Assembly (NCBI GenBank): GCA_963922205.1
Contig: CAWUHX010000029.1
Coordinates: 930,001-994,000 of the forward strand
DNA: 64,000 nucleotides
Source of the DNA: Romanomermis culicivorax
Lineage: Eukaryota; Nematoda; Enoplea; Mermithida; Mermithidae
Direction: 5' to 3'
Part shown: one piece after another, positions 1-64,000 of the stretch
Numbering within the stretch: the first letter of the stretch is position 1
Layout: every line of letters begins with the position of its first letter
Made by a program: the position numbers and the translations under genes
Notes under the pieces: model-generated
Told to the model about the DNA's origin: nothing
Databases searched by the model: none
What the model saw: only the letters and a program-made list of their open reading frames with translations

Positions 1-656
1 AACTTTCACAATGTGCAGACACCTACAGCTCTCAAAACGCTACGTAAATTTGATTGAAATTTTAACACAATACATTGAAAATTAGCGGCCACAGAAATCA
101 AGAAAAAATTCTGCGGCTTCCAATTGGAAGGTGCCCAAAAAGACCCCAAACGACTTTCTCGATTTATTTCGACTTCCGTTTTGACACTTGGGATGAAAAG
201 TGCAAAGTAAGGGACTTCAAAATGTTCTTCATACCTGCATATAGAGCATGGTCTTCTGCATGCAATGAACATTTGGCTTCAGGGCCCCGTCTTTTCTGAG
301 CTGCGATGAGAAACAGCAAAAACAAACAGGAACATCAAAAAACTGATGAAGAACGATTTCGACACACGTGTACAGACCGAAAAGTGTACAAGTTCCAAAT
401 TTTGGAGTACTGTAGCTATGCGAATTTTGACTTCGAAATGAATGCTGTCTTGATACTCAGCGTGAAACTACTCAAGATATCTTTTTTCATATCCCACGTT
501 CTTGGTCATAGTAGATCTTGGAAAAAATCTTATAAAAAATCTTGGGGTAAGTCGTACAAGATCTGTACCATTGTTTTATAAGATACTTACACAATCTTGT
601 AAGTTAGAGATAAGATCAGGAAGATCAGGATCTTAATAAGAAATTCTCATCATACA
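1..656. other. No gene seen; AT-rich flank
   Basis: I see no supported coding region. From about 500 on there are several scattered imperfect copies of AAGATCTT-like motifs, and the same motif reappears just right of the foldback element that follows. The element therefore probably inserted into a short degenerate repeat region. Confidence 0.5.
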
Positions 657-1120
657 AAGAGACTGTCACGAGAAGTGACAAAGTTTAAAATTTTATCTTG
701 TAATTTTTGTAAATTCTTGATCATAATTTTTCTGAGAAATAATCCGGTAATAACCAGTTTTGTACAATAAGTGTTTAGGCGTTTCCTGCACCGAAAATTA
801 CATATATGCACAACACTTCACTTTTTTTCTGCCGGATTTTCGTCTTTGTTTTATATGTTTAATTTTCACAGCAGGTGCGGTCAGATCAAATCAAAAACAC
901 TAATGGGTTTTTGGGAAATCTGGCCCATTACAACGTGTGGAAATGCAACAGAAAGCATGGGACTGTAGTGACAGAACCTACGTCCTAAGTGGTAGGCGGG
1001 TCTGGTTTGGAGATAGACCCCTTCTGAAAGATGGGAAGAAAATTGCTCTTTCAGTCGTAGAAATTGTCCACTCATTGGAGAGTCGTTTTTTCGAGACTGC
1101 TTGCTCGTGCGTTTTGGCAT

Positions 1121-1228
1121 ATAACATGAACGTTATCTCTGTTTTAGTATATAGCATACTATCCCCTTTTCGGTTTTGGATGTGTAACGTGAGCGTTACT
1201 GTGTCGTTTTGTGGATAGCGAACTATCC
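1121..1228. repeat. Hairpin array in left foldback arm
   Basis: Short interrupted palindromes follow each other: ATAACATGAACGTTAT (1121-1136), a TATAGCATACTATCC block (about 1150-1164), GTAACGTGAGCGTTAC (1184-1199) and GGATAGCGAACTATCC (1213-1228). They mirror the array in the right arm. Confidence 0.75.
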
Positions 1229-1761
1229 CGAATTTTACATTGTTTCTTTGTGGGTACTATAGTGCTCCTTTCTTAATTTTCAGGGCCCCCTGCCCTTTGC
1301 GGTATTCCTTCCCTTCTACGGGCAGGGACATTGCCCCACTTATCTTATTTCGCCAGCATCGCCACCCAAACCGGAATCCCCAAATTTCTTGGTGCAAGTC
1401 TGACTGCATCCAAGTGGTTGTAACATAAGTTGTATAATTGCAATTTTATATGTCAGGAGTGGGGTGTTGGAAGAATTATTAGTCCCTGAAGTGCTGACAA
1501 ATAGGTTGGGGTTTTGTAACTTTACTAATTTACAATAAAAATAATAGATAAATATTACAACTTAAGTTACAACCAGTTGGATGGGGTCAGACTTGCCCCA
1601 AGAAATTCGAGGGTTCGGGTTTGGGTGGCGATGCTGGCGAAATAAGATAAGTGGGGCAACGTCCCTGCCCGTAGAAGAGAAGGAATACCGCGAAGGGCAG
1701 GCGGCCCTGAAAAATAAGAAAGGGGCACTATTGTACCCAGAAAGAAACAGTGTAAAATTTG

Positions 1762-1869
1762 GGATAGTTCGCTATCCACAAAACGACACGGTAACCTTCA
1801 GGTTACACGTCCAAGACTGAAAAGGGGATAGTATGCTATCCACCAAAACAGCGATAACGTTCACGTTAT
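1762..1869. repeat. Hairpin array in right foldback arm
   Basis: Four 16-bp hairpins each have a 6-bp stem and 4-base loop: GGATAGTTCGCTATCC (1762), GTAACCTTCAGGTTAC (1791), GGATAGTATGCTATCC (1826) and ATAACGTTCACGTTAT (1854). Two stem types alternate at 28-35 bp spacing. The two TAAC-type stems differ at paired positions, so base pairing is kept. Confidence 0.8.
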
Positions 1870-2341
1870 AAGCCAAAATGCACGAGCAAACAGTCTCGAA
1901 AAAACGACTCTCCAATGAGTGAACAATTTCTACGACTGAACGAGCAATTTTCTTCTCATCTTTCAGAAGGGGTCTATCTCCAAACTAGACCCGCCTACCA
2001 CTTAGGACGTAGGTTCTGTCACTACAGTCCCATGCTTTCTGTTGCATTTCCACACATCCTAATGGGCCAGAGTGGCCCATTTCCCAAAAACCCATTAGTG
2101 TTTTTGATTTGATCTGACCGCACCTGCTGAGAAAATTAAACATATAAAACAAAGACGAAAATCCGGCAGAAAAAAGTGAAGTGTTGTGCATATACGTAAT
2201 TTTTGGTGCAGGAAACGCGTAAACACCTATTGTACAAAACTGGTTATTACGGGATTATTTCTCGGAAAAATCATGATCAAGAATTTACAAAAATTACAAG
2301 ATAAAATTTTAAACTTTGTCACTTCTCGTGACAAGACTCTT

Positions 2342-4302
2342 AAGATCTTATAGGTTAACTTCCAAGTATTCTGTCCTGAAATTTAGTGTTCTTGCCAGAA
2401 TTCTTGTATGCAGTCTTATGAAATCAAGCAAATTCTGCGGTAAGATCTCTATCATGCTGTTTCTGTGTTTTGTTTAAGCTTTGTTTTTTTCTCAATTCCA
2501 TTTTTTATGTATCTTGATGTAATCCAGTGATTTCTTCTGGCAGCTTTGGAGAACCCTGAAAAAACAGGGGAAAATCTAAAGTAAAGCATGAAAGTAGAAA
2601 CTTCCATTGAATAAATTGACGGAAATGCTCATAAAATACAGTCATGCTATAGCCCATTTTTTATTGATCCGTGGATCACAAAGAAATGTGAATAATAAAC
2701 TTGCAAAGCACGCATCCCTTTTACTTGAACTTACTGCAGCATTTATGAATAAATCTTGAGCAAAACATATGTGGCCTTGAGACCTGAGGATATATTGAAA
2801 CAAATGAAAATTAAATATACTAGCATCTAAAAAATCAAATCAAAAATGCAATAACAATGGAATCCCTGGTGAAAAACTTAGCACTTTGCGAAAGCTACAT
2901 TAGCATTCATGATCCCTGGTGAAAAACTTAGCACTTAGCAAAATCTACATTAGCATGCAGTATAAAAAAAACTTTGGACTTTGGAGATTTTCGTTCAAAA
3001 TGCATAAAAACTCTTAAATTTTGGGAAAATGGGCCACTTCGACAAACACTTTATGATGAAGGGTATTGGTTTGCTTAATAATCGCTATTTAGAATTCGCC
3101 ATGCGCCAGAGTGATGAACTCACTGTGTTTTTTGATTGCAACTCCTAATACCATAAGACAAGCCATATTTTATACTTTTAAGATTTTCTGCTAAGCAATA
3201 TGTCATTTAAGACTGAAAATTTGTAAAACTTGACAATAATTTTTGAGTAAAAAATTCTTCAGCAAAGACTTAGTGCAAACGATTTTGAAGACAGTGTTAA
3301 TTTTTCGATTTACAAGTATTCTAAAAAACAGACTATAGTGCATTTCAGTTGTTATAGCATAGATGGTATTTGTTGATTAACTCAAAGACAGTAGGAGTCA
3401 TTGTTTTTTGAGCCTAAGGAGAATTTTCTGGGAGATTATTCAAGCTTCAAACGTTTTCATCAAAAGTCACAATTTTCATCAGGTTCACATATCAAAATAT
3501 TGATGTAAAAAATCTGTTGATTCATCCCAACGGAGTTTGAAAAGCAAAAGATGTGTTTAAAAATTGTTGCACTATCGAGTAATAGTCTAGCTTGAAAAAG
3601 TGCAGTTCGACAATAACCCACTGGTATCACAAATTTATGCTGATGCTGTTGTACTGGAATATATACAATGATGATCAATGCATTTCCGGAAACTCTGAAT
3701 TTTCGAGCTTCTGGTCATTGCCATCACTAATATCAGATTTAGTTTAACCTGCAACACATCGACGGCATGCAAAGAACCAATCAAATCCGAGCTTTACGTA
3801 AAAAATATAAACTTCCTGTCAATATAACCCTGCTAATAGCAGGGTAAAAAAGCAGGTTATTTTCACCAACTTTTACCTTACCTACCTTCTGTAACCTCGA
3901 TATGGGTAAAATCATGGGTTATTTTTTTCTACCGACGATTCTACCCGATTTTTATCCAGCCTTAACTTACGATTCTACTCGACTTTACTCTTACTCGAGT
4001 TTAACCCACTTTCTGTAATTTTGGCCTTAGAAAACAAAGCTGTCGATAAAAAAGTGATTGTCTGTTGAAATGTAAAAATGATGAAAAGCAATCGGCAAGT
4101 GACACGCTTGTGGAATCATCACGTTACTCATGACATGGAGGAGATACTTTGCTTTTACAAGGCCACATGGCCGAATACATGAAAATGACGATAGACATGT
4201 GATATAATCTTTTCGTTCCCTCGATCTTACGGAGATACAGGAACTCAACGGCATACGCAAAAAATTGGAAAAAACAAGACACTGTAAACACTTCACCATC
4301 TT
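2342..4302. other. Intergenic; no gene seen
   Basis: This is AT-rich sequence with no convincing coding frame. It holds a short tandem duplication (2862-2957). Near 3820-4010 there is a stretch of repeated short motifs of the GGGTAAAA/TTTTACCC kind, which looks like another degenerate repeat. The 4027-4299 minus-strand frame lies in the 3' flank of RpS20 and resembles nothing I know. Confidence 0.5.
2862..2957. repeat. 50-bp tandem duplication
   Basis: Two adjacent copies start at 2862 and 2912, each running from ATCCCTGGTGAAAAACTTAG to CTACATTAGCAT, with a few substitutions between them. Confidence 0.85.
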
Positions 4303-4308
4303 TTATTG
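4303..4308 (-). terminator. Poly(A) signal of RpS20
   Basis: TTTATT on the plus strand is AATAAA on the minus strand, about 85 bases after the RpS20 stop codon. This is a normal distance for a short ribosomal-protein 3' UTR. Confidence 0.6.
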
Positions 4309-4392
4309 TTCACACTTCCGAAATAAACAACATTTTAACAAATCGTGATCGTAGAAATGAACAACGTCGAGTTGTTTCTGAAATCGCTTAGC

Positions 4393-4728
4393 TTATTCGT
4401 TGTCGGCGATCCTAACTTCGACGTCAACGCCAGGTTCGATCGAAATTGACGTGATTTGTTTCAAAATTTCGGAGGGGCTGTGCAAATGGATTATGCGCTT
4501 GTGAATACGCATTTGGAAGCGATCCCACGTTTTGCTACCTTCACCGCAGGGCGTTTTTCTACAAGTGATCCGTAAAACTTTCGTCGGCATACGAACCGGC
4601 CCTTTGACCATCAGCTCTTTTTCTTTGGCACCCTTGACCAGCTCTCGGCAAACTTTCTCCAATGATTTCACGTTGCGGCCCGTAAGAGTGATGCGGATCT
4701 TGTGCACCTGACTGCTCTCTTCCAGAAC
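4393..4728 (-). CDS. RpS20: 40S ribosomal protein S20 (uS10), main coding exon
   Basis: uS10 is a universal small-subunit head protein that acts in the cytoplasmic ribosome. The exon reads without a break from a splice acceptor (TATCCTTATCAG, last base 4729) to a TAA stop at 4393-4395 and gives 111 residues. Family hallmarks are present: VHKIRITLT near the start, [15 protein letters not shown], then [26 protein letters not shown] and [12 protein letters not shown]. Animal S20 is about 117-120 residues, so only a very short N-terminal exon is missing; I could not place it upstream. A stop lies just upstream in frame and no ATG precedes VHKIR, so the gene must be spliced. The cysteine in RITCRKTP and the histidine before LHSP differ from the residues usual in animals. 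It is probably functional, but a decayed copy cannot be excluded. Confidence 0.92.
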
Positions 4729-5384
4729 CTGATAAGGATAACGTCATTCATTAGCCGACGTTATTGAAAAAAATTTCGTGCAACATGTCTGGGGCACAAG
4801 AATTTGTACTTCAATGGAACTTTACTGCAACGACCAGAAAAGCTCGTGAGGGCGAGTCAGCAATTTGGTTCGATCCGATTGGAAGGCTTCGGGTTGAGGG
4901 ACTTAACTGGACATCAAGTTCAGAACAATGGGACACCGAGGCATATATTTTATTGGAGGTAGATGAAAAACGCACAGAGATGGGTCACTTTAAAAAACGA
5001 ATAAAAGTATCAATCTTCTCAGCTCTTCGCACCATAAGAAAAGATTTTTTGACCAGTTTTGTAAAATCATCTTTCCAACTTATGAAGCGATCACTGATTC
5101 TCTTGCGTCCAAGCTCCGCTACATGTGTGCAATTACAAGAGATAAAACACCAGTAACAATCAAGCAGTGTGTGGAACGACTGCTTGTTTTAGCGGCATAC
5201 ACATTAGCGCAGCCGCTAATTTGATTTAATTTGCATTAATTAGCCTCAGTGCGAATATTTTTATAAGAGGCTCAGCTTAATAAGCGCCGCGGTGAACAAC
5301 CAGTTTATAGAACAGAACTCACTAATCTCAACTAATCAGTGCTTTATTGCTGTGCAAAACGATCGAAAAACTTTTGAACGCGGG
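4729..5384. other. Upstream of RpS20; no exon located
   Basis: This should contain the first RpS20 intron and possibly its short first exon. I could not pick one with confidence. The plus-strand frame at 4764-5156 has no recognisable domain. Confidence 0.4.
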
Positions 5385-5610
5385 CATACCTGTAAGAGGT
5401 CCGACCAGTTGGAGGGGGGGGAGGGTAAATCCAAAATTTTGGGGGTGGGGGTCGCAACTTTTCCAAAATTTTGGAGGCGGGTCGAAAAAACCCCAAAAAA
5501 TCGAAAAAATTTCGAAAATTTTCCCAAAAAACCACGTTTTTCCTTATTTTTTCCACTTTTCCCGAGTTCAGGGGGGGGGGGGGTGGAGGTCCCCCCCAAT
5601 TACAGGTATG
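5385..5610. mobile_element. Family A MITE, 226 bp, 8-bp target duplication
   Basis: The ends are CATACCTGTAA and TTACAGGTATG. The flanks are an exact 8-bp direct repeat AACGCGGG at 5377-5384 and 5611-5618. The body has G runs up to about 13 long, a GGTCCGACCAGTTGG block after the left end, and CCCAAAAA/TTTTTGGG-type segments. An 8-bp duplication with CA...TG ends fits the hAT superfamily. There is no coding capacity; proline- and glycine-rich frames here come from the homopolymers. Confidence 0.85.
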
Positions 5611-6589
5611 AACGCGGGAATTTGTTATGAATATCAACAAAAATTGCCAATATTCGGGATGGCACAGTAATATGAATGTTTCTCTTCATTAACATTCGGT
5701 ATTAGCATCAACTAATGAGGTGAGATTTTTCCAGGTTTTTTCGGGTGACTACCTGTAGACGGTGGGAGGGGGGGGGGGTGGCGGGAATTCTTCCCCTCCA
5801 AAAGTCTTTATCGTGTACCGGACCTCATACAAGTATACGAGTGACTTTTACCTGAAACCATGAGCTGACTTACTGACAATATTAATTTGATTTCTGGTAA
5901 AGTTTTAAATGCTTATTCCAAAAATATAAGTTTAATCTAAATTGATTAAACTTTGACTGCCCAAAATTTTGACAGAAAGCTGAGTTAGAGGCCAAGCCTC
6001 TTTGATGTAACCAGTCTTCCTTTCCTGCAGACAACCCAGTTTGAATGATGAAAAATGACGAAGCCGCGCGCAAGATAACAATGCTTGGATGGACTGAATG
6101 CTTCCATCACGAGCTGCTGACATTTTTGAGGCAGAAAACTCCTAAAATCAAGGATAACAATTGATTTATGATAATAACTTAGAGAATCGACTTCTGACAC
6201 GTCTGTGATCAGACAAAATGAAAAATTATAGACTGGATGTGAATTGCATCCCGACACTTTAGACAACGAATCTTTTTAGCACTCATTCCATGATTAAAGC
6301 TTAAATTTTCACGCCAAGAATAGTAATGAGATGCTCAGACAGACTTGAGAAATGAGCTGATGTTTTTAGCCAGCTAACCAGCTGAAAGTCAACGATATTT
6401 CACAAATTCAAGCAAAACAGAAAAAGTCGTAAAAACAAATCCGGCGTGGAGCACGGAGATTTCTTCGCGTTTCAATATTCTATGATTCTCGGATAGATAA
6501 AAGTTCTAATCGTTTAGCCAATTCAATCATTCTCTATATCTGGACAAAATGAAAAACCATATTGAAAGCATGCAACCAAAATTCGGAGA
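5611..6589. other. Intergenic; no gene seen
   Basis: AT-rich sequence with no supported gene. A G-run remnant near 5761-5786 may be debris of another family A or B element. Confidence 0.45.
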
Positions 6590-6684
6590 GAGGGGACCCT
6601 CCAACTTGGTCAACCCTGTATCCATCCCCCAGACTTGGAAAAATTTTTCAACCCCCTCAACTGGTCGGACCTCTAACAGGTATG
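6590..6684. mobile_element. Family A MITE fragment, right end only
   Basis: It has the characteristic CCAACTTGGTCAACCCTG block, CCCCAGACTTGG, then CAACTGGTCGGACCTC and the end TAACAGGTATG. The matching left end is missing, so this is a truncated copy. Confidence 0.75.
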
Positions 6685-7009
6685 AATTCAACTGGTACTG
6701 ACGTTAGTGATTCTGATTAGACCGATTATCAATCTTCATTCGTTTATTTGATTTTTTTCATTCTAAACTTCCTTAAAATAAATCTTCCCAACAATGAAAA
6801 AATTCCGCGCCGGAAAGTTCTTTTTTATTCCAAAACGCTGTAAAATGAACTTTCGCAATAATTATTCCTGAATAGAAGCTCTAAATTTGATGTATGAAAT
6901 AATGTTTTCATAGTTTTTAAATTCAAAATTCTACGTTCAGAACGTTAGAAAAACTCTAAGCAAGCGAGAGAAAAAATCGTGAGGACCGATAAAAAATTTC
7001 GGTCAAAAC

Positions 7010-7454
7010 CATACATGTAATTGGGGGGGGGGGGGGAAGTGCTATGGGAACCCCCCCCCAGAAATCGTCGACCATATGGCTAGCCATTGAGCGACCCCCC
7101 CAGGATTTTCCAATCCTATGGCTAGCCATATGGTAGCCCTAGGGACCCCCATAGTTTTAGTCGGAAAAATACTGAAAAATGTCATTTTTTCCATGAAAAG
7201 TGGTCAATTTTTGAACAAAAAATGGTCAAAAAACGTCAATTTTCTCGGCGCTTCGCGCCATAAGTACATATTTTAATCATTTTTTAGACAAAAATTACTA
7301 ATTTTTAAACCGTTTTTCGGACATTTTTCATGGAAAAAATCGATTTTTTTTCCTTCAGGGACCCCTCCCCCCAAAATTCTGGGAATTACCTAACCCCCGG
7401 CCCAAAAAAGTGCTCCAACCCCCCCCCAGACCTCGGAGCTCCGTTACATGTATG
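7010..7454. mobile_element. Family B MITE, 445 bp
   Basis: The ends are CATACATGTAA and TTACATGTATG. Flanks GTCAAAAC and GTCAATAA match at 6 of 8 positions, so the target duplication has decayed. The body contains a run of about 14 Gs, the block TCGTCGACCATATGGCTAGC, the palindromic word GGCTAGCC repeated, the hairpin word GGCGCTTCGCGCC (7247-7259), and a closing block CAGACCTCGGAGCTCCG. Confidence 0.8.
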
Positions 7455-7669
7455 GTCAATAACAACTGCGTGTTAGATTAAGAAAAAAAAGATGAGGTAA
7501 TCTAATTGATAGAAAATCTTAAATGTTAACTACTGTGTGGAAGCTTATATGCTAACGACCGTGCCTGATGGAAAACAATGTTTATCATACTCGTGACCGG
7601 CGCCTAGCAGTTTTTTTATTCTCACAACACAGCAACCGAATTTGTTCTGAAAAGTTTTACAGTGCAAAC

Positions 7670-8591
7670 CATACCTCTAATGAGGGGGGGGGGGGGGTCG
7701 GGTCGACTTTTTTGTAACGGGGATCCGGGGTCTGGGGGTGGGGTTAGCGACTTTTTTTTGGGACGGGCGGGTCAGTAATTCTCAAAATTTTGAGGGAGGG
7801 GTCTCTCAAGGAAAAATTCGATTTTTTCACGAAAAGAAGTCCAAAAAATAGCTCAAAAAATAGTAATTTTTTCTAAAAGACCAAAAAATGTATTCATGGC
7901 GCAAAGCACCGAGAAAATTCACATTTTTGACACCTTTTTTTTCAAAAATTGACATTTTTCCTCAATAAATTTACACTTTTCAGTATTTCTCCGACCAAAA
8001 GTATAAGAGTCCCAACGGCTACCATATGGCTAGCCATAGGATTGAAAATCCTGGGGGGAGGCATACATGTAATTAGGGGGGGGAAGTGCTATGGGAACCC
8101 CCTACCAATCGTCGACCATATTGGCTAGCCATTGGGCGACCACCCCCCCCAGGATTTTCCAATCATATAGCTAGCCATATGCCTAGCCCTAGGGACCCCC
8201 ATACTTTTAGTCGGAAAAATACTGAAAAATGGCCAATTTTTGACAAAAAAAATGTCAACCTTCAGAGATCCCTCCCCCCAAAATTTGGGAATTACTGACC
8301 CCCGGTCCAAAAAAAGTGGCCCGACCCCCCAGACCTCGGGGATCCGTGGGGGGGGGGGGCGATCGCCCCAATGGCTAGCCATATGGTCGACGATTTCTGG
8401 GGGGATTCCCATAGCACTTCCCCGCCCCAATTACATGTTATGGGGGACCCTTATCCCCAACTTGGGTCAACCCTATACCTAAACCTAACCCTCCCCGAAC
8501 TCGGAAAAAATTGGGCTTTTTTGGGAAAATTTTCGACCTCCCCCGAAAATTTTGGGACGCCCCCCGACTGGTCGGACCTTTTACAGGTATG
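7670..8591. mobile_element. Composite of nested family A and B MITEs
   Basis: The outer ends are CATACCTCTAATGAGG and TTTTACAGGTATG. The flanks AGTGCAAAC and AGTGCAAC are a target duplication with one base of slippage. Inside are body segments of family B in both orientations and an almost whole family B unit (8062-8442). These look like successive insertions of one family into another. Confidence 0.65.
8062..8442. mobile_element. Family B MITE inside composite
   Basis: It begins GCATACATGTAATTAGGGG and ends CCCCAATTACATGTTATG. The GGCTAGCC words and the GGGACCCCCAT block match the copies at 7010 and 25403. The right end has one extra base relative to the family ends. Confidence 0.65.
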
Positions 8592-8599
8592 AGTGCAAC

Positions 8600-9434
8600 T
8601 TGGAACCAGAGGGCTCTTAAAATAAAGTCAGGCTCACAGTTTCCATTTTTACTCGTTTTCATACGGGAAAGACTGAAAATTTTCCGGCGTTTCAAATTAA
8701 TTTTATTATTCTTCTTAATATGCAGCTGGCAAATGTCGCCCTAGTTTATGCTTACAGCTATAGGACATTAACGTATTTTGAATAATGTTCGATCCTGTAC
8801 AGCTTTTGACGAAAATAAAGACCTTTTTCAGATTATTTTCATATCTTTTTGTGATTCTCAGTAAGTCTAGCTTTCGTAAAAATTAACTTATTGCATTTGA
8901 AAAGTGATTAAAATATCATCACATTAGCAGCCAGTGGACAATGACCGAAGCTTTTACTTGTGAAGAATGAAGAATTTATATCTTGGTTGCTTGCCAACTT
9001 TTAAATTTTAATTCGCTGCTTTGCTGAGAAACTATTGAATTGACTAGAAAACCAACTTTTTTTAGAGAATAAATATTGAAAGATTTATAGTTGCGGTCTG
9101 CGGATGGGTGAGCTGAAATTTTTCCGACGTTTTATAAGTCCCAGAAGCAAAACTTCTCGGCGTTCTGCTTCGAACAAGTTACTGTCATAGTTATCAGCGT
9201 TTTCGTTTTTTCAATTTCTCGAAAAATTCAGTTTGAAGTCTAAAGCTGATGCAAATTGAATGAAATACAAAAAAACCTCAACATTTTTAAAGCGAAACTG
9301 AGTGAATGATGAATGTCAGGGTGTGCACCAAATTTTTGTCTGAAGTTGCACACATTGCAACCTGGCTCGAACAAAAATAACCAGGCGTAGGAAAATTGTG
9401 AGATTTTGACCTCCTAAAGTTCACCAAAACGCAT
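8600..9434. other. Intergenic; no gene seen
   Basis: AT-rich, without recognisable genes or element ends. Confidence 0.45.
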
Positions 9435-9442
9435 CTTCTCGA

Positions 9443-9535
9443 CATACCTGTAAGAGGTCCGACTAGTTGAGGGAGGCAAACCTGAAATCTGAAGAGGGTG
9501 GTTCCCCCAACCCCCCCCCCCCAATTACAGGTATG
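9443..9535. mobile_element. Shortest family A MITE, 93 bp, perfect 8-bp duplication
   Basis: CATACCTGTAAGAGGTCCGA to CCAATTACAGGTATG, flanked by CTTCTCGA at 9435-9442 and 9536-9543. Its 93 bp suggest that little beyond the ends is needed for mobilisation. Confidence 0.88.
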
Positions 9536-9731
9536 CTTCTCGATTTGAACTGCTAAAAATCATATTTGTGAAAAGTCTTAGTCTGAACCGCCTATGCCAA
9601 AATTTTGTCCTGAAAATCATATCTGTGAAAAGTCTTAGTCCGACTCAAGGGCCCAAACTCGTGGGGTGTCCCCCAAAAGTCGTGAGGGTTCGACCACGTT
9701 GATGGAGATCCCGCAACTCTGCCACTCCCCA

Positions 9732-10947
9732 CATACCTGTAAAAAGTCCGACCAGTTGCGAGGAGGGGTAAACCCAAAATTTTGGGGTGGGGTCTCAACA
9801 TTTCCAAAATTTGAGGAGGGGGGTCGAAAAACTCCGAAAAGTCCAAAAAATTTCGGAAATTTTCCAAAAACGCCACATTTTTACTAATTTTTTCCAATTT
9901 TTCCGAGTTTGGTGCGAGGGGTGGCATACATGTAATTGGGGGGGGGGGGGGGGGGAAGTGCCATGGGAAACCCACCCCCAGAAATCGTCGACCATTTGCC
10001 TAGCCATTGGGCGCATACATGTAACGGAGCTCGAGGTCTGGTGGGTTGGAGCACTTTTTTCGGGCCGGGGGTCAGTAATTTCCAAAATTTCTGGGAGAGG
10101 GGTCGCTGAAGGAAAAAAAATCGATTTTTTCATGAAAAATGTCCGAAAACCGGTTCAAAAAGTAATAATTTTTGTCTAAAAAATGATAAAATATGTACTT
10201 AGGGCGCGAAGCGCCGAGAAAATTGACGTTTTTTGACCATTTTTGGTTCAAAAATTGACATTTTTCATGAAAAAATGACAACTAAAACTATGGGAGTCCC
10301 TAGGGCTACCATACATACCTGTACTTGGGGGGGGGGGGGGGGGACCCCCCAACTTGGCCAACCCTATACCCAAAATCATTTCCCCCCCAACCCCCCCCAG
10401 TTTGGAAAAAAAATTTTTCAAAAGTGTATGTTTTTTGGCCTTTTTTGGGAAAAATTTCGACTTTTTCCTACCCCCCCCCCCCAACTGGTCGGAGGTCTTA
10501 CAGGTATGCTACCATATGGCTAGCCATAGGATTGGAAAATGCTGGGGGGTCGCTCCATGGCTAGCCATATGGTCGACGATTTCTGGAGAGGGGTTCCCAT
10601 AGCAGCCCCCACCCAATTACATGTATGATTGGGCGACCGTCCCCAGGATTTTTCAATCCAATGGCTAGCCATATGGTAGTCGTAGGGACCCCCCATACTT
10701 TTGGTCGGAAAAGTACTGAAAAATGTCAATTTTCGAACGAAAAAATGGTAAAATATGTGAATATTCTTGGCGCTTCGAGTCATGGATACATTTTTTGGTC
10801 TTATTAGGGAAAAATTTTTTGAACTTTTTTCGTTAAAAAATCGATTTTTTTCCTTGAGAGACCCCCATAAAATTTTAGGAATTACTGACCCCCGGCCTCA
10901 AAAAAATCGCCCAACCCCCCAGACCTCGGGGCTCCGTTAAAAGTATG
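9732..10947. mobile_element. Nested cluster of family A and B MITEs
   Basis: The left edge is CATACCTGTAAAAAGTCCGA. The right edge GTTAAAAGTATG is a degenerate family B end. Internal ends of both families occur at about 9933, 10013, 10316, 10500 and 10620, together with the GGCGCGAAGCGCC hairpin (10203-10215). At least three insertions are stacked. I cannot resolve the order with certainty, and no outer target duplication remains. Confidence 0.6.
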
Positions 10948-12145
10948 GCTGGTGAGGGGGTACTGACATTTGGGTATAGGATTCGACCAAGTTGCAGGTG
11001 GGGGCTCTCCCCCAACCCATACCCGTTTCCAGGATTTTTAAAAAAGGGGTAATTTGCAAAATTTTTTTTTAGAATTCACTGAATAAAAAAGAAAATCATT
11101 CTTGCAGCGAAGACGATTTATTTTTAATTAGTTTATGTGTGCTTGGATTCAAGTTTTTGGGCACAGGTCACGTTGCAATGCGCAACTTGGGGAAAAATTT
11201 TGGTTGCACAGATAGATTTTTGGTTGCTCGCTCTAAAATCAATAAATTAGCTTATGTTCAAAAATATCGGAAGCTAGCATTCTTGTATTTCATTCGATTC
11301 ACGTCGGTTTTCAACTTTCAAAACCCAATTTTCTGAATTTTGGAGAAAAAGAAGAAATTTGATTTGATATGAATTAATTTGTTCGGCGCGTAGCACGGAA
11401 AATTTTTTTGGATTTCCTGAAACGCTGGAAAATGAATCTTTTCACTTTTTATTTCCTAGACAATGGGTTTGATTTTTAAGTGAAGTTCGATGAATTTTCA
11501 GTCGGGCAAACTACAATTCAAAAACTAGGCGAGCAACCAGTAATTCTAATTCTTCAACCACCAAGAATTTCGACTTGAACTAAAAATGTTTCAATCATAC
11601 AAGTGTCAAAATTTTTGCTAAGATCGCGAAGAAATTAGGGTAAAATAGCCGAGAAAAATCTTTCTTTTCGTTAAATTCACGAAAAAAACAACACAGGATC
11701 ATACCAGTGTTTTTTTGAACTTTACAAACGAAATGGTCCAGAGTACAAACGAAAATTTTAGGACAAAAAAATTTTTTGTTACCCAACAGCTGTCAGTATT
11801 AAGTATCAATGGACTTTGTAGGACTTGTTTGTTATGCGTCCACATCGAAAACGACAAACTAGCAGCTGTGGTATAATAATAAAAGCTTTTTGTAGTGTAT
11901 TTCACTAGTGCATGTTATGTGCCTCATGATTGATTTTTTTTGTGTCTGAATTTGTAGCCTTCTTATGTGTCTCGTGGAAATAGCCAACGTATTCATATTT
12001 CACAGCATGTTTGTTGCATTTTATAACAATGAATCCTTTTTTCAGCAATTTTTCGCAAATTTTGGAGTACAAACGGTTTTTGAGAGGTCGTTTGTACCAG
12101 TACAAATGGACCGAGTACAAAAAAAGGCCTTATCCATAGAATGTT
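10948..12145. other. Intergenic; no gene seen
   Basis: AT-rich. A degenerate GGCGCGTAGCACGG motif near 11393 marks an old copy of the repeat found around 26-30 kb. No coding frame is supported. Confidence 0.45.
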
Positions 12146-12328
12146 CATACCTGAAAGAGGCCCGACCAGTTGGGGGGGGGGGGGGATAAACACGCAATTT
12201 TTAGGGGAGGGGGTCGAAAATTTTGCCAAAAAAGGCACTTTTTGCCAATTTTTTCAAGTCTGGGGGGGGGGGGGGTTGGGGATATGGTTGACCTAGCTGA
12301 GGGGCCCCCACCCCCCAATACAGGTATG
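12146..12328. mobile_element. Family A MITE, 183 bp
   Basis: CATACCTGAAAGAGGCCCGA to CCCAATACAGGTATG, with two G runs and one C run. The flanks AGAATGTT and AATATGTT match imperfectly. Confidence 0.78.
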
Positions 12329-12355
12329 AATATGTTGATAATTAGAAGCTATACG

Positions 12356-13217
12356 TAGGGTTTTCCCGGGGCAGACATTTCAGCCGGGACCGGGGCAGAA
12401 CGTCACTAGTGGTACCATACTTCATGTATCACATCGAAAAATTTTTAAGGTGATTCTTTTTCTTTTTATTTTATGTCAGCTATGATACGGCATTGATTGA
12501 TAGGTTAGATAGGGTCTGATGCAGACAAAAAATTAAATTTTCAAGATAATTGTCATTACTAAGTATTAGGAAACTCATTCTCTTCCCGAACAAACTGCAT
12601 TGCATACATGAACTTGTATTGACTTATCTGCAGGGTTTTTTAGCATGGTGCTAATGGAATCAGAGCCCTGCTAATGGAAATTTTTGGATGTTAGCATGCA
12701 TGCTAATGACTGGAAGGTAGAAACTTTTGAAAAAAACTCGAGAAGAAAGTTTGAGATATCACAAAACTGGTGAAAAATCAAAAATCACCATTTTCCCAAA
12801 TAACAACTTTGTCAACATCCTCATTCTCTTTGTCACTTTTGCATAGTGATTGACTGTGGCTCGAATCTGAATTCGCTTCGATTCTAACTTCTTGGACACT
12901 ACTTAGGTAATTTGAAAACATCTTTTGACATGTAAGCTGAAGTTTAGGCAAATCACTAATAATGAATAGCTAATATATTTGTACGTTTTCTGGAAAAATC
13001 AATTGAAGTTGAAGTGCAGTTCCGGATATAATGGAAACTCTTAAACTTTTATCCAAATAGAACACGAATCTAGTGATTCCTAAAAGTTTTGCTGTTAAAC
13101 TAACTACTGAATATTTACTTGTCACAGTCTAAACTTCAATTTTATTATAAATCAAGCTTGTTATACTATCAACAAAAAAATTTTTTTGTAGTCTTGCCCC
13201 GAACCGGGGCAACCCTA
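12356..13217. mobile_element. Non-autonomous inverted-repeat element, 862 bp
   Basis: The left end TAGGGTTTTCCCGGGGC and right end GCCCCGAACCGGGGCAACCCTA are approximate inverted repeats. The interior is AT-rich with repeated TTAGCAT/GCTAATG words near 12640-12710. There is no coding capacity and no clear target duplication. It lies 27 bp right of a family A MITE. Confidence 0.5.
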
Positions 13218-14261
13218 GTTATAATAATTAGCTAGAATGACTATTTGTAACCGCACATAGAAAACATTGAATAATTAATAATTAAAATTTTGACTATTTT
13301 CTATTTTATACCGCAAATTTAATTTGGGTATTGCGACGTATATAATATGTAGAATGATATCGATGAAAAGTCTGAATGCAAAAAAATTTATAAGGGGGGG
13401 ATAACCCCCTTCCCCCTCTAAATACCCATAATTACGATTTTGGGTTTTTATGGGTTTAATCAGGGTTTTTTTCATTTCAGAATTGTGGGTCTGAATTAAG
13501 TATAAAACAAAAGCAAATGCAACATTTCTAAAGTTTTATTCTTCATAAAGCAAGACATTTTCAGGTCATTTTTCCCTGATTTTAAGCAAAAATTCCTTAT
13601 CATAACAAATAAAATCATATACTAATGCACTGTCAAGAAAATATTTGGCATTGAGTTTTATGAAGACTAGCTTTTCGACCGACGAAGATGACAATCGATT
13701 ATGCAACTTGGAGTGAAAGAAGCCAAATGTTTAAAAATTACGCTCTGATGACGCAGTGGACACCAAAATGGAAAACACCTGACCATAGCATGACAAAAAA
13801 TTCCGCTTGCTTGCCATTATTAGTCTTAAAGTGGTTTGTTCTGAATAATTACCTGTTTTTCTTTAGCAAAGTTAGCCATAATAGAATATAATTTGCAGCA
13901 GTTAGCTTAAAGTGCAATCACGACGTAAATAATTATCAACCTGGGATATAGTGATTAAAAAAATGCACATTTAATGAAAAAAACAACGAATTCGGCGGTG
14001 CGACGACGGTCCTTTCGTCAAATATTGATGATGCGGAAATTTTCGATAGCTACAGTAATAAGGGGAGGGCCTATGCTCAGGCTATCACAAACAGTTGTAA
14101 CTGCTTTGTCAATGCCACAAATTACGACAAACATCAGTCAAAACTAAAGGGCTGCTGAAATACAATACGAAAAGCAATTTCTAAACTAGACGTATAAAAT
14201 AAAATCGAATGAAACTAAGAAAATCATCAAGGTATATGCAAACACATCAATGATTGATCAA
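13218..14261. other. 3' flank of MCM10; no gene seen
   Basis: AT-rich, no supported coding frame. The 3' UTR of MCM10 must start here on the minus strand, but I see no AATAAA close to the stop codon. Confidence 0.45.
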
Positions 14262-15328
14262 CTAAAGGAACGGCTCTTCGTCGCCGCAAATCTTGAGTTT
14301 TTCGTTGAACGATGTGATGGTCTTTTCCTGTAAAACAAGATTTTTTAGCCTCCTCATAATTGCAAGAGGATATAAAATTTTAGAAAGCGCATCAATACAT
14401 GTTTCTGTTCTACAGTCTTTTTTATAAAATGCTACTATAGTCTGTTTTTCTTGAAATGCTTCTAAATAATGAAAGTGGAAAGCAAGTAGTATTTCAGATA
14501 TTCACGATTTTACGGTAAAGAATACATCATATAGGAATGGAAATTTGTGAGCATACTGACCTAACCTTTAACAATTTTTTGAGTGAAAAATATTACGGTA
14601 AGAGCCCTAAATGAACGATTTGACGACATTACTGATTTGTGTCACTTTTTTATTTGGAGGCATTTTATAAAAAACAGACTATAGATTTAAGAAAAGACAA
14701 GAACAAGTACTGCCTCCAAAAGTATATTTACACTAACTTTTTATTTTAAGATTTTCAAGATAAGAATGATTAAGGAAGGAATAATTAAGTTAGTTCGTAA
14801 ATTTTCAGCTCTTCTTAACGTTTAATATGAGCAGATATTTATGAAAATATGAAATGGTATTTGTCTTCGGGAGAATTTCTGGTGAGCATTCAAAAAATAG
14901 TATATTATAAATTCGAATATTGTAAGCTATCCGGGGCATCAAAGATCCACTCACTTCCTTCATTGCTGTTCTTTCGAAGTCTTTGCAACTGCAGTTGGCA
15001 CAAGGTCTATTTGGATACTTTTCGTAACAGATAATACGTTTCGAACACTCTTTACATTTGAAAAAACGCCGGAGAGCCTCGTGCCTTGTCAAGTGATGAT
15101 TTAATTTTTTGCACAAATCGGATTGCGAATGCCATGTGTATTTGCACTGAAAATTGTAGTAGAAGAAAATGTAGACTATAAACTAAAATGCTGATGCTAT
15201 GAGAAACTTCTCACCGTACTACAGTTCACAACCTTGATGGGTAACTCCTTGATACTTGCCGCTCTATTTTCAACTTTTTCTTTGCATTCTAATATCTTAA
15301 AGTATGATTCTTGGCGCGCCATGTCGTC
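14262..15328 (-). CDS. MCM10: MCM10 C-terminal exons with zinc-binding motifs
   Basis: Exons 15215-15328, 14955-15146 and 14262-14327 are all in phase 0. They encode the segment through KVVNCST, then CKYTWHSQSDLC, HEALRRFFKC, KECSKRIICYE and RPCANCSCKDFERTAM, and a short tail ending DEEPFL. The paired cysteines are the two zinc sites of the MCM10 C-terminal domain, which contacts DNA and partner proteins. The domain is complete through the stop. Confidence 0.93.
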
Positions 15329-18300
15329 CTGAAAAAAGTGAAAATTATAGCACTGCGAGTTACTCCACCAATAAAAAAGCAAATATCGCGCTAACGCACG
15401 GTCAATGCACTTCAACGCAAAAAGAGTGCATGGTATAAATATTTTAACAGCATTAACTTTTACGCAGAATGTTATCCCATATAACCAGACAAAAAGTAAA
15501 TGATACAAGTTCCCTTTTCGGAAATTATCGTACTCAAAAGTGCTGGAGAGCAAATTTTGGAGATCAGGGGCCGGTTTCTCAAAAAGCGTTCAACGCTAAA
15601 CACGTCTAACTCACGTCTAAAATGACGTCATATGTTTATTCAACGTTTCTCAAAAGACGTTCAAGCTAAACACGTTTAAAGTTAGACGAAAAATTTAGAC
15701 GGGGTGGGACCCTGGGTCAAGTAATGTGAAAATTTTTCAAATTATGCTTGCATGTTTTTTTCTTTATATTATTGTTGTACTCGGTGATGAAAATACATGG
15801 CTTTTGTAGATCAATTTGGAATTAGGCTTTAAAGCGAACTTTTTTTCAATTGATCATTTTTTCATTGACCGATAATGAATTCTAGTAAAGTTTTGGATTT
15901 TCAAAAGTTACGTTCGCAAGGATTCGAGCATTAATACCACAGTTGAGATAATGGCGTGTCTGATGTGAGATAGATACAACTTTGGCTGTAACTTCGAATT
16001 TTTATCGAACGGACGGCCCATATTTTGATTGTATCCAAAAGCTACAGTTTCGAAATTGTGACAAAAAATGACGGATTATTTACCAAAAAATATCCTAGAC
16101 AAATATGCTAAATCTCTAGATAATGTGGAGGATGTGTTATTGGGTGCATAGTAGGGACCTGCACGCGCGGCCCGGCCCGCCCAGGTTCACTTCTCAGCCT
16201 GAGCCCGGTACGTCGAAGCTCGTTTTTTAAAAGAGTATGTCACAATATGATGAAAAATTATGATAATGCAAAAAAATTAACCAAAACCAAATCAAATTTA
16301 AGTTGCTAAATAAAAATATATCAAACTATTATTTTTTCTAGAACAGATTGTACTCACTTGCAGTACGTAGTCTTTAAACATGTTTGAATTTAGGAATGAA
16401 GCATTTGCACTTGGAAAATGAGTAAAACATCATGAGCAAAGGAAAATACCGGAAGTTGTTGAAGAATCCCAATTCTTCATTGATTGCCTGATTTTAGAAT
16501 TTTGGCTGCATGTTTTCAATATGATTTTTCCATTTTGTCCGACCGGAAAACGATTGAATGGCTGCAAATTTTGACTTTTTATCCATGAAATAAATGCTGA
16601 AAAAATTCTTGTGCCAGCGTTGTTGAATATCAAAATTCAAAAGTTTTTTCCGGATTTTTTTTTGCACCGGAAATAGTGATATTCGAATCTATTTCATGTG
16701 TTTGCACTTTGCGGCCATTTTTTTCGGAATTTGATTATTTAAGCTTTAGGTAATTTGAAAATCATCATTTGAAAATTCAGAAATCATTTAATTCATTGTT
16801 ACCATTATCTGAACTCAAAAAAGTCAATTTTTCTTAATTTTTGGTTCCCTGCGCATATATTTAATTTCTCAAAGCCAAAAAAGCATGAATAACGCATCTG
16901 TGGACTTTTTGAGTGAAAAAGGTGACTTGAAGAACATACCTGTAAGACCTCCGACCAGTTGGGGGGGGGGGGGGGTAGAAAAAAGTCGAAATTTTTCCCA
17001 AAAAAAGGCCAAAAAAATACACTTTTTTGAAAATCTTTATAATTTTTTCCAAACTGGGGGGGGGGGGGGTTGGGGGAAAATGATTTTGGGTACAGGGTTG
17101 GCCGAGTTGGAGGGGGGTCCCCCCCCCAACCCTCCCCCAAGTACAGGTATGTTGAAGAAAATGGCTGAAAAATGAAAATGAAGAAAAGGCAACTTTGACC
17201 TCTTTCGCCAAATAGCGAAACGAGCCATGCTAAAAAGCAGTGCATAAGACGCTTTATCTCCTTTTCTGATGAACTTATCAATTAAATTTGACCAGAGAAG
17301 AGATGCATGCTAATAACAGGAGTCTTCAAGTTCGTCAGAATGATGAACAGCAGAGCACCCCATGGAGGGGTATGGGGGGGGGGGGTATTACCCCCTCTTA
17401 GATTTGGAAATTCATTTACTACCCCCATAAAAACAGTTCACTATAGCGAAAAATATTGGTAGACCTCATCCTCTCCCCAGTAGGTTATACTAATTCGAGA
17501 AAAATTGCAGAATGTGTGATTCTGCGGAATTACTCACTGCTGTTTTTGACACATTTACTGAGCAAAGGATAATGGGAAAGTATGCAACTTCTGTGCCATA
17601 TAGCGATTTTTAGGAAAGGATATCAGCACATTAATATATACTACTTGTAGGAAATCATTATAAATATAATTGGGAGATGAAATAATGCGTTATGTATATG
17701 TGATTAATCAAAAAATCGCCCCTTGGGAAGAAATACATTATGTTCTTAAAATTCTTCCTCTTTATGCTCTCCTTTCCTTTTCCCCGCTTCTGCGTTGGGT
17801 CTTCTGTGCGCATATGGTTACCCAAGCTGTGGCATACTTTCCTGCTATGAGTTGAGACATGTGAGGTCTGTTGACGTGGATCAGGAGTGGTACTTGGTTT
17901 CAAACTCGTAGTTCATAGTGTAATGGGATTAATAATACTAAAGCCACATTCAGTATCAGGACTCTCAATTGGAAGCACTGTTCCAAGCCTAATCAGTGAT
18001 GGGATAAGCCCATACTGCTGAAGATGCTGGTTGAAACAATGTTTCCAAACGTATGTTGTGCCCGATTCTTGAAATGTGCAGGAATCAGTTGGCACAACAG
18101 TCCTCAAAGTATAACTATTCTGTACGTATAATTAGTGCATTAAAGTTGCATGATTGGGAGCTGGAAAATGGAGTTGAAATAGTAAATGTTTTTTGACTGT
18201 AAAAAGTCATAAAGTAGGGGCATTAATCAGTTTTGTAAGTTCGAGAAACTACAACTCCCCCCTCCTTAGCAAAAAGCTGGGAGCAAAAAAAAAAGGTCAC

Positions 18301-21300
18301 GGCATATTTCAAGTACTACCCTTAAAATTTAAGATTTTACCCCTACCTAAATTTTCGACCTTGGGGACCTCTGATGAACAGTATTGATAATAGCTAAAAC
18401 TGCGTCTGAAAGAAATAGTAATTATGCTGACGATAACATCTAAATTATTAGATACACACTAAATATAATAGCAGTGAAACCCTGGCAAATTTCAAATTAA
18501 GAAACATACAGTAAATGGACGCTTGTCGGAAGTTCACTTATAAGCGTAAATAGTTGCTTACATTTTCGGGCTTTTATGGGCCTGAACCCTCTGGCCCGGC
18601 TCGGCCCAATGTTTTTCCGCGGCCCAAAGCCCAGCCCACTCCTGGGCCGGGCGGCCCGTGGAGGTCCCTACTTCCGATTGGGAAAGACACAAATGCATAT
18701 ACATAAACATCAATGTTTACTGAAACTTCCACGCGTCTAATTTATTGGCGAGAAACGCATGTCATCTATTTCACCCGTCTAACTTTAAACGACTACAAGT
18801 TCCGTCTAAGTTTAGATGCGTCTAAAGTTCGTTCAACTTGGACACGTCTAAAGTTATACGCGTGTAACTTTAGACGCTTTTTGAGAAACCGGCACCACAA
18901 GACCAGCGTACTTAACAGAGAAATGCTTTCTTACTTGACCTAGTTCAGAATCGTAACGCGATTTAGTCAACAATAGTTTCTTTATATCATCTGTAGACAT
19001 ATTCAAATCACCGAGTTTGGACTTTTTGACGGCTGGTTCACCTTCTAAAAAACTGACGTCAACAAAAAATAATGTTATGTTAAACATAATCTAACCAATA
19101 ACTAAATCGATATCATTTGTTTCTGAGTCGAACTTATGTGATTTCCGCAACGGAAAGTTCGGCTCTGATTGACGACGTAAAACAGCAGCAGCTTTTGCCT
19201 GCAAAAAGCTCACTTAGAAATGGTAGTAAAACAACATTTAGGATTTTTCTAGCAGCCAGTTCTACAAAGACAAATGAAGTTCCGCCAGGCATTTCGCCGG
19301 CGAAGCATGTTTCTCATACCAAATATAGAACGCTTTTTCTCTTTTGCGTTATTTGCGACGTTCGTTGGTGCGCTGCGTAGCTATCCCCAAGGGCAGTTAG
19401 CCTGGACATAATTCTAAATATTTTCAGAAGCGGATTTTTCTTCCTGAAACTAGCATGTCGGGACCTGCTTAAGTTAAGCAAAAGGGTGGGTGCCAGCCAA
19501 AAACTAAAAAAGGTCAAAATCCTTAAGATCTTATGGCGTACTGATCAAATATTAGGCTAAGTGAGGTATAAGAGTGTAAAAAAAGAAAAGATGATTTTTG
19601 TGGACTCATTGATATTTAACAACCTTATGGGGAACCGATCGAAGAGCCGATTCCAAAGAACGTCGCAACGCGGCATAGACTAATGCGAGCTCATTTACTA
19701 TTCTTTATTAACATAATCTCAAATTCTATTAGCGAATAGAGCAGCTATCTCGAATGAAAATGAAAAAAAACTGAAGAATGCTTATCTTTTCGTAGAAGAT
19801 TGTCATTTTTAACATAAAATGGTGGAAAATTTCAATTTTTTTTAGTGTTCCGTTTTTTTTTATTAGCACGAGTCCTATTAGCACGGCTGCTAGCTTTCCC
19901 TAATTTGTATTAATTTTTCTTAGCACGAGTAAAATCTTCATTAGCGCAGGTCCAACTTCATTAACACCGTGCTAAAAAAAGAACCATGATTTCGTGCCAT
20001 GATTACAGCTTTTATGGTTCTTTGGGAAAAATTTTGAATCATTTTCGGACTTAACAGGCGAGAAATCAATTTTTAGATGGTAAATTTCGCAAACGTTCGG
20101 CCTTCCCATGTATCATTTTGCTGGCAAACTGAAAATTTCGCCATCGAATTAGTTAGTGAGCTTTGCAGAACCGAGAACACAGATTTCCCCGCAAACATTT
20201 CGTTGGCTAAATTTTTTTCGCTGGCGAAGTTTTATTGAGTTTTGCAGAACCCAAGTCATGTGGGTGATTTCGCCAGTGAATTATTAACATTTTGGTGCGA
20301 GCAAAAAATTTTCCCGACGAACTGATTTCGCGAGCTTTGAAGAACCGGCTCCACGAAGAAGATTCTATTATCTACATGATAATACTCTGGAGGAAAAGCT
20401 CTTTACTTTTGCCAACTCGTTTTTGTTGCTCATTGTCGTCGTTGGCTTCTTATGAAAATGTGACATCAAAAACTGCTGGCATGTTATTTGAGACGTTTTA
20501 TGAGCCGCATTTTGCAACGAAGAACAATGTTTCTTCGTGAATAACGTTTTGTCGCCTTTAATTGCAGGCCGTAAATCATTAGCAACTTTCTTGGCCGCTT
20601 GATCTGCGATTTGTTTCAATAAATTTCGACTACCGGCTGACGGGGTTCCAAGTAACTCGACGAAAGCATTGTCTGACGCCGACTCGTTAATTGTTGTTTT
20701 GATTATATCATCAGATTTCCCTATGACTAATGTGGTCGACGACTCGGATGAAGATTCCGTAATCGCCGATCTGATTTGCGAGCGAACACTGTTGAGAACT
20801 TCATTGGCTTTTCTATTCGATGTAACTTGACTGAGCAGTGTGGAAGCTTGATTGGGTTTCCTGAAAATCGTAGAGCTCAGGGAATGTGTCATAAACTGAA
20901 TTAGGTAGGCGATATCCATACCAGAAAACCAGAACGTATCAAAAATTCAAGAAAAACTGAAACGTAGTAAATATGTTTCAACACAACATATGAATTGGTG
21001 TACTTGCGGACGGGGAATTTAGCACAATCAAATATTTTACATGTTCATCAATGCAGGAAAACCGGTTCTAACAGCTTGACATGAATCAAGATAATTTTGA
21101 ATTTCTTGTGCAACTAATATCAAGACGTAAGTTATCTGAATTTATATAACAAGGTTTTGTTCACAAACGGTTTTGGGAGGAGTTATCAGCTGGAGATTGT
21201 CGTTTCTGCACAATCTGGTTAGTGATGAACAGCAGACATCTCCGAAAAGAATTTCTATAACAATTTTTAAAACCGGAAGAATTAAATTTGATAAGATTTA

Positions 21301-22321
21301 GGTCAAACAGAAAAAATTTCAATAAACCTGCTTTGCGTTTTAGATGTAGAAGTCGTAATTTTCGGCGCGGCCATGGTATACAATCCCGGAATAGCTTTGG
21401 GTTCAAACTTTTTCGGTGGAGCGCTATAATTAAGCTGAAATTCTCCTCGTTTAGCAGCGAACTTCTTGCTTTGACTCAAAATGTGAAAATCACAAACAGA
21501 TGAAACGGACCTATAATTTCTGTTTATTATGTACACATTGAAGCAATTCTTGATGATTTGAAAATCTTTACTTGTTAATTACGTTCGTACACCTTTTTCC
21601 ATCCTGTCTTTGACTTTGACAATAAGCAAAATCTGGACACAGTCCGATTTCCAGGATTTTTTGCGAGTTATCAATCTTCAAAGTTATTCCGCTGTTCTGA
21701 ACGAAATCAAGTTTTGACTCATTGAGAAATCACTCGAAGGTATACTAACTTGCTGCTTCTGGCCCTGCTGATTAGTCCACATGACAGCGTTTAATAAAGC
21801 AAAAACTGTGCCAGGCATAACTTTCCAAAAATCTTCGACGCACTTAGATCCGAACAAAAAGACGGAAACGACTTTCTGACAGTCTTGTAGGTCGCAAAGT
21901 CTCCATATAACGAAATCATTCCCCTGAAAAAATTACTTTTGCAGTCGGCAGTTCGTGACACTGAAAATCTATATACCGTAGCATTCTACGTTAAGCTTAC
22001 GTTGGCTGTTTTCTTCCTGCCAGTTTTGTCTACGAGTACAGCCATCGTGACGTAATCATCCCAATTGATGATCGAGAGAGATGCGTCTATTTTGGATAGC
22101 TGCATTTTTTGTCTATCGCCCAAATATCCTTGAAAAGCAGTCGATGAAACTTTAGGAGAGCTTAAAAGCATACAAAGTGAGGGAGCTTCAATAGTGTATT
22201 TTCGTATAGGAAAAAAATACTGCTGAATGTGCAGTCGAAAAAATAGGACCTACTTCACTCTGATTTTGAAGAAGGCATCAAAGTAGTTGTTGGATATGTT
22301 CGTGACGGATTTAAGTGTGGG
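14262..22321 (-). CDS. MCM10: MCM10 replication initiation factor, 11 exons, N-terminus not found
   Basis: MCM10 binds DNA and the CMG helicase in the nucleus and is needed for origin firing and fork stability. Reading the minus strand, exons are 22254-22321, 22001-22160, 21750-21923, 21572-21717, 21328-21519, 20407-20860, 19096-19198, 18935-19044, 15215-15328, 14955-15146 and 14262-14327. Every junction has GT/AG and a matching phase, giving 592 residues and a TAG stop at 14262-14264. Order: internal OB-fold and CCCH zinc finger, a long variable linker, then the C-terminal zinc-binding region with RRFFKC and CANCSCKDFER. Family members are usually longer because of an N-terminal coiled coil; those exons should lie above 22321 but I could not identify them. 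The largest intron (15329-18934) is filled by nested transposons. Confidence 0.9.
16935..17151. mobile_element. Family A MITE, 217 bp, perfect 8-bp duplication
   Basis: CATACCTGTAAGACCTCCGA to CCAAGTACAGGTATG, flanked by TTGAAGAA at 16927-16934 and 17152-17159. G and C runs exceed ten bases. It is inserted inside the element at 16152-18670. Confidence 0.9.
17351..18373. mobile_element. Non-autonomous hAT-like element, 1023 bp
   Basis: The ends are CAGAGCACCCCATGG and CCTTGGGGACCTCTG, with an exact 8-bp target duplication ATGAACAG at 17343-17350 and 18374-18381. The 8-bp duplication and CAGAG...CTCTG tips are typical of hAT. No transposase is present. A 180-bp relative is at 63114-63293. Confidence 0.82.
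18935..19198 (-). CDS. MCM10: Two MCM10 exons before the C-terminal domain
   Basis: Exon 19096-19198 (acceptor TTTTTGCAG) starts KAAAVLRRQSEPNF and ends in phase 1. Exon 18935-19044 completes that codon and carries GEPAVKKSKLGDL and DDIKKLLLTKSRYDSELGQ, matching the helical segment that precedes the C-terminal zinc-binding region in animal MCM10. A second possible acceptor at 19053 does not fit the phase. Confidence 0.82.
19253..20351. mobile_element. Probable inverted-repeat element in MCM10 intron
   Basis: The left end AGCCAGTTCTACAAAGA and right end TTTGAAGAACCGGCT are imperfect inverted repeats. Near the ends are TTCGCCGGCGAA (19293-19304) and TTCGCTGGCGAA (about 20217-20228), both palindromic or nearly so. 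It lies wholly between MCM10 exons and has no coding frame. Confidence 0.5.
20407..20860 (-). CDS. MCM10: MCM10 linker exon
   Basis: This 454-bp exon joins in frame at both ends (acceptor TTTTCAG, donor GTAAAG). The encoded 151 residues are rich in Ser, Asn and Lys and include ELLGTPSAGSRNLL and a basic C-terminal part. Linker regions are poorly conserved in this family, so the call rests on position, frame and splice phase rather than recognisable motifs. Confidence 0.75.
21328..21519 (-). CDS. MCM10: MCM10 exon: end of zinc finger and basic stretch
   Basis: It begins with one base completing a split codon and carries VCDFHILSQSKKFAAKRGEF, which supplies the last Cys and His of the CCCH finger plus a basic helix as in other MCM10 proteins. 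It ends in phase 2 before GTTTAT. Confidence 0.88.
21572..22321 (-). CDS. MCM10: MCM10 exons 1-4 as found: OB-fold and start of zinc finger
   Basis: Four exons (22254-22321, 22001-22160, 21750-21923, 21572-21717) encode the internal DNA-binding domain. Landmarks are NNYFDAFFKIRV, SPKVSSTAF, QKMQLSKI, the OB-strand segment DFVIWRLCDL with VVSVFLFGSK, and PGTVFALLNA. The zinc-finger cysteines start in GLCPDFAYC and DGKRCTNVI. The first intron splits an asparagine codon (phase 2), the next two are phase 0, and the last is phase 2 into exon 21328-21519. The conserved order and spacing leave little doubt about the family. Confidence 0.9.
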
Positions 22322-23627
22322 CTGAAGACATAAAGAATCTGTCGTCTTCATATTCGCGTAATTCGTATATGCTGCTCTGAACAATTAGGAAAATTCGTGA
22401 GCTGAGTAGATTGTGATTTACTGCTTTTCGCCGCAAAATTCCATGTTGTTAGTGTAGTAGGCATACATGCACATGGGGGATTTGGGGGAGTATTGATCTC
22501 CAACAGATTTGACCCCCCCAAGCAATAATCGAGAAGAAACGAAGGAAAATGAGCAAGAGAGAAGAGAAAGTCGTCATAAAAATGATGCTGTAGTTTAACA
22601 ATTTTTCTGAAAAAAGCATTTACTTGATTCCAAAGAAGTAACATTAAAACTTTAAAAAGTGCTGTTCAAGCAAATAATTTCACATATTTGACTAATATAG
22701 GCTGAAGTATCATGAACGAAAACAAAATATTCTATCACAACCCCTGTTCTGGCTGACCGCAACAGAATTTCTATGCCGTGCATGTACGGTAATAGGTCAC
22801 TGTACTTTATATCCGATCCTTCCCCAGAATTGTTATTTTCCGACCCTTTTCTTATTTCCCAAAAAAAGTTCACAGATGCTTTATTTCAGCGTTCTTGAGC
22901 TTATTTAATCATTTATACGTCTCCTGAGTCGTTAATTTACTAGAAATTAAGAAAAAATGAAATTTTCGAGTACAAGCCAAATTCTATTAGACATTGCAAA
23001 GTGAAGACCAACGATCTAGTACCAACAACTTTGAACTACAGCCAGCGTTTTTTTGCACGGACATAAGCCAATTGGCACAAGGAGCCAAAAAAATAGTGTC
23101 AATGGCACCACAAACTATTTTCATTAACACCATATAGAAAACTGGGAAAGGTTTTTGACCAAAAAATTTATATGAAGGCGTAATTAAAGCTTCAAATACA
23201 GCATCGAATATGCATAGAAATCGTGTCTAACTAATTTTTCATACGCAAGTGGAAAAAGAAAAACTGAGCGAGAAAACGTTTTACAATTCACAAAAAAAAT
23301 AGAAAGGTCAATAGAAAACCGAGAGAATTAAAATATCTACATAGAACTGTTCTGGATTTCCTATTTTCCTCCCTTTATTTCCTCATTTCAGGCTTACGAA
23401 TTTTATTCTAACACAGATATCTGGAATTGCACATTTTTGACGAGGATGAATGCGAAAGTTGCATGAATTTTTGATCAAAAAATTGTGTCAAGAATGTCAA
23501 TTTCTCATTTTTTGATCAAACACCAAAAATGAGAATTTCAGTAACCGCTCCAAATAACATATTGGTTCAGAATTTCTATTCATTCACTAATCGTTAACAA
23601 TCCAATAAGTTTGCTGATGCACCGTAC
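22322..23627. other. Upstream of known MCM10 exons; no exon assigned
   Basis: The missing N-terminal MCM10 exons would be expected here or further right. Minus-strand frames at 22348-22644 and 22652-22873 do not match anything I recognise, and I could not find a splice-consistent exon. The rest is AT-rich. Confidence 0.4.
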
Positions 23628-24050
23628 CATACATGTAATGGAGCCCCGAGGTCTGGGGGGGGGGGTTGGGCCACTTTTTTGGGCCGGGGGTCAGTAATTC
23701 CCAAAATTTTGGGGGGAGGGGGTCTCTGAAGGAAAAAAATTCGATTTTTTGATGAAAAAAGTCCAAAAAAAAGTTTAAAAAATAGTAATTTTTGTCTAAA
23801 AAATGATAAAAAATGTATTGGTGGCGCGAAGTGCCGAGAAAATTGCCCTTTTTGACCATTTTTTGTTGAAAAATTGACATTATTCATCAAAAAATTGACA
23901 TTTTTCTGACCAGAAGTATGGGGGTCCATGGGCTACCTTATGGCTAGCCATAGGATTGAAAAATCCTGGGAGGCGGTTGCCCAATGGCTAGCCATATGGT
24001 CAATGATTTCTACGGGGTTCCCATAGCACTTCCCCCCAATAACATGTATG
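23628..24050. mobile_element. Family B MITE, reverse orientation, 423 bp
   Basis: It begins CATACATGTAATGGAGCC, the right-hand end of the family read backwards, and ends CCAATAACATGTATG. It contains the GGCTAGCC words and the hairpin GGCGCGAAGTGCC (23823-23835). The flanking 8-mers do not match. Confidence 0.78.
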
Positions 24051-24630
24051 GTTGCAATGGCTGTACCCTCGCAGGAGTCTGATCTGGAATCACTGGGACC
24101 AGGGGCAGCATGCCCTTGCTGATCCCCGTCTCCCAAATTGACTAGATTCCTAGCACTCGCCACTCTGGGTAGTGATCTATGCAAAGTATTACCTCTCCAT
24201 ATCCTTTCATTTGGCATTTCAAATCCTGCTAATTTTCTATAGAAACCTGGAGGATATTCCTTTCTCCTAGTCTGACTACGAAGTTCCCTTATTAGGAGTT
24301 AAAAGCCACCACTTGTTGTCCAGGTCTTTCCTTAGGGTTTAAGAAAAGATTGGTTCAGGTCTGAACTGACTTGTTATAGCTAATTCCTTGGCCACGCCTC
24401 GGAGATCGCGCAACAGTCTGGTTCCCCCAGACCTGGCAACAACAATTAATAACTTACCTTAAATGAGGGGCCTCACAACAGAGCCCTCGAAGTCTCCCAG
24501 GAGAGAGAGGTTTCCCCTCAGGGATAGACTTACCTGCAGGATCCCTTGTAAGGTCTTCCTGGGCTTGCAGTCAGCAAGCGAGGTACCTGGGCCTTTGGCC
24601 CTTCACTCTGGACTCTGGTCGAATCTAAAT
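24051..24630. other. GC-richer segment of unknown origin
   Basis: About 580 bp have clearly higher GC and more balanced composition than the neighbours. The minus strand shows open stretches and splice-donor-like GTAAGT words, but no domain I know. Composition and an abrupt left edge at a family B MITE suggest a fragment of a retroelement, perhaps an LTR plus leader. This is a guess. Confidence 0.35.
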
Positions 24631-25402
24631 AATAAATAATATCTGACGAATATTAAAATGAATGTGGGTACACTGCTGCTAGTTTGCTGGGTAAAGGTTT
24701 ATTGGACGCCAGCATAAACTTTACTGAAGAATATAAAATATGACAATGATTAATCACTATCATTTTTGTCTTTCTGTGGCGCTCCACTTCTACGCAAATG
24801 TCTGTGACACTGGTCGTCCAATTTGTCGATTTGCATGTTAATTTCCCCTCGCAGTTTGCCAGCAACAGGGCCCTCAACATTTTGGATCAAAAGTAAATTT
24901 GATCGAGATCATCTTCTAAATTGTATACAAATGTGACTGCTGACATATCTGTGCTCAGCCAAAATGAGGATACATAGACTGCATTTGAAATATTGATCCT
25001 TCCGGTGCAAAGCACAGGAAAGAACATTAGGAAGATGAATATTTTTAACACTAATTTCCTGATTTAAAATGTTATTTTCCCGGTCTGACGATGTTCATTC
25101 ATGCTTGAAAAATCTGCGGATTTTTTCAATCTGCTAACCAGCAAAAGAATCAGCATGAAGTCAAGGACGTTTCATAAATTTGGGCGAAACAGCAAAATTA
25201 GCAAAAAAATTACAGACTTGACGTATTGGTCTTTCTCAAAAAATGTGTCAAGGAAAAATGTGAATCTTCATCAAATATCATGATAAAATATTGAAGATTA
25301 CCAATTGAAACATGAGATAATACGGTCAAGATGATGAAAACTGTTATAGACTAAGTGATAAGTGAAGATAGGCATGCTCAAAGCAGCGCCTGAGCTAGGC
25401 AG
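24631..25402. other. AT-rich; start of mosaic repeat R
   Basis: No gene. From about 25090 to 25400 the sequence is a diverged copy of a block seen again at about 26515-26720 and 29580-29770. Shared phrases include ATATTGAAGATTACCAAT and ACATGAGATAATACG. Confidence 0.55.
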
Positions 25403-25843
25403 CATACATGTAATTGGGGGGAAGTGCTACGGGAACCCCCCCCCCCAGAAATCGTCGACCATACGGCTAGCCATTGGGCGACCCCCCCCCCCAGGATTTT
25501 CGAATCCTATGGCTAGCCATATGGTAGCCCTAGGGACCCCCATGGTTTAAGTCGGAAAAATACTGAAAAATGTCATTTTTTCATGAAAAATGTCAATTTT
25601 TGAACAAAAAATGGTCAAAAACGTCAATTTTCTCGGCGCTTCGCCCCATAAGTACATATTTTATCATTTTTTAGACAAAAATTACTACTTTTAAACCGTT
25701 TTTCGGACATTTTTCATGGAAAAAATCGAATTTTTTTTTCTTTCAGGACCCCTACCCCCAAAATTTTGGGAATTACTGACTCCCGGTCCCAAAAAAGTGC
25801 TCCAACCCCAACCCCCAGACCCCAGAGCTCCATTACATGTATG
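25403..25843. mobile_element. Family B MITE, 441 bp
   Basis: CATACATGTAATTGGGGGG to CTCCATTACATGTATG. It is nearly colinear with the 7010-7454 copy, including TCGTCGACCATACGGCTAGC, the GGCGCTTCGCCCC word (25635-25647) and the closing CAGACCCCAGAGCTCC. The flanks CTAGGCAG and CTGAGTAG match only partly. It sits inside repeat R. Confidence 0.8.
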
Positions 25844-27960
25844 CTGAGTAGGGTTTTTTTTGACCTATGACGACCTAAAATTTTACAAGCCATTCCAAAT
25901 TTTTACAAGCCAATTTTATAATATCAGTATATGTGAATAAATTCCATTGCTAAGTTATTTTTTAAAGAAATGTATATATTGAGCATCATGGCAATCGATC
26001 AAAAAAGAGATGTCATTCAACATTTATTCAATAACATTTTAGAGCCGTTGATTCATTAAAATTCAGGAAACATTTGGAATTTTTGAGTTTGATCGAAGTC
26101 GAATCTACAAGCATTGTGGATCAAATTTTCCAGCAAACTATCCAAGAACATAATGACTTTGAATTACATGAGAAATCGGTGGTTAAGTTCTCTCTGATCA
26201 CAAGTGAGAGCCCAAAAAAGCTATTAATCTTTCCTGCCTGAAACGCCAGAAAATTTTTTTGGGTATTGACATTCTACGATGCTGGCAATTACATTTTCCA
26301 AACACTTATTTGAAGAATTAGATTCGAATTTTCTGTTCAAAAGTCGTAATTTCTAGAATTTTATGTTTGAAAAATTTTAAAACCATTAATTTATTCACAC
26401 ACGCTCATGAACTTGACCAAAAAGATATGAGTAAGAAGAGTAGAAATTTCCGAAAACAACTTCCGCGAAGCTTTTGAATTGATTTCACGTTAAGGAAGGA
26501 ATAATCCCTTCAAAAAGTTTACAGACTTGGCGTATTGATCTTTCTCAAAAAATGTGTCAAGCGAAAAATGTGAATCTTCATTAAATATCAAGATGAAATA
26601 TTGAAGATTACCAATTAAAACATGAGATAATACGTTTAAGATGATTAAAACTATTAAAGATTAAATGATAAGTGAATGTAGACATGTTAGAAGCGGCGCT
26701 TGAGCTAGGAAATAAATAATAATGCTTATTTAAGTTATAACGGGCGCGAAGCGCCGGAAAATGTTGAGACTATGACCTAAAATGCACCAGAATGCATCTT
26801 TTCTGTATCCGATATGATCAAACACATGACTCAAAAAATTCTGAAAAGCCATTTTGGCTTGTTGGACTAAAATTCTACAAGCCATTTTGTCAGTCCAACA
26901 AGCCATGGCTTGTAAAATGCTAAAAAAACTATGGAGCTAGGTAATTACATACTAATGATTATTAAAATTATAGTTGGCACAAAGCACCAGAAAATTATGA
27001 GATTATGACCTTCTAAAATGCACCATAATGCATCTTTTGTGTATAGGATCACCAAAATTTTCTTGCCCAAATAGAGAAAGAGCCCGTAATTTTTTCCCCT
27101 TTTCTAAATTTTTTTCCCCAAAAACACGATTTGGGGAAGAAACAGTGCCTGTTACAACACAATAAAAGTGAATATAGGAAACAAGAAAATTAAATGTGTA
27201 ATTCAATCTTAAATTTGAATGAATTTATAGCTTTTTGACAAGACATTTCAAAGTCTTAAAATAAGAAAAATAATTGATTTCGAAAGTTCAGAATCAATGA
27301 CTGACACATTATAGAAGAATATTCGTGATCAAGCACAAGACTCAAAAAATTCTGCACCAGTGCAGAAATCACCAAAAAAATTCTACACAAAGCCTAAAAA
27401 GTCTGCACAGTGCAGAAAAAACACTGGATCAAAGTAACCCACACTATGGGAGACTTTGATCACCATAGTAACGTGATATCCCTAGAGAACAAAACAATTT
27501 GGCGAGGAATGGTATTGACATGAGGTTTACAATCATTGATAACTGACTGATCACATTGTTGAGCAAAAAACTGTTTTTTTCGATGAACAAAAATATATTG
27601 GTATTACTGCAGCTGGTGCACACTACCCCACTGTTTTTTTTTCCCCCGGGCCTTTTCCCCAAATGGGGAAAGGGGTCAAAATTTTTTTCCTCATTTTCCC
27701 GAAGTCGTTTTTTCGCTTAAAAATGCTCACAGACGCTTTATTTAGGTGTTTTTGAGCCTTTTAAAGCCTTCTGGTGTTTTCAGACCCGTTAATTCATTAA
27801 AATTGAGGAAAAATTGAAATTTTCGAGTTCAAAGTTTGATCTACAAGCATTGGAACAAACTTTCAAGCAAACTATCCAAAAGCATAATGACTTTGAATTA
27901 CATGAGAAATCGATGGTTAAGTCCTCTATGATGACAAGTGTTTAAGTCCTCTATGATGAC
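25844..27960. repeat. Mosaic repeat R, several diverged copies
   Basis: AT-rich repeats share phrases with 29271-29836 and 31825-31946: GGCGCGAAGCGCCGGAAAA (26743 on), AAAATGCACCATAATGCATC (about 27015), and GAGAAAGAGCCC followed by CCCC/TTTT stretches ending at AACAGTG. At 27590-27720 another copy lies in reverse, with GGTGCACACTACCCC. No coding region. This family is the substrate for several later insertions. Confidence 0.6.
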
Positions 27961-29270
27961 AATAATTAATAAGGATATTGTAGGTCATTTTGACAGATAT
28001 GCCTTATTCAGTAGTAGGCAGTTTGGATTCAGAAAGAATAAATCATGTGTCTTACAACTTCTTGAATGTAAAACTAAGTGGGTTAAGAAGTTGGATGATC
28101 AAGTTCCTGTTGATGTTGTATACATTGATTTTAAGAAAGCATTTGATACTGTCTCACATTCAAAGCTCTTACAAAAATTAAAAGGATATAAAATTGATAA
28201 ATTCACAATAAATTAGATTTGTGACTTCCTTACAAATAGAATTCAATGTGTAAAACTAAGTAATACCATTTCTGCTCCAACTCCAATAATTAGTGGTGTT
28301 CCTCAAGGAAGTGTGTTAGGTCCAACATTGTTCCTGATATTTATAAATGATCTGAGTGATATAATTAAAAGTGATCTCTATCTATTTGCAGATGATGCTA
28401 AAATTTTTAATGATGCATGTAATACAGTATTAATCCAGGAAGATTTAAACAGTTTCTATAATTGGTCTGAGGAATGGCAACTCAGTATGTCATTGCCTAA
28501 ATGTGCAGTCTTACAATTGGGGAAAAATAATCCATCAAATCAGTACAAAATTGGTGAATGTGATCTTGATGCTGTCACTGAAATGAAAGATTATGTTGAT
28601 GAAAAACTCAGTTTTGTTCCGCACTGTGATTACATGATCAAGAAGGCTTCTGGGTTTCAAATCTAATTTTTAAATGTTTCAACTCAAATATAAATGAATT
28701 GAAAATCAGGGCATTTAAAACTTATGTTCGCCCAATCCTTGAGTATGGTAGTCCTATTTGGAATCCTTCTCTAATGGGTGAAATACAAAGGGTAGAGAAA
28801 GTTCAGAGGTGTTTCACAATACGATTATATGGTTTTAACTCTAGGAATTATCAAGAAAGATTGGAGTCCGCCAGTCTGCATTCTCTTGATTTTAGGAGAA
28901 CTATAACTGATTTATGCTATGTTTATTCTATAATCTGTAACAGCATTCTGGACTCAAATAATTTTTTTGTATACAGTAAATTTAATTATCGTATTAACAA
29001 TCCATATAAATTATATAAGACAAAATTTCGTACACGATTACTTGAAAAAGATTTTTGTAATAGATATATTGATACGTGGAATATGTTACCTAGTCATGTT
29101 ACATCTGCCGTTAATGTTCATGTATTTAAAAAACGATGCATTGCGTTTTTGAGCTTATATCCGCGCGATACTAATCGCCTTTAAGCTCGTGATAATATTC
29201 TTTTTTCTTTATTCTTTTGTGAATGTATTTTTTCTAATGACGAATAAACTATTTCTATTCTATTCTATTC
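27961..29270 (+). pseudogene. 5'-truncated LINE (CR1/L2-like), reverse transcriptase part
   Basis: The frame encodes the end of a non-LTR reverse transcriptase. Motifs: VVYIDFKKAFDTVSH, ISGVPQGSVLGPTLFLIFIN, LYLFADDAKIFND, then the thumb and C-terminal part with VRPILEYGSPIWNPSL and DTWNMLPSHV. It is broken by a TAG at about 28214 and a frame change near 28660. The 3' end is a TTCTA/TTCTATTC microsatellite, as in CR1/L2-type elements. A short repeat CAAGTG flanks it, and its 5' junction carries a 21-bp duplication of target sequence. It is the same family as the LINE at 47866-61190. Confidence 0.85.
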
Positions 29271-29836
29271 AAGTGAGAACCCAAAAGGGATGATATTAAT
29301 CTTTCCGGCGCGTAGCGCCGGAAAAATTTTTTGGGTATTGATATTCTGCGACGCTAGAAAATCAATTTTCCGAACATTTATTTCAAGAATTAGACTTGAA
29401 TTTTGTGTTCAAAAGTCGTAATTTCTAGAATTTTACATGAAAAATTTTGAAACCAGTATAATTTATTTGTAAACTCTCATACTTGGTCGAAAATATATGA
29501 GTAAACAGAGTATAAACTTCCGAAAGATATTTCCATGAAGCATTTGAATTGATTTTACGTTAGAAAAGAAATAATTGCATCAAAAAGCTTAGACTTGACG
29601 TATTGATCTTTCTCAAAAGGAAAAAATGCGAATCTTCATCAAATATCATGATAAAATATTGAAGATTACCAATGAAAACATGAGATAATACGTTCAAGAT
29701 GATGAAAACTATTATAGATTATATGATAAATGAAGGTAGACAAAGACATGCTAAAAGCCGCACCTGAGCTAACTAATGCATAATAATGATTATTAAAGTA
29801 ATAATCGGCGCGAAGCGCCGGAAAATTTCGAGATTA
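29271..29836. repeat. Mosaic repeat R, copy interrupted by a LINE
   Basis: It contains GGCGCGTAGCGCC (29307-29319) and GGCGCGAAGCGCC (29807-29819), each followed by GGAAAA and a T or AT-rich stretch. It breaks off at GAGATTATG, and the family phrase resumes at 31825 after an inserted LINE and MITE. Confidence 0.65.
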
Positions 29837-31627
29837 TGAAATGAAAATGAAATGGAATGAAAAATATTTACTGCTGTTACACAAAACAAAACGAAAGAAA
29901 AACGCAAAGTGAAATACATAAAAGTCACATAAAGAATAAGATTAGTAAATCGACCCACAGGAAATGTAAATATCTTAAGAAATAGATAAATCATGCAGCA
30001 ATAGGGTGCAAACGTTACTTGAAAAGTAACAACTTACATGCACCACTCAATTCGATTATCAAAGTTTAGAAGTTTAATTTTTTCTTTGAAAGTGTGCAAA
30101 CTGGGAGAATTAACGATATCAAAAGATAAAGAGTTCCAGACATTAATATAACGGTTAAAAAAATCAAACTGGCAAGCAGTAGTATGAACTGACTTTATTG
30201 TCAATCTAAGATCATGATTACGACGCGTATTGTTGTTGTTTATACAGAAAAAGTCATCAGGATTTAGAATTGTTTTTTTGTGGATTATGTTGTACATGGT
30301 ACAGAGGGCAGATTCTAATCTACGAATATCAAGCTTGTGTAGACCTAGCCTTTGAAGTCTATCTTCATAGGACAAACCACATTTATGACCAAAAATCTTT
30401 CTGGTAAATCTACGTTGAACATTTTCGATGTAGCGTACGTCCGCTAAAAAATGTGGATTCTATACTGAACTACAGTATTCTAATATTGGACGTACATAAG
30501 TAACGAAAGCCTTTGCTAGAGTATTTCCCTCACGGGAGACGAAAGACTTGAAAATTAAAGTAGACCTATTATAGGCATTTTTTACGATGTATCTAAAGTG
30601 TTCTTTAAACTTCATATTAGGAGATATAAGAATTCCCAAATCTTTAACATAACTTGCGTTTGATGGGAGATGTTGGTAACAAAGTGTATATTGACAAGAT
30701 GGGTTTTTTGCACCTAAATACAAGACATAACTCTTTCTAGTAGATATAGGTAATTGCCAAGCAGTAGACCAATTTGAAAGAGTATCAATGTCTTGTTGAA
30801 GAATCATAAAATTTGTTGATACATTGAAAGTTTTTAGATCATCTGCAAAAAGAAAAATTTCACTTTTGATATTGTCAATAATGTCATTTATGTACAAAAG
30901 AAACAAGGTTGGACCTAATACACTACCTTGGGGCACACCACTAGACACTTTGAGCTGAGACGATAGAGAGTTTCCAATTTTGACCCTTTGAAATCTATTC
31001 TTAAGAAAATTTGATATCCAGCTTAAAAGGGGACCAGAGAGGCCATATTTAGAAAGTTTGAGAAGGAGCTTAAAATGGGAAACTGAGTCAAAGGCCTTGG
31101 CAAAGTCAATGTACACTATATCTGAGGAGTGTCCTTTGTCCAATTGATTTAGCCATGAGTTTTTACACTTGAGTAACTGTAGTTCGCAGGATCTATGTTT
31201 TAGGAAACCAAACTGTTGATCTGCTAAAAGGTTATGCTGATGAAGGAAACTTAAAATTTTATTATTAATAATTTTTTCCATAATTTTGCATGGGACTGAA
31301 CATAGGGAAACAGGACGATAATTTTCAACCAGGGCTGGGTCACCTTTTTTGAAAATAGGAACAACAGTTGCAAAATTCCATAACTTAGGAAGGTGGCTCG
31401 TCTGGAAAGAAACTTCAAAAATTGATGAAAGTGGTTGGGCCAAATGTGTAGCAAGTTTTTTGATCACAAAAGCACAAAGATTGTCAGGTCCCAGTGCAGT
31501 GGATGGCTTGATGCTTTTTATGGCTGCTAAAACGATTGGAATGGTGAAAGATACTGATGACAGAACAACATTTGATCGGCTTTTGAACTCGGGCAAAGTG
31601 TCATTATCCAGTGTAAAAACAGAAAAT
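29837..31627 (-). pseudogene. Second LINE family, 5'-truncated reverse transcriptase
   Basis: The minus-strand frame 31596-30460 gives 378 residues covering most of a non-LTR RT: AIKSIKPSTALGPDNL, LWNFATVVPIFKKGDP, ENYRPVSLCSV, VYIDFAKAFDSVSH, GVPQGSVLGPTLFLLYINDI and FADDLKTFN. A TAG at about 30460 interrupts the frame, which then continues to 30034 with FFNRYINVWNSLSFDIV. The 3' tail is CATTT-type microsatellite. The endonuclease and ORF1 are missing. It is related to, but clearly different from, the LINE at 27961. It inserted into repeat R. Confidence 0.86.
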
Positions 31628-31824
31628 CATACCTGTACTTGGGGGGGGGGTTGGGGGGGGACCCCCCCAACTCGGCCAACCCTGTACCCAAAATCATTCC
31701 CCCCCAGTTTGGAAAAAATTAAAAAAATTTTCAAAAAAGTGTAATGTTTTTTGGCCTTTTTTGGGAAAAATTTCGACTTTTTCCTACCCCCCCCCCCCAA
31801 CTGGTCGGAGGTCTTACAGGTATG
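31628..31824. mobile_element. Family A MITE, 197 bp, next to LINE
   Basis: CATACCTGTACTTGGGG to GGTCTTACAGGTATG. Flanks are CAGAAAAT, the last bases of the LINE, and TCTAAAAT, part of repeat R. They share only the AAAAT end, so either the MITE came first and the LINE joined at that point, or recombination replaced one flank. Confidence 0.8.
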
Positions 31825-31946
31825 TCTAAAATGCACCAAAATGCATCTTTTCTGTATCCGATATCCGGGGAAAGAGCCCAAAATTTTTTTCCCTTTTCCG
31901 AATTTTTTTTCCCGAAAAAGCACGATTTGGGGGGAAAAAAACAGTG
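31825..31946. repeat. Repeat R, continuation up to foldback insertion
   Basis: TCTAAAATGCACCAAAATGC and onward match the 27010-27150 copy. It ends at GGGGAAAAAAACAGTG where the foldback tip begins. Confidence 0.65.
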
Positions 31947-31948
31947 CA

Positions 31949-31957
31949 CTACCCTAT
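31949..31957. repeat. MULE target-site duplication, left copy
   Basis: CTACCCTAT, identical to 41734-41742. Nine base pairs is the standard target duplication length for Mutator-like elements. Confidence 0.95.
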
Positions 31958-32050
31958 GGCTGTGGCTATACAGACTGCAGTCTGTATATCCGCCTGACTA
32001 TACAGACTGCAGTCTGTATAGACAGGCGACTATACAGACTGTGTTTTGCT
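31958..32050. repeat. MULE left terminal inverted repeat
   Basis: It starts GGCTGTGGC and contains two copies of a 22-bp perfect palindrome (31967-31988 and 31999-32020; core ACAGACTGCAGTCTGT) plus a half site at 32031-32040. Such repeated palindromes are likely transposase binding sites. Confidence 0.93.
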
Positions 32051-32741
32051 TTTCGCTCGATACAGTAAACTGTAACAACAAATGAAAAAAGCTATCAACC
32101 TGCGAACAAAGTATGAAATTGACACAACTGCATCATTGGTTAGGTGTATCAGGGCGGCCACAGTGAACACTATTTACGAGATGAACATTTATAAGATCTT
32201 TGTTATCAAATTTTAAAAATAAAAATTCCCCTATTGCTGACATTGGCTTCAATATGCGTTTATAACGATTCAAGCACATTGGATACAACTATATGATTCG
32301 AAAACAACATCCGTCTAGAAATGAACGAGAGATAATATTTCGATGACTGAACGAGTATATTGCTTGATCATCATTAATGATTATATTAATAAAGAATTGT
32401 TGCAACTTGCCAAAATTAAAAAATATGCATGCCTTGACAGTTCACAAAAAGATTGCACATAGGTTTCTTTACACTGCTTTACGATCTGTTGGCTTTGCTA
32501 TGAACATTGTGAAATATGCATTCTTTCCTTTTCAGTCTGAAACCAATGAGTGTTTGAGTTACGAAGAAATGCTACCCTGAAATTCAATTTTTAATCATCC
32601 AGCTCTTTAGATTCTGAGATGTGTGCATCATTTCACACAGAATATTCAGTGTGTATACATAACCAATTGGTATTGGAAAAGAAATTGAACTACTGACATC
32701 GGTGTTGATGATGATCGATTTTTAAACAACCTTTATTGCAG

Positions 32742-35700
32742 ATTGTTAATCATGCGGATCTTAACGCCTTATGAACAATGGCTGCTGACTAATGGCAGTC
32801 TTTTATTCCGATCAACTGGCCCGAATCCGATTTTGTCACACTTTTATCTTTGCAATATAAAAATTAATGAATTTGAATATTCGAGCGTTGAACAAGCATA
32901 CCAATTTTTCAAAGTGAAAAACATTTTCAAAGACGACGAAAATGGAAAAAGTATGAACCACATTTTGAAATCATGTCTAACAACCTGTTGCTTTTTTCTT
33001 ACGCGTTTCTTGATCTTTGTCTTCTGGGCATCAAGTCGCAACTTTCTTATAGTCTTCATAAAACTAGGAAAAGGCTATAACCATGTGACAAGATAATTTG
33101 ACTTTCCACATATTAGGACCAGTGTTGCCAAGTTAGGGGTTTTTCCTCAAATCTAGGGGTTTTTCGAGGGCGTTGAGGTTTTTCAACGAATTGGCTTGTT
33201 TGAATTTTGTGTGCTTGATGAAGAATTACTGTATAAAAAAAGCGTGATGAAATTGAAAAAATGAAACCTGAAATGAATATTGATTGAATAGTGTGGCCAG
33301 TTTGTGTAATTTACAATTGAATTAGCATGTTTTTTACTTAATTACCGAATTTTGGCTTTTGGTGCAGCATGTTTTCTCAAAAGTTTTTTTTGATCACATA
33401 TATTCTTCTATAATGTGTCAGTCATTGATTCTAAACCTTTAAAATCAATTATTTTCCGTATTTTAAGATTTTAAAATGTCTAGTAAAAAAACTATAAATT
33501 CGTTCAAATTTAACATTGAATTGCTCATTTAATTTGCTTTTTCACTTGTAGCAGGCAGTGTTCTACCCCCAAATCGTTCTTTTTTTGGAAAAAAATTTAG
33601 AAAAGGAAAAAAAATTTGGGCTCTTCCCCCATCTGTGGAAGAAAATTTTGGGGACATGATACACAAAAAATGCATTTTAATGAATTTTAGAAGGTCATAA
33701 TTGCAAAATTTTCTGGCGATTTTGTGATTGAAAATGTGAATCGTCTTACGATTCTTAAAATAAAACGTCCAGAACCGGCTATTATACAGATCAAAAATTA
33801 CATCACAACTCCATTCAAAATAACCTGATTTTCCCAGGTTTCCCAGATGCTGAAAAAACCTGGAATCCCTGCCCTGTGTTGATAACTTAGCCTAAGGTAG
33901 CAAAAACTTGAAAAAAAGATCGAACTATGTCAAAACATTTGTTGGAGATTTTTTACAGAAATACTGTCCACAAGTTATCCCCATGAACAAAAGAGCATAG
34001 GAAGTTGTGTCCAGTCCAAGGACCACTTATTACGATTGAAATGGGATAGAATTAAAGAATTGATAATTTTTGCTCTGGACAAAGAAAAGGTATGACCTTC
34101 ATGTTGAAAGTAGATATGCAAAGCTAAAATATTTTTTTAGGATCGTCAAATGCCTAATATCAAGCAATTATTCGACATTTACCCGGATCAAAAAATTTAC
34201 GAATTCGTCAGATGTTCTTTTTGGGGCATTGGTACTGTCTACTAGTTCAAAACAGGTTATCTGAGAACTTCAATCTTACACTGCAGACTATATTTACAAA
34301 TGAAAAATATATTATTCCTCAAAATCACATTATTGAGTAGCTTTAGGTGCAGATCACTATTGTTGTGGAAATATTCAAAGATGCATTTTTGTATCATCAC
34401 AGTGATCCGAGAATTTACATTTTCATATTTTTCTATTCTAAAACGGTGAAAAATGAATTTGCAGAACAATTATCCTTGGATAGAAGTTCTGAGTTTATGC
34501 TTCTTTTGATTTTTTTGTCGATTTTCATTGGGAGCGACTGTCAACTAATAAAAATAGATGAGACAATTCAATGGAATTAATGACTAAGTGAAAGTAGATA
34601 TGATGAAGGATGCATGCGTTTGACAAAAAAATGACTGTTATACTCACAACAAGTGCGAAGCACCAAAAAACTTCCACATTTTTTGAGATCTACAGTTTCC
34701 CAAAAAGCATCTTTCCGGTTTTGAACTCCTAAAGAATTTTCCACAATAAAAACGAGTGTGAAGTGTGCTTGATATTGTTTTGTGAATTAAAGTTTTGTAT
34801 TTTATAGAATACTAAATGATGCTTAGCAGTATAATGAATAGCTTTCTACGAAATTGAGAGTGTTGCTAATATCTTCAATTTTCGACTAGTCAAATCTTTG
34901 GTTGTACTTCTCAGATATCATGTTCTTGAAAAATCTACCCAATTTCCCTACACGGATCCTTTGAAAAATGCTATTCCAGGAAATAAAGGTATGGGTGGTG
35001 AAAACAAATCGGGCAAAATATGGGAGCGCATACGCTCAGGCGCGTTTCCAGAAGTTATAGCCTTAAGCGACAAAACCCTCGAAAACATCATCATACCACA
35101 GACGGAAAGTTACGTTATTCCCGAAGCCGATTTTTCCTTCATTTCAGCTGTGGCCAAACTCATAAAATTTTTACCGTCAAGAGGAATCATTATCCATGCT
35201 GGAGCCAATGATTTATATGATGAGACTGGTTCATTTCGCTCAGTCAATCTGGTATGGCAGTTGAAAACTCAAAATGTCCTAATAAAAATTTCATGGTTTA
35301 GCTGAAACGGTAAACAAGCATGCAATATAGCACAGCAAATTTTTCAGTTAGCTCGCCGAATGCTGAATACAGCTACATTTATAGCTGAAAACAACCCGGA
35401 TGTTTTCGTCCTTATGTCGCCCATATTGCCTAGAAATATTTGTACGAAATACAATAAGTAAGGTTGCAGAAAATAATCAGTAAGTGCACTGAGGTAATTT
35501 CAAGTCTACATTAATTTTTTACATGAATAATATGAAAAACCAGAAAAATACAGTAGGTACACAGTATATGATGCTAAATATTGATGTTAAACCTTTTTCA
35601 ACATTTTATATCTCCAATTTGCTTGAGATCACCTAATCTTTTGGATGAATTTACCCAAAAACTTTATAGTTTCTACACTCAGTCTCCTAGTCTAATCCAA

Positions 35701-35985
35701 AATGAAAAACATAGCGATTCCATCCTATATTTATTTTATTATTGAAGAAAAATAAGAAAGATAGCCGAAATAGTCAAAGCAAAGAAATGTGGATTAGCCG
35801 GTTGGATTTACCTTCTTGATGTATTTGATATTTTCTGGGATGGATTCCACGCACATCGAAATTTGTTTGAAACTGATGGATTGCATTTGAGCCATGCTGG
35901 AAAGATGAAATTTTCCGAATTGATGTATGAAGCTGTTACCTCTTTGATTTCCAATACGATGCAATCATGTAAATTTTTGGTGTAG
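32742..35985 (+). CDS. NADAR domain fused to SGNH hydrolase, six exons, MULE cargo
   Basis: Exons 32742-32950, 33959-34089, 34141-34231, 34890-35251, 35348-35457 and 35748-35985 join in phase with GT/AG ends. From the ATG at 32752 they give about 376 residues. NADAR part (about 18-190): LFRSTGPNPILSHFY, SSVEQAYQFFKVK, KILSTSYPHEQKSIG, KWDRIKEL, CSFWGI and GGENKSGKIWERIR, the usual NADAR block order. SGNH part (about 195-370): candidate Ser block VIALSDKT, GAND in IIIHAGANDLY, and DGLHLSHAGK with Asp and His. NADAR proteins act on ADP-ribosyl or N-glycosidic bonds; SGNH enzymes are esterases or lipases. The substrate is unknown. The third intron is the weakest join. A splice acceptor just before the first exon suggests an upstream 5' exon. 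Confidence 0.8.
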
Positions 35986-36017
35986 CTCTCTGAAGCTTTG
36001 ATTGAAAAGTGCTGAAT

Positions 36018-36023
36018 AATAAA
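36018..36023 (+). terminator. Poly(A) signal of cargo gene
   Basis: AATAAA 33 bases after the TAG stop (35983-35985) of the NADAR-SGNH gene. Confidence 0.55.
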
Positions 36024-37029
36024 AGTAGCCTGCAGGTCCTAAAATGAAGAAAAAAGATAAAAACGTTTTAGAAAAACGCAAATTCTTACCTCATAAACAC
36101 TTACTCTTTGTACTTCCAATATTTCAACTCGATTTTTAACATTAAATAAAAAGATTTAAAATAGACGCAGAATATGCATTACATGAGAACATGAAATACA
36201 ACAGTAATAATAAAGATGACACTGACAACAAAAAATTTCACACAAGAACATTATCATCAGCTAAGCAGCATTGTTAAAAGCTGACTGAAAATGTTCCATC
36301 GAAATTTTTTATTTTGCTTTGGTCAGCAATCTTGAAAGCACAAAGATAGACAAACGAATGGCTACTGGAACTTTTGACGTATTAAAATGATCCATAATAA
36401 AATAATTACAAAAAATATTGCGCGGGCAAAAAGAATAATTTTTTACAAACTTATAACAGGTAGAAATGACACAAATTAACACATTTGAACTGAAAAATGA
36501 GATAATGAAGATGAAAATGATTTAAAGCACAACCGGATATTCTGAAACTACAATTTACAGATTAAAAATCCAAATTAGGAACAACGGAGTTTCACAATAA
36601 TTGAAAGGATCGAAGTCGAAAATGAAAATTTCACAACACAATCAAAATATTCACTTACTCAATTAAAAAATCAAAACTACGAGTTGAGGAATTTTTGTGA
36701 AGTTCAAAATTAGGATGAAAATTTGTGAAAATAAACAATTTTCAACACCAGAATCTGTGCTGCAATAATAATTTTAAAAACGCCTCAGCAGAAGACTCTT
36801 TACACTGCTACTGAGGAAACGATTATATATAAATCAATTTGCTTAATAAAAACTAACTCTCTTCACTATTCAATGATAAGAGCACTAATCACTGAAATGA
36901 TATCGACAATCAAGTGCCCCTACTACCGAAGATTTGGGTTCATGCTGCACAAAGATGCCGAACATCATAATCAGGATTTATGCAATTACATTTGATTTCA
37001 GTGCAATGATTCATGTGCAAAGAAAGCAT
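36024..37029. other. Non-coding spacer between convergent MULE genes
   Basis: AT-rich. I see no coding frame or repeat. Both MULE genes end into this stretch. Confidence 0.5.
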
Positions 37030-40000
37030 TTACGATATGACTTCAGAGCGCAAAAATATAAGCAACTCAATTTGAGTGTGACTAATTTCGGTTGGGGAAA
37101 TTTTGTCATGTTGCAAACCATCATATTTGAAGAATTGTCTACCAAATTTGAATGTACTAGAAAAATGATCAGGAGAATGGTTGACAGCGCCAATCAGTTC
37201 GTAATCAAGACCAAAAAATTTCAAAGTTTGTGGATATTTCTTGCTTAAGCAGTACACATCACTGGCAGGCAGCAATAGAAATTCAGGGTGGTTCCCAGTG
37301 AGTCCACAATTTTTGAAGGATCTTATACCAGTGCTGCAAATGCTGCATTCGGTGAAATAATTGCTACTCCATTGATCCATGAGTTCCTGTAAATCAATAT
37401 TGTGATCTAGGTTCAAAAACCGGTAAAAATTTATTCCATGATTATTTTCCAAGATAATTTGCTTTCTGCAATTTTTCAAATCACACTTGCTATTTATCGT
37501 AGTCTCACAATTATTATCAAAATGTGAAATGAACCTGTCATGCAAACTCCCATGGAAATCGTAGGTACAAATACCGTTCACATATTTTGAGTGATTTAAT
37601 TTTATAAATTCTGCCCAGACCCCTTTGGATGCAGCAAAGTTATTACTACGGGCTAATGATAAAACGTTTCTGAAGCATTTCACTGCCGTATTGTTACTGC
37701 GTAAAAATGTCTTTTCTAATTTTCCTCCTGTTTCCCAATTTCTGGCATGGAATGGCATGAAACATGAATCGATGGGACATGTGTTTACAAAGCAGATTCT
37801 GCCATAACCACCGAAATTATATAAATTACTGCCATCAGGAATGCACTGAAAGTCATGAGGCAAACTTACATCAAGAATCGATAGTTTAGATTTCTTTTTC
37901 GGAGATTCGTCACGTTTGAAATCATCCTCACAAAATTTGTAGGTCCAAGGAACATTGGTCTGATTCCAAGCTGGTTCTCTTGGTGATGGCACACTTTTAC
38001 AGCATTCGAAATGATACCACTCTTCACACTGAGAACATTCTATCATTTTCAATAGACCATTATCCGGTTGTCTACAAGAACAATAAATCTTAACACTACT
38101 AGTTTGTAGGGCCGAAATTTTTGTGATCTTACGAGATGCATTATAACAAGAAAATGAGTTGTCATCGAAACATTTTAGGGTGTGATTCACAATAGAAGCA
38201 CCTTTCAGGTAACATTTTTTGCTGGGGTCTCTACCATTACAAAGATCAACAGCACAGGCAATCGAAATAAGAACTTGTTCCCGCTGATTACTTGAGAAAG
38301 TAATTGGCCACAAACTCAAACGTAAAGCTGTTCCAGAATTTTTAGGCAGAGAAATCATGAATGCAATCTGACTGTAGAGGTCATTATAGTCCTCATTTTT
38401 AGTTTCAGACGAACACAAATTGATTTCTTTGGAGGAATAAATATGCACAATTCCATTACCGAGATGATTAATAGTGATAAAAGTATCTAAAAATTTGAGA
38501 ATTTGAATGAAAGAACCTTCTCGTTTCTTTAATAAACCAAGCGGACCTAAACCAGGATTCTGGGGATAATCTTTTTTGAAGGATATTGAGATAAGCTTTG
38601 CAGCTTTAGCTACAACGCTGTCACTGAGGACTTCAGCATTCTTTATTTCTTCGATTTCTTTATCTGTCAGTCTTATAGGCAGAACTTTCTTTTTTGGAAT
38701 AGATCTTTGAGGCGCAGTTAACCCACTTACATTACCTACTATTTTCCGTTTTCGACGAAAACTAATATTTTTGAGAAGATTACTGTTATTAATTGTACGA
38801 TTATCCTCACTATCGGATGCCATAGCACTTGCAGAGGTAACTGAACGAGAATCGAGAGGAGGGACCAAGATTTCTCTTGAGAAAACACTTTCGTTTTTAT
38901 ATCTTCCAAGTTCTTCATTTGGATTGGCTTTACAGTTGAAATAAATTGGGGTTGATGATCTATTATCAGATTTCAATATATTCTCATTTGTGCTACAAAT
39001 ATTTATGGTCTGATGGAAATCAGTTTGTTTTGCAACCATAGATGTAGTTCCTGATATCAAGTTTGCATTTGTTATCCTGCCCAAACTGTCAAAAATAATT
39101 TTGTCGGCTGAAATTTCGTCACACATATTTTGAAGAAATAGAACAAAATTCTGATACTTTTCCAGACTGGCTTTGGACATATCATCGCAAATTTTTCTTG
39201 CCTTTGAAAATTTTTCTTGAACACAAAGGACCTTTTGGGGTTTCGAAATGTTCAAAGCAGGCTCCACTATACTTTTTGAAACTAAAAGAGGCTGTGAAGT
39301 ATTTTTTTGAAGCTCACAATGTGCTGCTGAGAATAGAGGTTTTTTCAGATCCGGTGGAATTGATCGCAAGTTGATTAAAGCAAGATTACTGTGACTTCTA
39401 ACAGCAAATATATGTTTACAAGGCAAATCAAAATTACAATAAGCTTTACACGTGCAGACGTTTAAATTTGACTTGTCAAAAACTCGCGTTGATAGGCCAG
39501 GGAATCTGACTGAAACATTAGATTCCTGTTCAGCAATTTCGGTTTGATTTTTGTATTTACAGAATAATTTGTACTGAGAAACCAACTGATTTGTGCCAAA
39601 ATCGGTGAAGTTATTTCTGAAAAAAACAACATTTTCATCATTTTCTAGAAAAGAATCTTTGATTTTGCATTTGGCTAAAAAGTTTCTATAATTCACGTGA
39701 TATGCATGGATGGAGCAAAATTTTATCAATTCTTTGACACAAGTTAGCATATCTGAGTATTTTTGCACAACACTTTTGATAAGCATATTCTCGGCTTCTA
39801 CACGATTGGTATCATTTGTGTTGGAATTTTTGATATTTTTTCGGAAAACTGTAGCCCACATAGTCCTACACTGATACCAGTTAGCCTCAAAAGAATCTTT
39901 GAATGACAAAGGAATAGTGTCATCATTAGCGAACGTATGCCATTCATCTTCAAACACAAGTTCGTCATGGGTAAATAGAAAAGTTCGAAGCATTTTCCTT

Positions 40001-40329
40001 ACTTTTTCTCTAACTTGATCTTGACTAATGCGTTTAGAAAAAAGAACCTGCAATTCTTCCATTGAAAACTTCATACTTTTAATCAAAGCATCAAAATTTC
40101 TCTGAGTATGGACTTGGCACAAAAGGACAGAGGCATTGTGGAATGTATCATGAGCAAATTTAACAGATTGAAAATCTTTGTCGAGCAAGACCACGCCCGT
40201 TTTTTCCACAGCTTCCACATTAGATAATTTGAAATGATCAAAACACATTTTTATGTGATCGTCAGTTTCTTGTGCCAAGAACGCCCATGATACAATGCGT
40301 GTTTTGCCATTATTGTCAACAACATACAA
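37030..40329 (-). pseudogene. MULE transposase, catalytic core to C-terminus (1099 aa)
   Basis: The frame holds the second catalytic Asp in VVLLDKDF (about residue 50), a CxxH pair in LLCQVHTQRNF (71-74) and the catalytic Glu in NRVEAEN (about 178). A SWIM zinc finger follows in CTCKAYCNFDLPCKH (292-306). Residues about 555-720 resemble a Ulp1/C48 protease-like domain, but the expected His-Trp and Asp-Cys-Gly positions are replaced. A PHD finger follows (750-803; IYCSCRQ, IECSQCEEWYHFECC). The last ~250 residues look like a ubiquitin-hydrolase (USP) fold, with NTCPIDSCF and NHSPDHF, YDGL near the end. The first Asp (VDGTY) is in another frame just upstream, so the gene is broken near 40340-40375. 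Domain names come from motif reading. Confidence 0.85.
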
Positions 40330-41435
40330 CGAAAAGATAGCAGGTGTACCCGCAATTGTTCAGGCGATAGGTTCCATCAACCTCCAGAAGATGTGGAAAA
40401 CTGCTACACCATTGAGACATAACAGTGTTAAGGAAAAATATCATTTCGATAACACCAGATATTTCATATGTTATTACCTTGACATATGCACCAGGATCAA
40501 GATTTTTTTGTTCTTCTAAATATTCAACGACTTTTCTCGGAATGGATTTCTCTGTATCTATATTTTTTCTAGCCACAAAATTTGCTATATCCTTCGAACT
40601 AACATATTTACCATGATTTTTGCGGATGCTTTCTGCTAGAAGTTTTCTATTGGGCTGAATATCATTTGTATCGAGAACAAAGTTACCTAAGTCACCAGTA
40701 AGTTTGCGCTGTTCAGGATAAAAATAAAGTTTCTTCGGAAGGTACATGATTTTCATGAATAAAATTCGCGGCAGTAACGCGCAAGCATTTTTTCTTTTTG
40801 CTGAACGAAATTTTGATCTCACTTCCACAACCCAAGCCAAAATAACTTTGCTTAGGACGTTGACCTTTACTAGTTACTTGCCTTCTTATGCCGTTCTTAC
40901 AATCAAAATGGCAGTACGTATAAACGAATGGGGAATTTTCGTCCGGAAATTTGATACTTTTTCGAATAGAAAATTGCTGGAAAGTAGAATTTTGGAGTTC
41001 GATTAGCTTGTGATGAAACTGTTCGAAAGTTTTAAAACAGTCACCAACTTGCATGAATCCTGACGAAGATTTGGTGAAATCTGACTTCGGAATCACATTT
41101 TTATCGGGGGGAAGTGGATTGGAAGGAGCTCTGAAGTCATCTTCGTCGAAATTGGAAGGAAGATGTTCATCTACCATGATGCTTCCACGAGCAGCAGTAA
41201 AATTCAGCTCACAAGATCTGTGGCTGCACAGATCCGCGGAAAAACGATACAATAAAACAAAAGCGTAACAAAGAAAATCACGATAATTATACGACCACAA
41301 AGGCAACACACGATGGAAATCCAAAAAACCCAAAATACCCAAAAACACACGATAGAAATAGAATATCCAAGATACCCAACCCGCAAGATTATATTTACAC
41401 AGTAAAAAAGCTCTATGATCATATCGACAATTCAA
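40316..41435 (-). pseudogene. MULE transposase N-terminal part, two frames
   Basis: Frame 41435-40713 encodes an N-terminal region with Ser/Pro-rich sequence and a Cys/His-containing block (YCHFDCKNG, YFGLGCGSE, HENHVPSEE), like DNA-binding domains found at the start of MULE transposases. The frame changes near 40725, and 40840-40316 continues with YFYPEQRKLTGDL to LLEVDGTYRL, which contains the first catalytic Asp. A second frame change leads into the 1099-residue frame. A small intron around 40400-40480 is conceivable (GTAATAAC donor on the minus strand), but I could not make its phases agree. Confidence 0.7.
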
Positions 41436-41640
41436 TAATAACCAACACTACAGACTTGCAAACATTATACAGAGGAAGATCTCAAATCAACAGGAACTTT
41501 TCTTGAGCATCACGTAGTGTGATGGAGACGAGTGTCCCACCTGCATTTGCATTCATGTTAGTTATCTTCAAATGAGCGCAGGTTACACAATTCACTGAAT
41601 TAACTCAACGGTCTACTGTATGTACATGGATATACATATT

Positions 41641-41733
41641 AGCAAAACACAGTCTGTATAGTCGCTTGTCTATACAGACTGCAGTCTGTATAGTCAGGCG
41701 GATATACAGACTGCAGTCTGTATAGCCACAGCC
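41641..41733. repeat. MULE right terminal inverted repeat
   Basis: Reverse complement of 31958-32050 with a single mismatch (GACAGGCG against GACAAGCG). It has the same two palindromes and half site. Confidence 0.93.
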
Positions 41734-41742
41734 CTACCCTAT
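41734..41742. repeat. MULE target-site duplication, right copy
   Basis: CTACCCTAT. It also forms bases 3-11 of the foldback tip CACTACCCTATAGCGTTAT. Confidence 0.95.
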
Positions 41743-44700
41743 AGCGTTATGAGTGTATATACAGTATATTCGTCGGATTGTCGACTACTAAAGCAAGAGG
41801 ATCAACTTGCTCATCGATTCTCAAAATAGCCATAAAGAGCTAAAAACGCGTCAAACGGCAGGGACACCACCTTGGGAGGCTTGGGCACGACCACACGACC
41901 CGCGGGAGGTCAAGGAGTAAGACGTCGCACAATTTATTGCAAATTTGTACTGTTTTTTGGAATCTTTTCAACAATTTGATAAAAATTGTGACTACTAAAA
42001 TGAGCGTTTTGTGCGGCACATTGTGACGGGCCAGGCCACATGCCCGGCGGGAGGTCAAGGGGTAAGGCGCCGCACATATTCTTGCAAATTGCGCTGTTCC
42101 TTGGAATTTTTTCAACAATTTGATTAAAATATTGACTACTAAAATGAGCGTTAAGTGCGACACATTGTGAGGGGCCAGGCCACATGCCCCTCGGGAGGTC
42201 AAGGGGTTAGGCGCCACACACATTCTTGCAAAATTTTTATTTTTTATATGTTTTTTTCTTAGAAATTCTTGTTTTTTTGTTTTCTATATTTGTTTTTTCT
42301 TCTTCTTTTTTCGCGTTTTTTTAGTTAATTTTTTTAGTTATGTGGAGTTCATTAGCGTTTTTATCAGCTTTTCCCATATATTTTAGCTAGCTATAATTTT
42401 AGAATTTCTAGGTACTTTGGAGTTCAACAGTTGTCATTATTAATTATGTATATTTTATATTTTCTTCGAGAATATTTGGAATTTTAGTTATAGAGTTTGA
42501 AGGGGGCAACCTTTCTTCTACTTTTATTCTTCAAACTCTATAACTAAAATTCCAAATATTCTCGAAGAAAATATAAACTATACATAATTAATAATGACAA
42601 CTGTTGAACTCCAAAGTAGCTAGAAATTCTAAAATTATAGCTAGCTAAAATATATGGGAAAAGCTGATAAAAACGCTAATGAACTCTACAGTTATTGTAT
42701 TGTTTTTCTCGGTTTTATGTGTTTTCTTCCAAATTCTTCTATTCTTTTGCTAGCTGTCTGTTTTTACTCATTTACTCATCTTTTTCTTTTTCTTTTTTTG
42801 TTTTTTTGTTAAGCATTAGTTTTTAGTTTTAAAAATCGCGATTTCTGTATTTGTATTTCTTTTTTTTCCTTTTTGTTATTTCTTCATTTTTACTTATTTC
42901 TAGTTTTTTTATCTGTTTTTTCTCCAGTTTTTTATTGAATATTTAGTTATTTTTTGTTTATTCATTTTAATTTATCTTTTTTCAGTTTATGAATTTTTGT
43001 CGAGTTGTTTTTTGATTACTTTTTTTTACTTTTTCGTATGTATTTATTTTTTCAGTTTTAAATATTTTCTTTCAAATTTTTGTCTTTTGCTGGCTGTCTG
43101 TTTTTATTCATTTTTTAAAATTTTTCTTTTGTTTTTTTCAGTTTGTTGATTTATTTTTTCAGGTTTTGATTTTAATTGAAAATTGTATTTCTCTGTTTTT
43201 GTCTTTTATTGATTTTGTTTTTGTCAAGTTTTTTTCATTTTTTGATTTATTTTTTTGCTTTTGTCTTTTTTGTCGGTTTAAATATGGTTTTTGTTGTCAA
43301 GTTTTTTGTTTTTTATTGAAAAATTATAGTTCAAGATGTCACACAATTATGTAATTTTTGGGAAAACACACGGCAAGCTGGCCATTGAACATTCGACGTA
43401 AAATTCGACGTTGACCCAAAGTTAAATCTGAAAATTGAAATTTATTCGACCACTAGAAGAAAAAAATTGAAATTAAAAAAAATTAAAAATGAAAAAAAAA
43501 TTTTCAACAAAAAATTTTTTTTTAATTCAAGAAAATAAAAACAGAAAACAAATACAAACGGAAAGCAAATGCAGCACAAAAACCATAAAATTGATAACAA
43601 TGCACAATTTTTCAGAAAAAAAATTTCAGAAAACTAAAAACGTAGAAATAAACTACAAAAAAACGAAAAAAACAGATTAAAAAATTACGAAAAAACATTT
43701 TTTGATGTAAAATAAACCACAAAAACAAATAAAATCCAAAAAACCAAAAATTCTATCATGAACTCTAATTTTGCATAGAAAAAAACAAAAAATCAACAAA
43801 AAAGAGAACAAAAAATAAAACACAAAAAACAAAAAAATTTAATCATAAACTATAATTTTCAAGCCAAAGCACTAAAAAACTTGACAAAAGAACAATAAAA
43901 AACACAAACAAGAATAAATAAGAAAAAATTTAAAAAAAGCGAAAACACACCAAAAATGTCAGCATAAACTAAAATTTTTTTTTGAAAAAACAAAAACACT
44001 GAAAAAATAAAAACAAAAGAAACAAAAAATGATCATAAACTATAATTTTCACACAAAACATGATAGAAGTTAACAAAAAAACAACAAAATAGAAAAACGG
44101 AAGAAAAGCAAACAAAAAGAATAAAAAATAAAATCTGCAATTTTTTCTGGAGAAAAACATAGCAAATAAAAATCAGAAAGCAAGTAAAACAAAAAACAGA
44201 AAGCAAGTGAAGCACAAAAAAACAAAAATGTCAGCATAGACTATCATTTTTTATTGAAAAAACGAAAACAGTTGAAAAAATAAAACACAAATAAAGAAAA
44301 AAACAAAAAAATAAAAAGAAAAAAATGAGTAAATGAGTAAAAACAGACAGCTAGCAAAAGAATAGAAGAATTTGGAAGAAAACACATAAAACCGAGAAAA
44401 AAACAAAAAATACAATAACTAAAAAAATTAAATAAAAAACACGAAAAAATAAGAAAAAACAAATATAAAAAACCAAAAAAACAAGAAAATAAAAGAAAAA
44501 ACATATGAAAAATAAAAATGTTGCAGGAATATGTGCAGCGCCTTACTCCTTGAACTCCCGCGGGGCATGTGGCCTGGTCCCTCACAATGTGTCGCAGTTA
44601 ATGCTCATTTTAGTAGTCAATATTATAATCAAATTGTTGAAAGATTCCAATAAACAGCGCAATTGGCAAGAATATGTACGGCGCCTTACCCCTTGACCTC

Positions 44701-45162
44701 CCGCGGGGCATGTGGCCTGGCCCCTCACAATGTGTCGCCATTAACGCTCATTTTAGTAATCAATATTTTAATCAAATTGTTGAAAAAATTCCAAGGAACA
44801 GCGCAATTTGCAAGAATATGTGCGGCGCCTTACCCCTTGACCTCCCGCGGGGCATGTGGCCTGGCCCCTCACAATGGGTCGCACTTGACGCTCATTTTAG
44901 TAGTCAATATTTTAATCAAATTGTTGAAAAGATTCCAAGAAACAGCACAATTTGCAAGAAATTGTGCGGCGTCTTACCCCTTGACCTCCCGCGGGTCGTG
45001 TGGTCGTGCCCAAGCCTCCCAAGGTGGTGTCCCTGCCGTTTGACGCGTTTTTAGCTCTTTATGGCTATTTTGGAAATTGATGAGCAAGTTGATCTTTTTG
45101 TTACAGTAATCGATAATTTGACAAATATACTCTATATATCATTATAACGCTATAGGGTAGTG
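41743..45162. mobile_element. Foldback element split by the MULE
   Basis: The ends are CACTACCCTATAGCGTTAT and ATAACGCTATAGGGTAGTG. The first 11 bases of the left end lie on the other side of the MULE (31947-31957). Each arm has an outer unique part, then GC-rich tandem units of about 140 bp (three on the left, four on the right; signature CTTGACCTCCCGCGGGGCAT), then a long T-rich (left) or A-rich (right) tract whose sequences are complementary. Frames in the GC-rich units and tracts are repeat artefacts. Internal arrays in long inverted arms resemble the FB/Galileo style of foldback transposon. No transposase is present. Confidence 0.8.
42342..42689. mobile_element. 348-bp near-perfect palindromic MITE inside foldback arm
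   Basis: It runs from GTGGAGTTCATTAGCG to CGCTAATGAACTCTAC with arms of about 160 bp and a ~30-bp centre near 42500-42530. The 6-bp word AGTTAT occurs at 42336-42341 and 42690-42695 and is a probable target duplication. The right foldback arm lacks this block, so it inserted after the arms formed. Confidence 0.8.
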
Positions 45163-45208
45163 TGCACCAGCTGCAGTAATACCAATATATTCATGCAACC
45201 ATTTATAT

Positions 45209-45388
45209 CATACCTGTAAGAGGTCCGACCAGTTAGGGGGGGGGGGGGTAAACCCGAACTTTTAGGGGGGGTCGGAAAAAGTCAAAATTCTTCCCAAAAA
45301 AAGCCAAAAAAGGCACTTTTTTGCCAATTTTTTCAAGTCCGGGTGGGGGTTGGGTATATGGTGTTGGCCAAGTTGGGGGGGGGATCAG
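45209..45388. mobile_element. Family A MITE, right end missing
   Basis: CATACCTGTAAGAGGTCCGA, CCAGTTAGGGG, a second G run and GGCCAAGTTGGGGG are present. The expected CCCC block and TTACAGGTATG end are absent. It lies just right of the foldback element, in repeat R sequence. Confidence 0.75.
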
Positions 45389-46151
45389 AAAATGCAATTA
45401 TAAGAATACCATCTTATAATTTCATTTTCTTATAATTGCTGCCTCTATTGTGAGAGAATCAGAACTTGATACATTTTATGAATGAGACATTGTTCGAGCA
45501 CATCAAGTTACACCAAATATGTGATTTTCAGGTAAGGTTAATTTTTTACTCATCACAACTCAGTTGAATATTTCAGAAATCATATCTTAAAATTTTGTGT
45601 AAATACAATTTCATTTGGCAGAGCAAAAGCCGGAAGCAGAGAAGAAAGAGTGCAAGTAAAGAGCATAGTTGGTTGGGCCGAGCTTTGTCTACTCTGTATA
45701 TATGATTTTTTGTTTTTAAAAAAATTGAAAAATCTAAAATATTTTGGTTTTCATCAGGTACACTGAAAAAAATTCGGTGTCATGAACAAAATTTATTTGA
45801 TGCAGTAATCACAATGAACATAATCAAAAACTATAACTTGCACATTAAAATTTTCGGGCTTTTGAAAAAAAAGTCGTTTCGGCCCAGCCGGGCCCAGGAA
45901 TATTTTCAGACAGTTCATGTCCTAACAATAACACTTGAAAGTCGAATATATCCATCTTTTCTCGATGGGTATATATCGATTTTTTTAAATTTGTGTGTTG
46001 ATGAAAATCATCCACCCTAAAGTGGGTGACTTTTATCAACACGCAAATTTTTGGACATGTGATGATAAAAGTTGAAACAAATATAAGATGTTAAAACAAA
46101 TATAACGCAACAGTAAATCACCAAATCGATATTTTTCTATAGTGTCTAGAT
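45389..46151. other. Intergenic; small hairpin, no gene
   Basis: GCAATTATAAGAA near 45396 is complementary to TTCTTATAATTGC near 45430, giving a small stem-loop. The rest is AT-rich without supported genes. Confidence 0.45.
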
Positions 46152-47193
46152 TAGTGATGTTCTGGTACCACTTTTCCAGCTGGTACCAGTACTTTTATGT
46201 TACATGTAATAAAGAGTAAATAAACATGTACTTTTATTCTTAACATAGTACACTGTACCTATACATAACGTTAATATTAAAAAACCAATCTGTATATTTT
46301 ACATCGAAACTCAAAAAGCCATTACAGATTGAGTTTATATCAAAAACCTTTTGAAAAGTAATAAATTCAAATTATTCGGAAAGATTCAAAAGATGATAGG
46401 TTTAACAGTTTTGCAGACCTAAACAACAAAAAATACTGTACTTCTTGGTTTTAAAAAATAAGGTTTTAAAATTTTAAAAGTTGCGCTTTTATTTCTAAAA
46501 TTAACTATAATTAAATTGCTATTGCATGAACATCAATTAATTCTTCAGAGCTATTATATTTGTTTATAAAATTAAATGTCATTGCTAAAGTCACTAGTAA
46601 AAGCAAAAATGAAAGCAGAAACGTTGTCAAATTTCAACACAGAAAATCGCCAGTGATCGGCCTAACATTGCAAAAATCCAGAAAATAAAACTGCAAAATT
46701 CGAAGTGACCTCATATTTTAATTGAGGTAATAATTTGATTGACAACTCATAATATGCAGGTATCTATTATCTATGTTCATTGCCTTTGTTTCCGAAAATT
46801 TGTCAAGGGATGCAGACCCTTTAGACTTTTGGGCTTGAAATCAATCAAATTTTCCTCAATTGGCGAAATTAACCAAAAAGTTCTTATCAGCACCGGTAAC
46901 TTCTGTGCGGGCGCGATTTGCATTGATACCCAGCCGTCTTTTGCCAGAAAACTTGGAGAAGTCGGTCTATTTGTGCAAAACTCTTAAAGCTGTTACTTTT
47001 ACTTATTAAATTGTTGATTTGAAATAAAGTTTATCTTATGATTCAGACTTTTTAATCGAATATAGTCACGATTATGAGTCTCAATGATTATATTAATATT
47101 GTTGTACAATTTTAGGTACCGGCACTGATACCACCATGGTACCGGTCTGGTACTGGTACCTTGGTACCACCGCCAGTACCAGATGCATCACTA
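46152..47193. mobile_element. Non-autonomous hAT-like element with GGTACC arrays
   Basis: The ends are TAGTGATGTTCTGGTACC and GTACCAGATGCATCACTA. Flanks GTCTAGAT (46144-46151) and ATCTAGAT (47194-47201) match at 7 of 8 positions. Both subterminal zones contain several GGTACC words. The interior frame at 46739-46987 has no recognisable domain, so there is no transposase. Confidence 0.72.
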
Positions 47194-47272
47194 ATCTAGA
47201 TGCAGATAATCAAAGAGCATTGAAGCTTACAAATTCAACTTTTATAACTTTATTTATGTGGATTGAGCCCTT

Positions 47273-47853
47273 TTATGACATAAAATACAATGAGATTATC
47301 GGAATAATAGAAAAATGATGTATACCAATTTGATCATCTCTTTGAACAGGGCAAATTTTCCAGACAAAATCAGCTTCATCATCAAAATTGACCGTCAAGC
47401 AATTTCCACAAATCCATCTATCACGCTTATCACATTGAGCCCAGTCGGCCCTAAACTTCTTACATTCCAACCACACAATAATACAAATGCGACACTTATT
47501 GGCACTCAACGCCTTTTTCGTTTTTATAGCTTCAGGGTGATTTTCCACGACGAATTTTGTAACAGTGCTTGGAAACAAATCGAACCATTGATCAGCAATG
47601 TGTATTGTCAATGCTTTTGCATGAACAGTTGGCAGGTATTGTGGGATGCGATGTGTTCCAATTGGGAATTATGATGACGTTTCAAGAATTTTTGGAACCA
47701 CTTTGATCCAACTGCCTCTGATTTTCCCAACATTTTGGGTTTGTTTTTACGAATATAATCATCGACTATTGCCAAAGAGTAGTCTTCTGATAGTGGGATT
47801 CCAACAAACGCCAAGGAATGGATCAACTTGACCAAAAAAGCGTTTACTTGCAT
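47273..47853 (-). pseudogene. pogo/CENP-B-like transposase fragment
   Basis: The first frame (47853-47608) has a CENP-B-type helix-turn-helix look: YIRKNKPKML and KWFQKFLKRHH. A frame change leads to 47611-47273 with TVTKFVVENHPEAIKTKK and a C-terminal cysteine cluster CRIC...CDKRDRWICGNC, as seen at the end of some pogo-like proteins. The catalytic core is absent. It abuts the truncated LINE at about 47860, so a deletion may have joined them. The family call is tentative. Confidence 0.5.
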
Positions 47854-47865
47854 GATAGATTCACA

Positions 47866-48411
47866 AAAAAAAAATTATTTGAGTCCAGAATGCTGTTACA
47901 GATTATAGAAACATAGCATAAATCAGTTATAGTTCTAAATTCAAGAGAATGCAGACTGGCGGACTCCAATCTTTCTTGATAATTCCTAGAGTTAAAACCA
48001 TATAATCCTTTTGTGAACCACCTCTGAACTTTCTCTACCCTTTGTATTTCACCCATTAGAGAAGGATTCCAAATAGGACTACCATACTCAAGGATTGGGC
48101 GAACATAAGTTTTAAATGCCCTGATTTTCAATTCATTTATATTTGAGTTGAAACATTTAAAAATTAGATTTGATACCCTAGAAGCCTTCTTGATCATGTA
48201 ATCACAGTGCGGAACAAAACTGAGTTTTTCATCAACATAATCTTTCATTTCAGTGACAGCATCAAGATCACATTCACCAATTTTGTACTGATTTGATGGA
48301 TTATTTTTCCCCAAATGTAAGACTGCACATTTAGGCAATGACATACTGAGTTGCCATTCCTCAGACCAATTATAGAAACTGTTTAAATCTTCCTGGATTA
48401 ATACTGTATTA
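47866..48411 (-). pseudogene. LINE, 3' portion (second half of interrupted copy)
   Basis: It continues the RT thumb and C-terminal region from 58245: IQEDLNSFYNWSEEWQLS, VRPILEYGSPIWNPSL, NSRNYQERLESASLH. It is nearly identical to 28420-28960. It stops abruptly at a run of As near 47865 and lacks the last ~300 bp and microsatellite tail of the family, so the 3' end was lost. Confidence 0.88.
48408..48411. repeat. LTR element target duplication, left copy
   Basis: ATTA, repeated at 58241-58244. The uninterrupted LINE at 28415-28435 (reverse complement CTGTATTACATGC) has a single ATTA there, which confirms the duplication. Confidence 0.9.
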
Positions 48412-48819
48412 TGTAGTATAATCAAATTTTTTGTTTATTCCAAACTTTATTTGTTCTAGCCTATTTTTTGTTTTTCTTTCTCCTGTATCGCATTTCCAAT
48501 ATCTGTACGTCTGTTTGGCTTCTGTTTCATTTTCTGTTGTTCTTGCTCATTTTTTAGACCACCCAATGCACTTTTTTTCGCGACGTTTTTCGGCCAACTG
48601 TTCTTTGTATGAGTTTTCACTGTTGTCTTGAAAACGTTTATTTTTCTGTTGGTAGAGAATCGTTATTGTTGTTTTTCGTAGCCCACTGGTGAGGCGTCTT
48701 TTCTTTCCCTTTTTGTTCTTAATAATAAATCAGGCGCCAACCTACAGTAGCTCGGTGGACTTTGTCCAAAGCAGAACCCGGTCCCTTTATCTCCTACTAT
48801 CCATAGGCAAACCATTACA
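48412..48819 (+). repeat. 5' LTR, 408 bp
   Basis: It starts TGTAGTATAATC and ends AAACCATTACA. AATAAA at 48724-48729 is a poly(A) signal. It differs from the 3' LTR at three sites (TATCTGTACG, CGCGACGTT and TTTGTATGAG here). Confidence 0.95.
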
Positions 48820-48837
48820 TGGTGCATTAGCCGGGAA
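48820..48837 (+). other. Primer binding site, tRNA-Gly-like
   Basis: TGGTGCATTAGCCGGGAA follows the 5' LTR directly and is complementary, with about one mismatch, to the 3' end of a tRNA-Gly (ending AATGCACCA). tRNA identity is inferred from general knowledge of tRNA 3' ends. Confidence 0.65.
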
Positions 48838-48996
48838 AAACAAGGAAGACAGACAGTAGGAGTCGCCAATGGTCAGACAAGGAGGAGGAGTTGCGAGTCT
48901 AGTCTCAAAAGAAAAAAAATATATACTGGTCACTTAATTTGTTTTTGTCAAAATATTGGTCGAATTTATTGTTGCGTTCCTTTTCAATTTTCGGAC

Positions 48997-51900
48997 ATGG
49001 ATGCATCGAATATCGGTAAGAAACCAAATTTTGTTACTGTTAATATTAATGATATTATAAACGCGCCATCTGACTCGCCCTGGTTTAAACAACTTGATAA
49101 TAAGTATGGCGTGAAAGTTGATCCAGCTGACAAAGAGGCGTTAACAGCAGCATTACAAAATTATGTTGTTGAAAGCTTGAAAAGGTCTAAGAAAAGGTAT
49201 AAGAATAAAGACACCTTTATGTTCAAGTTGCCCGTTTCTGATGAAGAGTGTGCTGTAATGAATGATGCTAGTAGTGTTCCAAAACAATTTTTTGGTCCTA
49301 CTGATAAAACTGATCCAAACTTATCGGAGTCAGAAGATGAAGAGTCCACTAGTGCACATGTAAAAGCAACTAATCATCCTTTCACTCATAAAAATCTGAA
49401 CACTGAACTTGCGTCTACGAAACACTTCGAGGAAATGATAACTGAATTAAAGGTAAGTAGTGCTGAACTGAAGCAGATCTTTAGTTCTCACTTTGTTGAG
49501 CTGGCTCAGTTAAAAGACGTTTTCTACAATTTTAAATCTGCCATGGAACTCGACATCGAATTTGTTCTATCTGATGAGTTCAATAAAATTCGTTTCGAAA
49601 AATCTCAAACTTTCTCTGATTTGAAACAAAATTTTGAATCACGTGTGAAAGAAACGCAAGGTTCTATTGATCGTCTCGATAATGTGTGTAGGGATTTGTT
49701 CTCGAAAATTGATGGTCTCGTTTCGACTTTGTATTCTGCTGTCGATTCGAACAGATCGGAGATCAAGAAAATTCAGTCGCAACTTTGTCAGAAGAATCTC
49801 GATTCAGTTGATGATGATGATGTTAAAAACATTTCTGGGGCTTCTCAAGCAAATCTTGAGACTCCCAAGCACAATTCTCATACTAAACAGTTCGAGTTCG
49901 ATTCGCCAAATAAAACGAATTTGTCACATACTGATAAAGATAATTTCAAGGTTCCGCGTCAATTCAAGTGTTGTAATGGTTCTTCCCCTGAAGAATTTCT
50001 CGAATGGTTGGCCAAACTCGAATGTACAGCTCATATTTCAGACTGGTCTGATGAGTATAAATGTTGGCTTGTAGTTAACTTAACTGAAGGTCGTGCAGCA
50101 TCCATTCTTGATTCTATGGAGTTAGATTGTCGGAAAGATTGGACAAAACTTAAACAGGAGCTGGTTCAAAAACTAGTTCGATCTCAGCATTTTGACAGGC
50201 TCAAAAATGAGTTGCGTCAAAGAGGTCAAAAGGTTGATGAAAGCATTCTAGATTTTTCGAAAGATTTCAGAGAAAAAGCTAGAAATGCTTATATAAACAA
50301 AAAACCTGGTTTTGACGAATCCGAATTGGTTAATTTGTACATCGAAGCTCTGTGTGATGAAAATCTACGCCTAGAACTGTTCAAACAGAAATGCGCGACC
50401 TTGGATGAAGCAATTAACTTTGCTGAAAACGAAATTTCGCTCCGTCAGTTAGCTAAACTCCGAAACTCGCGTTTATCTTCTACGAAAAGTTTTGAGGGTA
50501 TTGGTAAAACTAGTTCGCCTAAGAAAGATTTCGAATCCAGGCAAAATATTCCATTTGGTGCCCGTAAACCTAACCATAATCAATCTTTTTCATTCCAAAA
50601 TCCTGATCTTTTCCAACAAAATTCTAAAAATTTTCATGGCCCTACATCGTCCGATTCCAAATGTTTTGGGTGTAATCAGCCAGGCCACTATAAAAAAGAC
50701 TGTCCAAATATTAGTCAGTCGCGTCCGTCTGTTTGTTTCAATTGTAATGGCGAAGGGCATAGAGCTTATCAGTGTCCGTCTGCAAGAGTAAGAGCACCTG
50801 GACAAAATCCTGGAACTTCTCATGCTACAAATTCGAGACCTACGACAAATTCTAATTCTAATGGTACTTATCGAGCAAATCACCGATTTTCCTCTGCTTT
50901 TGGTGTTATTGCTGAACAAACTTCAGCTGTGAAACATGCTAATACAAAGTTACATGCTAATATCTATGTTCATGTTGGTGAAAGCAGAACTGGATGCTAC
51001 ACCCTTGTAGACAATGGGAGCTTGTGCAACATTATCCATTTAGATTTTCTCCAGCTTTTACAAGATAAAGGCGAGAAATTTGTTTATAAGTCGACCAATA
51101 TCATGAGTATTAAGAGTTTATCAGCAGAACCTATTACAGTTCTGAGTGAAGTTTTCACTGCAATCACATTGGGCAAAGGTCATAATTCGTTCACTTTCAA
51201 AACGTCATTCCTACTTGTTGAAACCCTGCCTTACAAAATTTTGCTGGGTGCAGAGGCCATGTCAGATGGTAACATATTTGTCGATATTCCTCAACGGTTG
51301 GTGCGAGTAATTTGTCGGAATAGTCGCAAAATTCAAATTCCTTTTGTATCTAAAGAGTATTCCTCATCTTTTGCCTGTTCTATAACTTGTGAAAGTACTG
51401 TAGTCGTTCCACCGAGTGCAATAGTCTACGCTTATGGCCTAGCTGATGAAAGAGTAGATGGTGTCACTGGTTTAATGGAAAGCATTTCAAAATTTTCAAC
51501 AAAAGACGACTTCTGTGGCGCGAATTCATTTGTGGAAGTCAGGAATGGACGCATTCCTGTCATGTTTGTGAATTTCGGAGGTAACACGTTGTTGGGTGAA
51601 AAGGGTACAGTGGTAGGAACGTTATTTCCACTGGACCAGGAAAGTGTTGTCGCCCGAGCTAGTTGTTTTGCCGGCTTAGCCAATGTTGTGGCACAAGTAA
51701 GTGGGTCGCTCCCAGATAAGGAACAGGGTGTTCCAGTGTGTTCTTCACAGTGCACAGTGAATGAACATTGCAGACAGGGTTCGTCGAGTCAGACGCCTGT
51801 GGAAGCCAGTGGGACTGGTAAGCAGATTCTGGTGGAGGGTTGTCAGGATGACCCAGTATTTTGCGAAATACTATCTTCCTCCACTGGAATAGATTCAGTT

Positions 51901-53511
51901 TTGAATGAAGTTGATAAAAATGAGCTCATGGCGTTTTTGAAGCAGAATTCTGATCTGTTTACAGAAGTAACAGGTAGAATTGGTCGTACCAATGTTGTGA
52001 AACACAATATTGATACAGGTAACTCGAGTCCATCTGTGCAACTGATGAGGAGAATTCCAGAAGCACAGAAGGTGATAATCGATGAAGAAGTGGAGAATAT
52101 GTTAAACACAGGTGTTGTTCAGAGCTCATGTAGTCCGTACAGAGCTAATTTCGTTTTGGTTCAGAAGAAGGATATCACATGGAGGCCATGCATTGATTTT
52201 CGAATGCTAAATTCCATAACCAAGAAAGATGTCTATCCTCTTCCCGGAATTGATGAGACTCTGGATGCGTTGGGAACTGCAAAACTTTTCTCGACTCTAG
52301 ACTTGTCTCATGGATACTGGCAAGTAGAACTGGAGGAAGAAAGTAAAGAAAAGACTTCATTCGCCACCAGAAAAGGTCTTTTCAAATTCACAGTGATGCC
52401 ATTTGGATTATGCAATGCACCATCGACTTTTCAAAGACTCATGGATGTCGTTTTAGGTCGCCATTGCTGGAACTTTTGTCTGGTGTACTTGGATGATATC
52501 ATCATTTATTCCAAGTCATTTGCAGAACATTTGGCACACTTGAAACAAGTGTTCGACCGTTTGAGAGAAGCAGGGTTGACACTCAAAGCGAAGAAGTGTC
52601 TTTTTTGTAGAAAATCGGTACCCTTTTTAGGTCACATAATATCACCTGAGGGGATAAAACCCGATCTGGCTAAAATCGAATGTATTCAGAATTGGCCCAT
52701 ACCACAGAACAAAGAGGAGCTGTCCTCTTTTTTAGGTTTTGTACAATATTATCGTCGTTTCATCCGCAACTTTTCGCAGAAAGCAGCAGCCTTGATGGAT
52801 TTACGTAAAAGTAGTCATGCTTTCGTTTGGACTGATGCGTGCACTGATGTCTTTAACAAACTTAAAGCTGAGGCACTTAATTATCCTACTTTACGTTACC
52901 CTGATTTCACAAATCGATTTATAGTCTATACTGATGCGTGTGACAGAGGCATCAGAGCTGTTCTGGCGCAACAAGACAATAATTGTGAATGGGCCGTAGC
53001 TTATGCAAGTAGGATGCTTTCTGATTCAGAGAGAAAGTTACATATAAACGAAAAAGAAATGCTTGCTGTGTTTTGGGCGATTACCAATGTTTTTCGTCCC
53101 TATGTTTTTGGTCGCGAGTTTGATCTTGTGACAGATAGTTCAGCTGTCACAGCTTTGAAAAAATATAAGGGTAATAACGGCAAGATTCTGAGATGGCAAC
53201 AAGAATTAGGTACTTATCAATTCGTTCTTTATCACCATAAAGGTTATGCAAATTTGAATGCAGATGGCCTCTCAAGACGCCCGGATATTGCTGATAACTT
53301 TGGCAATATGAACTTAAATGACGAACCATTAACATATAGTGATTTTCAGTGTCAAAAACAATCTTTTTGCGCTCAAATTGTAGGATCACAATCTTCAGAA
53401 CAAACTTCTGGGATGATGCCACTTGAAATTACTTTCTCCAATGCAGCAAATGTTGCTTCTTATGTAATTGATAGGTTAGATCTTAATAAATTCGAGTCTG
53501 ACTGGCCTTAA
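48997..53511 (+). CDS. Gag-Pol of LTR element: gag, protease, RT, RNase H (1504 aa)
   Basis: Gag occupies roughly residues 1-600, with a helical capsid-like part (about 330-480) and two CCHC zinc knuckles (CFGCNQPGHYKKDC near 556, CFNCNGEGHRAYQC near 579). The protease active site near 670 reads LVDNGS, with Asn where Thr or Ser is usual. RT motifs include LFSTLDLSHGYWQ, FKFTVMPFGLCNAPSTFQR and YLDDIIIYSKS (near 1163). RNase H has YTDACDRG, NEKEMLAV, VTDSSAV and ADGLSR. Gag and pol share one frame. The frame ends at TAA 53509-53511, and the same frame continues into the integrase ORF 45 bases later. This is either a nonsense mutation or a natural readthrough point. Confidence 0.93.
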   Translation: MDASNIGKKPNFVTVNINDIINAPSDSPWFKQLDNKYGVKVDPADKEALTAALQNYVVESLKRSKKRYKNKDTFMFKLPVSDEECAVMNDASSVPKQFFGPTDKTDPNLSESEDEESTSAHVKATNHPFTHKNLNTELASTKHFEEMITELKVSSAELKQIFSSHFVELAQLKDVFYNFKSAMELDIEFVLSDEFNKIRFEKSQTFSDLKQNFESRVKETQGSIDRLDNVCRDLFSKIDGLVSTLYSAVDSNRSEIKKIQSQLCQKNLDSVDDDDVKNISGASQANLETPKHNSHTKQFEFDSPNKTNLSHTDKDNFKVPRQFKCCNGSSPEEFLEWLAKLECTAHISDWSDEYKCWLVVNLTEGRAASILDSMELDCRKDWTKLKQELVQKLVRSQHFDRLKNELRQRGQKVDESILDFSKDFREKARNAYINKKPGFDESELVNLYIEALCDENLRLELFKQKCATLDEAINFAENEISLRQLAKLRNSRLSSTKSFEGIGKTSSPKKDFESRQNIPFGARKPNHNQSFSFQNPDLFQQNSKNFHGPTSSDSKCFGCNQPGHYKKDCPNISQSRPSVCFNCNGEGHRAYQCPSARVRAPGQNPGTSHATNSRPTTNSNSNGTYRANHRFSSAFGVIAEQTSAVKHANTKLHANIYVHVGESRTGCYTLVDNGSLCNIIHLDFLQLLQDKGEKFVYKSTNIMSIKSLSAEPITVLSEVFTAITLGKGHNSFTFKTSFLLVETLPYKILLGAEAMSDGNIFVDIPQRLVRVICRNSRKIQIPFVSKEYSSSFACSITCESTVVVPPSAIVYAYGLADERVDGVTGLMESISKFSTKDDFCGANSFVEVRNGRIPVMFVNFGGNTLLGEKGTVVGTLFPLDQESVVARASCFAGLANVVAQVSGSLPDKEQGVPVCSSQCTVNEHCRQGSSSQTPVEASGTGKQILVEGCQDDPVFCEILSSSTGIDSVLNEVDKNELMAFLKQNSDLFTEVTGRIGRTNVVKHNIDTGNSSPSVQLMRRIPEAQKVIIDEEVENMLNTGVVQSSCSPYRANFVLVQKKDITWRPCIDFRMLNSITKKDVYPLPGIDETLDALGTAKLFSTLDLSHGYWQVELEEESKEKTSFATRKGLFKFTVMPFGLCNAPSTFQRLMDVVLGRHCWNFCLVYLDDIIIYSKSFAEHLAHLKQVFDRLREAGLTLKAKKCLFCRKSVPFLGHIISPEGIKPDLAKIECIQNWPIPQNKEELSSFLGFVQYYRRFIRNFSQKAAALMDLRKSSHAFVWTDACTDVFNKLKAEALNYPTLRYPDFTNRFIVYTDACDRGIRAVLAQQDNNCEWAVAYASRMLSDSERKLHINEKEMLAVFWAITNVFRPYVFGREFDLVTDSSAVTALKKYKGNNGKILRWQQELGTYQFVLYHHKGYANLNADGLSRRPDIADNFGNMNLNDEPLTYSDFQCQKQSFCAQIVGSQSSEQTSGMMPLEITFSNAANVASYVIDRLDLNKFESDWP

Positions 53512-53556
53512 AATTGGGGCCTGGATCAATGGAATGATCCGTTTTGTAAACCAATC

Positions 53557-55206
53557 ATGGTGTATTTAGTACAGTATGATATACCAGAGGCATCAGCAGA
53601 ATATGAAGTCAAATTCAAAGACTTTGTAGTGGCTGATGATAAACAACTTTATCGTCACTTAATATTCTCTGATATAGAACAGTGGCAGTTAGTTGTTCCC
53701 CTCAAACATAGGAACACAATTCTAGAATATTTTCACGACTCTGTCTTTGGTTGTCATATGGGAATGGTTAAAACATTGAAGAAAATACAAAGTAAGTACT
53801 GGTGGTCATCTATGTGGTTTGATGTGCAAGAGTGGGTTCAAACTTGCAAAATCTGTCAATCAGTAAAAAAAGGCAAGTTAGGTAGGTCGCCACTGAACAG
53901 CATCACTCCTGGTAGAATCCTTGATTTGATTGCAATGGATATTCTGCAATTATCGACCACAGAAAGCAACCTCAAGTATGTCATAGTTTGTACAGAATAT
54001 TTCTCACCTTGGGTTATAGCTAAAGCTCTGGACAATATGAAAGCCCAAACTGTGGCAAAATTTTTGATAAAGAGTGTGATACTACAACATGGCGTCCCAA
54101 AAGCTTTGCTAACAGATCAAGGGAAACAGTTCACAGGTGCTGTAGTTGTGGAATTATGTAAGTTACTTGAGATTCACAAGGTCCTTACAGTGCCATATCA
54201 TCCTGAGACTGATGGCTTAGTTGAATGTTTCAACCGAACGTTGATTTCGATGCTAGCTACCAGTGTTGAAGCATACAATATAGAATGGCCAAAGCTTCTA
54301 CCATATGTTGTGTTCGCTTACAACACATCTGTGCAAACTTCTACCGGAGTTTGTCCATTTGAACTTATTTATGGACGAAAACCAATGTTTCCTGTGGATC
54401 AAATTTTGAGAACCACAATTGAAACATCCACAGAAGGTCCATGGGATGTCAACATAGTGAAAGAGAGACTTGAAGCTGCTCAGCGCTTGGCTCACCAAAC
54501 TTTACAAAAATCTCAAATTAGTCAAAAACGCAACTATGATCGTAGAGCCAAGGAAGTGGAGTATGAAGTAGGGCAGATGGGCTGGCTGATCAATAGTAGG
54601 AGAGCAAAAGGTGTGGAAGGTAAATTAACTCCTCATTGGATAGGGCCCTACAAAATTGTGGCTCATCCATCTCTTCTTAATTATACAATTCGCCCTGCTA
54701 ATGGTCATGGAGCAGAAGGAACTGTTCATGCTAATCAGCTTAGGTTGTATTTCCACAGACTGGAAGACAACGAAATTATGCAACAAAAAGATATTGAGAC
54801 TTCCACAATTGAGAGTCCCTCTCAGAACAGAGAGAATGTTGCTGAGTGTAAAGATCAGAATGAACAATACTCATTTGATCGTAGGGTTATAACTGAAAAT
54901 GGTGGTAGAGTTGGTGATGCTGTCATAGTGAAAAATGTCAGGGGTTTCCTGCAGTGTGGTTATGTCTTATGTCCAGATGAAACACGACAGCAGTGCCCAG
55001 ATTCACCAGAAAATGTAGTTGCAATAAAATTGTTCGGGAGAGGAAAAATAGTTCTTGCAAAACTTGAACAACTGTCTACATATCAGAATATGAAAAATGA
55101 ATTGCCACTGAGAACCAGAGCTGATTCTAAAGTCAGAGATGAAGCAGAGCGTTATTGTGAAAAGCTTCAACAAAGTGACACCCTACATGGTTTAATTGCT
55201 AACTGA
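53557..55206 (+). CDS. Integrase region of LTR element (549 aa)
   Basis: In frame with gag-pol beyond the TAA. The HHCC zinc-binding region is seen in EYFHDSVFGCHMGMVKT and CKICQSVK. The DDE triad is IAMDILQ (Asp), LLTDQGKQF (Asp) and DGLVECFNRTL (Glu). VFAYNTSVQTSTGVCPFEL and FELIYGRKP follow, then a GPY/F-like module (LTPHWIGPYKIV) and about 150 residues of unassigned C-terminal extension. No chromodomain. The protein would be made as part of Gag-Pol if the stop is passed; the ATG at 53557 is merely the first Met after the stop. Confidence 0.92.
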   Translation: MVYLVQYDIPEASAEYEVKFKDFVVADDKQLYRHLIFSDIEQWQLVVPLKHRNTILEYFHDSVFGCHMGMVKTLKKIQSKYWWSSMWFDVQEWVQTCKICQSVKKGKLGRSPLNSITPGRILDLIAMDILQLSTTESNLKYVIVCTEYFSPWVIAKALDNMKAQTVAKFLIKSVILQHGVPKALLTDQGKQFTGAVVVELCKLLEIHKVLTVPYHPETDGLVECFNRTLISMLATSVEAYNIEWPKLLPYVVFAYNTSVQTSTGVCPFELIYGRKPMFPVDQILRTTIETSTEGPWDVNIVKERLEAAQRLAHQTLQKSQISQKRNYDRRAKEVEYEVGQMGWLINSRRAKGVEGKLTPHWIGPYKIVAHPSLLNYTIRPANGHGAEGTVHANQLRLYFHRLEDNEIMQQKDIETSTIESPSQNRENVAECKDQNEQYSFDRRVITENGGRVGDAVIVKNVRGFLQCGYVLCPDETRQQCPDSPENVVAIKLFGRGKIVLAKLEQLSTYQNMKNELPLRTRADSKVRDEAERYCEKLQQSDTLHGLIAN

Positions 55207-55272
55207 AATCACTGTTATTTTTCTAAGTGCAAACAGACTTTGAAGTCTGAAATTTACTAGTTTTTTTTCGAG

Positions 55273-56241
55273 GTGATTTTGTTTCCGATTTATTTAATTT
55301 TTCATTTTATTCCACAAGATTTTATAATTCATTTGATTATAGATTTTCGTCCTCCTCAAGAAAAATTACCGTTTAGCGATTCAAATGATTGGCGAACTTT
55401 GTGGGAACAAAAATCAGGCCGTTCACCCGGTATCCCCAATATTGCTGAAGGAAAAATCTTGTACATGCGGACGCCAAACCATTTCATGGAAACGATGTGT
55501 ATGCTCGAAGTTACCCTGAACGACTCAAAAATACTACCGATCGTGGCGATTATCCCGATAGGATTCAAAGAGGACGTTTTTGTGGAGGTAAGTAATGAAT
55601 TCCACATGATATACACATTGCAAGCCTTCCTGATATCTGTGTTCTCAACCCAACAAACAATTATCATACCATATCAAATTTTCAAGCAACAACTCATGGG
55701 TAAAATTTATTTTTTTCGGTTACTAAAAAATCACAAAATAGCCAAATTTTTTTATGGACTCGCTCCTTCTAAAGCCTATCATGATCAGTGGATACCGCCC
55801 AACATCATGAATAAAGCCCACTCTATTTTTGACATTGCTTATTTCTATGAAGGTCAGCCCGGACAAATTCTCGGCTTTCCTGAGTTTGCTGGTCACAAGT
55901 TTCTTACAAAGAAAGGAGACAGTTTCTCCTTGAATCATATGTTTTCACTATTCTTTGAGACCCACCAAGAGCAAGAAATCTTAATGTGGGACGATTACTG
56001 GAGTTTAGATCAATTTTTAGCTACTTCTAGGAATTGTTTTGAAATAGCTGTTATAGCTACTCAAGTCCTCGATTTAGGTGTTTACTTTTTGCTCAATGGA
56101 CACCCCAGATTTTGGCCAGAAGCACTACAAACTTTTGCCTCTGACCTCGCCAAACAAATTGTTAATTGTTCTGCACCATGGCCATTGTTCATGGATGTTC
56201 GTCCGAAGTATCATCCCAGTCACTTGAATTCGTTTGGATGA
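55273..56241 (+). CDS. Extra ORF 3 of LTR element, unknown function
   Basis: 322 codons open after pol with no ATG at its beginning (it opens with GTG), so the true start is unsettled. A splice-acceptor-like TTTGATTATAG at 55342 precedes FRPPQEKLPFSDSNDW, and a donor-like GAGGTAAGTA follows at about 55588, so splicing is possible. The product is rich in aromatic residues and ends with WPLFMDVRPKYHPSH. I see no signal peptide plus transmembrane pair typical of env and no enzyme motif. It occupies the env position. A captured host sequence or a new accessory gene are both possible. Unrecognised. Confidence 0.55.
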   Translation: MILFPIYLIFHFIPQDFIIHLIIDFRPPQEKLPFSDSNDWRTLWEQKSGRSPGIPNIAEGKILYMRTPNHFMETMCMLEVTLNDSKILPIVAIIPIGFKEDVFVEVSNEFHMIYTLQAFLISVFSTQQTIIIPYQIFKQQLMGKIYFFRLLKNHKIAKFFYGLAPSKAYHDQWIPPNIMNKAHSIFDIAYFYEGQPGQILGFPEFAGHKFLTKKGDSFSLNHMFSLFFETHQEQEILMWDDYWSLDQFLATSRNCFEIAVIATQVLDLGVYFLLNGHPRFWPEALQTFASDLAKQIVNCSAPWPLFMDVRPKYHPSHLNSFG

Positions 56242-57319
56242 TTCACGTCCATCATCATCAATGGAATGTGAAGATGAAGTAACTGCAAGAACTGAACAAA
56301 TTTCAGATCAGCAGGTTACAACTGGTTTGTCTATTGAACTGGAACTTGAACTGGAAAACATTATGGATGATGAACCGAAGATAGAAGTTCAAGCAGAATG
56401 TGAAACTGCTCAGAGTTCTTCCCAAATGTTAGAGCCTGAGTTTGCGGACTTGATTTTAGATGACATCGAGAATGATCAAAATTTCGAAAACACTAACAGC
56501 TTCATAGAACGTTCATTCGATTTAGAAGTTGAGGCTGTTATCGAAGAGTTGAAAAGCCAACAAAAACAGGATACTCAAATAGACTTGCTACCAATTTTAG
56601 TTATGCCTCCTCATTTACCACGCCCACCTCACAGGCTTCCCACATTTCTTCATGCAATAGTAGCATCATTTGCTAATCAAGCACAACTTTTCACCAAACA
56701 ATTACCATTAGCACCACTTTTGAGAACAAATCTCGCTTATTCCAAATTCCGATTTTACTTGCGCAAAATCATTATATTATTTCATGAATTAAATTGTATT
56801 GAACATACTCGCACTGCACTTTTAACCTTACGTTCTGTAATATTTTCGCGCATAAACTATAAAAAGCATTCCACCATAAAAATTGTAAACGGAAACACCA
56901 TTAAACGCCAGAGAAGACTGAAAAATGCTGTCAGAGTAGCCCAGCCAAAACCAAAATCTGCCAAGGAAGGTCTTGCTTTCTTTCATCGACAACGTCCCCG
57001 ATATCCGTGTCAGGGAGAAAAAGTCCAACTGCCGTCATCAACGTCGAAATTTTCTAGATGGACGAGCGACCCTGTTGCTGCTGATAGTTTAAAAACTTTA
57101 TTGAATTGTAGGAATGAATTTAAAACAATCGATTCGTTTGATAATCAAATTATTTGGCTCGAAAATTTTGTCGACAAATTGACCAAAACAAAATTGCAGA
57201 CCACTCCTCCCGTAGTTTTACAGCCCCAGCAAAATTTGCCCCCCCAGCAACCTCATCATCCTCAGTATCCAAATCGGGCACCATTTAGCCACTGCAACTC
57301 AAATCCTTACAACAACTGA
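56234..57319 (+). CDS. Extra ORF 4 of LTR element, acidic N-terminus, basic centre
   Basis: It overlaps the end of the previous ORF by 8 bases in another frame and opens with TTG; the first ATG is near 56262. Residues 1-120 are acidic (Glu/Asp-rich), the middle is basic (KRQRRLKNAVR, FFHRQRPRYPC), and the end is Pro/Gln-rich. After the TGA at 57317-57319 the same frame stays open to 57577 (Asn/Gln/His-rich), then after another TGA to about 57664. The intact protein may therefore have been longer. The layout resembles a nucleic-acid-binding accessory protein, but that is inference. Unrecognised. Confidence 0.5.
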   Translation: MDDSRPSSSMECEDEVTARTEQISDQQVTTGLSIELELELENIMDDEPKIEVQAECETAQSSSQMLEPEFADLILDDIENDQNFENTNSFIERSFDLEVEAVIEELKSQQKQDTQIDLLPILVMPPHLPRPPHRLPTFLHAIVASFANQAQLFTKQLPLAPLLRTNLAYSKFRFYLRKIIILFHELNCIEHTRTALLTLRSVIFSRINYKKHSTIKIVNGNTIKRQRRLKNAVRVAQPKPKSAKEGLAFFHRQRPRYPCQGEKVQLPSSTSKFSRWTSDPVAADSLKTLLNCRNEFKTIDSFDNQIIWLENFVDKLTKTKLQTTPPVVLQPQQNLPPQQPHHPQYPNRAPFSHCNSNPYNN

Positions 57320-57664
57320 CCTCCACCCCAAAATTATCATAATAATTATCAACATCAAAATCGCTTCAACATGAACAATCATCCGAATAGTAATAATTCG
57401 CGAAATGATCAATTTATGAGGAGCGAACGAAATTACCAACAACCGAGTCACGATTATCATTGTCAATATCAGCAGCATCAGCATCATCATGACACCCATA
57501 ATTCAAATTCGTCGCGTCCAATGAACTCAGCTCGACAGGGATATTCAAATGAAAATCGCAATACTAACAATTCCTGATCTCGACAAAATCATGACGGCTA
57601 CAGTAACCCTAATTATGGACAATCGAATGGCAGAAATGAACATCGACAATATCGACGTTTTTAA
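57320..57664 (+). pseudogene. In-frame Asn/Gln/His-rich tail after TGA codons
   Basis: A low-complexity frame continues ORF 4 beyond two TGA codons (57317-57319 and 57575-57577) and closes with TAA near 57664. The composition is uniform across both stops, which suggests one former reading frame. Confidence 0.45.
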
Positions 57665-57832
57665 ATTTTGTGAGTTGGTTTTTTTTTGTAATTTCCATTT
57701 ATTTTGATTTCGAAAATTATAGTTTTGAATCAACATATTAATGTTATCTTGGTGTATATGTGTTTTTGTATTCATGTTTCACTTGCACTTCCACTTTTTA
57801 GTTCGCGGAGCTCACTTTTGGGATCAAAGAAG

Positions 57833-58240
57833 TGTAGTATAATCAAATTTTTTGTTTATTCCAAACTTTATTTGTTCTAGCCTATTTTTTGTTTTTCTTT
57901 CTCCTGTATCGCATTTCCAATATCTGCACGTCTGTTTGGCTTCTGTTTCATTTTCTGTTGTTCTTGCTCATTTTTTAGACCACCCAATGCACTTTTTTTC
58001 GCGATGTTTTTCGGCCAACTGTTCTTTGTATCAGTTTTCACTGTTGTCTTGAAAACGTTTATTTTTCTGTTGGTAGAGAATCGTTATTGTTGTTTTTCGT
58101 AGCCCACTGGTGAGGCGTCTTTTCTTTCCCTTTTTGTTCTTAATAATAAATCAGGCGCCAACCTACAGTAGCTCGGTGGACTTTGTCCAAAGCAGAACCC
58201 GGTCCCTTTATCTCCTACTATCCATAGGCAAACCATTACA
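57833..58240 (+). repeat. 3' LTR, 408 bp
   Basis: It matches the 5' LTR at 405 of 408 positions. AATAAA is at 58145-58150. It is preceded by the weakly purine-rich GGGATCAAAGAAG, which may serve as the polypurine tract. Confidence 0.95.
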
Positions 58241-61190
58241 ATTACATGCATCATTAAAAATTTTAGCATCATCTGCAAATAGATAGAGATCACTTTTAAT
58301 TATATCACTCAGATCATTTATAAATATCAGGAACAATGTTGGACGTAACACACTTCCTTGAGGAACACCACTAATTATTGAAGTTGGAGCAGAAATGGTA
58401 TTACTTAGTTTTACACATTGAGTTCTATTTGTAAGGAAGTCACAAATCCAATTCATTGTGAATTTATCAATTTTATATCCATTTAATTTTTGTAAGAGCT
58501 TTGAATATGAGACAGTATCAAATGCTTTCTTAAAATCAATGTATACAACATCAACAGGAACTTGATCATCCAACTTCTTAACCCACTTAGTTTTACATTC
58601 AAGAAGTTGTAAGACACATGATTTATTCTTTCTGAATCAAAACTGCCTACTACTGAATAAGGCATATCTGTCAAAATGACCTACAATATCCTTATTAATT
58701 ATTCCTTCCATGATTTTGCATGGTACACAACGAAGTGATATGGGCCTGTAGTTTTCAACTTTGCCACGGTCCCCTTTTTTGAAGATTGGAACAGTGTATG
58801 ATGTTTTCCATAAATCAGGTAATCTGCCTGTCCTATAAGAAACCTCAAAGATAATACCAAGAGGTTGGGCAAGAACAAGGTGTAACTTTTTCAGAAAGTA
58901 GACACACAGATTATCAGGTCCAAGGGAAAATGTGGGTTTTAGATTTTTCAGTGTCAACAAAACTTTCATGAAATCAAATTTAACTGACTTGAGATATTCA
59001 AATCCTTTACCAGGAAAAGGAGGACTTTTTCCATCATCAACAGTAAAGACAGTTAGTTGCCAAATATTTGTTGAAAATATCACATTTGTCCAATTCACTA
59101 CTAACTTCAATATTATGATAATGCAATGTAGGGATCATTTCCTGCTTTACAGTTTTGCTGTTGACGAATTCATAGAACTTTTTTAAGGAGGGGGATTTCA
59201 ATAGAGTTTCTTCTTTCTTAGCATAATGGATATTCATTTCGTTTTTGAGTTTCTTTGAAATTAACTTCAATCTGTTCTTGTTTTCAGTATTTCTGTTGTT
59301 GGCATATATAGTCTACAATTTATGTTTTCTCTTTTTTAGTCATCTCAAAAATAAAGGTAGTTTTTCCCGTTTCACCTGTTCCTTTCTTCTTGGTACAAAT
59401 TTATCAATAAAACCTGCTAAAACTCTTAGGAAGACTTGATAAAAATGATTGGGGGCAATGCAATTATTGAAAAGAATATTCCAATCCACCTTTGCTAGTA
59501 TGATCTCGAGAGATTGATAGTCAGCATGGATAAAATCGTAAGGTTGAACATTATATATATCCTTTAACCTTGACTCGTGTTTTAGTCTCTGAAGAATATC
59601 AAATTTAACCATATTGTGATCACTGGTAGAAAAGTTTTCCACAACAGTAACATTGCCTATCAAGTTTGGATGATTACAGAACACCAGATCAAGAAAATTT
59701 TCTCCTCGAGTAGGGTCTAACACTAATTGTTCAAATCCCGAAATTAAGAAACTATTATTGATGACGTTAGAGAGATGGTCCATTTTGTCTTGGTAGCCAT
59801 AATTTTTCAGCAAGGGCAAATTGAAGTCACCCAAGATAATATATCTATTATTATCCAACACAAGGGTTTCTACTAATCTGGCTAAATTATTCAATATATT
59901 GAGATCATTTCTAGGTGGCCTGTAGAACAAAATGAATCTTATTTTATCCAAGAATAAGGTTGTTTCGACAACTAGTACTTCAGGTAGAGAAAGTTTGTGT
60001 GGAATATTTACAAAACTCAAGCTTAACTTTTGTGAGAAACAATAGCAACACCACCACCAGTCTGATTTATCCTATCACAGCGTAAGATACGATACTCAGA
60101 ACTTTGACAAATGAGAGCATCCAGAAAGCACTCTGATAATCATGTCTCAGTTAAGAAAATCATGTCATATTGACAAGTATTGAGTAGATCTGTAAATTCA
60201 GTTAATTTGTTCATTATGCTATGGGAATTGAATAAAAAACAATTAATTTCCACAGTTTTTGAACATTCAGTCCTCAGAGCTTTAATCCGCAATGCTTCTC
60301 AAGCACGATAAATTTTGTTACCTCTTTTAAAAAGTACACCTCTAGTATAATCAATTGCCCAAAAATTTTCACTGATATCCTGCTTTTCTTTCAATTGTTT
60401 GTGTAATAATCAGCCCTGCTCACGTTCGGTGAAGTTCAAATCCGGACAGGCACGAATTTTTTCACTTCTTTCGATATTCTTTTGCGACAGGTTTACATTC
60501 TTGAACAGGTCATTTTTCGCAGTAATCGATGCATATTTAACTTTCACGATTCTCGGCAATGTCACATTATTACGGGTAACTTCCGGATGGGAGCATTTGG
60601 CACTGATAATCTCCTTTGGATCGAAACCGATTGCTTTTGTGAAGTCCTTAACTTCGCTCAATAGGTCCTCATTCTGGTCAGTTCTAAAATTAAGAAAGAC
60701 GGCTGTATCCTTCTTTGCCTCAGCTTCCAGGGTATTTTTTCCAATGGAAACTAAAAAGTCAGTCGAATAAACTGGAGGCACTGTGCTTTTTTGTTGAGCA
60801 GCTGCTAATTTTTGTTCCAGGCCAGTAATTTTAGCAACAAGTTCTTTCTCAAGGCTAGCGATACGATTTTCCAAGTCGTCAAACCATTTGTTCAATTTAA
60901 GAAATTGATTGACCGCAGGTAAACATGACGGGCAAAATGACAGTTGATTTGATGCTTTTAAGTAATCGTAAACTTGATCCGTGATGTTGGTGCACTTGCA
61001 ATGGAACCAATTGTTGCAATAGTCGCATAATATTGCTCTGTCGTTATCCTGAACAATAGAGGCACAAATTGTACAATTTGTATCATTAACTTGATGATCG
61101 TTGATTGCCGATTGGTTGGCGGTCGAACCTTTTCTGGATTTTGTACGGGCCATTGATCTCTCTCTGCTTGTTAATATGTTCAATAGTACC
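58241..61190 (-). pseudogene. LINE (CR1/L2-like), 5' portion with ORF1, endonuclease and RT
   Basis: ORF2 on the minus strand shows an APE-type endonuclease (about 60290-59340: DMIFLTET, GGGVAIVSHK, ILGDFNLP, STSDHNMV) and RT up to the LTR insertion (FIKKGDRG-type fingers, YIDFKKAFDTVSYS, SGVPQGSVLRPTLF, LFADDAKIFND). It is interrupted by stops near 60140 and 60025 and by frame changes, so it is dead. ORF1 (61183-60410) is described separately. The RT resumes at 48411-47866 across the LTR element. Confidence 0.88.
60410..61183 (-). CDS. LINE ORF1 with PHD-like zinc finger and coiled coil
   Basis: 257 residues. A Cys/His cluster (CTICASIVQDNDRAILCDYC, WFHCKC, FCPSCLP) has PHD-finger spacing. 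A heptad-type stretch follows (DDLENRIASLEKELVAKITG), then a conserved-looking C-terminal domain (FLVSIGKNTLEAE through NIERSEKIRACPDLNFTEREQ). PHD-type ORF1 proteins occur in the CR1/L2 group. It probably binds element RNA; the coiled coil suggests oligomers. The frame is intact. A second Met (MARTK) 15 residues in could be the real start. Confidence 0.8.
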   Translation of the reverse strand: MNILTSRERSMARTKSRKGSTANQSAINDHQVNDTNCTICASIVQDNDRAILCDYCNNWFHCKCTNITDQVYDYLKASNQLSFCPSCLPAVNQFLKLNKWFDDLENRIASLEKELVAKITGLEQKLAAAQQKSTVPPVYSTDFLVSIGKNTLEAEAKKDTAVFLNFRTDQNEDLLSEVKDFTKAIGFDPKEIISAKCSHPEVTRNNVTLPRIVKVKYASITAKNDLFKNVNLSQKNIERSEKIRACPDLNFTEREQG

Positions 61191-61382
61191 TTAATATTTT
61201 AGGGTAAAAACCGATTTTCAGATGATTTAGAGGCAGAAAATGCAAAAAAATTCTCAGCGCTTCGCGCAGAATCAATGAATATGTTCCTTATTTACTGTAG
61301 TTTAGCTTCATTTATTTTATGTTTGTTAATTTATTCAAACTATTTTACCTTGTGTTTAGACGTAATGAACTTATTATTTTAT
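61191..61382. other. 5' flank or leader of the LINE
   Basis: AT-rich, with a degenerate GCGCTTCGCGC hairpin word near 61257-61267. Whether this is LINE leader or target cannot be decided. Confidence 0.4.
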
Positions 61383-61560
61383 GAAATGGAATGAAATGAA
61401 AAATATTTGTTGCTGTTACACAAAATGAAATGAAAAGAGAAATGCAAAATAAAATACATAATATAATGTCGTATGAATAATAAGATTAATAAATGGATTG
61501 CAAAATACGTATATAGATATTTTAAGAAAATAATGTTATCTACTCATATTTGACCCAAGC
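61383..61560 (-). repeat. LINE 3' tail fragment
   Basis: GAAATGGAATGAAATGAAAAATATTT and the following text closely match the 3' end of the LINE at 29837-30000, including the ATTTC-type microsatellite. Only the tail remains. Confidence 0.7.
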
Positions 61561-62337
61561 GGAGTTCTCTTCGAACAGTGTATCAGCACCGTTGCAGCAA
61601 AGTTTATTGGCTGTCAATGAATGGAAATAAATTCTGAATATTCTCTGTTCATTCAGTCATATTCAGATTTAAAACTGAAATTCTTACTTTTTGTGCTTGA
61701 TTCATTCAAATAGAAAATTCAATATCCTTGGTAATGGTACATTGTTCTGACCAAAAATTCACACAATATCTTCACTAGTCTTTACATTGTTCTTAAATAG
61801 GATAAGATCCCTAGTCAAAAATTGAATCAATTTGAACTTCTCGAAGAATTCTGGACTTATTTAAATTTTCTCAGCATTTCATTTCTTTTCGAGTCGTCCT
61901 GAACTACTTGCACAGTTTTTTCTTATCTCACTGAAATGGTTAGCTGAAAAACAGGTTTGGCACGATTTTAACAAAAAATTGATGCATTAAACATTAACTT
62001 TATATCAAAATTTTGGCCAAAAACTTTTCTGCAGTTGTAAGTAGTGTTTCTAGTGAACGCTGCACAAACTCCTAGTTTTACTGCCACTCTTAGGTGCATT
62101 TTTGTGCAGAACCAATAAGTTAGCCGTTTTATCTGCTATCGAAAACCTATGAAGGACATAAAAATTTAACCTACTACGAGTGGAACCTGAATTCTATTCA
62201 GCACAAAAAAACCACTTAAAAATTCGACACTTTGAAAATTAATAACAGCACTAAGGGCAGTAATTTTTTTGGGGCAGTGTCTATTGACCGGATAGGGTCA
62301 TAGCTATTGACAGGATCCGGGCAGAAGGGTCGGTGTC
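61561..62337. other. Intergenic; no gene seen
   Basis: AT-rich sequence without recognisable features. Confidence 0.45.
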
Positions 62338-62340
62338 AGA

Positions 62341-62437
62341 TGTGCTACCTAGTGCACATCCGCTGCCTAGTGCACAACCGCTACCTAGTGCACATCCGCT
62401 ACCATAGTCAGATCCGCTACCTAGTGGACATCTGCTA
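62341..62437. repeat. 18-bp minisatellite, left inverted array
   Basis: Five units of CTACCTAGTGCACATCCG type from 62345 to 62434, with ordered variants (CACATCCG, CACAACCG, CACATCCG, CAGATCCG, GACATCTG). Its mirror image is at 63611-63700. Confidence 0.85.
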
Positions 62438-62455
62438 CTTTCTGCTGAGGTATAT

Positions 62456-62475
62456 AATAATAATAATAATAATAA
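62456..62475. repeat. AAT microsatellite
   Basis: About seven AAT triplets, adjacent to a LINE fragment on the minus strand. Confidence 0.8.
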
Positions 62476-62548
62476 GTTGATAACGTCTAAATATGAGGCA
62501 AAATACATTAAGTAAATTCAGCGAACATATGAAATAAAGAAGGCTAAA

Positions 62549-62880
62549 CTACGGTAAATAAGGAACGTAAACATAATAGGGTATGCAGGTTACAAATGTA
62601 ACATCTAATGCATACCACCCGTGAATTTCATACTTGTAGAGACTTAAGTTTACCCTTAAATGAGTGCAAACTAGAGGCATTAACAACTTCACTTGGTAAG
62701 GAATTCCAAATACTATTAAAAAAATCAAATTTAAAAGTTGAACTGTGAGCAAAATTTTGAATTAGTTTACATATAAGTAACACATTAGCGTTGAATAACC
62801 TTGGCTGGATTTCATTATGGAAGAATGTACATTATATATTTACAAATTATTAGGCACATTTAATTTTTTCACCAGTTAGA
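62549..62880 (-). pseudogene. LINE C-terminal fragment
   Basis: The minus strand reads KFDFFNSIWNSLPSEVVNAS and LHSFKGKLKSL, which parallels the C-terminus of the LINE at 30034-30200 (FFNRYINVWNSLSFDIV, LHTFKEKIKLL). With the AAT run at 62456 as a likely tail, this is a 5'-truncated LINE of a third related family. Confidence 0.65.
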
Positions 62881-63113
62881 CGGCACATGTATCGTGAAAA
62901 TTAAAAATTTCATTCGTTAAAAATTGGGAAATATGCGGTTGCAACCGATGCGACTCAAAATTTTCTATTTTCTCCGTATTTTCAGAAGTAAATGCAAGAA
63001 ATAGTGTTCTGTCAAATGCGTGCCATGAACCCCAATGAGATGCATGGGTTTGTTGTTCTAAACCCAGGGTTATCCCAATAATTTTCGATAAAAATGGGAT
63101 AATTGCCATGGAC

Positions 63114-63293
63114 CAGACTACCCCATGGGGAGGGGTATGAGGAGGGTATTACCCCTACCTGGAGTCCTTGAAATTGATCACTGGTTGCCTAATTCTGAGA
63201 CAAAATAACGTGTTTAGTGGACATTTAGCTACACTACATCCAAAAATTTTCAATTTTACCCCTACGTGGAAAAGCTGACCTTGGGGACCTCTG
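63114..63293. mobile_element. hAT-like MITE, 180 bp
   Basis: CAGACTACCCCATGGGG to CTTGGGGACCTCTG, flanked by CCATGGAC and CCATAGAC (7 of 8). Same ends as the 1023-bp element at 17351-18373. Confidence 0.78.
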
Positions 63294-63511
63294 CCATAGA
63301 CCCACGTTTGCTGAAAATAATCAGTCCTATTCAACAATAGTTTTTTTTAAATTTTGAACTCAAAATGATAAAATATTTGAAAATAATTAAAAAAGTATTT
63401 GAAAAAATTAAAAAACAAAACGAAAACGATATTTTCATCACCCGGATTGGTACAGGTAAGGAATAAAAAACGTCCGTCTAGGCTGATTGTTCTGTCACTC
63501 GAGGTGCTTGT

Positions 63512-63610
63512 CATACCTGTAAGACCTCTTACCAGTTGGGGGGGGGGGGTTGGGGCATACCTGTACTTGGGGGAGCCCCCCCCCCCCAAGTCGGACCTCT
63601 TACAGGTATG
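63512..63610. mobile_element. Family A MITE carrying a second family A end
   Basis: It starts CATACCTGTAAGACCTC and ends GGACCTCTTACAGGTATG, with an additional CATACCTGTACTTGGGGG inside at about 63555. This is a 99-bp composite of two copies. The outer flanks do not match. Confidence 0.75.
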
Positions 63611-63700
63611 AGTAGCGGATCTGACCATGGTAGCGGATGTGCACTAGGTAGCGGTAGTCCACTAGGTAGCGGATGTGCAGTAGGTAGCGGATCTGCTACT
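63611..63700. repeat. 18-bp minisatellite, right inverted array
   Basis: Five units of GTAGCGGATGTGCACTAG type. Reverse-complemented, the unit variants appear in the same order as in the left array. It borders a family A MITE. Confidence 0.85.
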
Positions 63701-64000
63701 GAGAAGATGCCATGAGCGTGATATTGACCAGACCGAAAGCACATTAAAACAACTGATCACGTGATCAAGCATGGAAAAATTCAAACCTGCTGATCACTGT
63801 TAGAAATATACACGGCAAGGGCCGTGCACAGAATTTTTTCATGGGTGGGGGGGCGGACTAAATTTTTTTTACTGAATAGCTCCAGAAAATGTTGCTTTTA
63901 CGCGATACACTGTTGCAAGCTGATTTGGTTTGCTATAGAAGCAAATTTAAAAATTACAAAATATTCACAACTTTTCATTGAAAAACAAGCATTAAAAACA
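63701..64000. other. Intergenic; no gene seen
   Basis: AT-rich, with one GGTGGGGGGGCGG patch near 63845. Nothing else is supported. Confidence 0.4.

What the first reader, a model, noticed from the sequence alone, without database searches (positions are those of the whole stretch)
32742..35985. A MULE transposon carries a NADAR-SGNH fusion gene
Six exons with consistent phases encode NADAR-type blocks followed by SGNH-type blocks, inside an element whose borders are fixed by 93-bp ends and a 9-bp duplication. NADAR proteins have been linked to removal of ADP-ribose from DNA or to related N-glycosidase chemistry. A transposon-borne copy could counter a host ADP-ribosylation response or process modified nucleotides, with the SGNH part acting on an ester. 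The domain calls are motif reading; the role is inference.
Basis: partly seen in the sequence, partly recalled or inferred. Interest (0 to 1): 0.88.

Follow-up and report, generated by a model that had tools for sequence, protein, structure and literature searches.

The report
NADAR-SGNH gene carried by MULE transposons
A jumping gene in an unnamed eukaryote's genome, probably an animal's, carries beside its own transposase a spliced gene for a protein related to enzymes that remove ADP-ribose, and at least one distantly related jumping gene in the same genome carries a version of it too, so it may be a standing accessory of these elements rather than a chance passenger.

Summary
A 9,776-bp MULE (93-bp TIRs, one mismatch; exact 9-bp TSD) carries a six-exon gene with a NADAR domain (44.3 bits, cutoff 35.1) and an SGNH-like domain (26.4 bits, below cutoff). 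The genome holds seven copies; in four of the other six, homology starts exactly at the TIR. A second MULE family (transposase 38% identical, own TIRs, 9-bp TSDs) carries a homologue with the same place, orientation and first three intron phases. Genome-wide, 13 of 39 transposase loci have a related exon-4-like match within 12 kb, all 3' (9 convergent; 0.27 expected).

Against the proposed chemistry: the SGNH serine and oxyanion glycine are replaced in six of six readable copies, YbiA's D130 position is Cys in seven of seven, and coding changes among copies look neutral (53 of 76 nonsynonymous, 53.9 expected). 85 of 98 related loci have no transposase found nearby. NADAR also sits in LINE-like ORF1 frames, a separate lineage. 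Function is unproven.

The parts
31949..31957 (.). left 9-bp target site duplication CTACCCTAT
31958..32050 (+). left terminal inverted repeat, 93 bp, holding two copies of the palindrome CTATACAGACTGCAGTCTGTATA
32752..32950 (+). exon 1 of the NADAR-SGNH gene (ATG at 32752; splice acceptor ending at 32741 upstream)
33360..33722 (.). interspersed repeat inside intron 1 (78% to 26981-27359, inverted), present in the other six copies too
33959..34089 (+). exon 2
34141..34231 (+). exon 3
34980..35251 (+). exon 4 (end of NADAR and start of the SGNH-like domain; SDK where relatives have GDS)
35348..35457 (+). exon 5
35748..35985 (+). exon 6 with the DGLH motif and stop codon
37030..40359 (-). transposase, main open frame (second half of the RNase-H-like domain; SWIM and PHD matches under their cutoffs; conserved C-terminal domain)
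40316..40873 (-). transposase, middle frame (first half of the RNase-H-like domain); frame change against both neighbours
40713..41447 (-). transposase, N-terminal frame (ZSWIM3_N profile); frame change against the middle part
41641..41733 (-). right terminal inverted repeat
41734..41742 (.). right 9-bp target site duplication CTACCCTAT

Best explanation
The gene is the second, accessory gene of a lineage of MULE transposons. Its working part is most likely the NADAR domain; the SGNH-like part has lost residues of an esterase in this family and may serve as a structural or binding module. I think the most likely action is that NADAR removes ADP-ribose (or a related N-glycosidic adduct) from nucleic acid or from a small signal made by a host ADP-ribosyltransferase, for instance at the breaks made by excision or insertion, and so helps the element complete its cycle. 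Shown here: the anatomy, the seven copies, the second MULE family with the same layout, the co-location count. Inferred: that the element profits, the chemistry, the host target. Rough odds: NADAR-SGNH gene inside a MULE 0.97; standing accessory of a MULE lineage rather than one capture 0.75 (lowered from 0.8 on checking, since NADAR itself is profile-confirmed in two of the families only); ADP-ribose chemistry useful to the element 0.35.
For: TIR, TSD, exons. Profiles. Seven copies, 94-98% DNA identity; of the six besides the window's, homology starts at the first TIR base in four (C10, C63, C340, second C29) and inside the TIR in two (C198, C76). TSDs read by eye: C340 9 of 9; C10 and C258 8 of 9. 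Second family: about C386:72006-84402, 1,379-aa open transposase frame (38% over window residues 7-1088), cargo product 38.6% identical over 228 residues with intron phases 1,0,1 as here, NADAR 60.1 bits; exact 9-bp TSDs that differ between C386 (AGTGAATCC) and C226 (CCTTCGGCC), so separate insertions. 13 of 39 transposase loci have a related match within 12 kb, all 3', 9 convergent, 0.27 expected. Window NADAR keeps the positions of YbiA E48, K55, W89, E125, W133. E88 and K95 of E. coli C7 NADAR take part in guanine de-ADP-ribosylation and are largely conserved in the superfamily (PMC11543638, passages); that they are the same as YbiA E48 and K55 is my reading of the motif.
Against: No excess of silent change among the seven copies (53 of 76 nonsynonymous, 53.9 expected). 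The YbiA D130 position is Cys and the otherwise usual Gly-Arg is Gly-Ser in seven of seven copies, and one copy (second C29) has a stop at the W133 position. 26 of 39 transposase loci show no match within 12 kb, and 85 of 98 related loci no transposase. The 13 fall into about five families, copies within which are not independent; for C177, C43/C10/C59 and C69 only an exon-4-like match was seen, not NADAR. The tree does not resolve MULE 1 and MULE 2 cargo as sisters against the other genes (65/57), so separate captures from one gene family remain possible. No expression data; no assay.
Confidence: 0.42

Rival explanations
1. Passenger: MULEs captured members of a large host NADAR-SGNH gene family, perhaps more than once, introns included; the copies ride along and do nothing for the element.
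For: 107 rows match a relative's exon 4 in the genome, some loci in tandem (L080, L081, L082 on C195, C5, C365); the five relatives with exon 4 opened in L078, L080-L082 keep PGA, four of the five GDS, and most keep the acid at D130; 85 of 98 related loci have no transposase found within 12 kb, and none lay in the 4.8 kb downstream of exon 4 of the C575 gene; neutral pattern of change in family 1; MULEs tend to acquire host gene fragments (PMC6446971, abstract).
Against: Same side, same strand relation and same first three intron phases in MULE families whose transposases are 38% identical; open cargo frames in the window and C10 copies and in family 2, the latter without an SGNH end; only 42 of 277 transposase candidates were scored, so the 85 is an upper bound.
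Confidence: 0.33
2. Non-catalytic adaptor: the product binds ADP-ribosylated or other nucleic acid, or the transposase, like a dead enzyme turned binding protein, and helps targeting or anti-silencing as VANC does for VANDAL MULEs.
For: SGNH Ser and Gly replaced (Ser-Asp-Glu, Ser-Asp-Lys or Ser-Asn-Glu; Pro-Glu-Ala) and the D130 position Cys in family 1; GDSL derivatives of the bdelloid Athena-L family lack catalytic residues too (PMC5408684, passages); VANC proteins counteract silencing of VANDAL elements (abstracts of PMC10398659 and PMC5735166 in a search listing; passage in PMC6446971).
Against: Window NADAR keeps the E48, K55, W89, E125, W133 positions, more than a pure scaffold needs; no resemblance to VANC was tested.
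Confidence: 0.18
3. The element is a decayed relic and the gene model a chance join of exons.
For: The window transposase frame is broken twice; five of seven cargo copies carry a gap, a stop or lack exons.
Against: The C10 copy has one open transposase frame of 1,445 aa and an open cargo frame; NADAR profile above cutoff across four exons; the second family reproduces the first three intron phases.
Confidence: 0.04

Closest known systems
NADAR in retrotransposons: Ectocarpus Gypsy (N-terminal region of Pol) and oyster Tx1 LINE ORF1 (PMC12477816, passages read)
   Same: NADAR carried by transposable elements, role unclear
   Different: Those are class I elements; here a class II MULE with a separate spliced gene and an SGNH-like part. 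In this genome LINE-like ORF1 frames carry NADAR too, in a separate lineage (100/99, two rows)
texim SGNH gene associated with fish Helitrons (PMC4021074, passages)
   Same: an SGNH gene with introns associated with a DNA transposon
   Different: Helitron; NADAR not mentioned in the passages seen
L2-type LINE ORF1 esterase, ZfL2-1 (PMC3905857, one passage; PDB 4c1b)
   Same: second-ranked PDB match of the SGNH part and the only SGNH one among seven, not significant (E 0.55); N and D..H motifs align
   Different: Ser and oxyanion Gly absent in family 1; different element class
Bdelloid GDSL ORFs in LTR and Athena elements (PMC5408684, passages)
   Same: accessory SGNH ORF in mobile elements, catalytic residues lost in one family
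   Different: retroelements; the word NADAR does not occur in that text
Rehavkus and other animal MULEs (PMC6446971, passages and the whole of section 6 with its Table 1)
   Same: 9-bp TSD, long TIR, PHD finger reported for Rehavkus
   Different: Table 1 lists one ORF for Rehavkus and names no NADAR or SGNH in any group; a few groups have an ORF called unknown
DarT1-NADAR toxin-antitoxin (PMC11543638, PMC11125620, passages)
   Same: NADAR as remover of ADP-ribose from guanine; the conserved Glu and Lys are present here
   Different: bacterial pair with an ART toxin; no ART profile in the frames of this element that I scanned

Membership tests
MULE (Mutator-like) transposons | target site duplication of 8-11 bp, mostly 9 | tested here: met
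   range from Table 1 of PMC6446971
MULE (Mutator-like) transposons | long terminal inverted repeats | tested here: met
   93 bp
MULE (Mutator-like) transposons | MULE-type RNase-H-like transposase profile | tested here: met
   PF21056 (ZSWIM1-3 RNaseH-like) 43.1 and 34.3 bits, cutoff 27.2; PF10551 MULE itself 16.5, under its cutoff 27.6
MULE (Mutator-like) transposons | catalytic D, D, E | not tested
   motif reading only
Rehavkus subgroup | PHD finger in the transposase | tested here: inconclusive
   PF00628 21.2 bits, cutoff 24
Rehavkus subgroup | minisatellite before the 3' TIR | tested here: not met
   TRF finds only TIR-internal repeats in the window copy; the other copies were not run
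NADAR | PF08719 above the curated cutoff | tested here: met
NADAR | conserved Glu and Lys (YbiA E48, K55) and Glu E125 | tested here: met
   alignment
NADAR | acid at YbiA D130 | tested here: not met
   Cys in seven of seven copies
SGNH/GDSL hydrolase | profile above the curated cutoff | tested here: not met
   26.4 vs 32.9 bits, E 1.1e-5
SGNH/GDSL hydrolase | block I Ser and block II Gly | tested here: not met
   K or E, and E, in six of six copies readable there; most relatives opened have GDS and PGA
SGNH/GDSL hydrolase | Asn of GxND and D..H | tested here: met
   GAND and DGLH in the window copy; C340 has NGLH
Pack-MULE | gene pieces between TIRs without a transposase | tested here: not met
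   the element has transposase frames of its own

The most novel reading that the evidence does not exclude
A clade of MULEs has a conserved two-gene plan, transposase plus NADAR-SGNH, and uses de-ADP-ribosylation of nucleic acid to protect its intermediates from a host ADP-ribosylation defence; NADAR has been recruited at least twice in one genome, by LINE ORF1 and by MULEs, which would point to nucleic-acid ADP-ribosylation as a eukaryotic, probably animal, defence against transposons.
Probability: 0.2. Interest if true: 0.92.

Novelty: new variant of a known kind. Interest (0 to 1): 0.66.

Why it matters
None of the passages I saw establishes host ADP-ribosylation as a brake on transposons. 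If unrelated mobile elements in one genome keep an ADP-ribose-removing domain, that makes the question testable: look for the modification, the enzyme that makes it, and an effect of NADAR loss on transposition. It also adds a DNA-transposon case to NADAR in retrotransposons. In print: the listings (20 of 246 papers shown; 1 of 1; 15 of 15; 30 of 229; 8 of 674) showed me no NADAR in a DNA transposon; the library is open-access only and holds no Repbase.

Tried and rejected
Rejected: (1) my own first splice model with exon 4 at 34890, which put an odd insert into NADAR; other copies and relatives showed the acceptor at 34980. (2) Recent purifying selection: plain pN/pS was 0.60, but with the observed transition bias the count equals the neutral expectation. 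(3) A host gene that merely lies near a MULE: homology of four other copies starts at the TIR. (4) Esterase action in family 1: residues replaced.

Led nowhere: the 5.8-billion protein search found nothing at E <= 0.001 for the cargo, nothing at E <= 1 for its SGNH part and nothing at E <= 0.001 for the transposase; since even the transposase found nothing, the silence on the cargo means little. The PDB search with the whole first-model product gave nothing at E <= 1. Phages: 13 records with weak NADAR matches, best E 5e-3. Viral contigs none. Rfam on the window none. GDSL profile on the genome none, the exons being split. SL1 RNA search uninformative by its own control.

Limits of the counts: the 98 loci were typed; rows for other exons of the seven family 1 copies and second rows of the same place were left out, and neighbours on one strand under 900 bp merged. 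Most are matches to an exon-4-like stretch (end of NADAR, start of SGNH); NADAR itself was not checked at each. Scored candidates: transposase 42 of 277, first cargo search 109 of 150, second 141 of 141, NADAR 150 of 182, TIR 40 of 173. The 0.27 treats all loci as independent.

Recalled, from no call: that E48, W89, D130 and W133 are the residues tested in YbiA (the spacing of the SNA-3 residues in PMC9303266, agrees), and that they map on the C7 NADAR residues as I say.

Full report
WHAT IS THERE. The window holds one complete MULE-like element, 31958-41733. Its ends are 93-bp inverted repeats with one mismatch, each holding two copies of a 23-base palindrome, and it is flanked by the exact 9-bp duplication CTACCCTAT. 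On the minus strand lies a transposase: ZSWIM3_N and ZSWIM1-3 RNase-H-like profiles above their cutoffs; PHD, MULE and SWIM profiles under theirs. Its frame changes twice in this copy, between 40713-41447, 40316-40873 and 37030-40359. On the plus strand, convergent, lies the reported gene.

THE GENE. Six exons give 346 residues: NADAR at 24-160 (44.3 bits, cutoff 35.1) and an SGNH-like stretch at 208-319 (26.4 bits, cutoff 32.9; the profile's first 63 positions unmatched). NADAR keeps the positions of YbiA E48, K55, W89, E125 and W133, but D130 is Cys and the usual Gly-Arg is Gly-Ser. Residue numbers are those of the E. coli YbiA fetched; which of them matter is from PMC9303266 and PMC11543638 (passages) and partly recalled. 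In the SGNH part most relatives opened read GDS and PGA where family 1 reads SDE (SDK in the window, SNE in C340) and PEA; GAND and DGLH remain. The only SGNH structure in the PDB listing, by a match that is not significant (E 0.55, second of seven rows), is the ORF1 esterase of a zebrafish LINE (4c1b; the listing says ORF1-encoded protein, the rest is from PMC3905857, and recall).

THE GENOME. The window is G000:C29:930001-994000 in a 359-Mb assembly. The cargo gene occurs seven times: C29 (window), C10, C63, C198, C340, a second place in C29, and a partial one in C76. DNA identity is 94-98%; homology to the window begins at the first TIR base in C10, C63, C340 and the second C29 copy, and inside the TIR in C198 and C76. 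Duplications that I read by eye: C340 9 of 9, C10 8 of 9, C258 (only a piece of the cargo's first exon found) 8 of 9; C571 9 of 9 and C120 8 of 9 are elements with similar TIRs whose inside I did not read fully. Two of seven cargo copies have a whole open frame (window, C10); the second C29 copy has a stop, a 7-base gap and a lost acceptor, C63, C198 and C76 have gaps, C340 lacks exon 5 and part of exon 6, C76 exons 4-6, all within the stretches held. The C10 transposase is one open frame of 1,445 residues, so the family has at least one copy with both frames open.

A SECOND FAMILY. C386, C226 and C525 hold copies (95.9-99.8% alike) of another element. About C386:72006-84402 it has roughly 150-bp inverted repeats (96%) that begin GGCAGTGGCTA (GGCTGTGGCTA here), a 1,379-residue open transposase frame 38% identical to the window's over residues 7-1088, and exact 9-bp duplications that differ between C386 and C226; in C386 the border can be set in two ways, one base apart. 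Its NADAR-SGNH gene starts 0.66 kb inside the left end, is convergent with the transposase, and has intron phases 1, 0, 1 as the window gene has at its first three introns. As I modelled it the product has 242 residues, NADAR 60.1 bits (no GDSL profile match there), 38.6% identity to the window product over 228 residues, GDS kept, but PDA and GTHN, and no D..H found in a scan of 1.8 kb from within exon 4 on.

CO-LOCATION. 39 transposase loci against 98 related cargo loci (typed): 13 of 39 have one within 12 kb, all on the 3' side, 9 convergent and 4 on the same strand (C10 second locus, C43, C59, C69); 0.27 expected by chance. By family these are five: family 1 (five loci), family 2 (three), C177 (transposase 36% identical, convergent), C43/C10/C59 (same strand) and C69 (same strand, a weak match, E 4.1e-5). 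In the last three only an exon-4-like match was seen; NADAR was not confirmed. Against the reading: 26 of 39 have none and 85 of 98 related loci have no transposase found in that distance.

OTHER NADAR. 132 NADAR rows reach E <= 0.001 in the genome; the split exons of the window gene are not among them. Of eight loci opened (L008-L015), seven show an endonuclease-like frame downstream and five of those carry NADAR, or in L009 its beginning, in one frame with a CCHC knuckle; this is reading by eye except for L010, where Pfam gives NADAR 115.6 bits and a knuckle just under its cutoff. They look like LINE ORF1, as in oyster Tx1 (PMC12477816). In the tree (12 rows, 225 columns) MULE and tandem NADAR-SGNH genes form one clade (100/98), the two LINE rows another (100/99), and the order within NADAR-SGNH is open (65/57 for MULE 1 with MULE 2; 59/7 for the tandem genes).

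SELECTION. Against the majority of seven copies: 27.5 silent and 63.5 replacement changes, pN/pS 0.60. Counting each variant once and using the observed transition bias: 53 of 76 replacement, 53.9 expected. Exons differ by 1.82% and noncoding parts by 2.14%, gap openings 0.55 and 1.69 per kb. So recent change looks neutral or nearly so; long-term constraint is suggested only by open frames and kept residues between families.

MECHANISM. NADAR proteins remove ADP-ribose from guanine in DNA, eukaryotic members included (PMC11543638, PMC11125620, passages), and one nematode protein with three NADAR domains acts in RNA trans-splicing (PMC9303266, passages). A MULE-borne NADAR could therefore act on ADP-ribosylated nucleic acid at transposition breaks, on RNA, or on a signal nucleotide. 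I prefer the first, weakly. The SGNH part is unlikely to be an esterase in family 1.

NOVELTY. The papers listed or opened gave NADAR in Gypsy and LINE elements and SGNH in Helitrons, LINEs and bdelloid elements, but no NADAR in a DNA transposon. Repbase and subscription papers were not searched. I file it as a new variant: a MULE accessory gene of a new kind, built of two domains each known from other mobile elements.

Noticed in passing
L010 559-2055 and L008-L015: LINE-like elements of this genome carry NADAR at the C-terminal end of an ORF1 with a zinc knuckle, a lineage of NADAR separate from the MULE one; 132 NADAR rows in the genome, eight loci opened.
   Followed up: partly
window 37030-38136 (-), L083 7829-8998 (-): The transposase C-terminus after the PHD match is conserved between the two MULE families (34% over 381 residues) with a VNTCPIDSC / VDTCTIDSC block and late His residues; no Pfam family found there; by eye it recalls a cysteine protease.
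   Followed up: partly
C10:1446138-1468001: This family 1 element is about 21.9 kb; a transposase of another MULE (1452458-1455643) and an exon-4-like match (1447727-1447996) lie inside it, with matches of the same score at C43 and, for the exon-4-like part, C59.
   Followed up: partly
C571:9674-28036 and C120:478391-490620: Elements with similar TIRs, 18.4 and 12.2 kb long, with 9 of 9 and 8 of 9 matching duplications and no NADAR row inside; contents not read.
   Followed up: no
L078, L080, L081, L082 (C575, C195, C5, C365): NADAR-SGNH genes, several in tandem, mostly with canonical GDS and PGA blocks, several with stops; possible host gene family.
   Followed up: partly
window 42341-42690: Foldback: two 162-base arms, 98% complementary, 26 bases apart, just outside the MULE.
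   Followed up: no
window 48751-57319: Gypsy-type element: gag-pol frame, integrase frame directly after a stop in the same frame, then two further frames (326 and 363 aa) without any Pfam match at E <= 0.01.
   Followed up: no
window 4393-4743 (-) and 14805-15182 (-): Host genes: ribosomal protein S20 and a piece of Mcm10.
   Followed up: no
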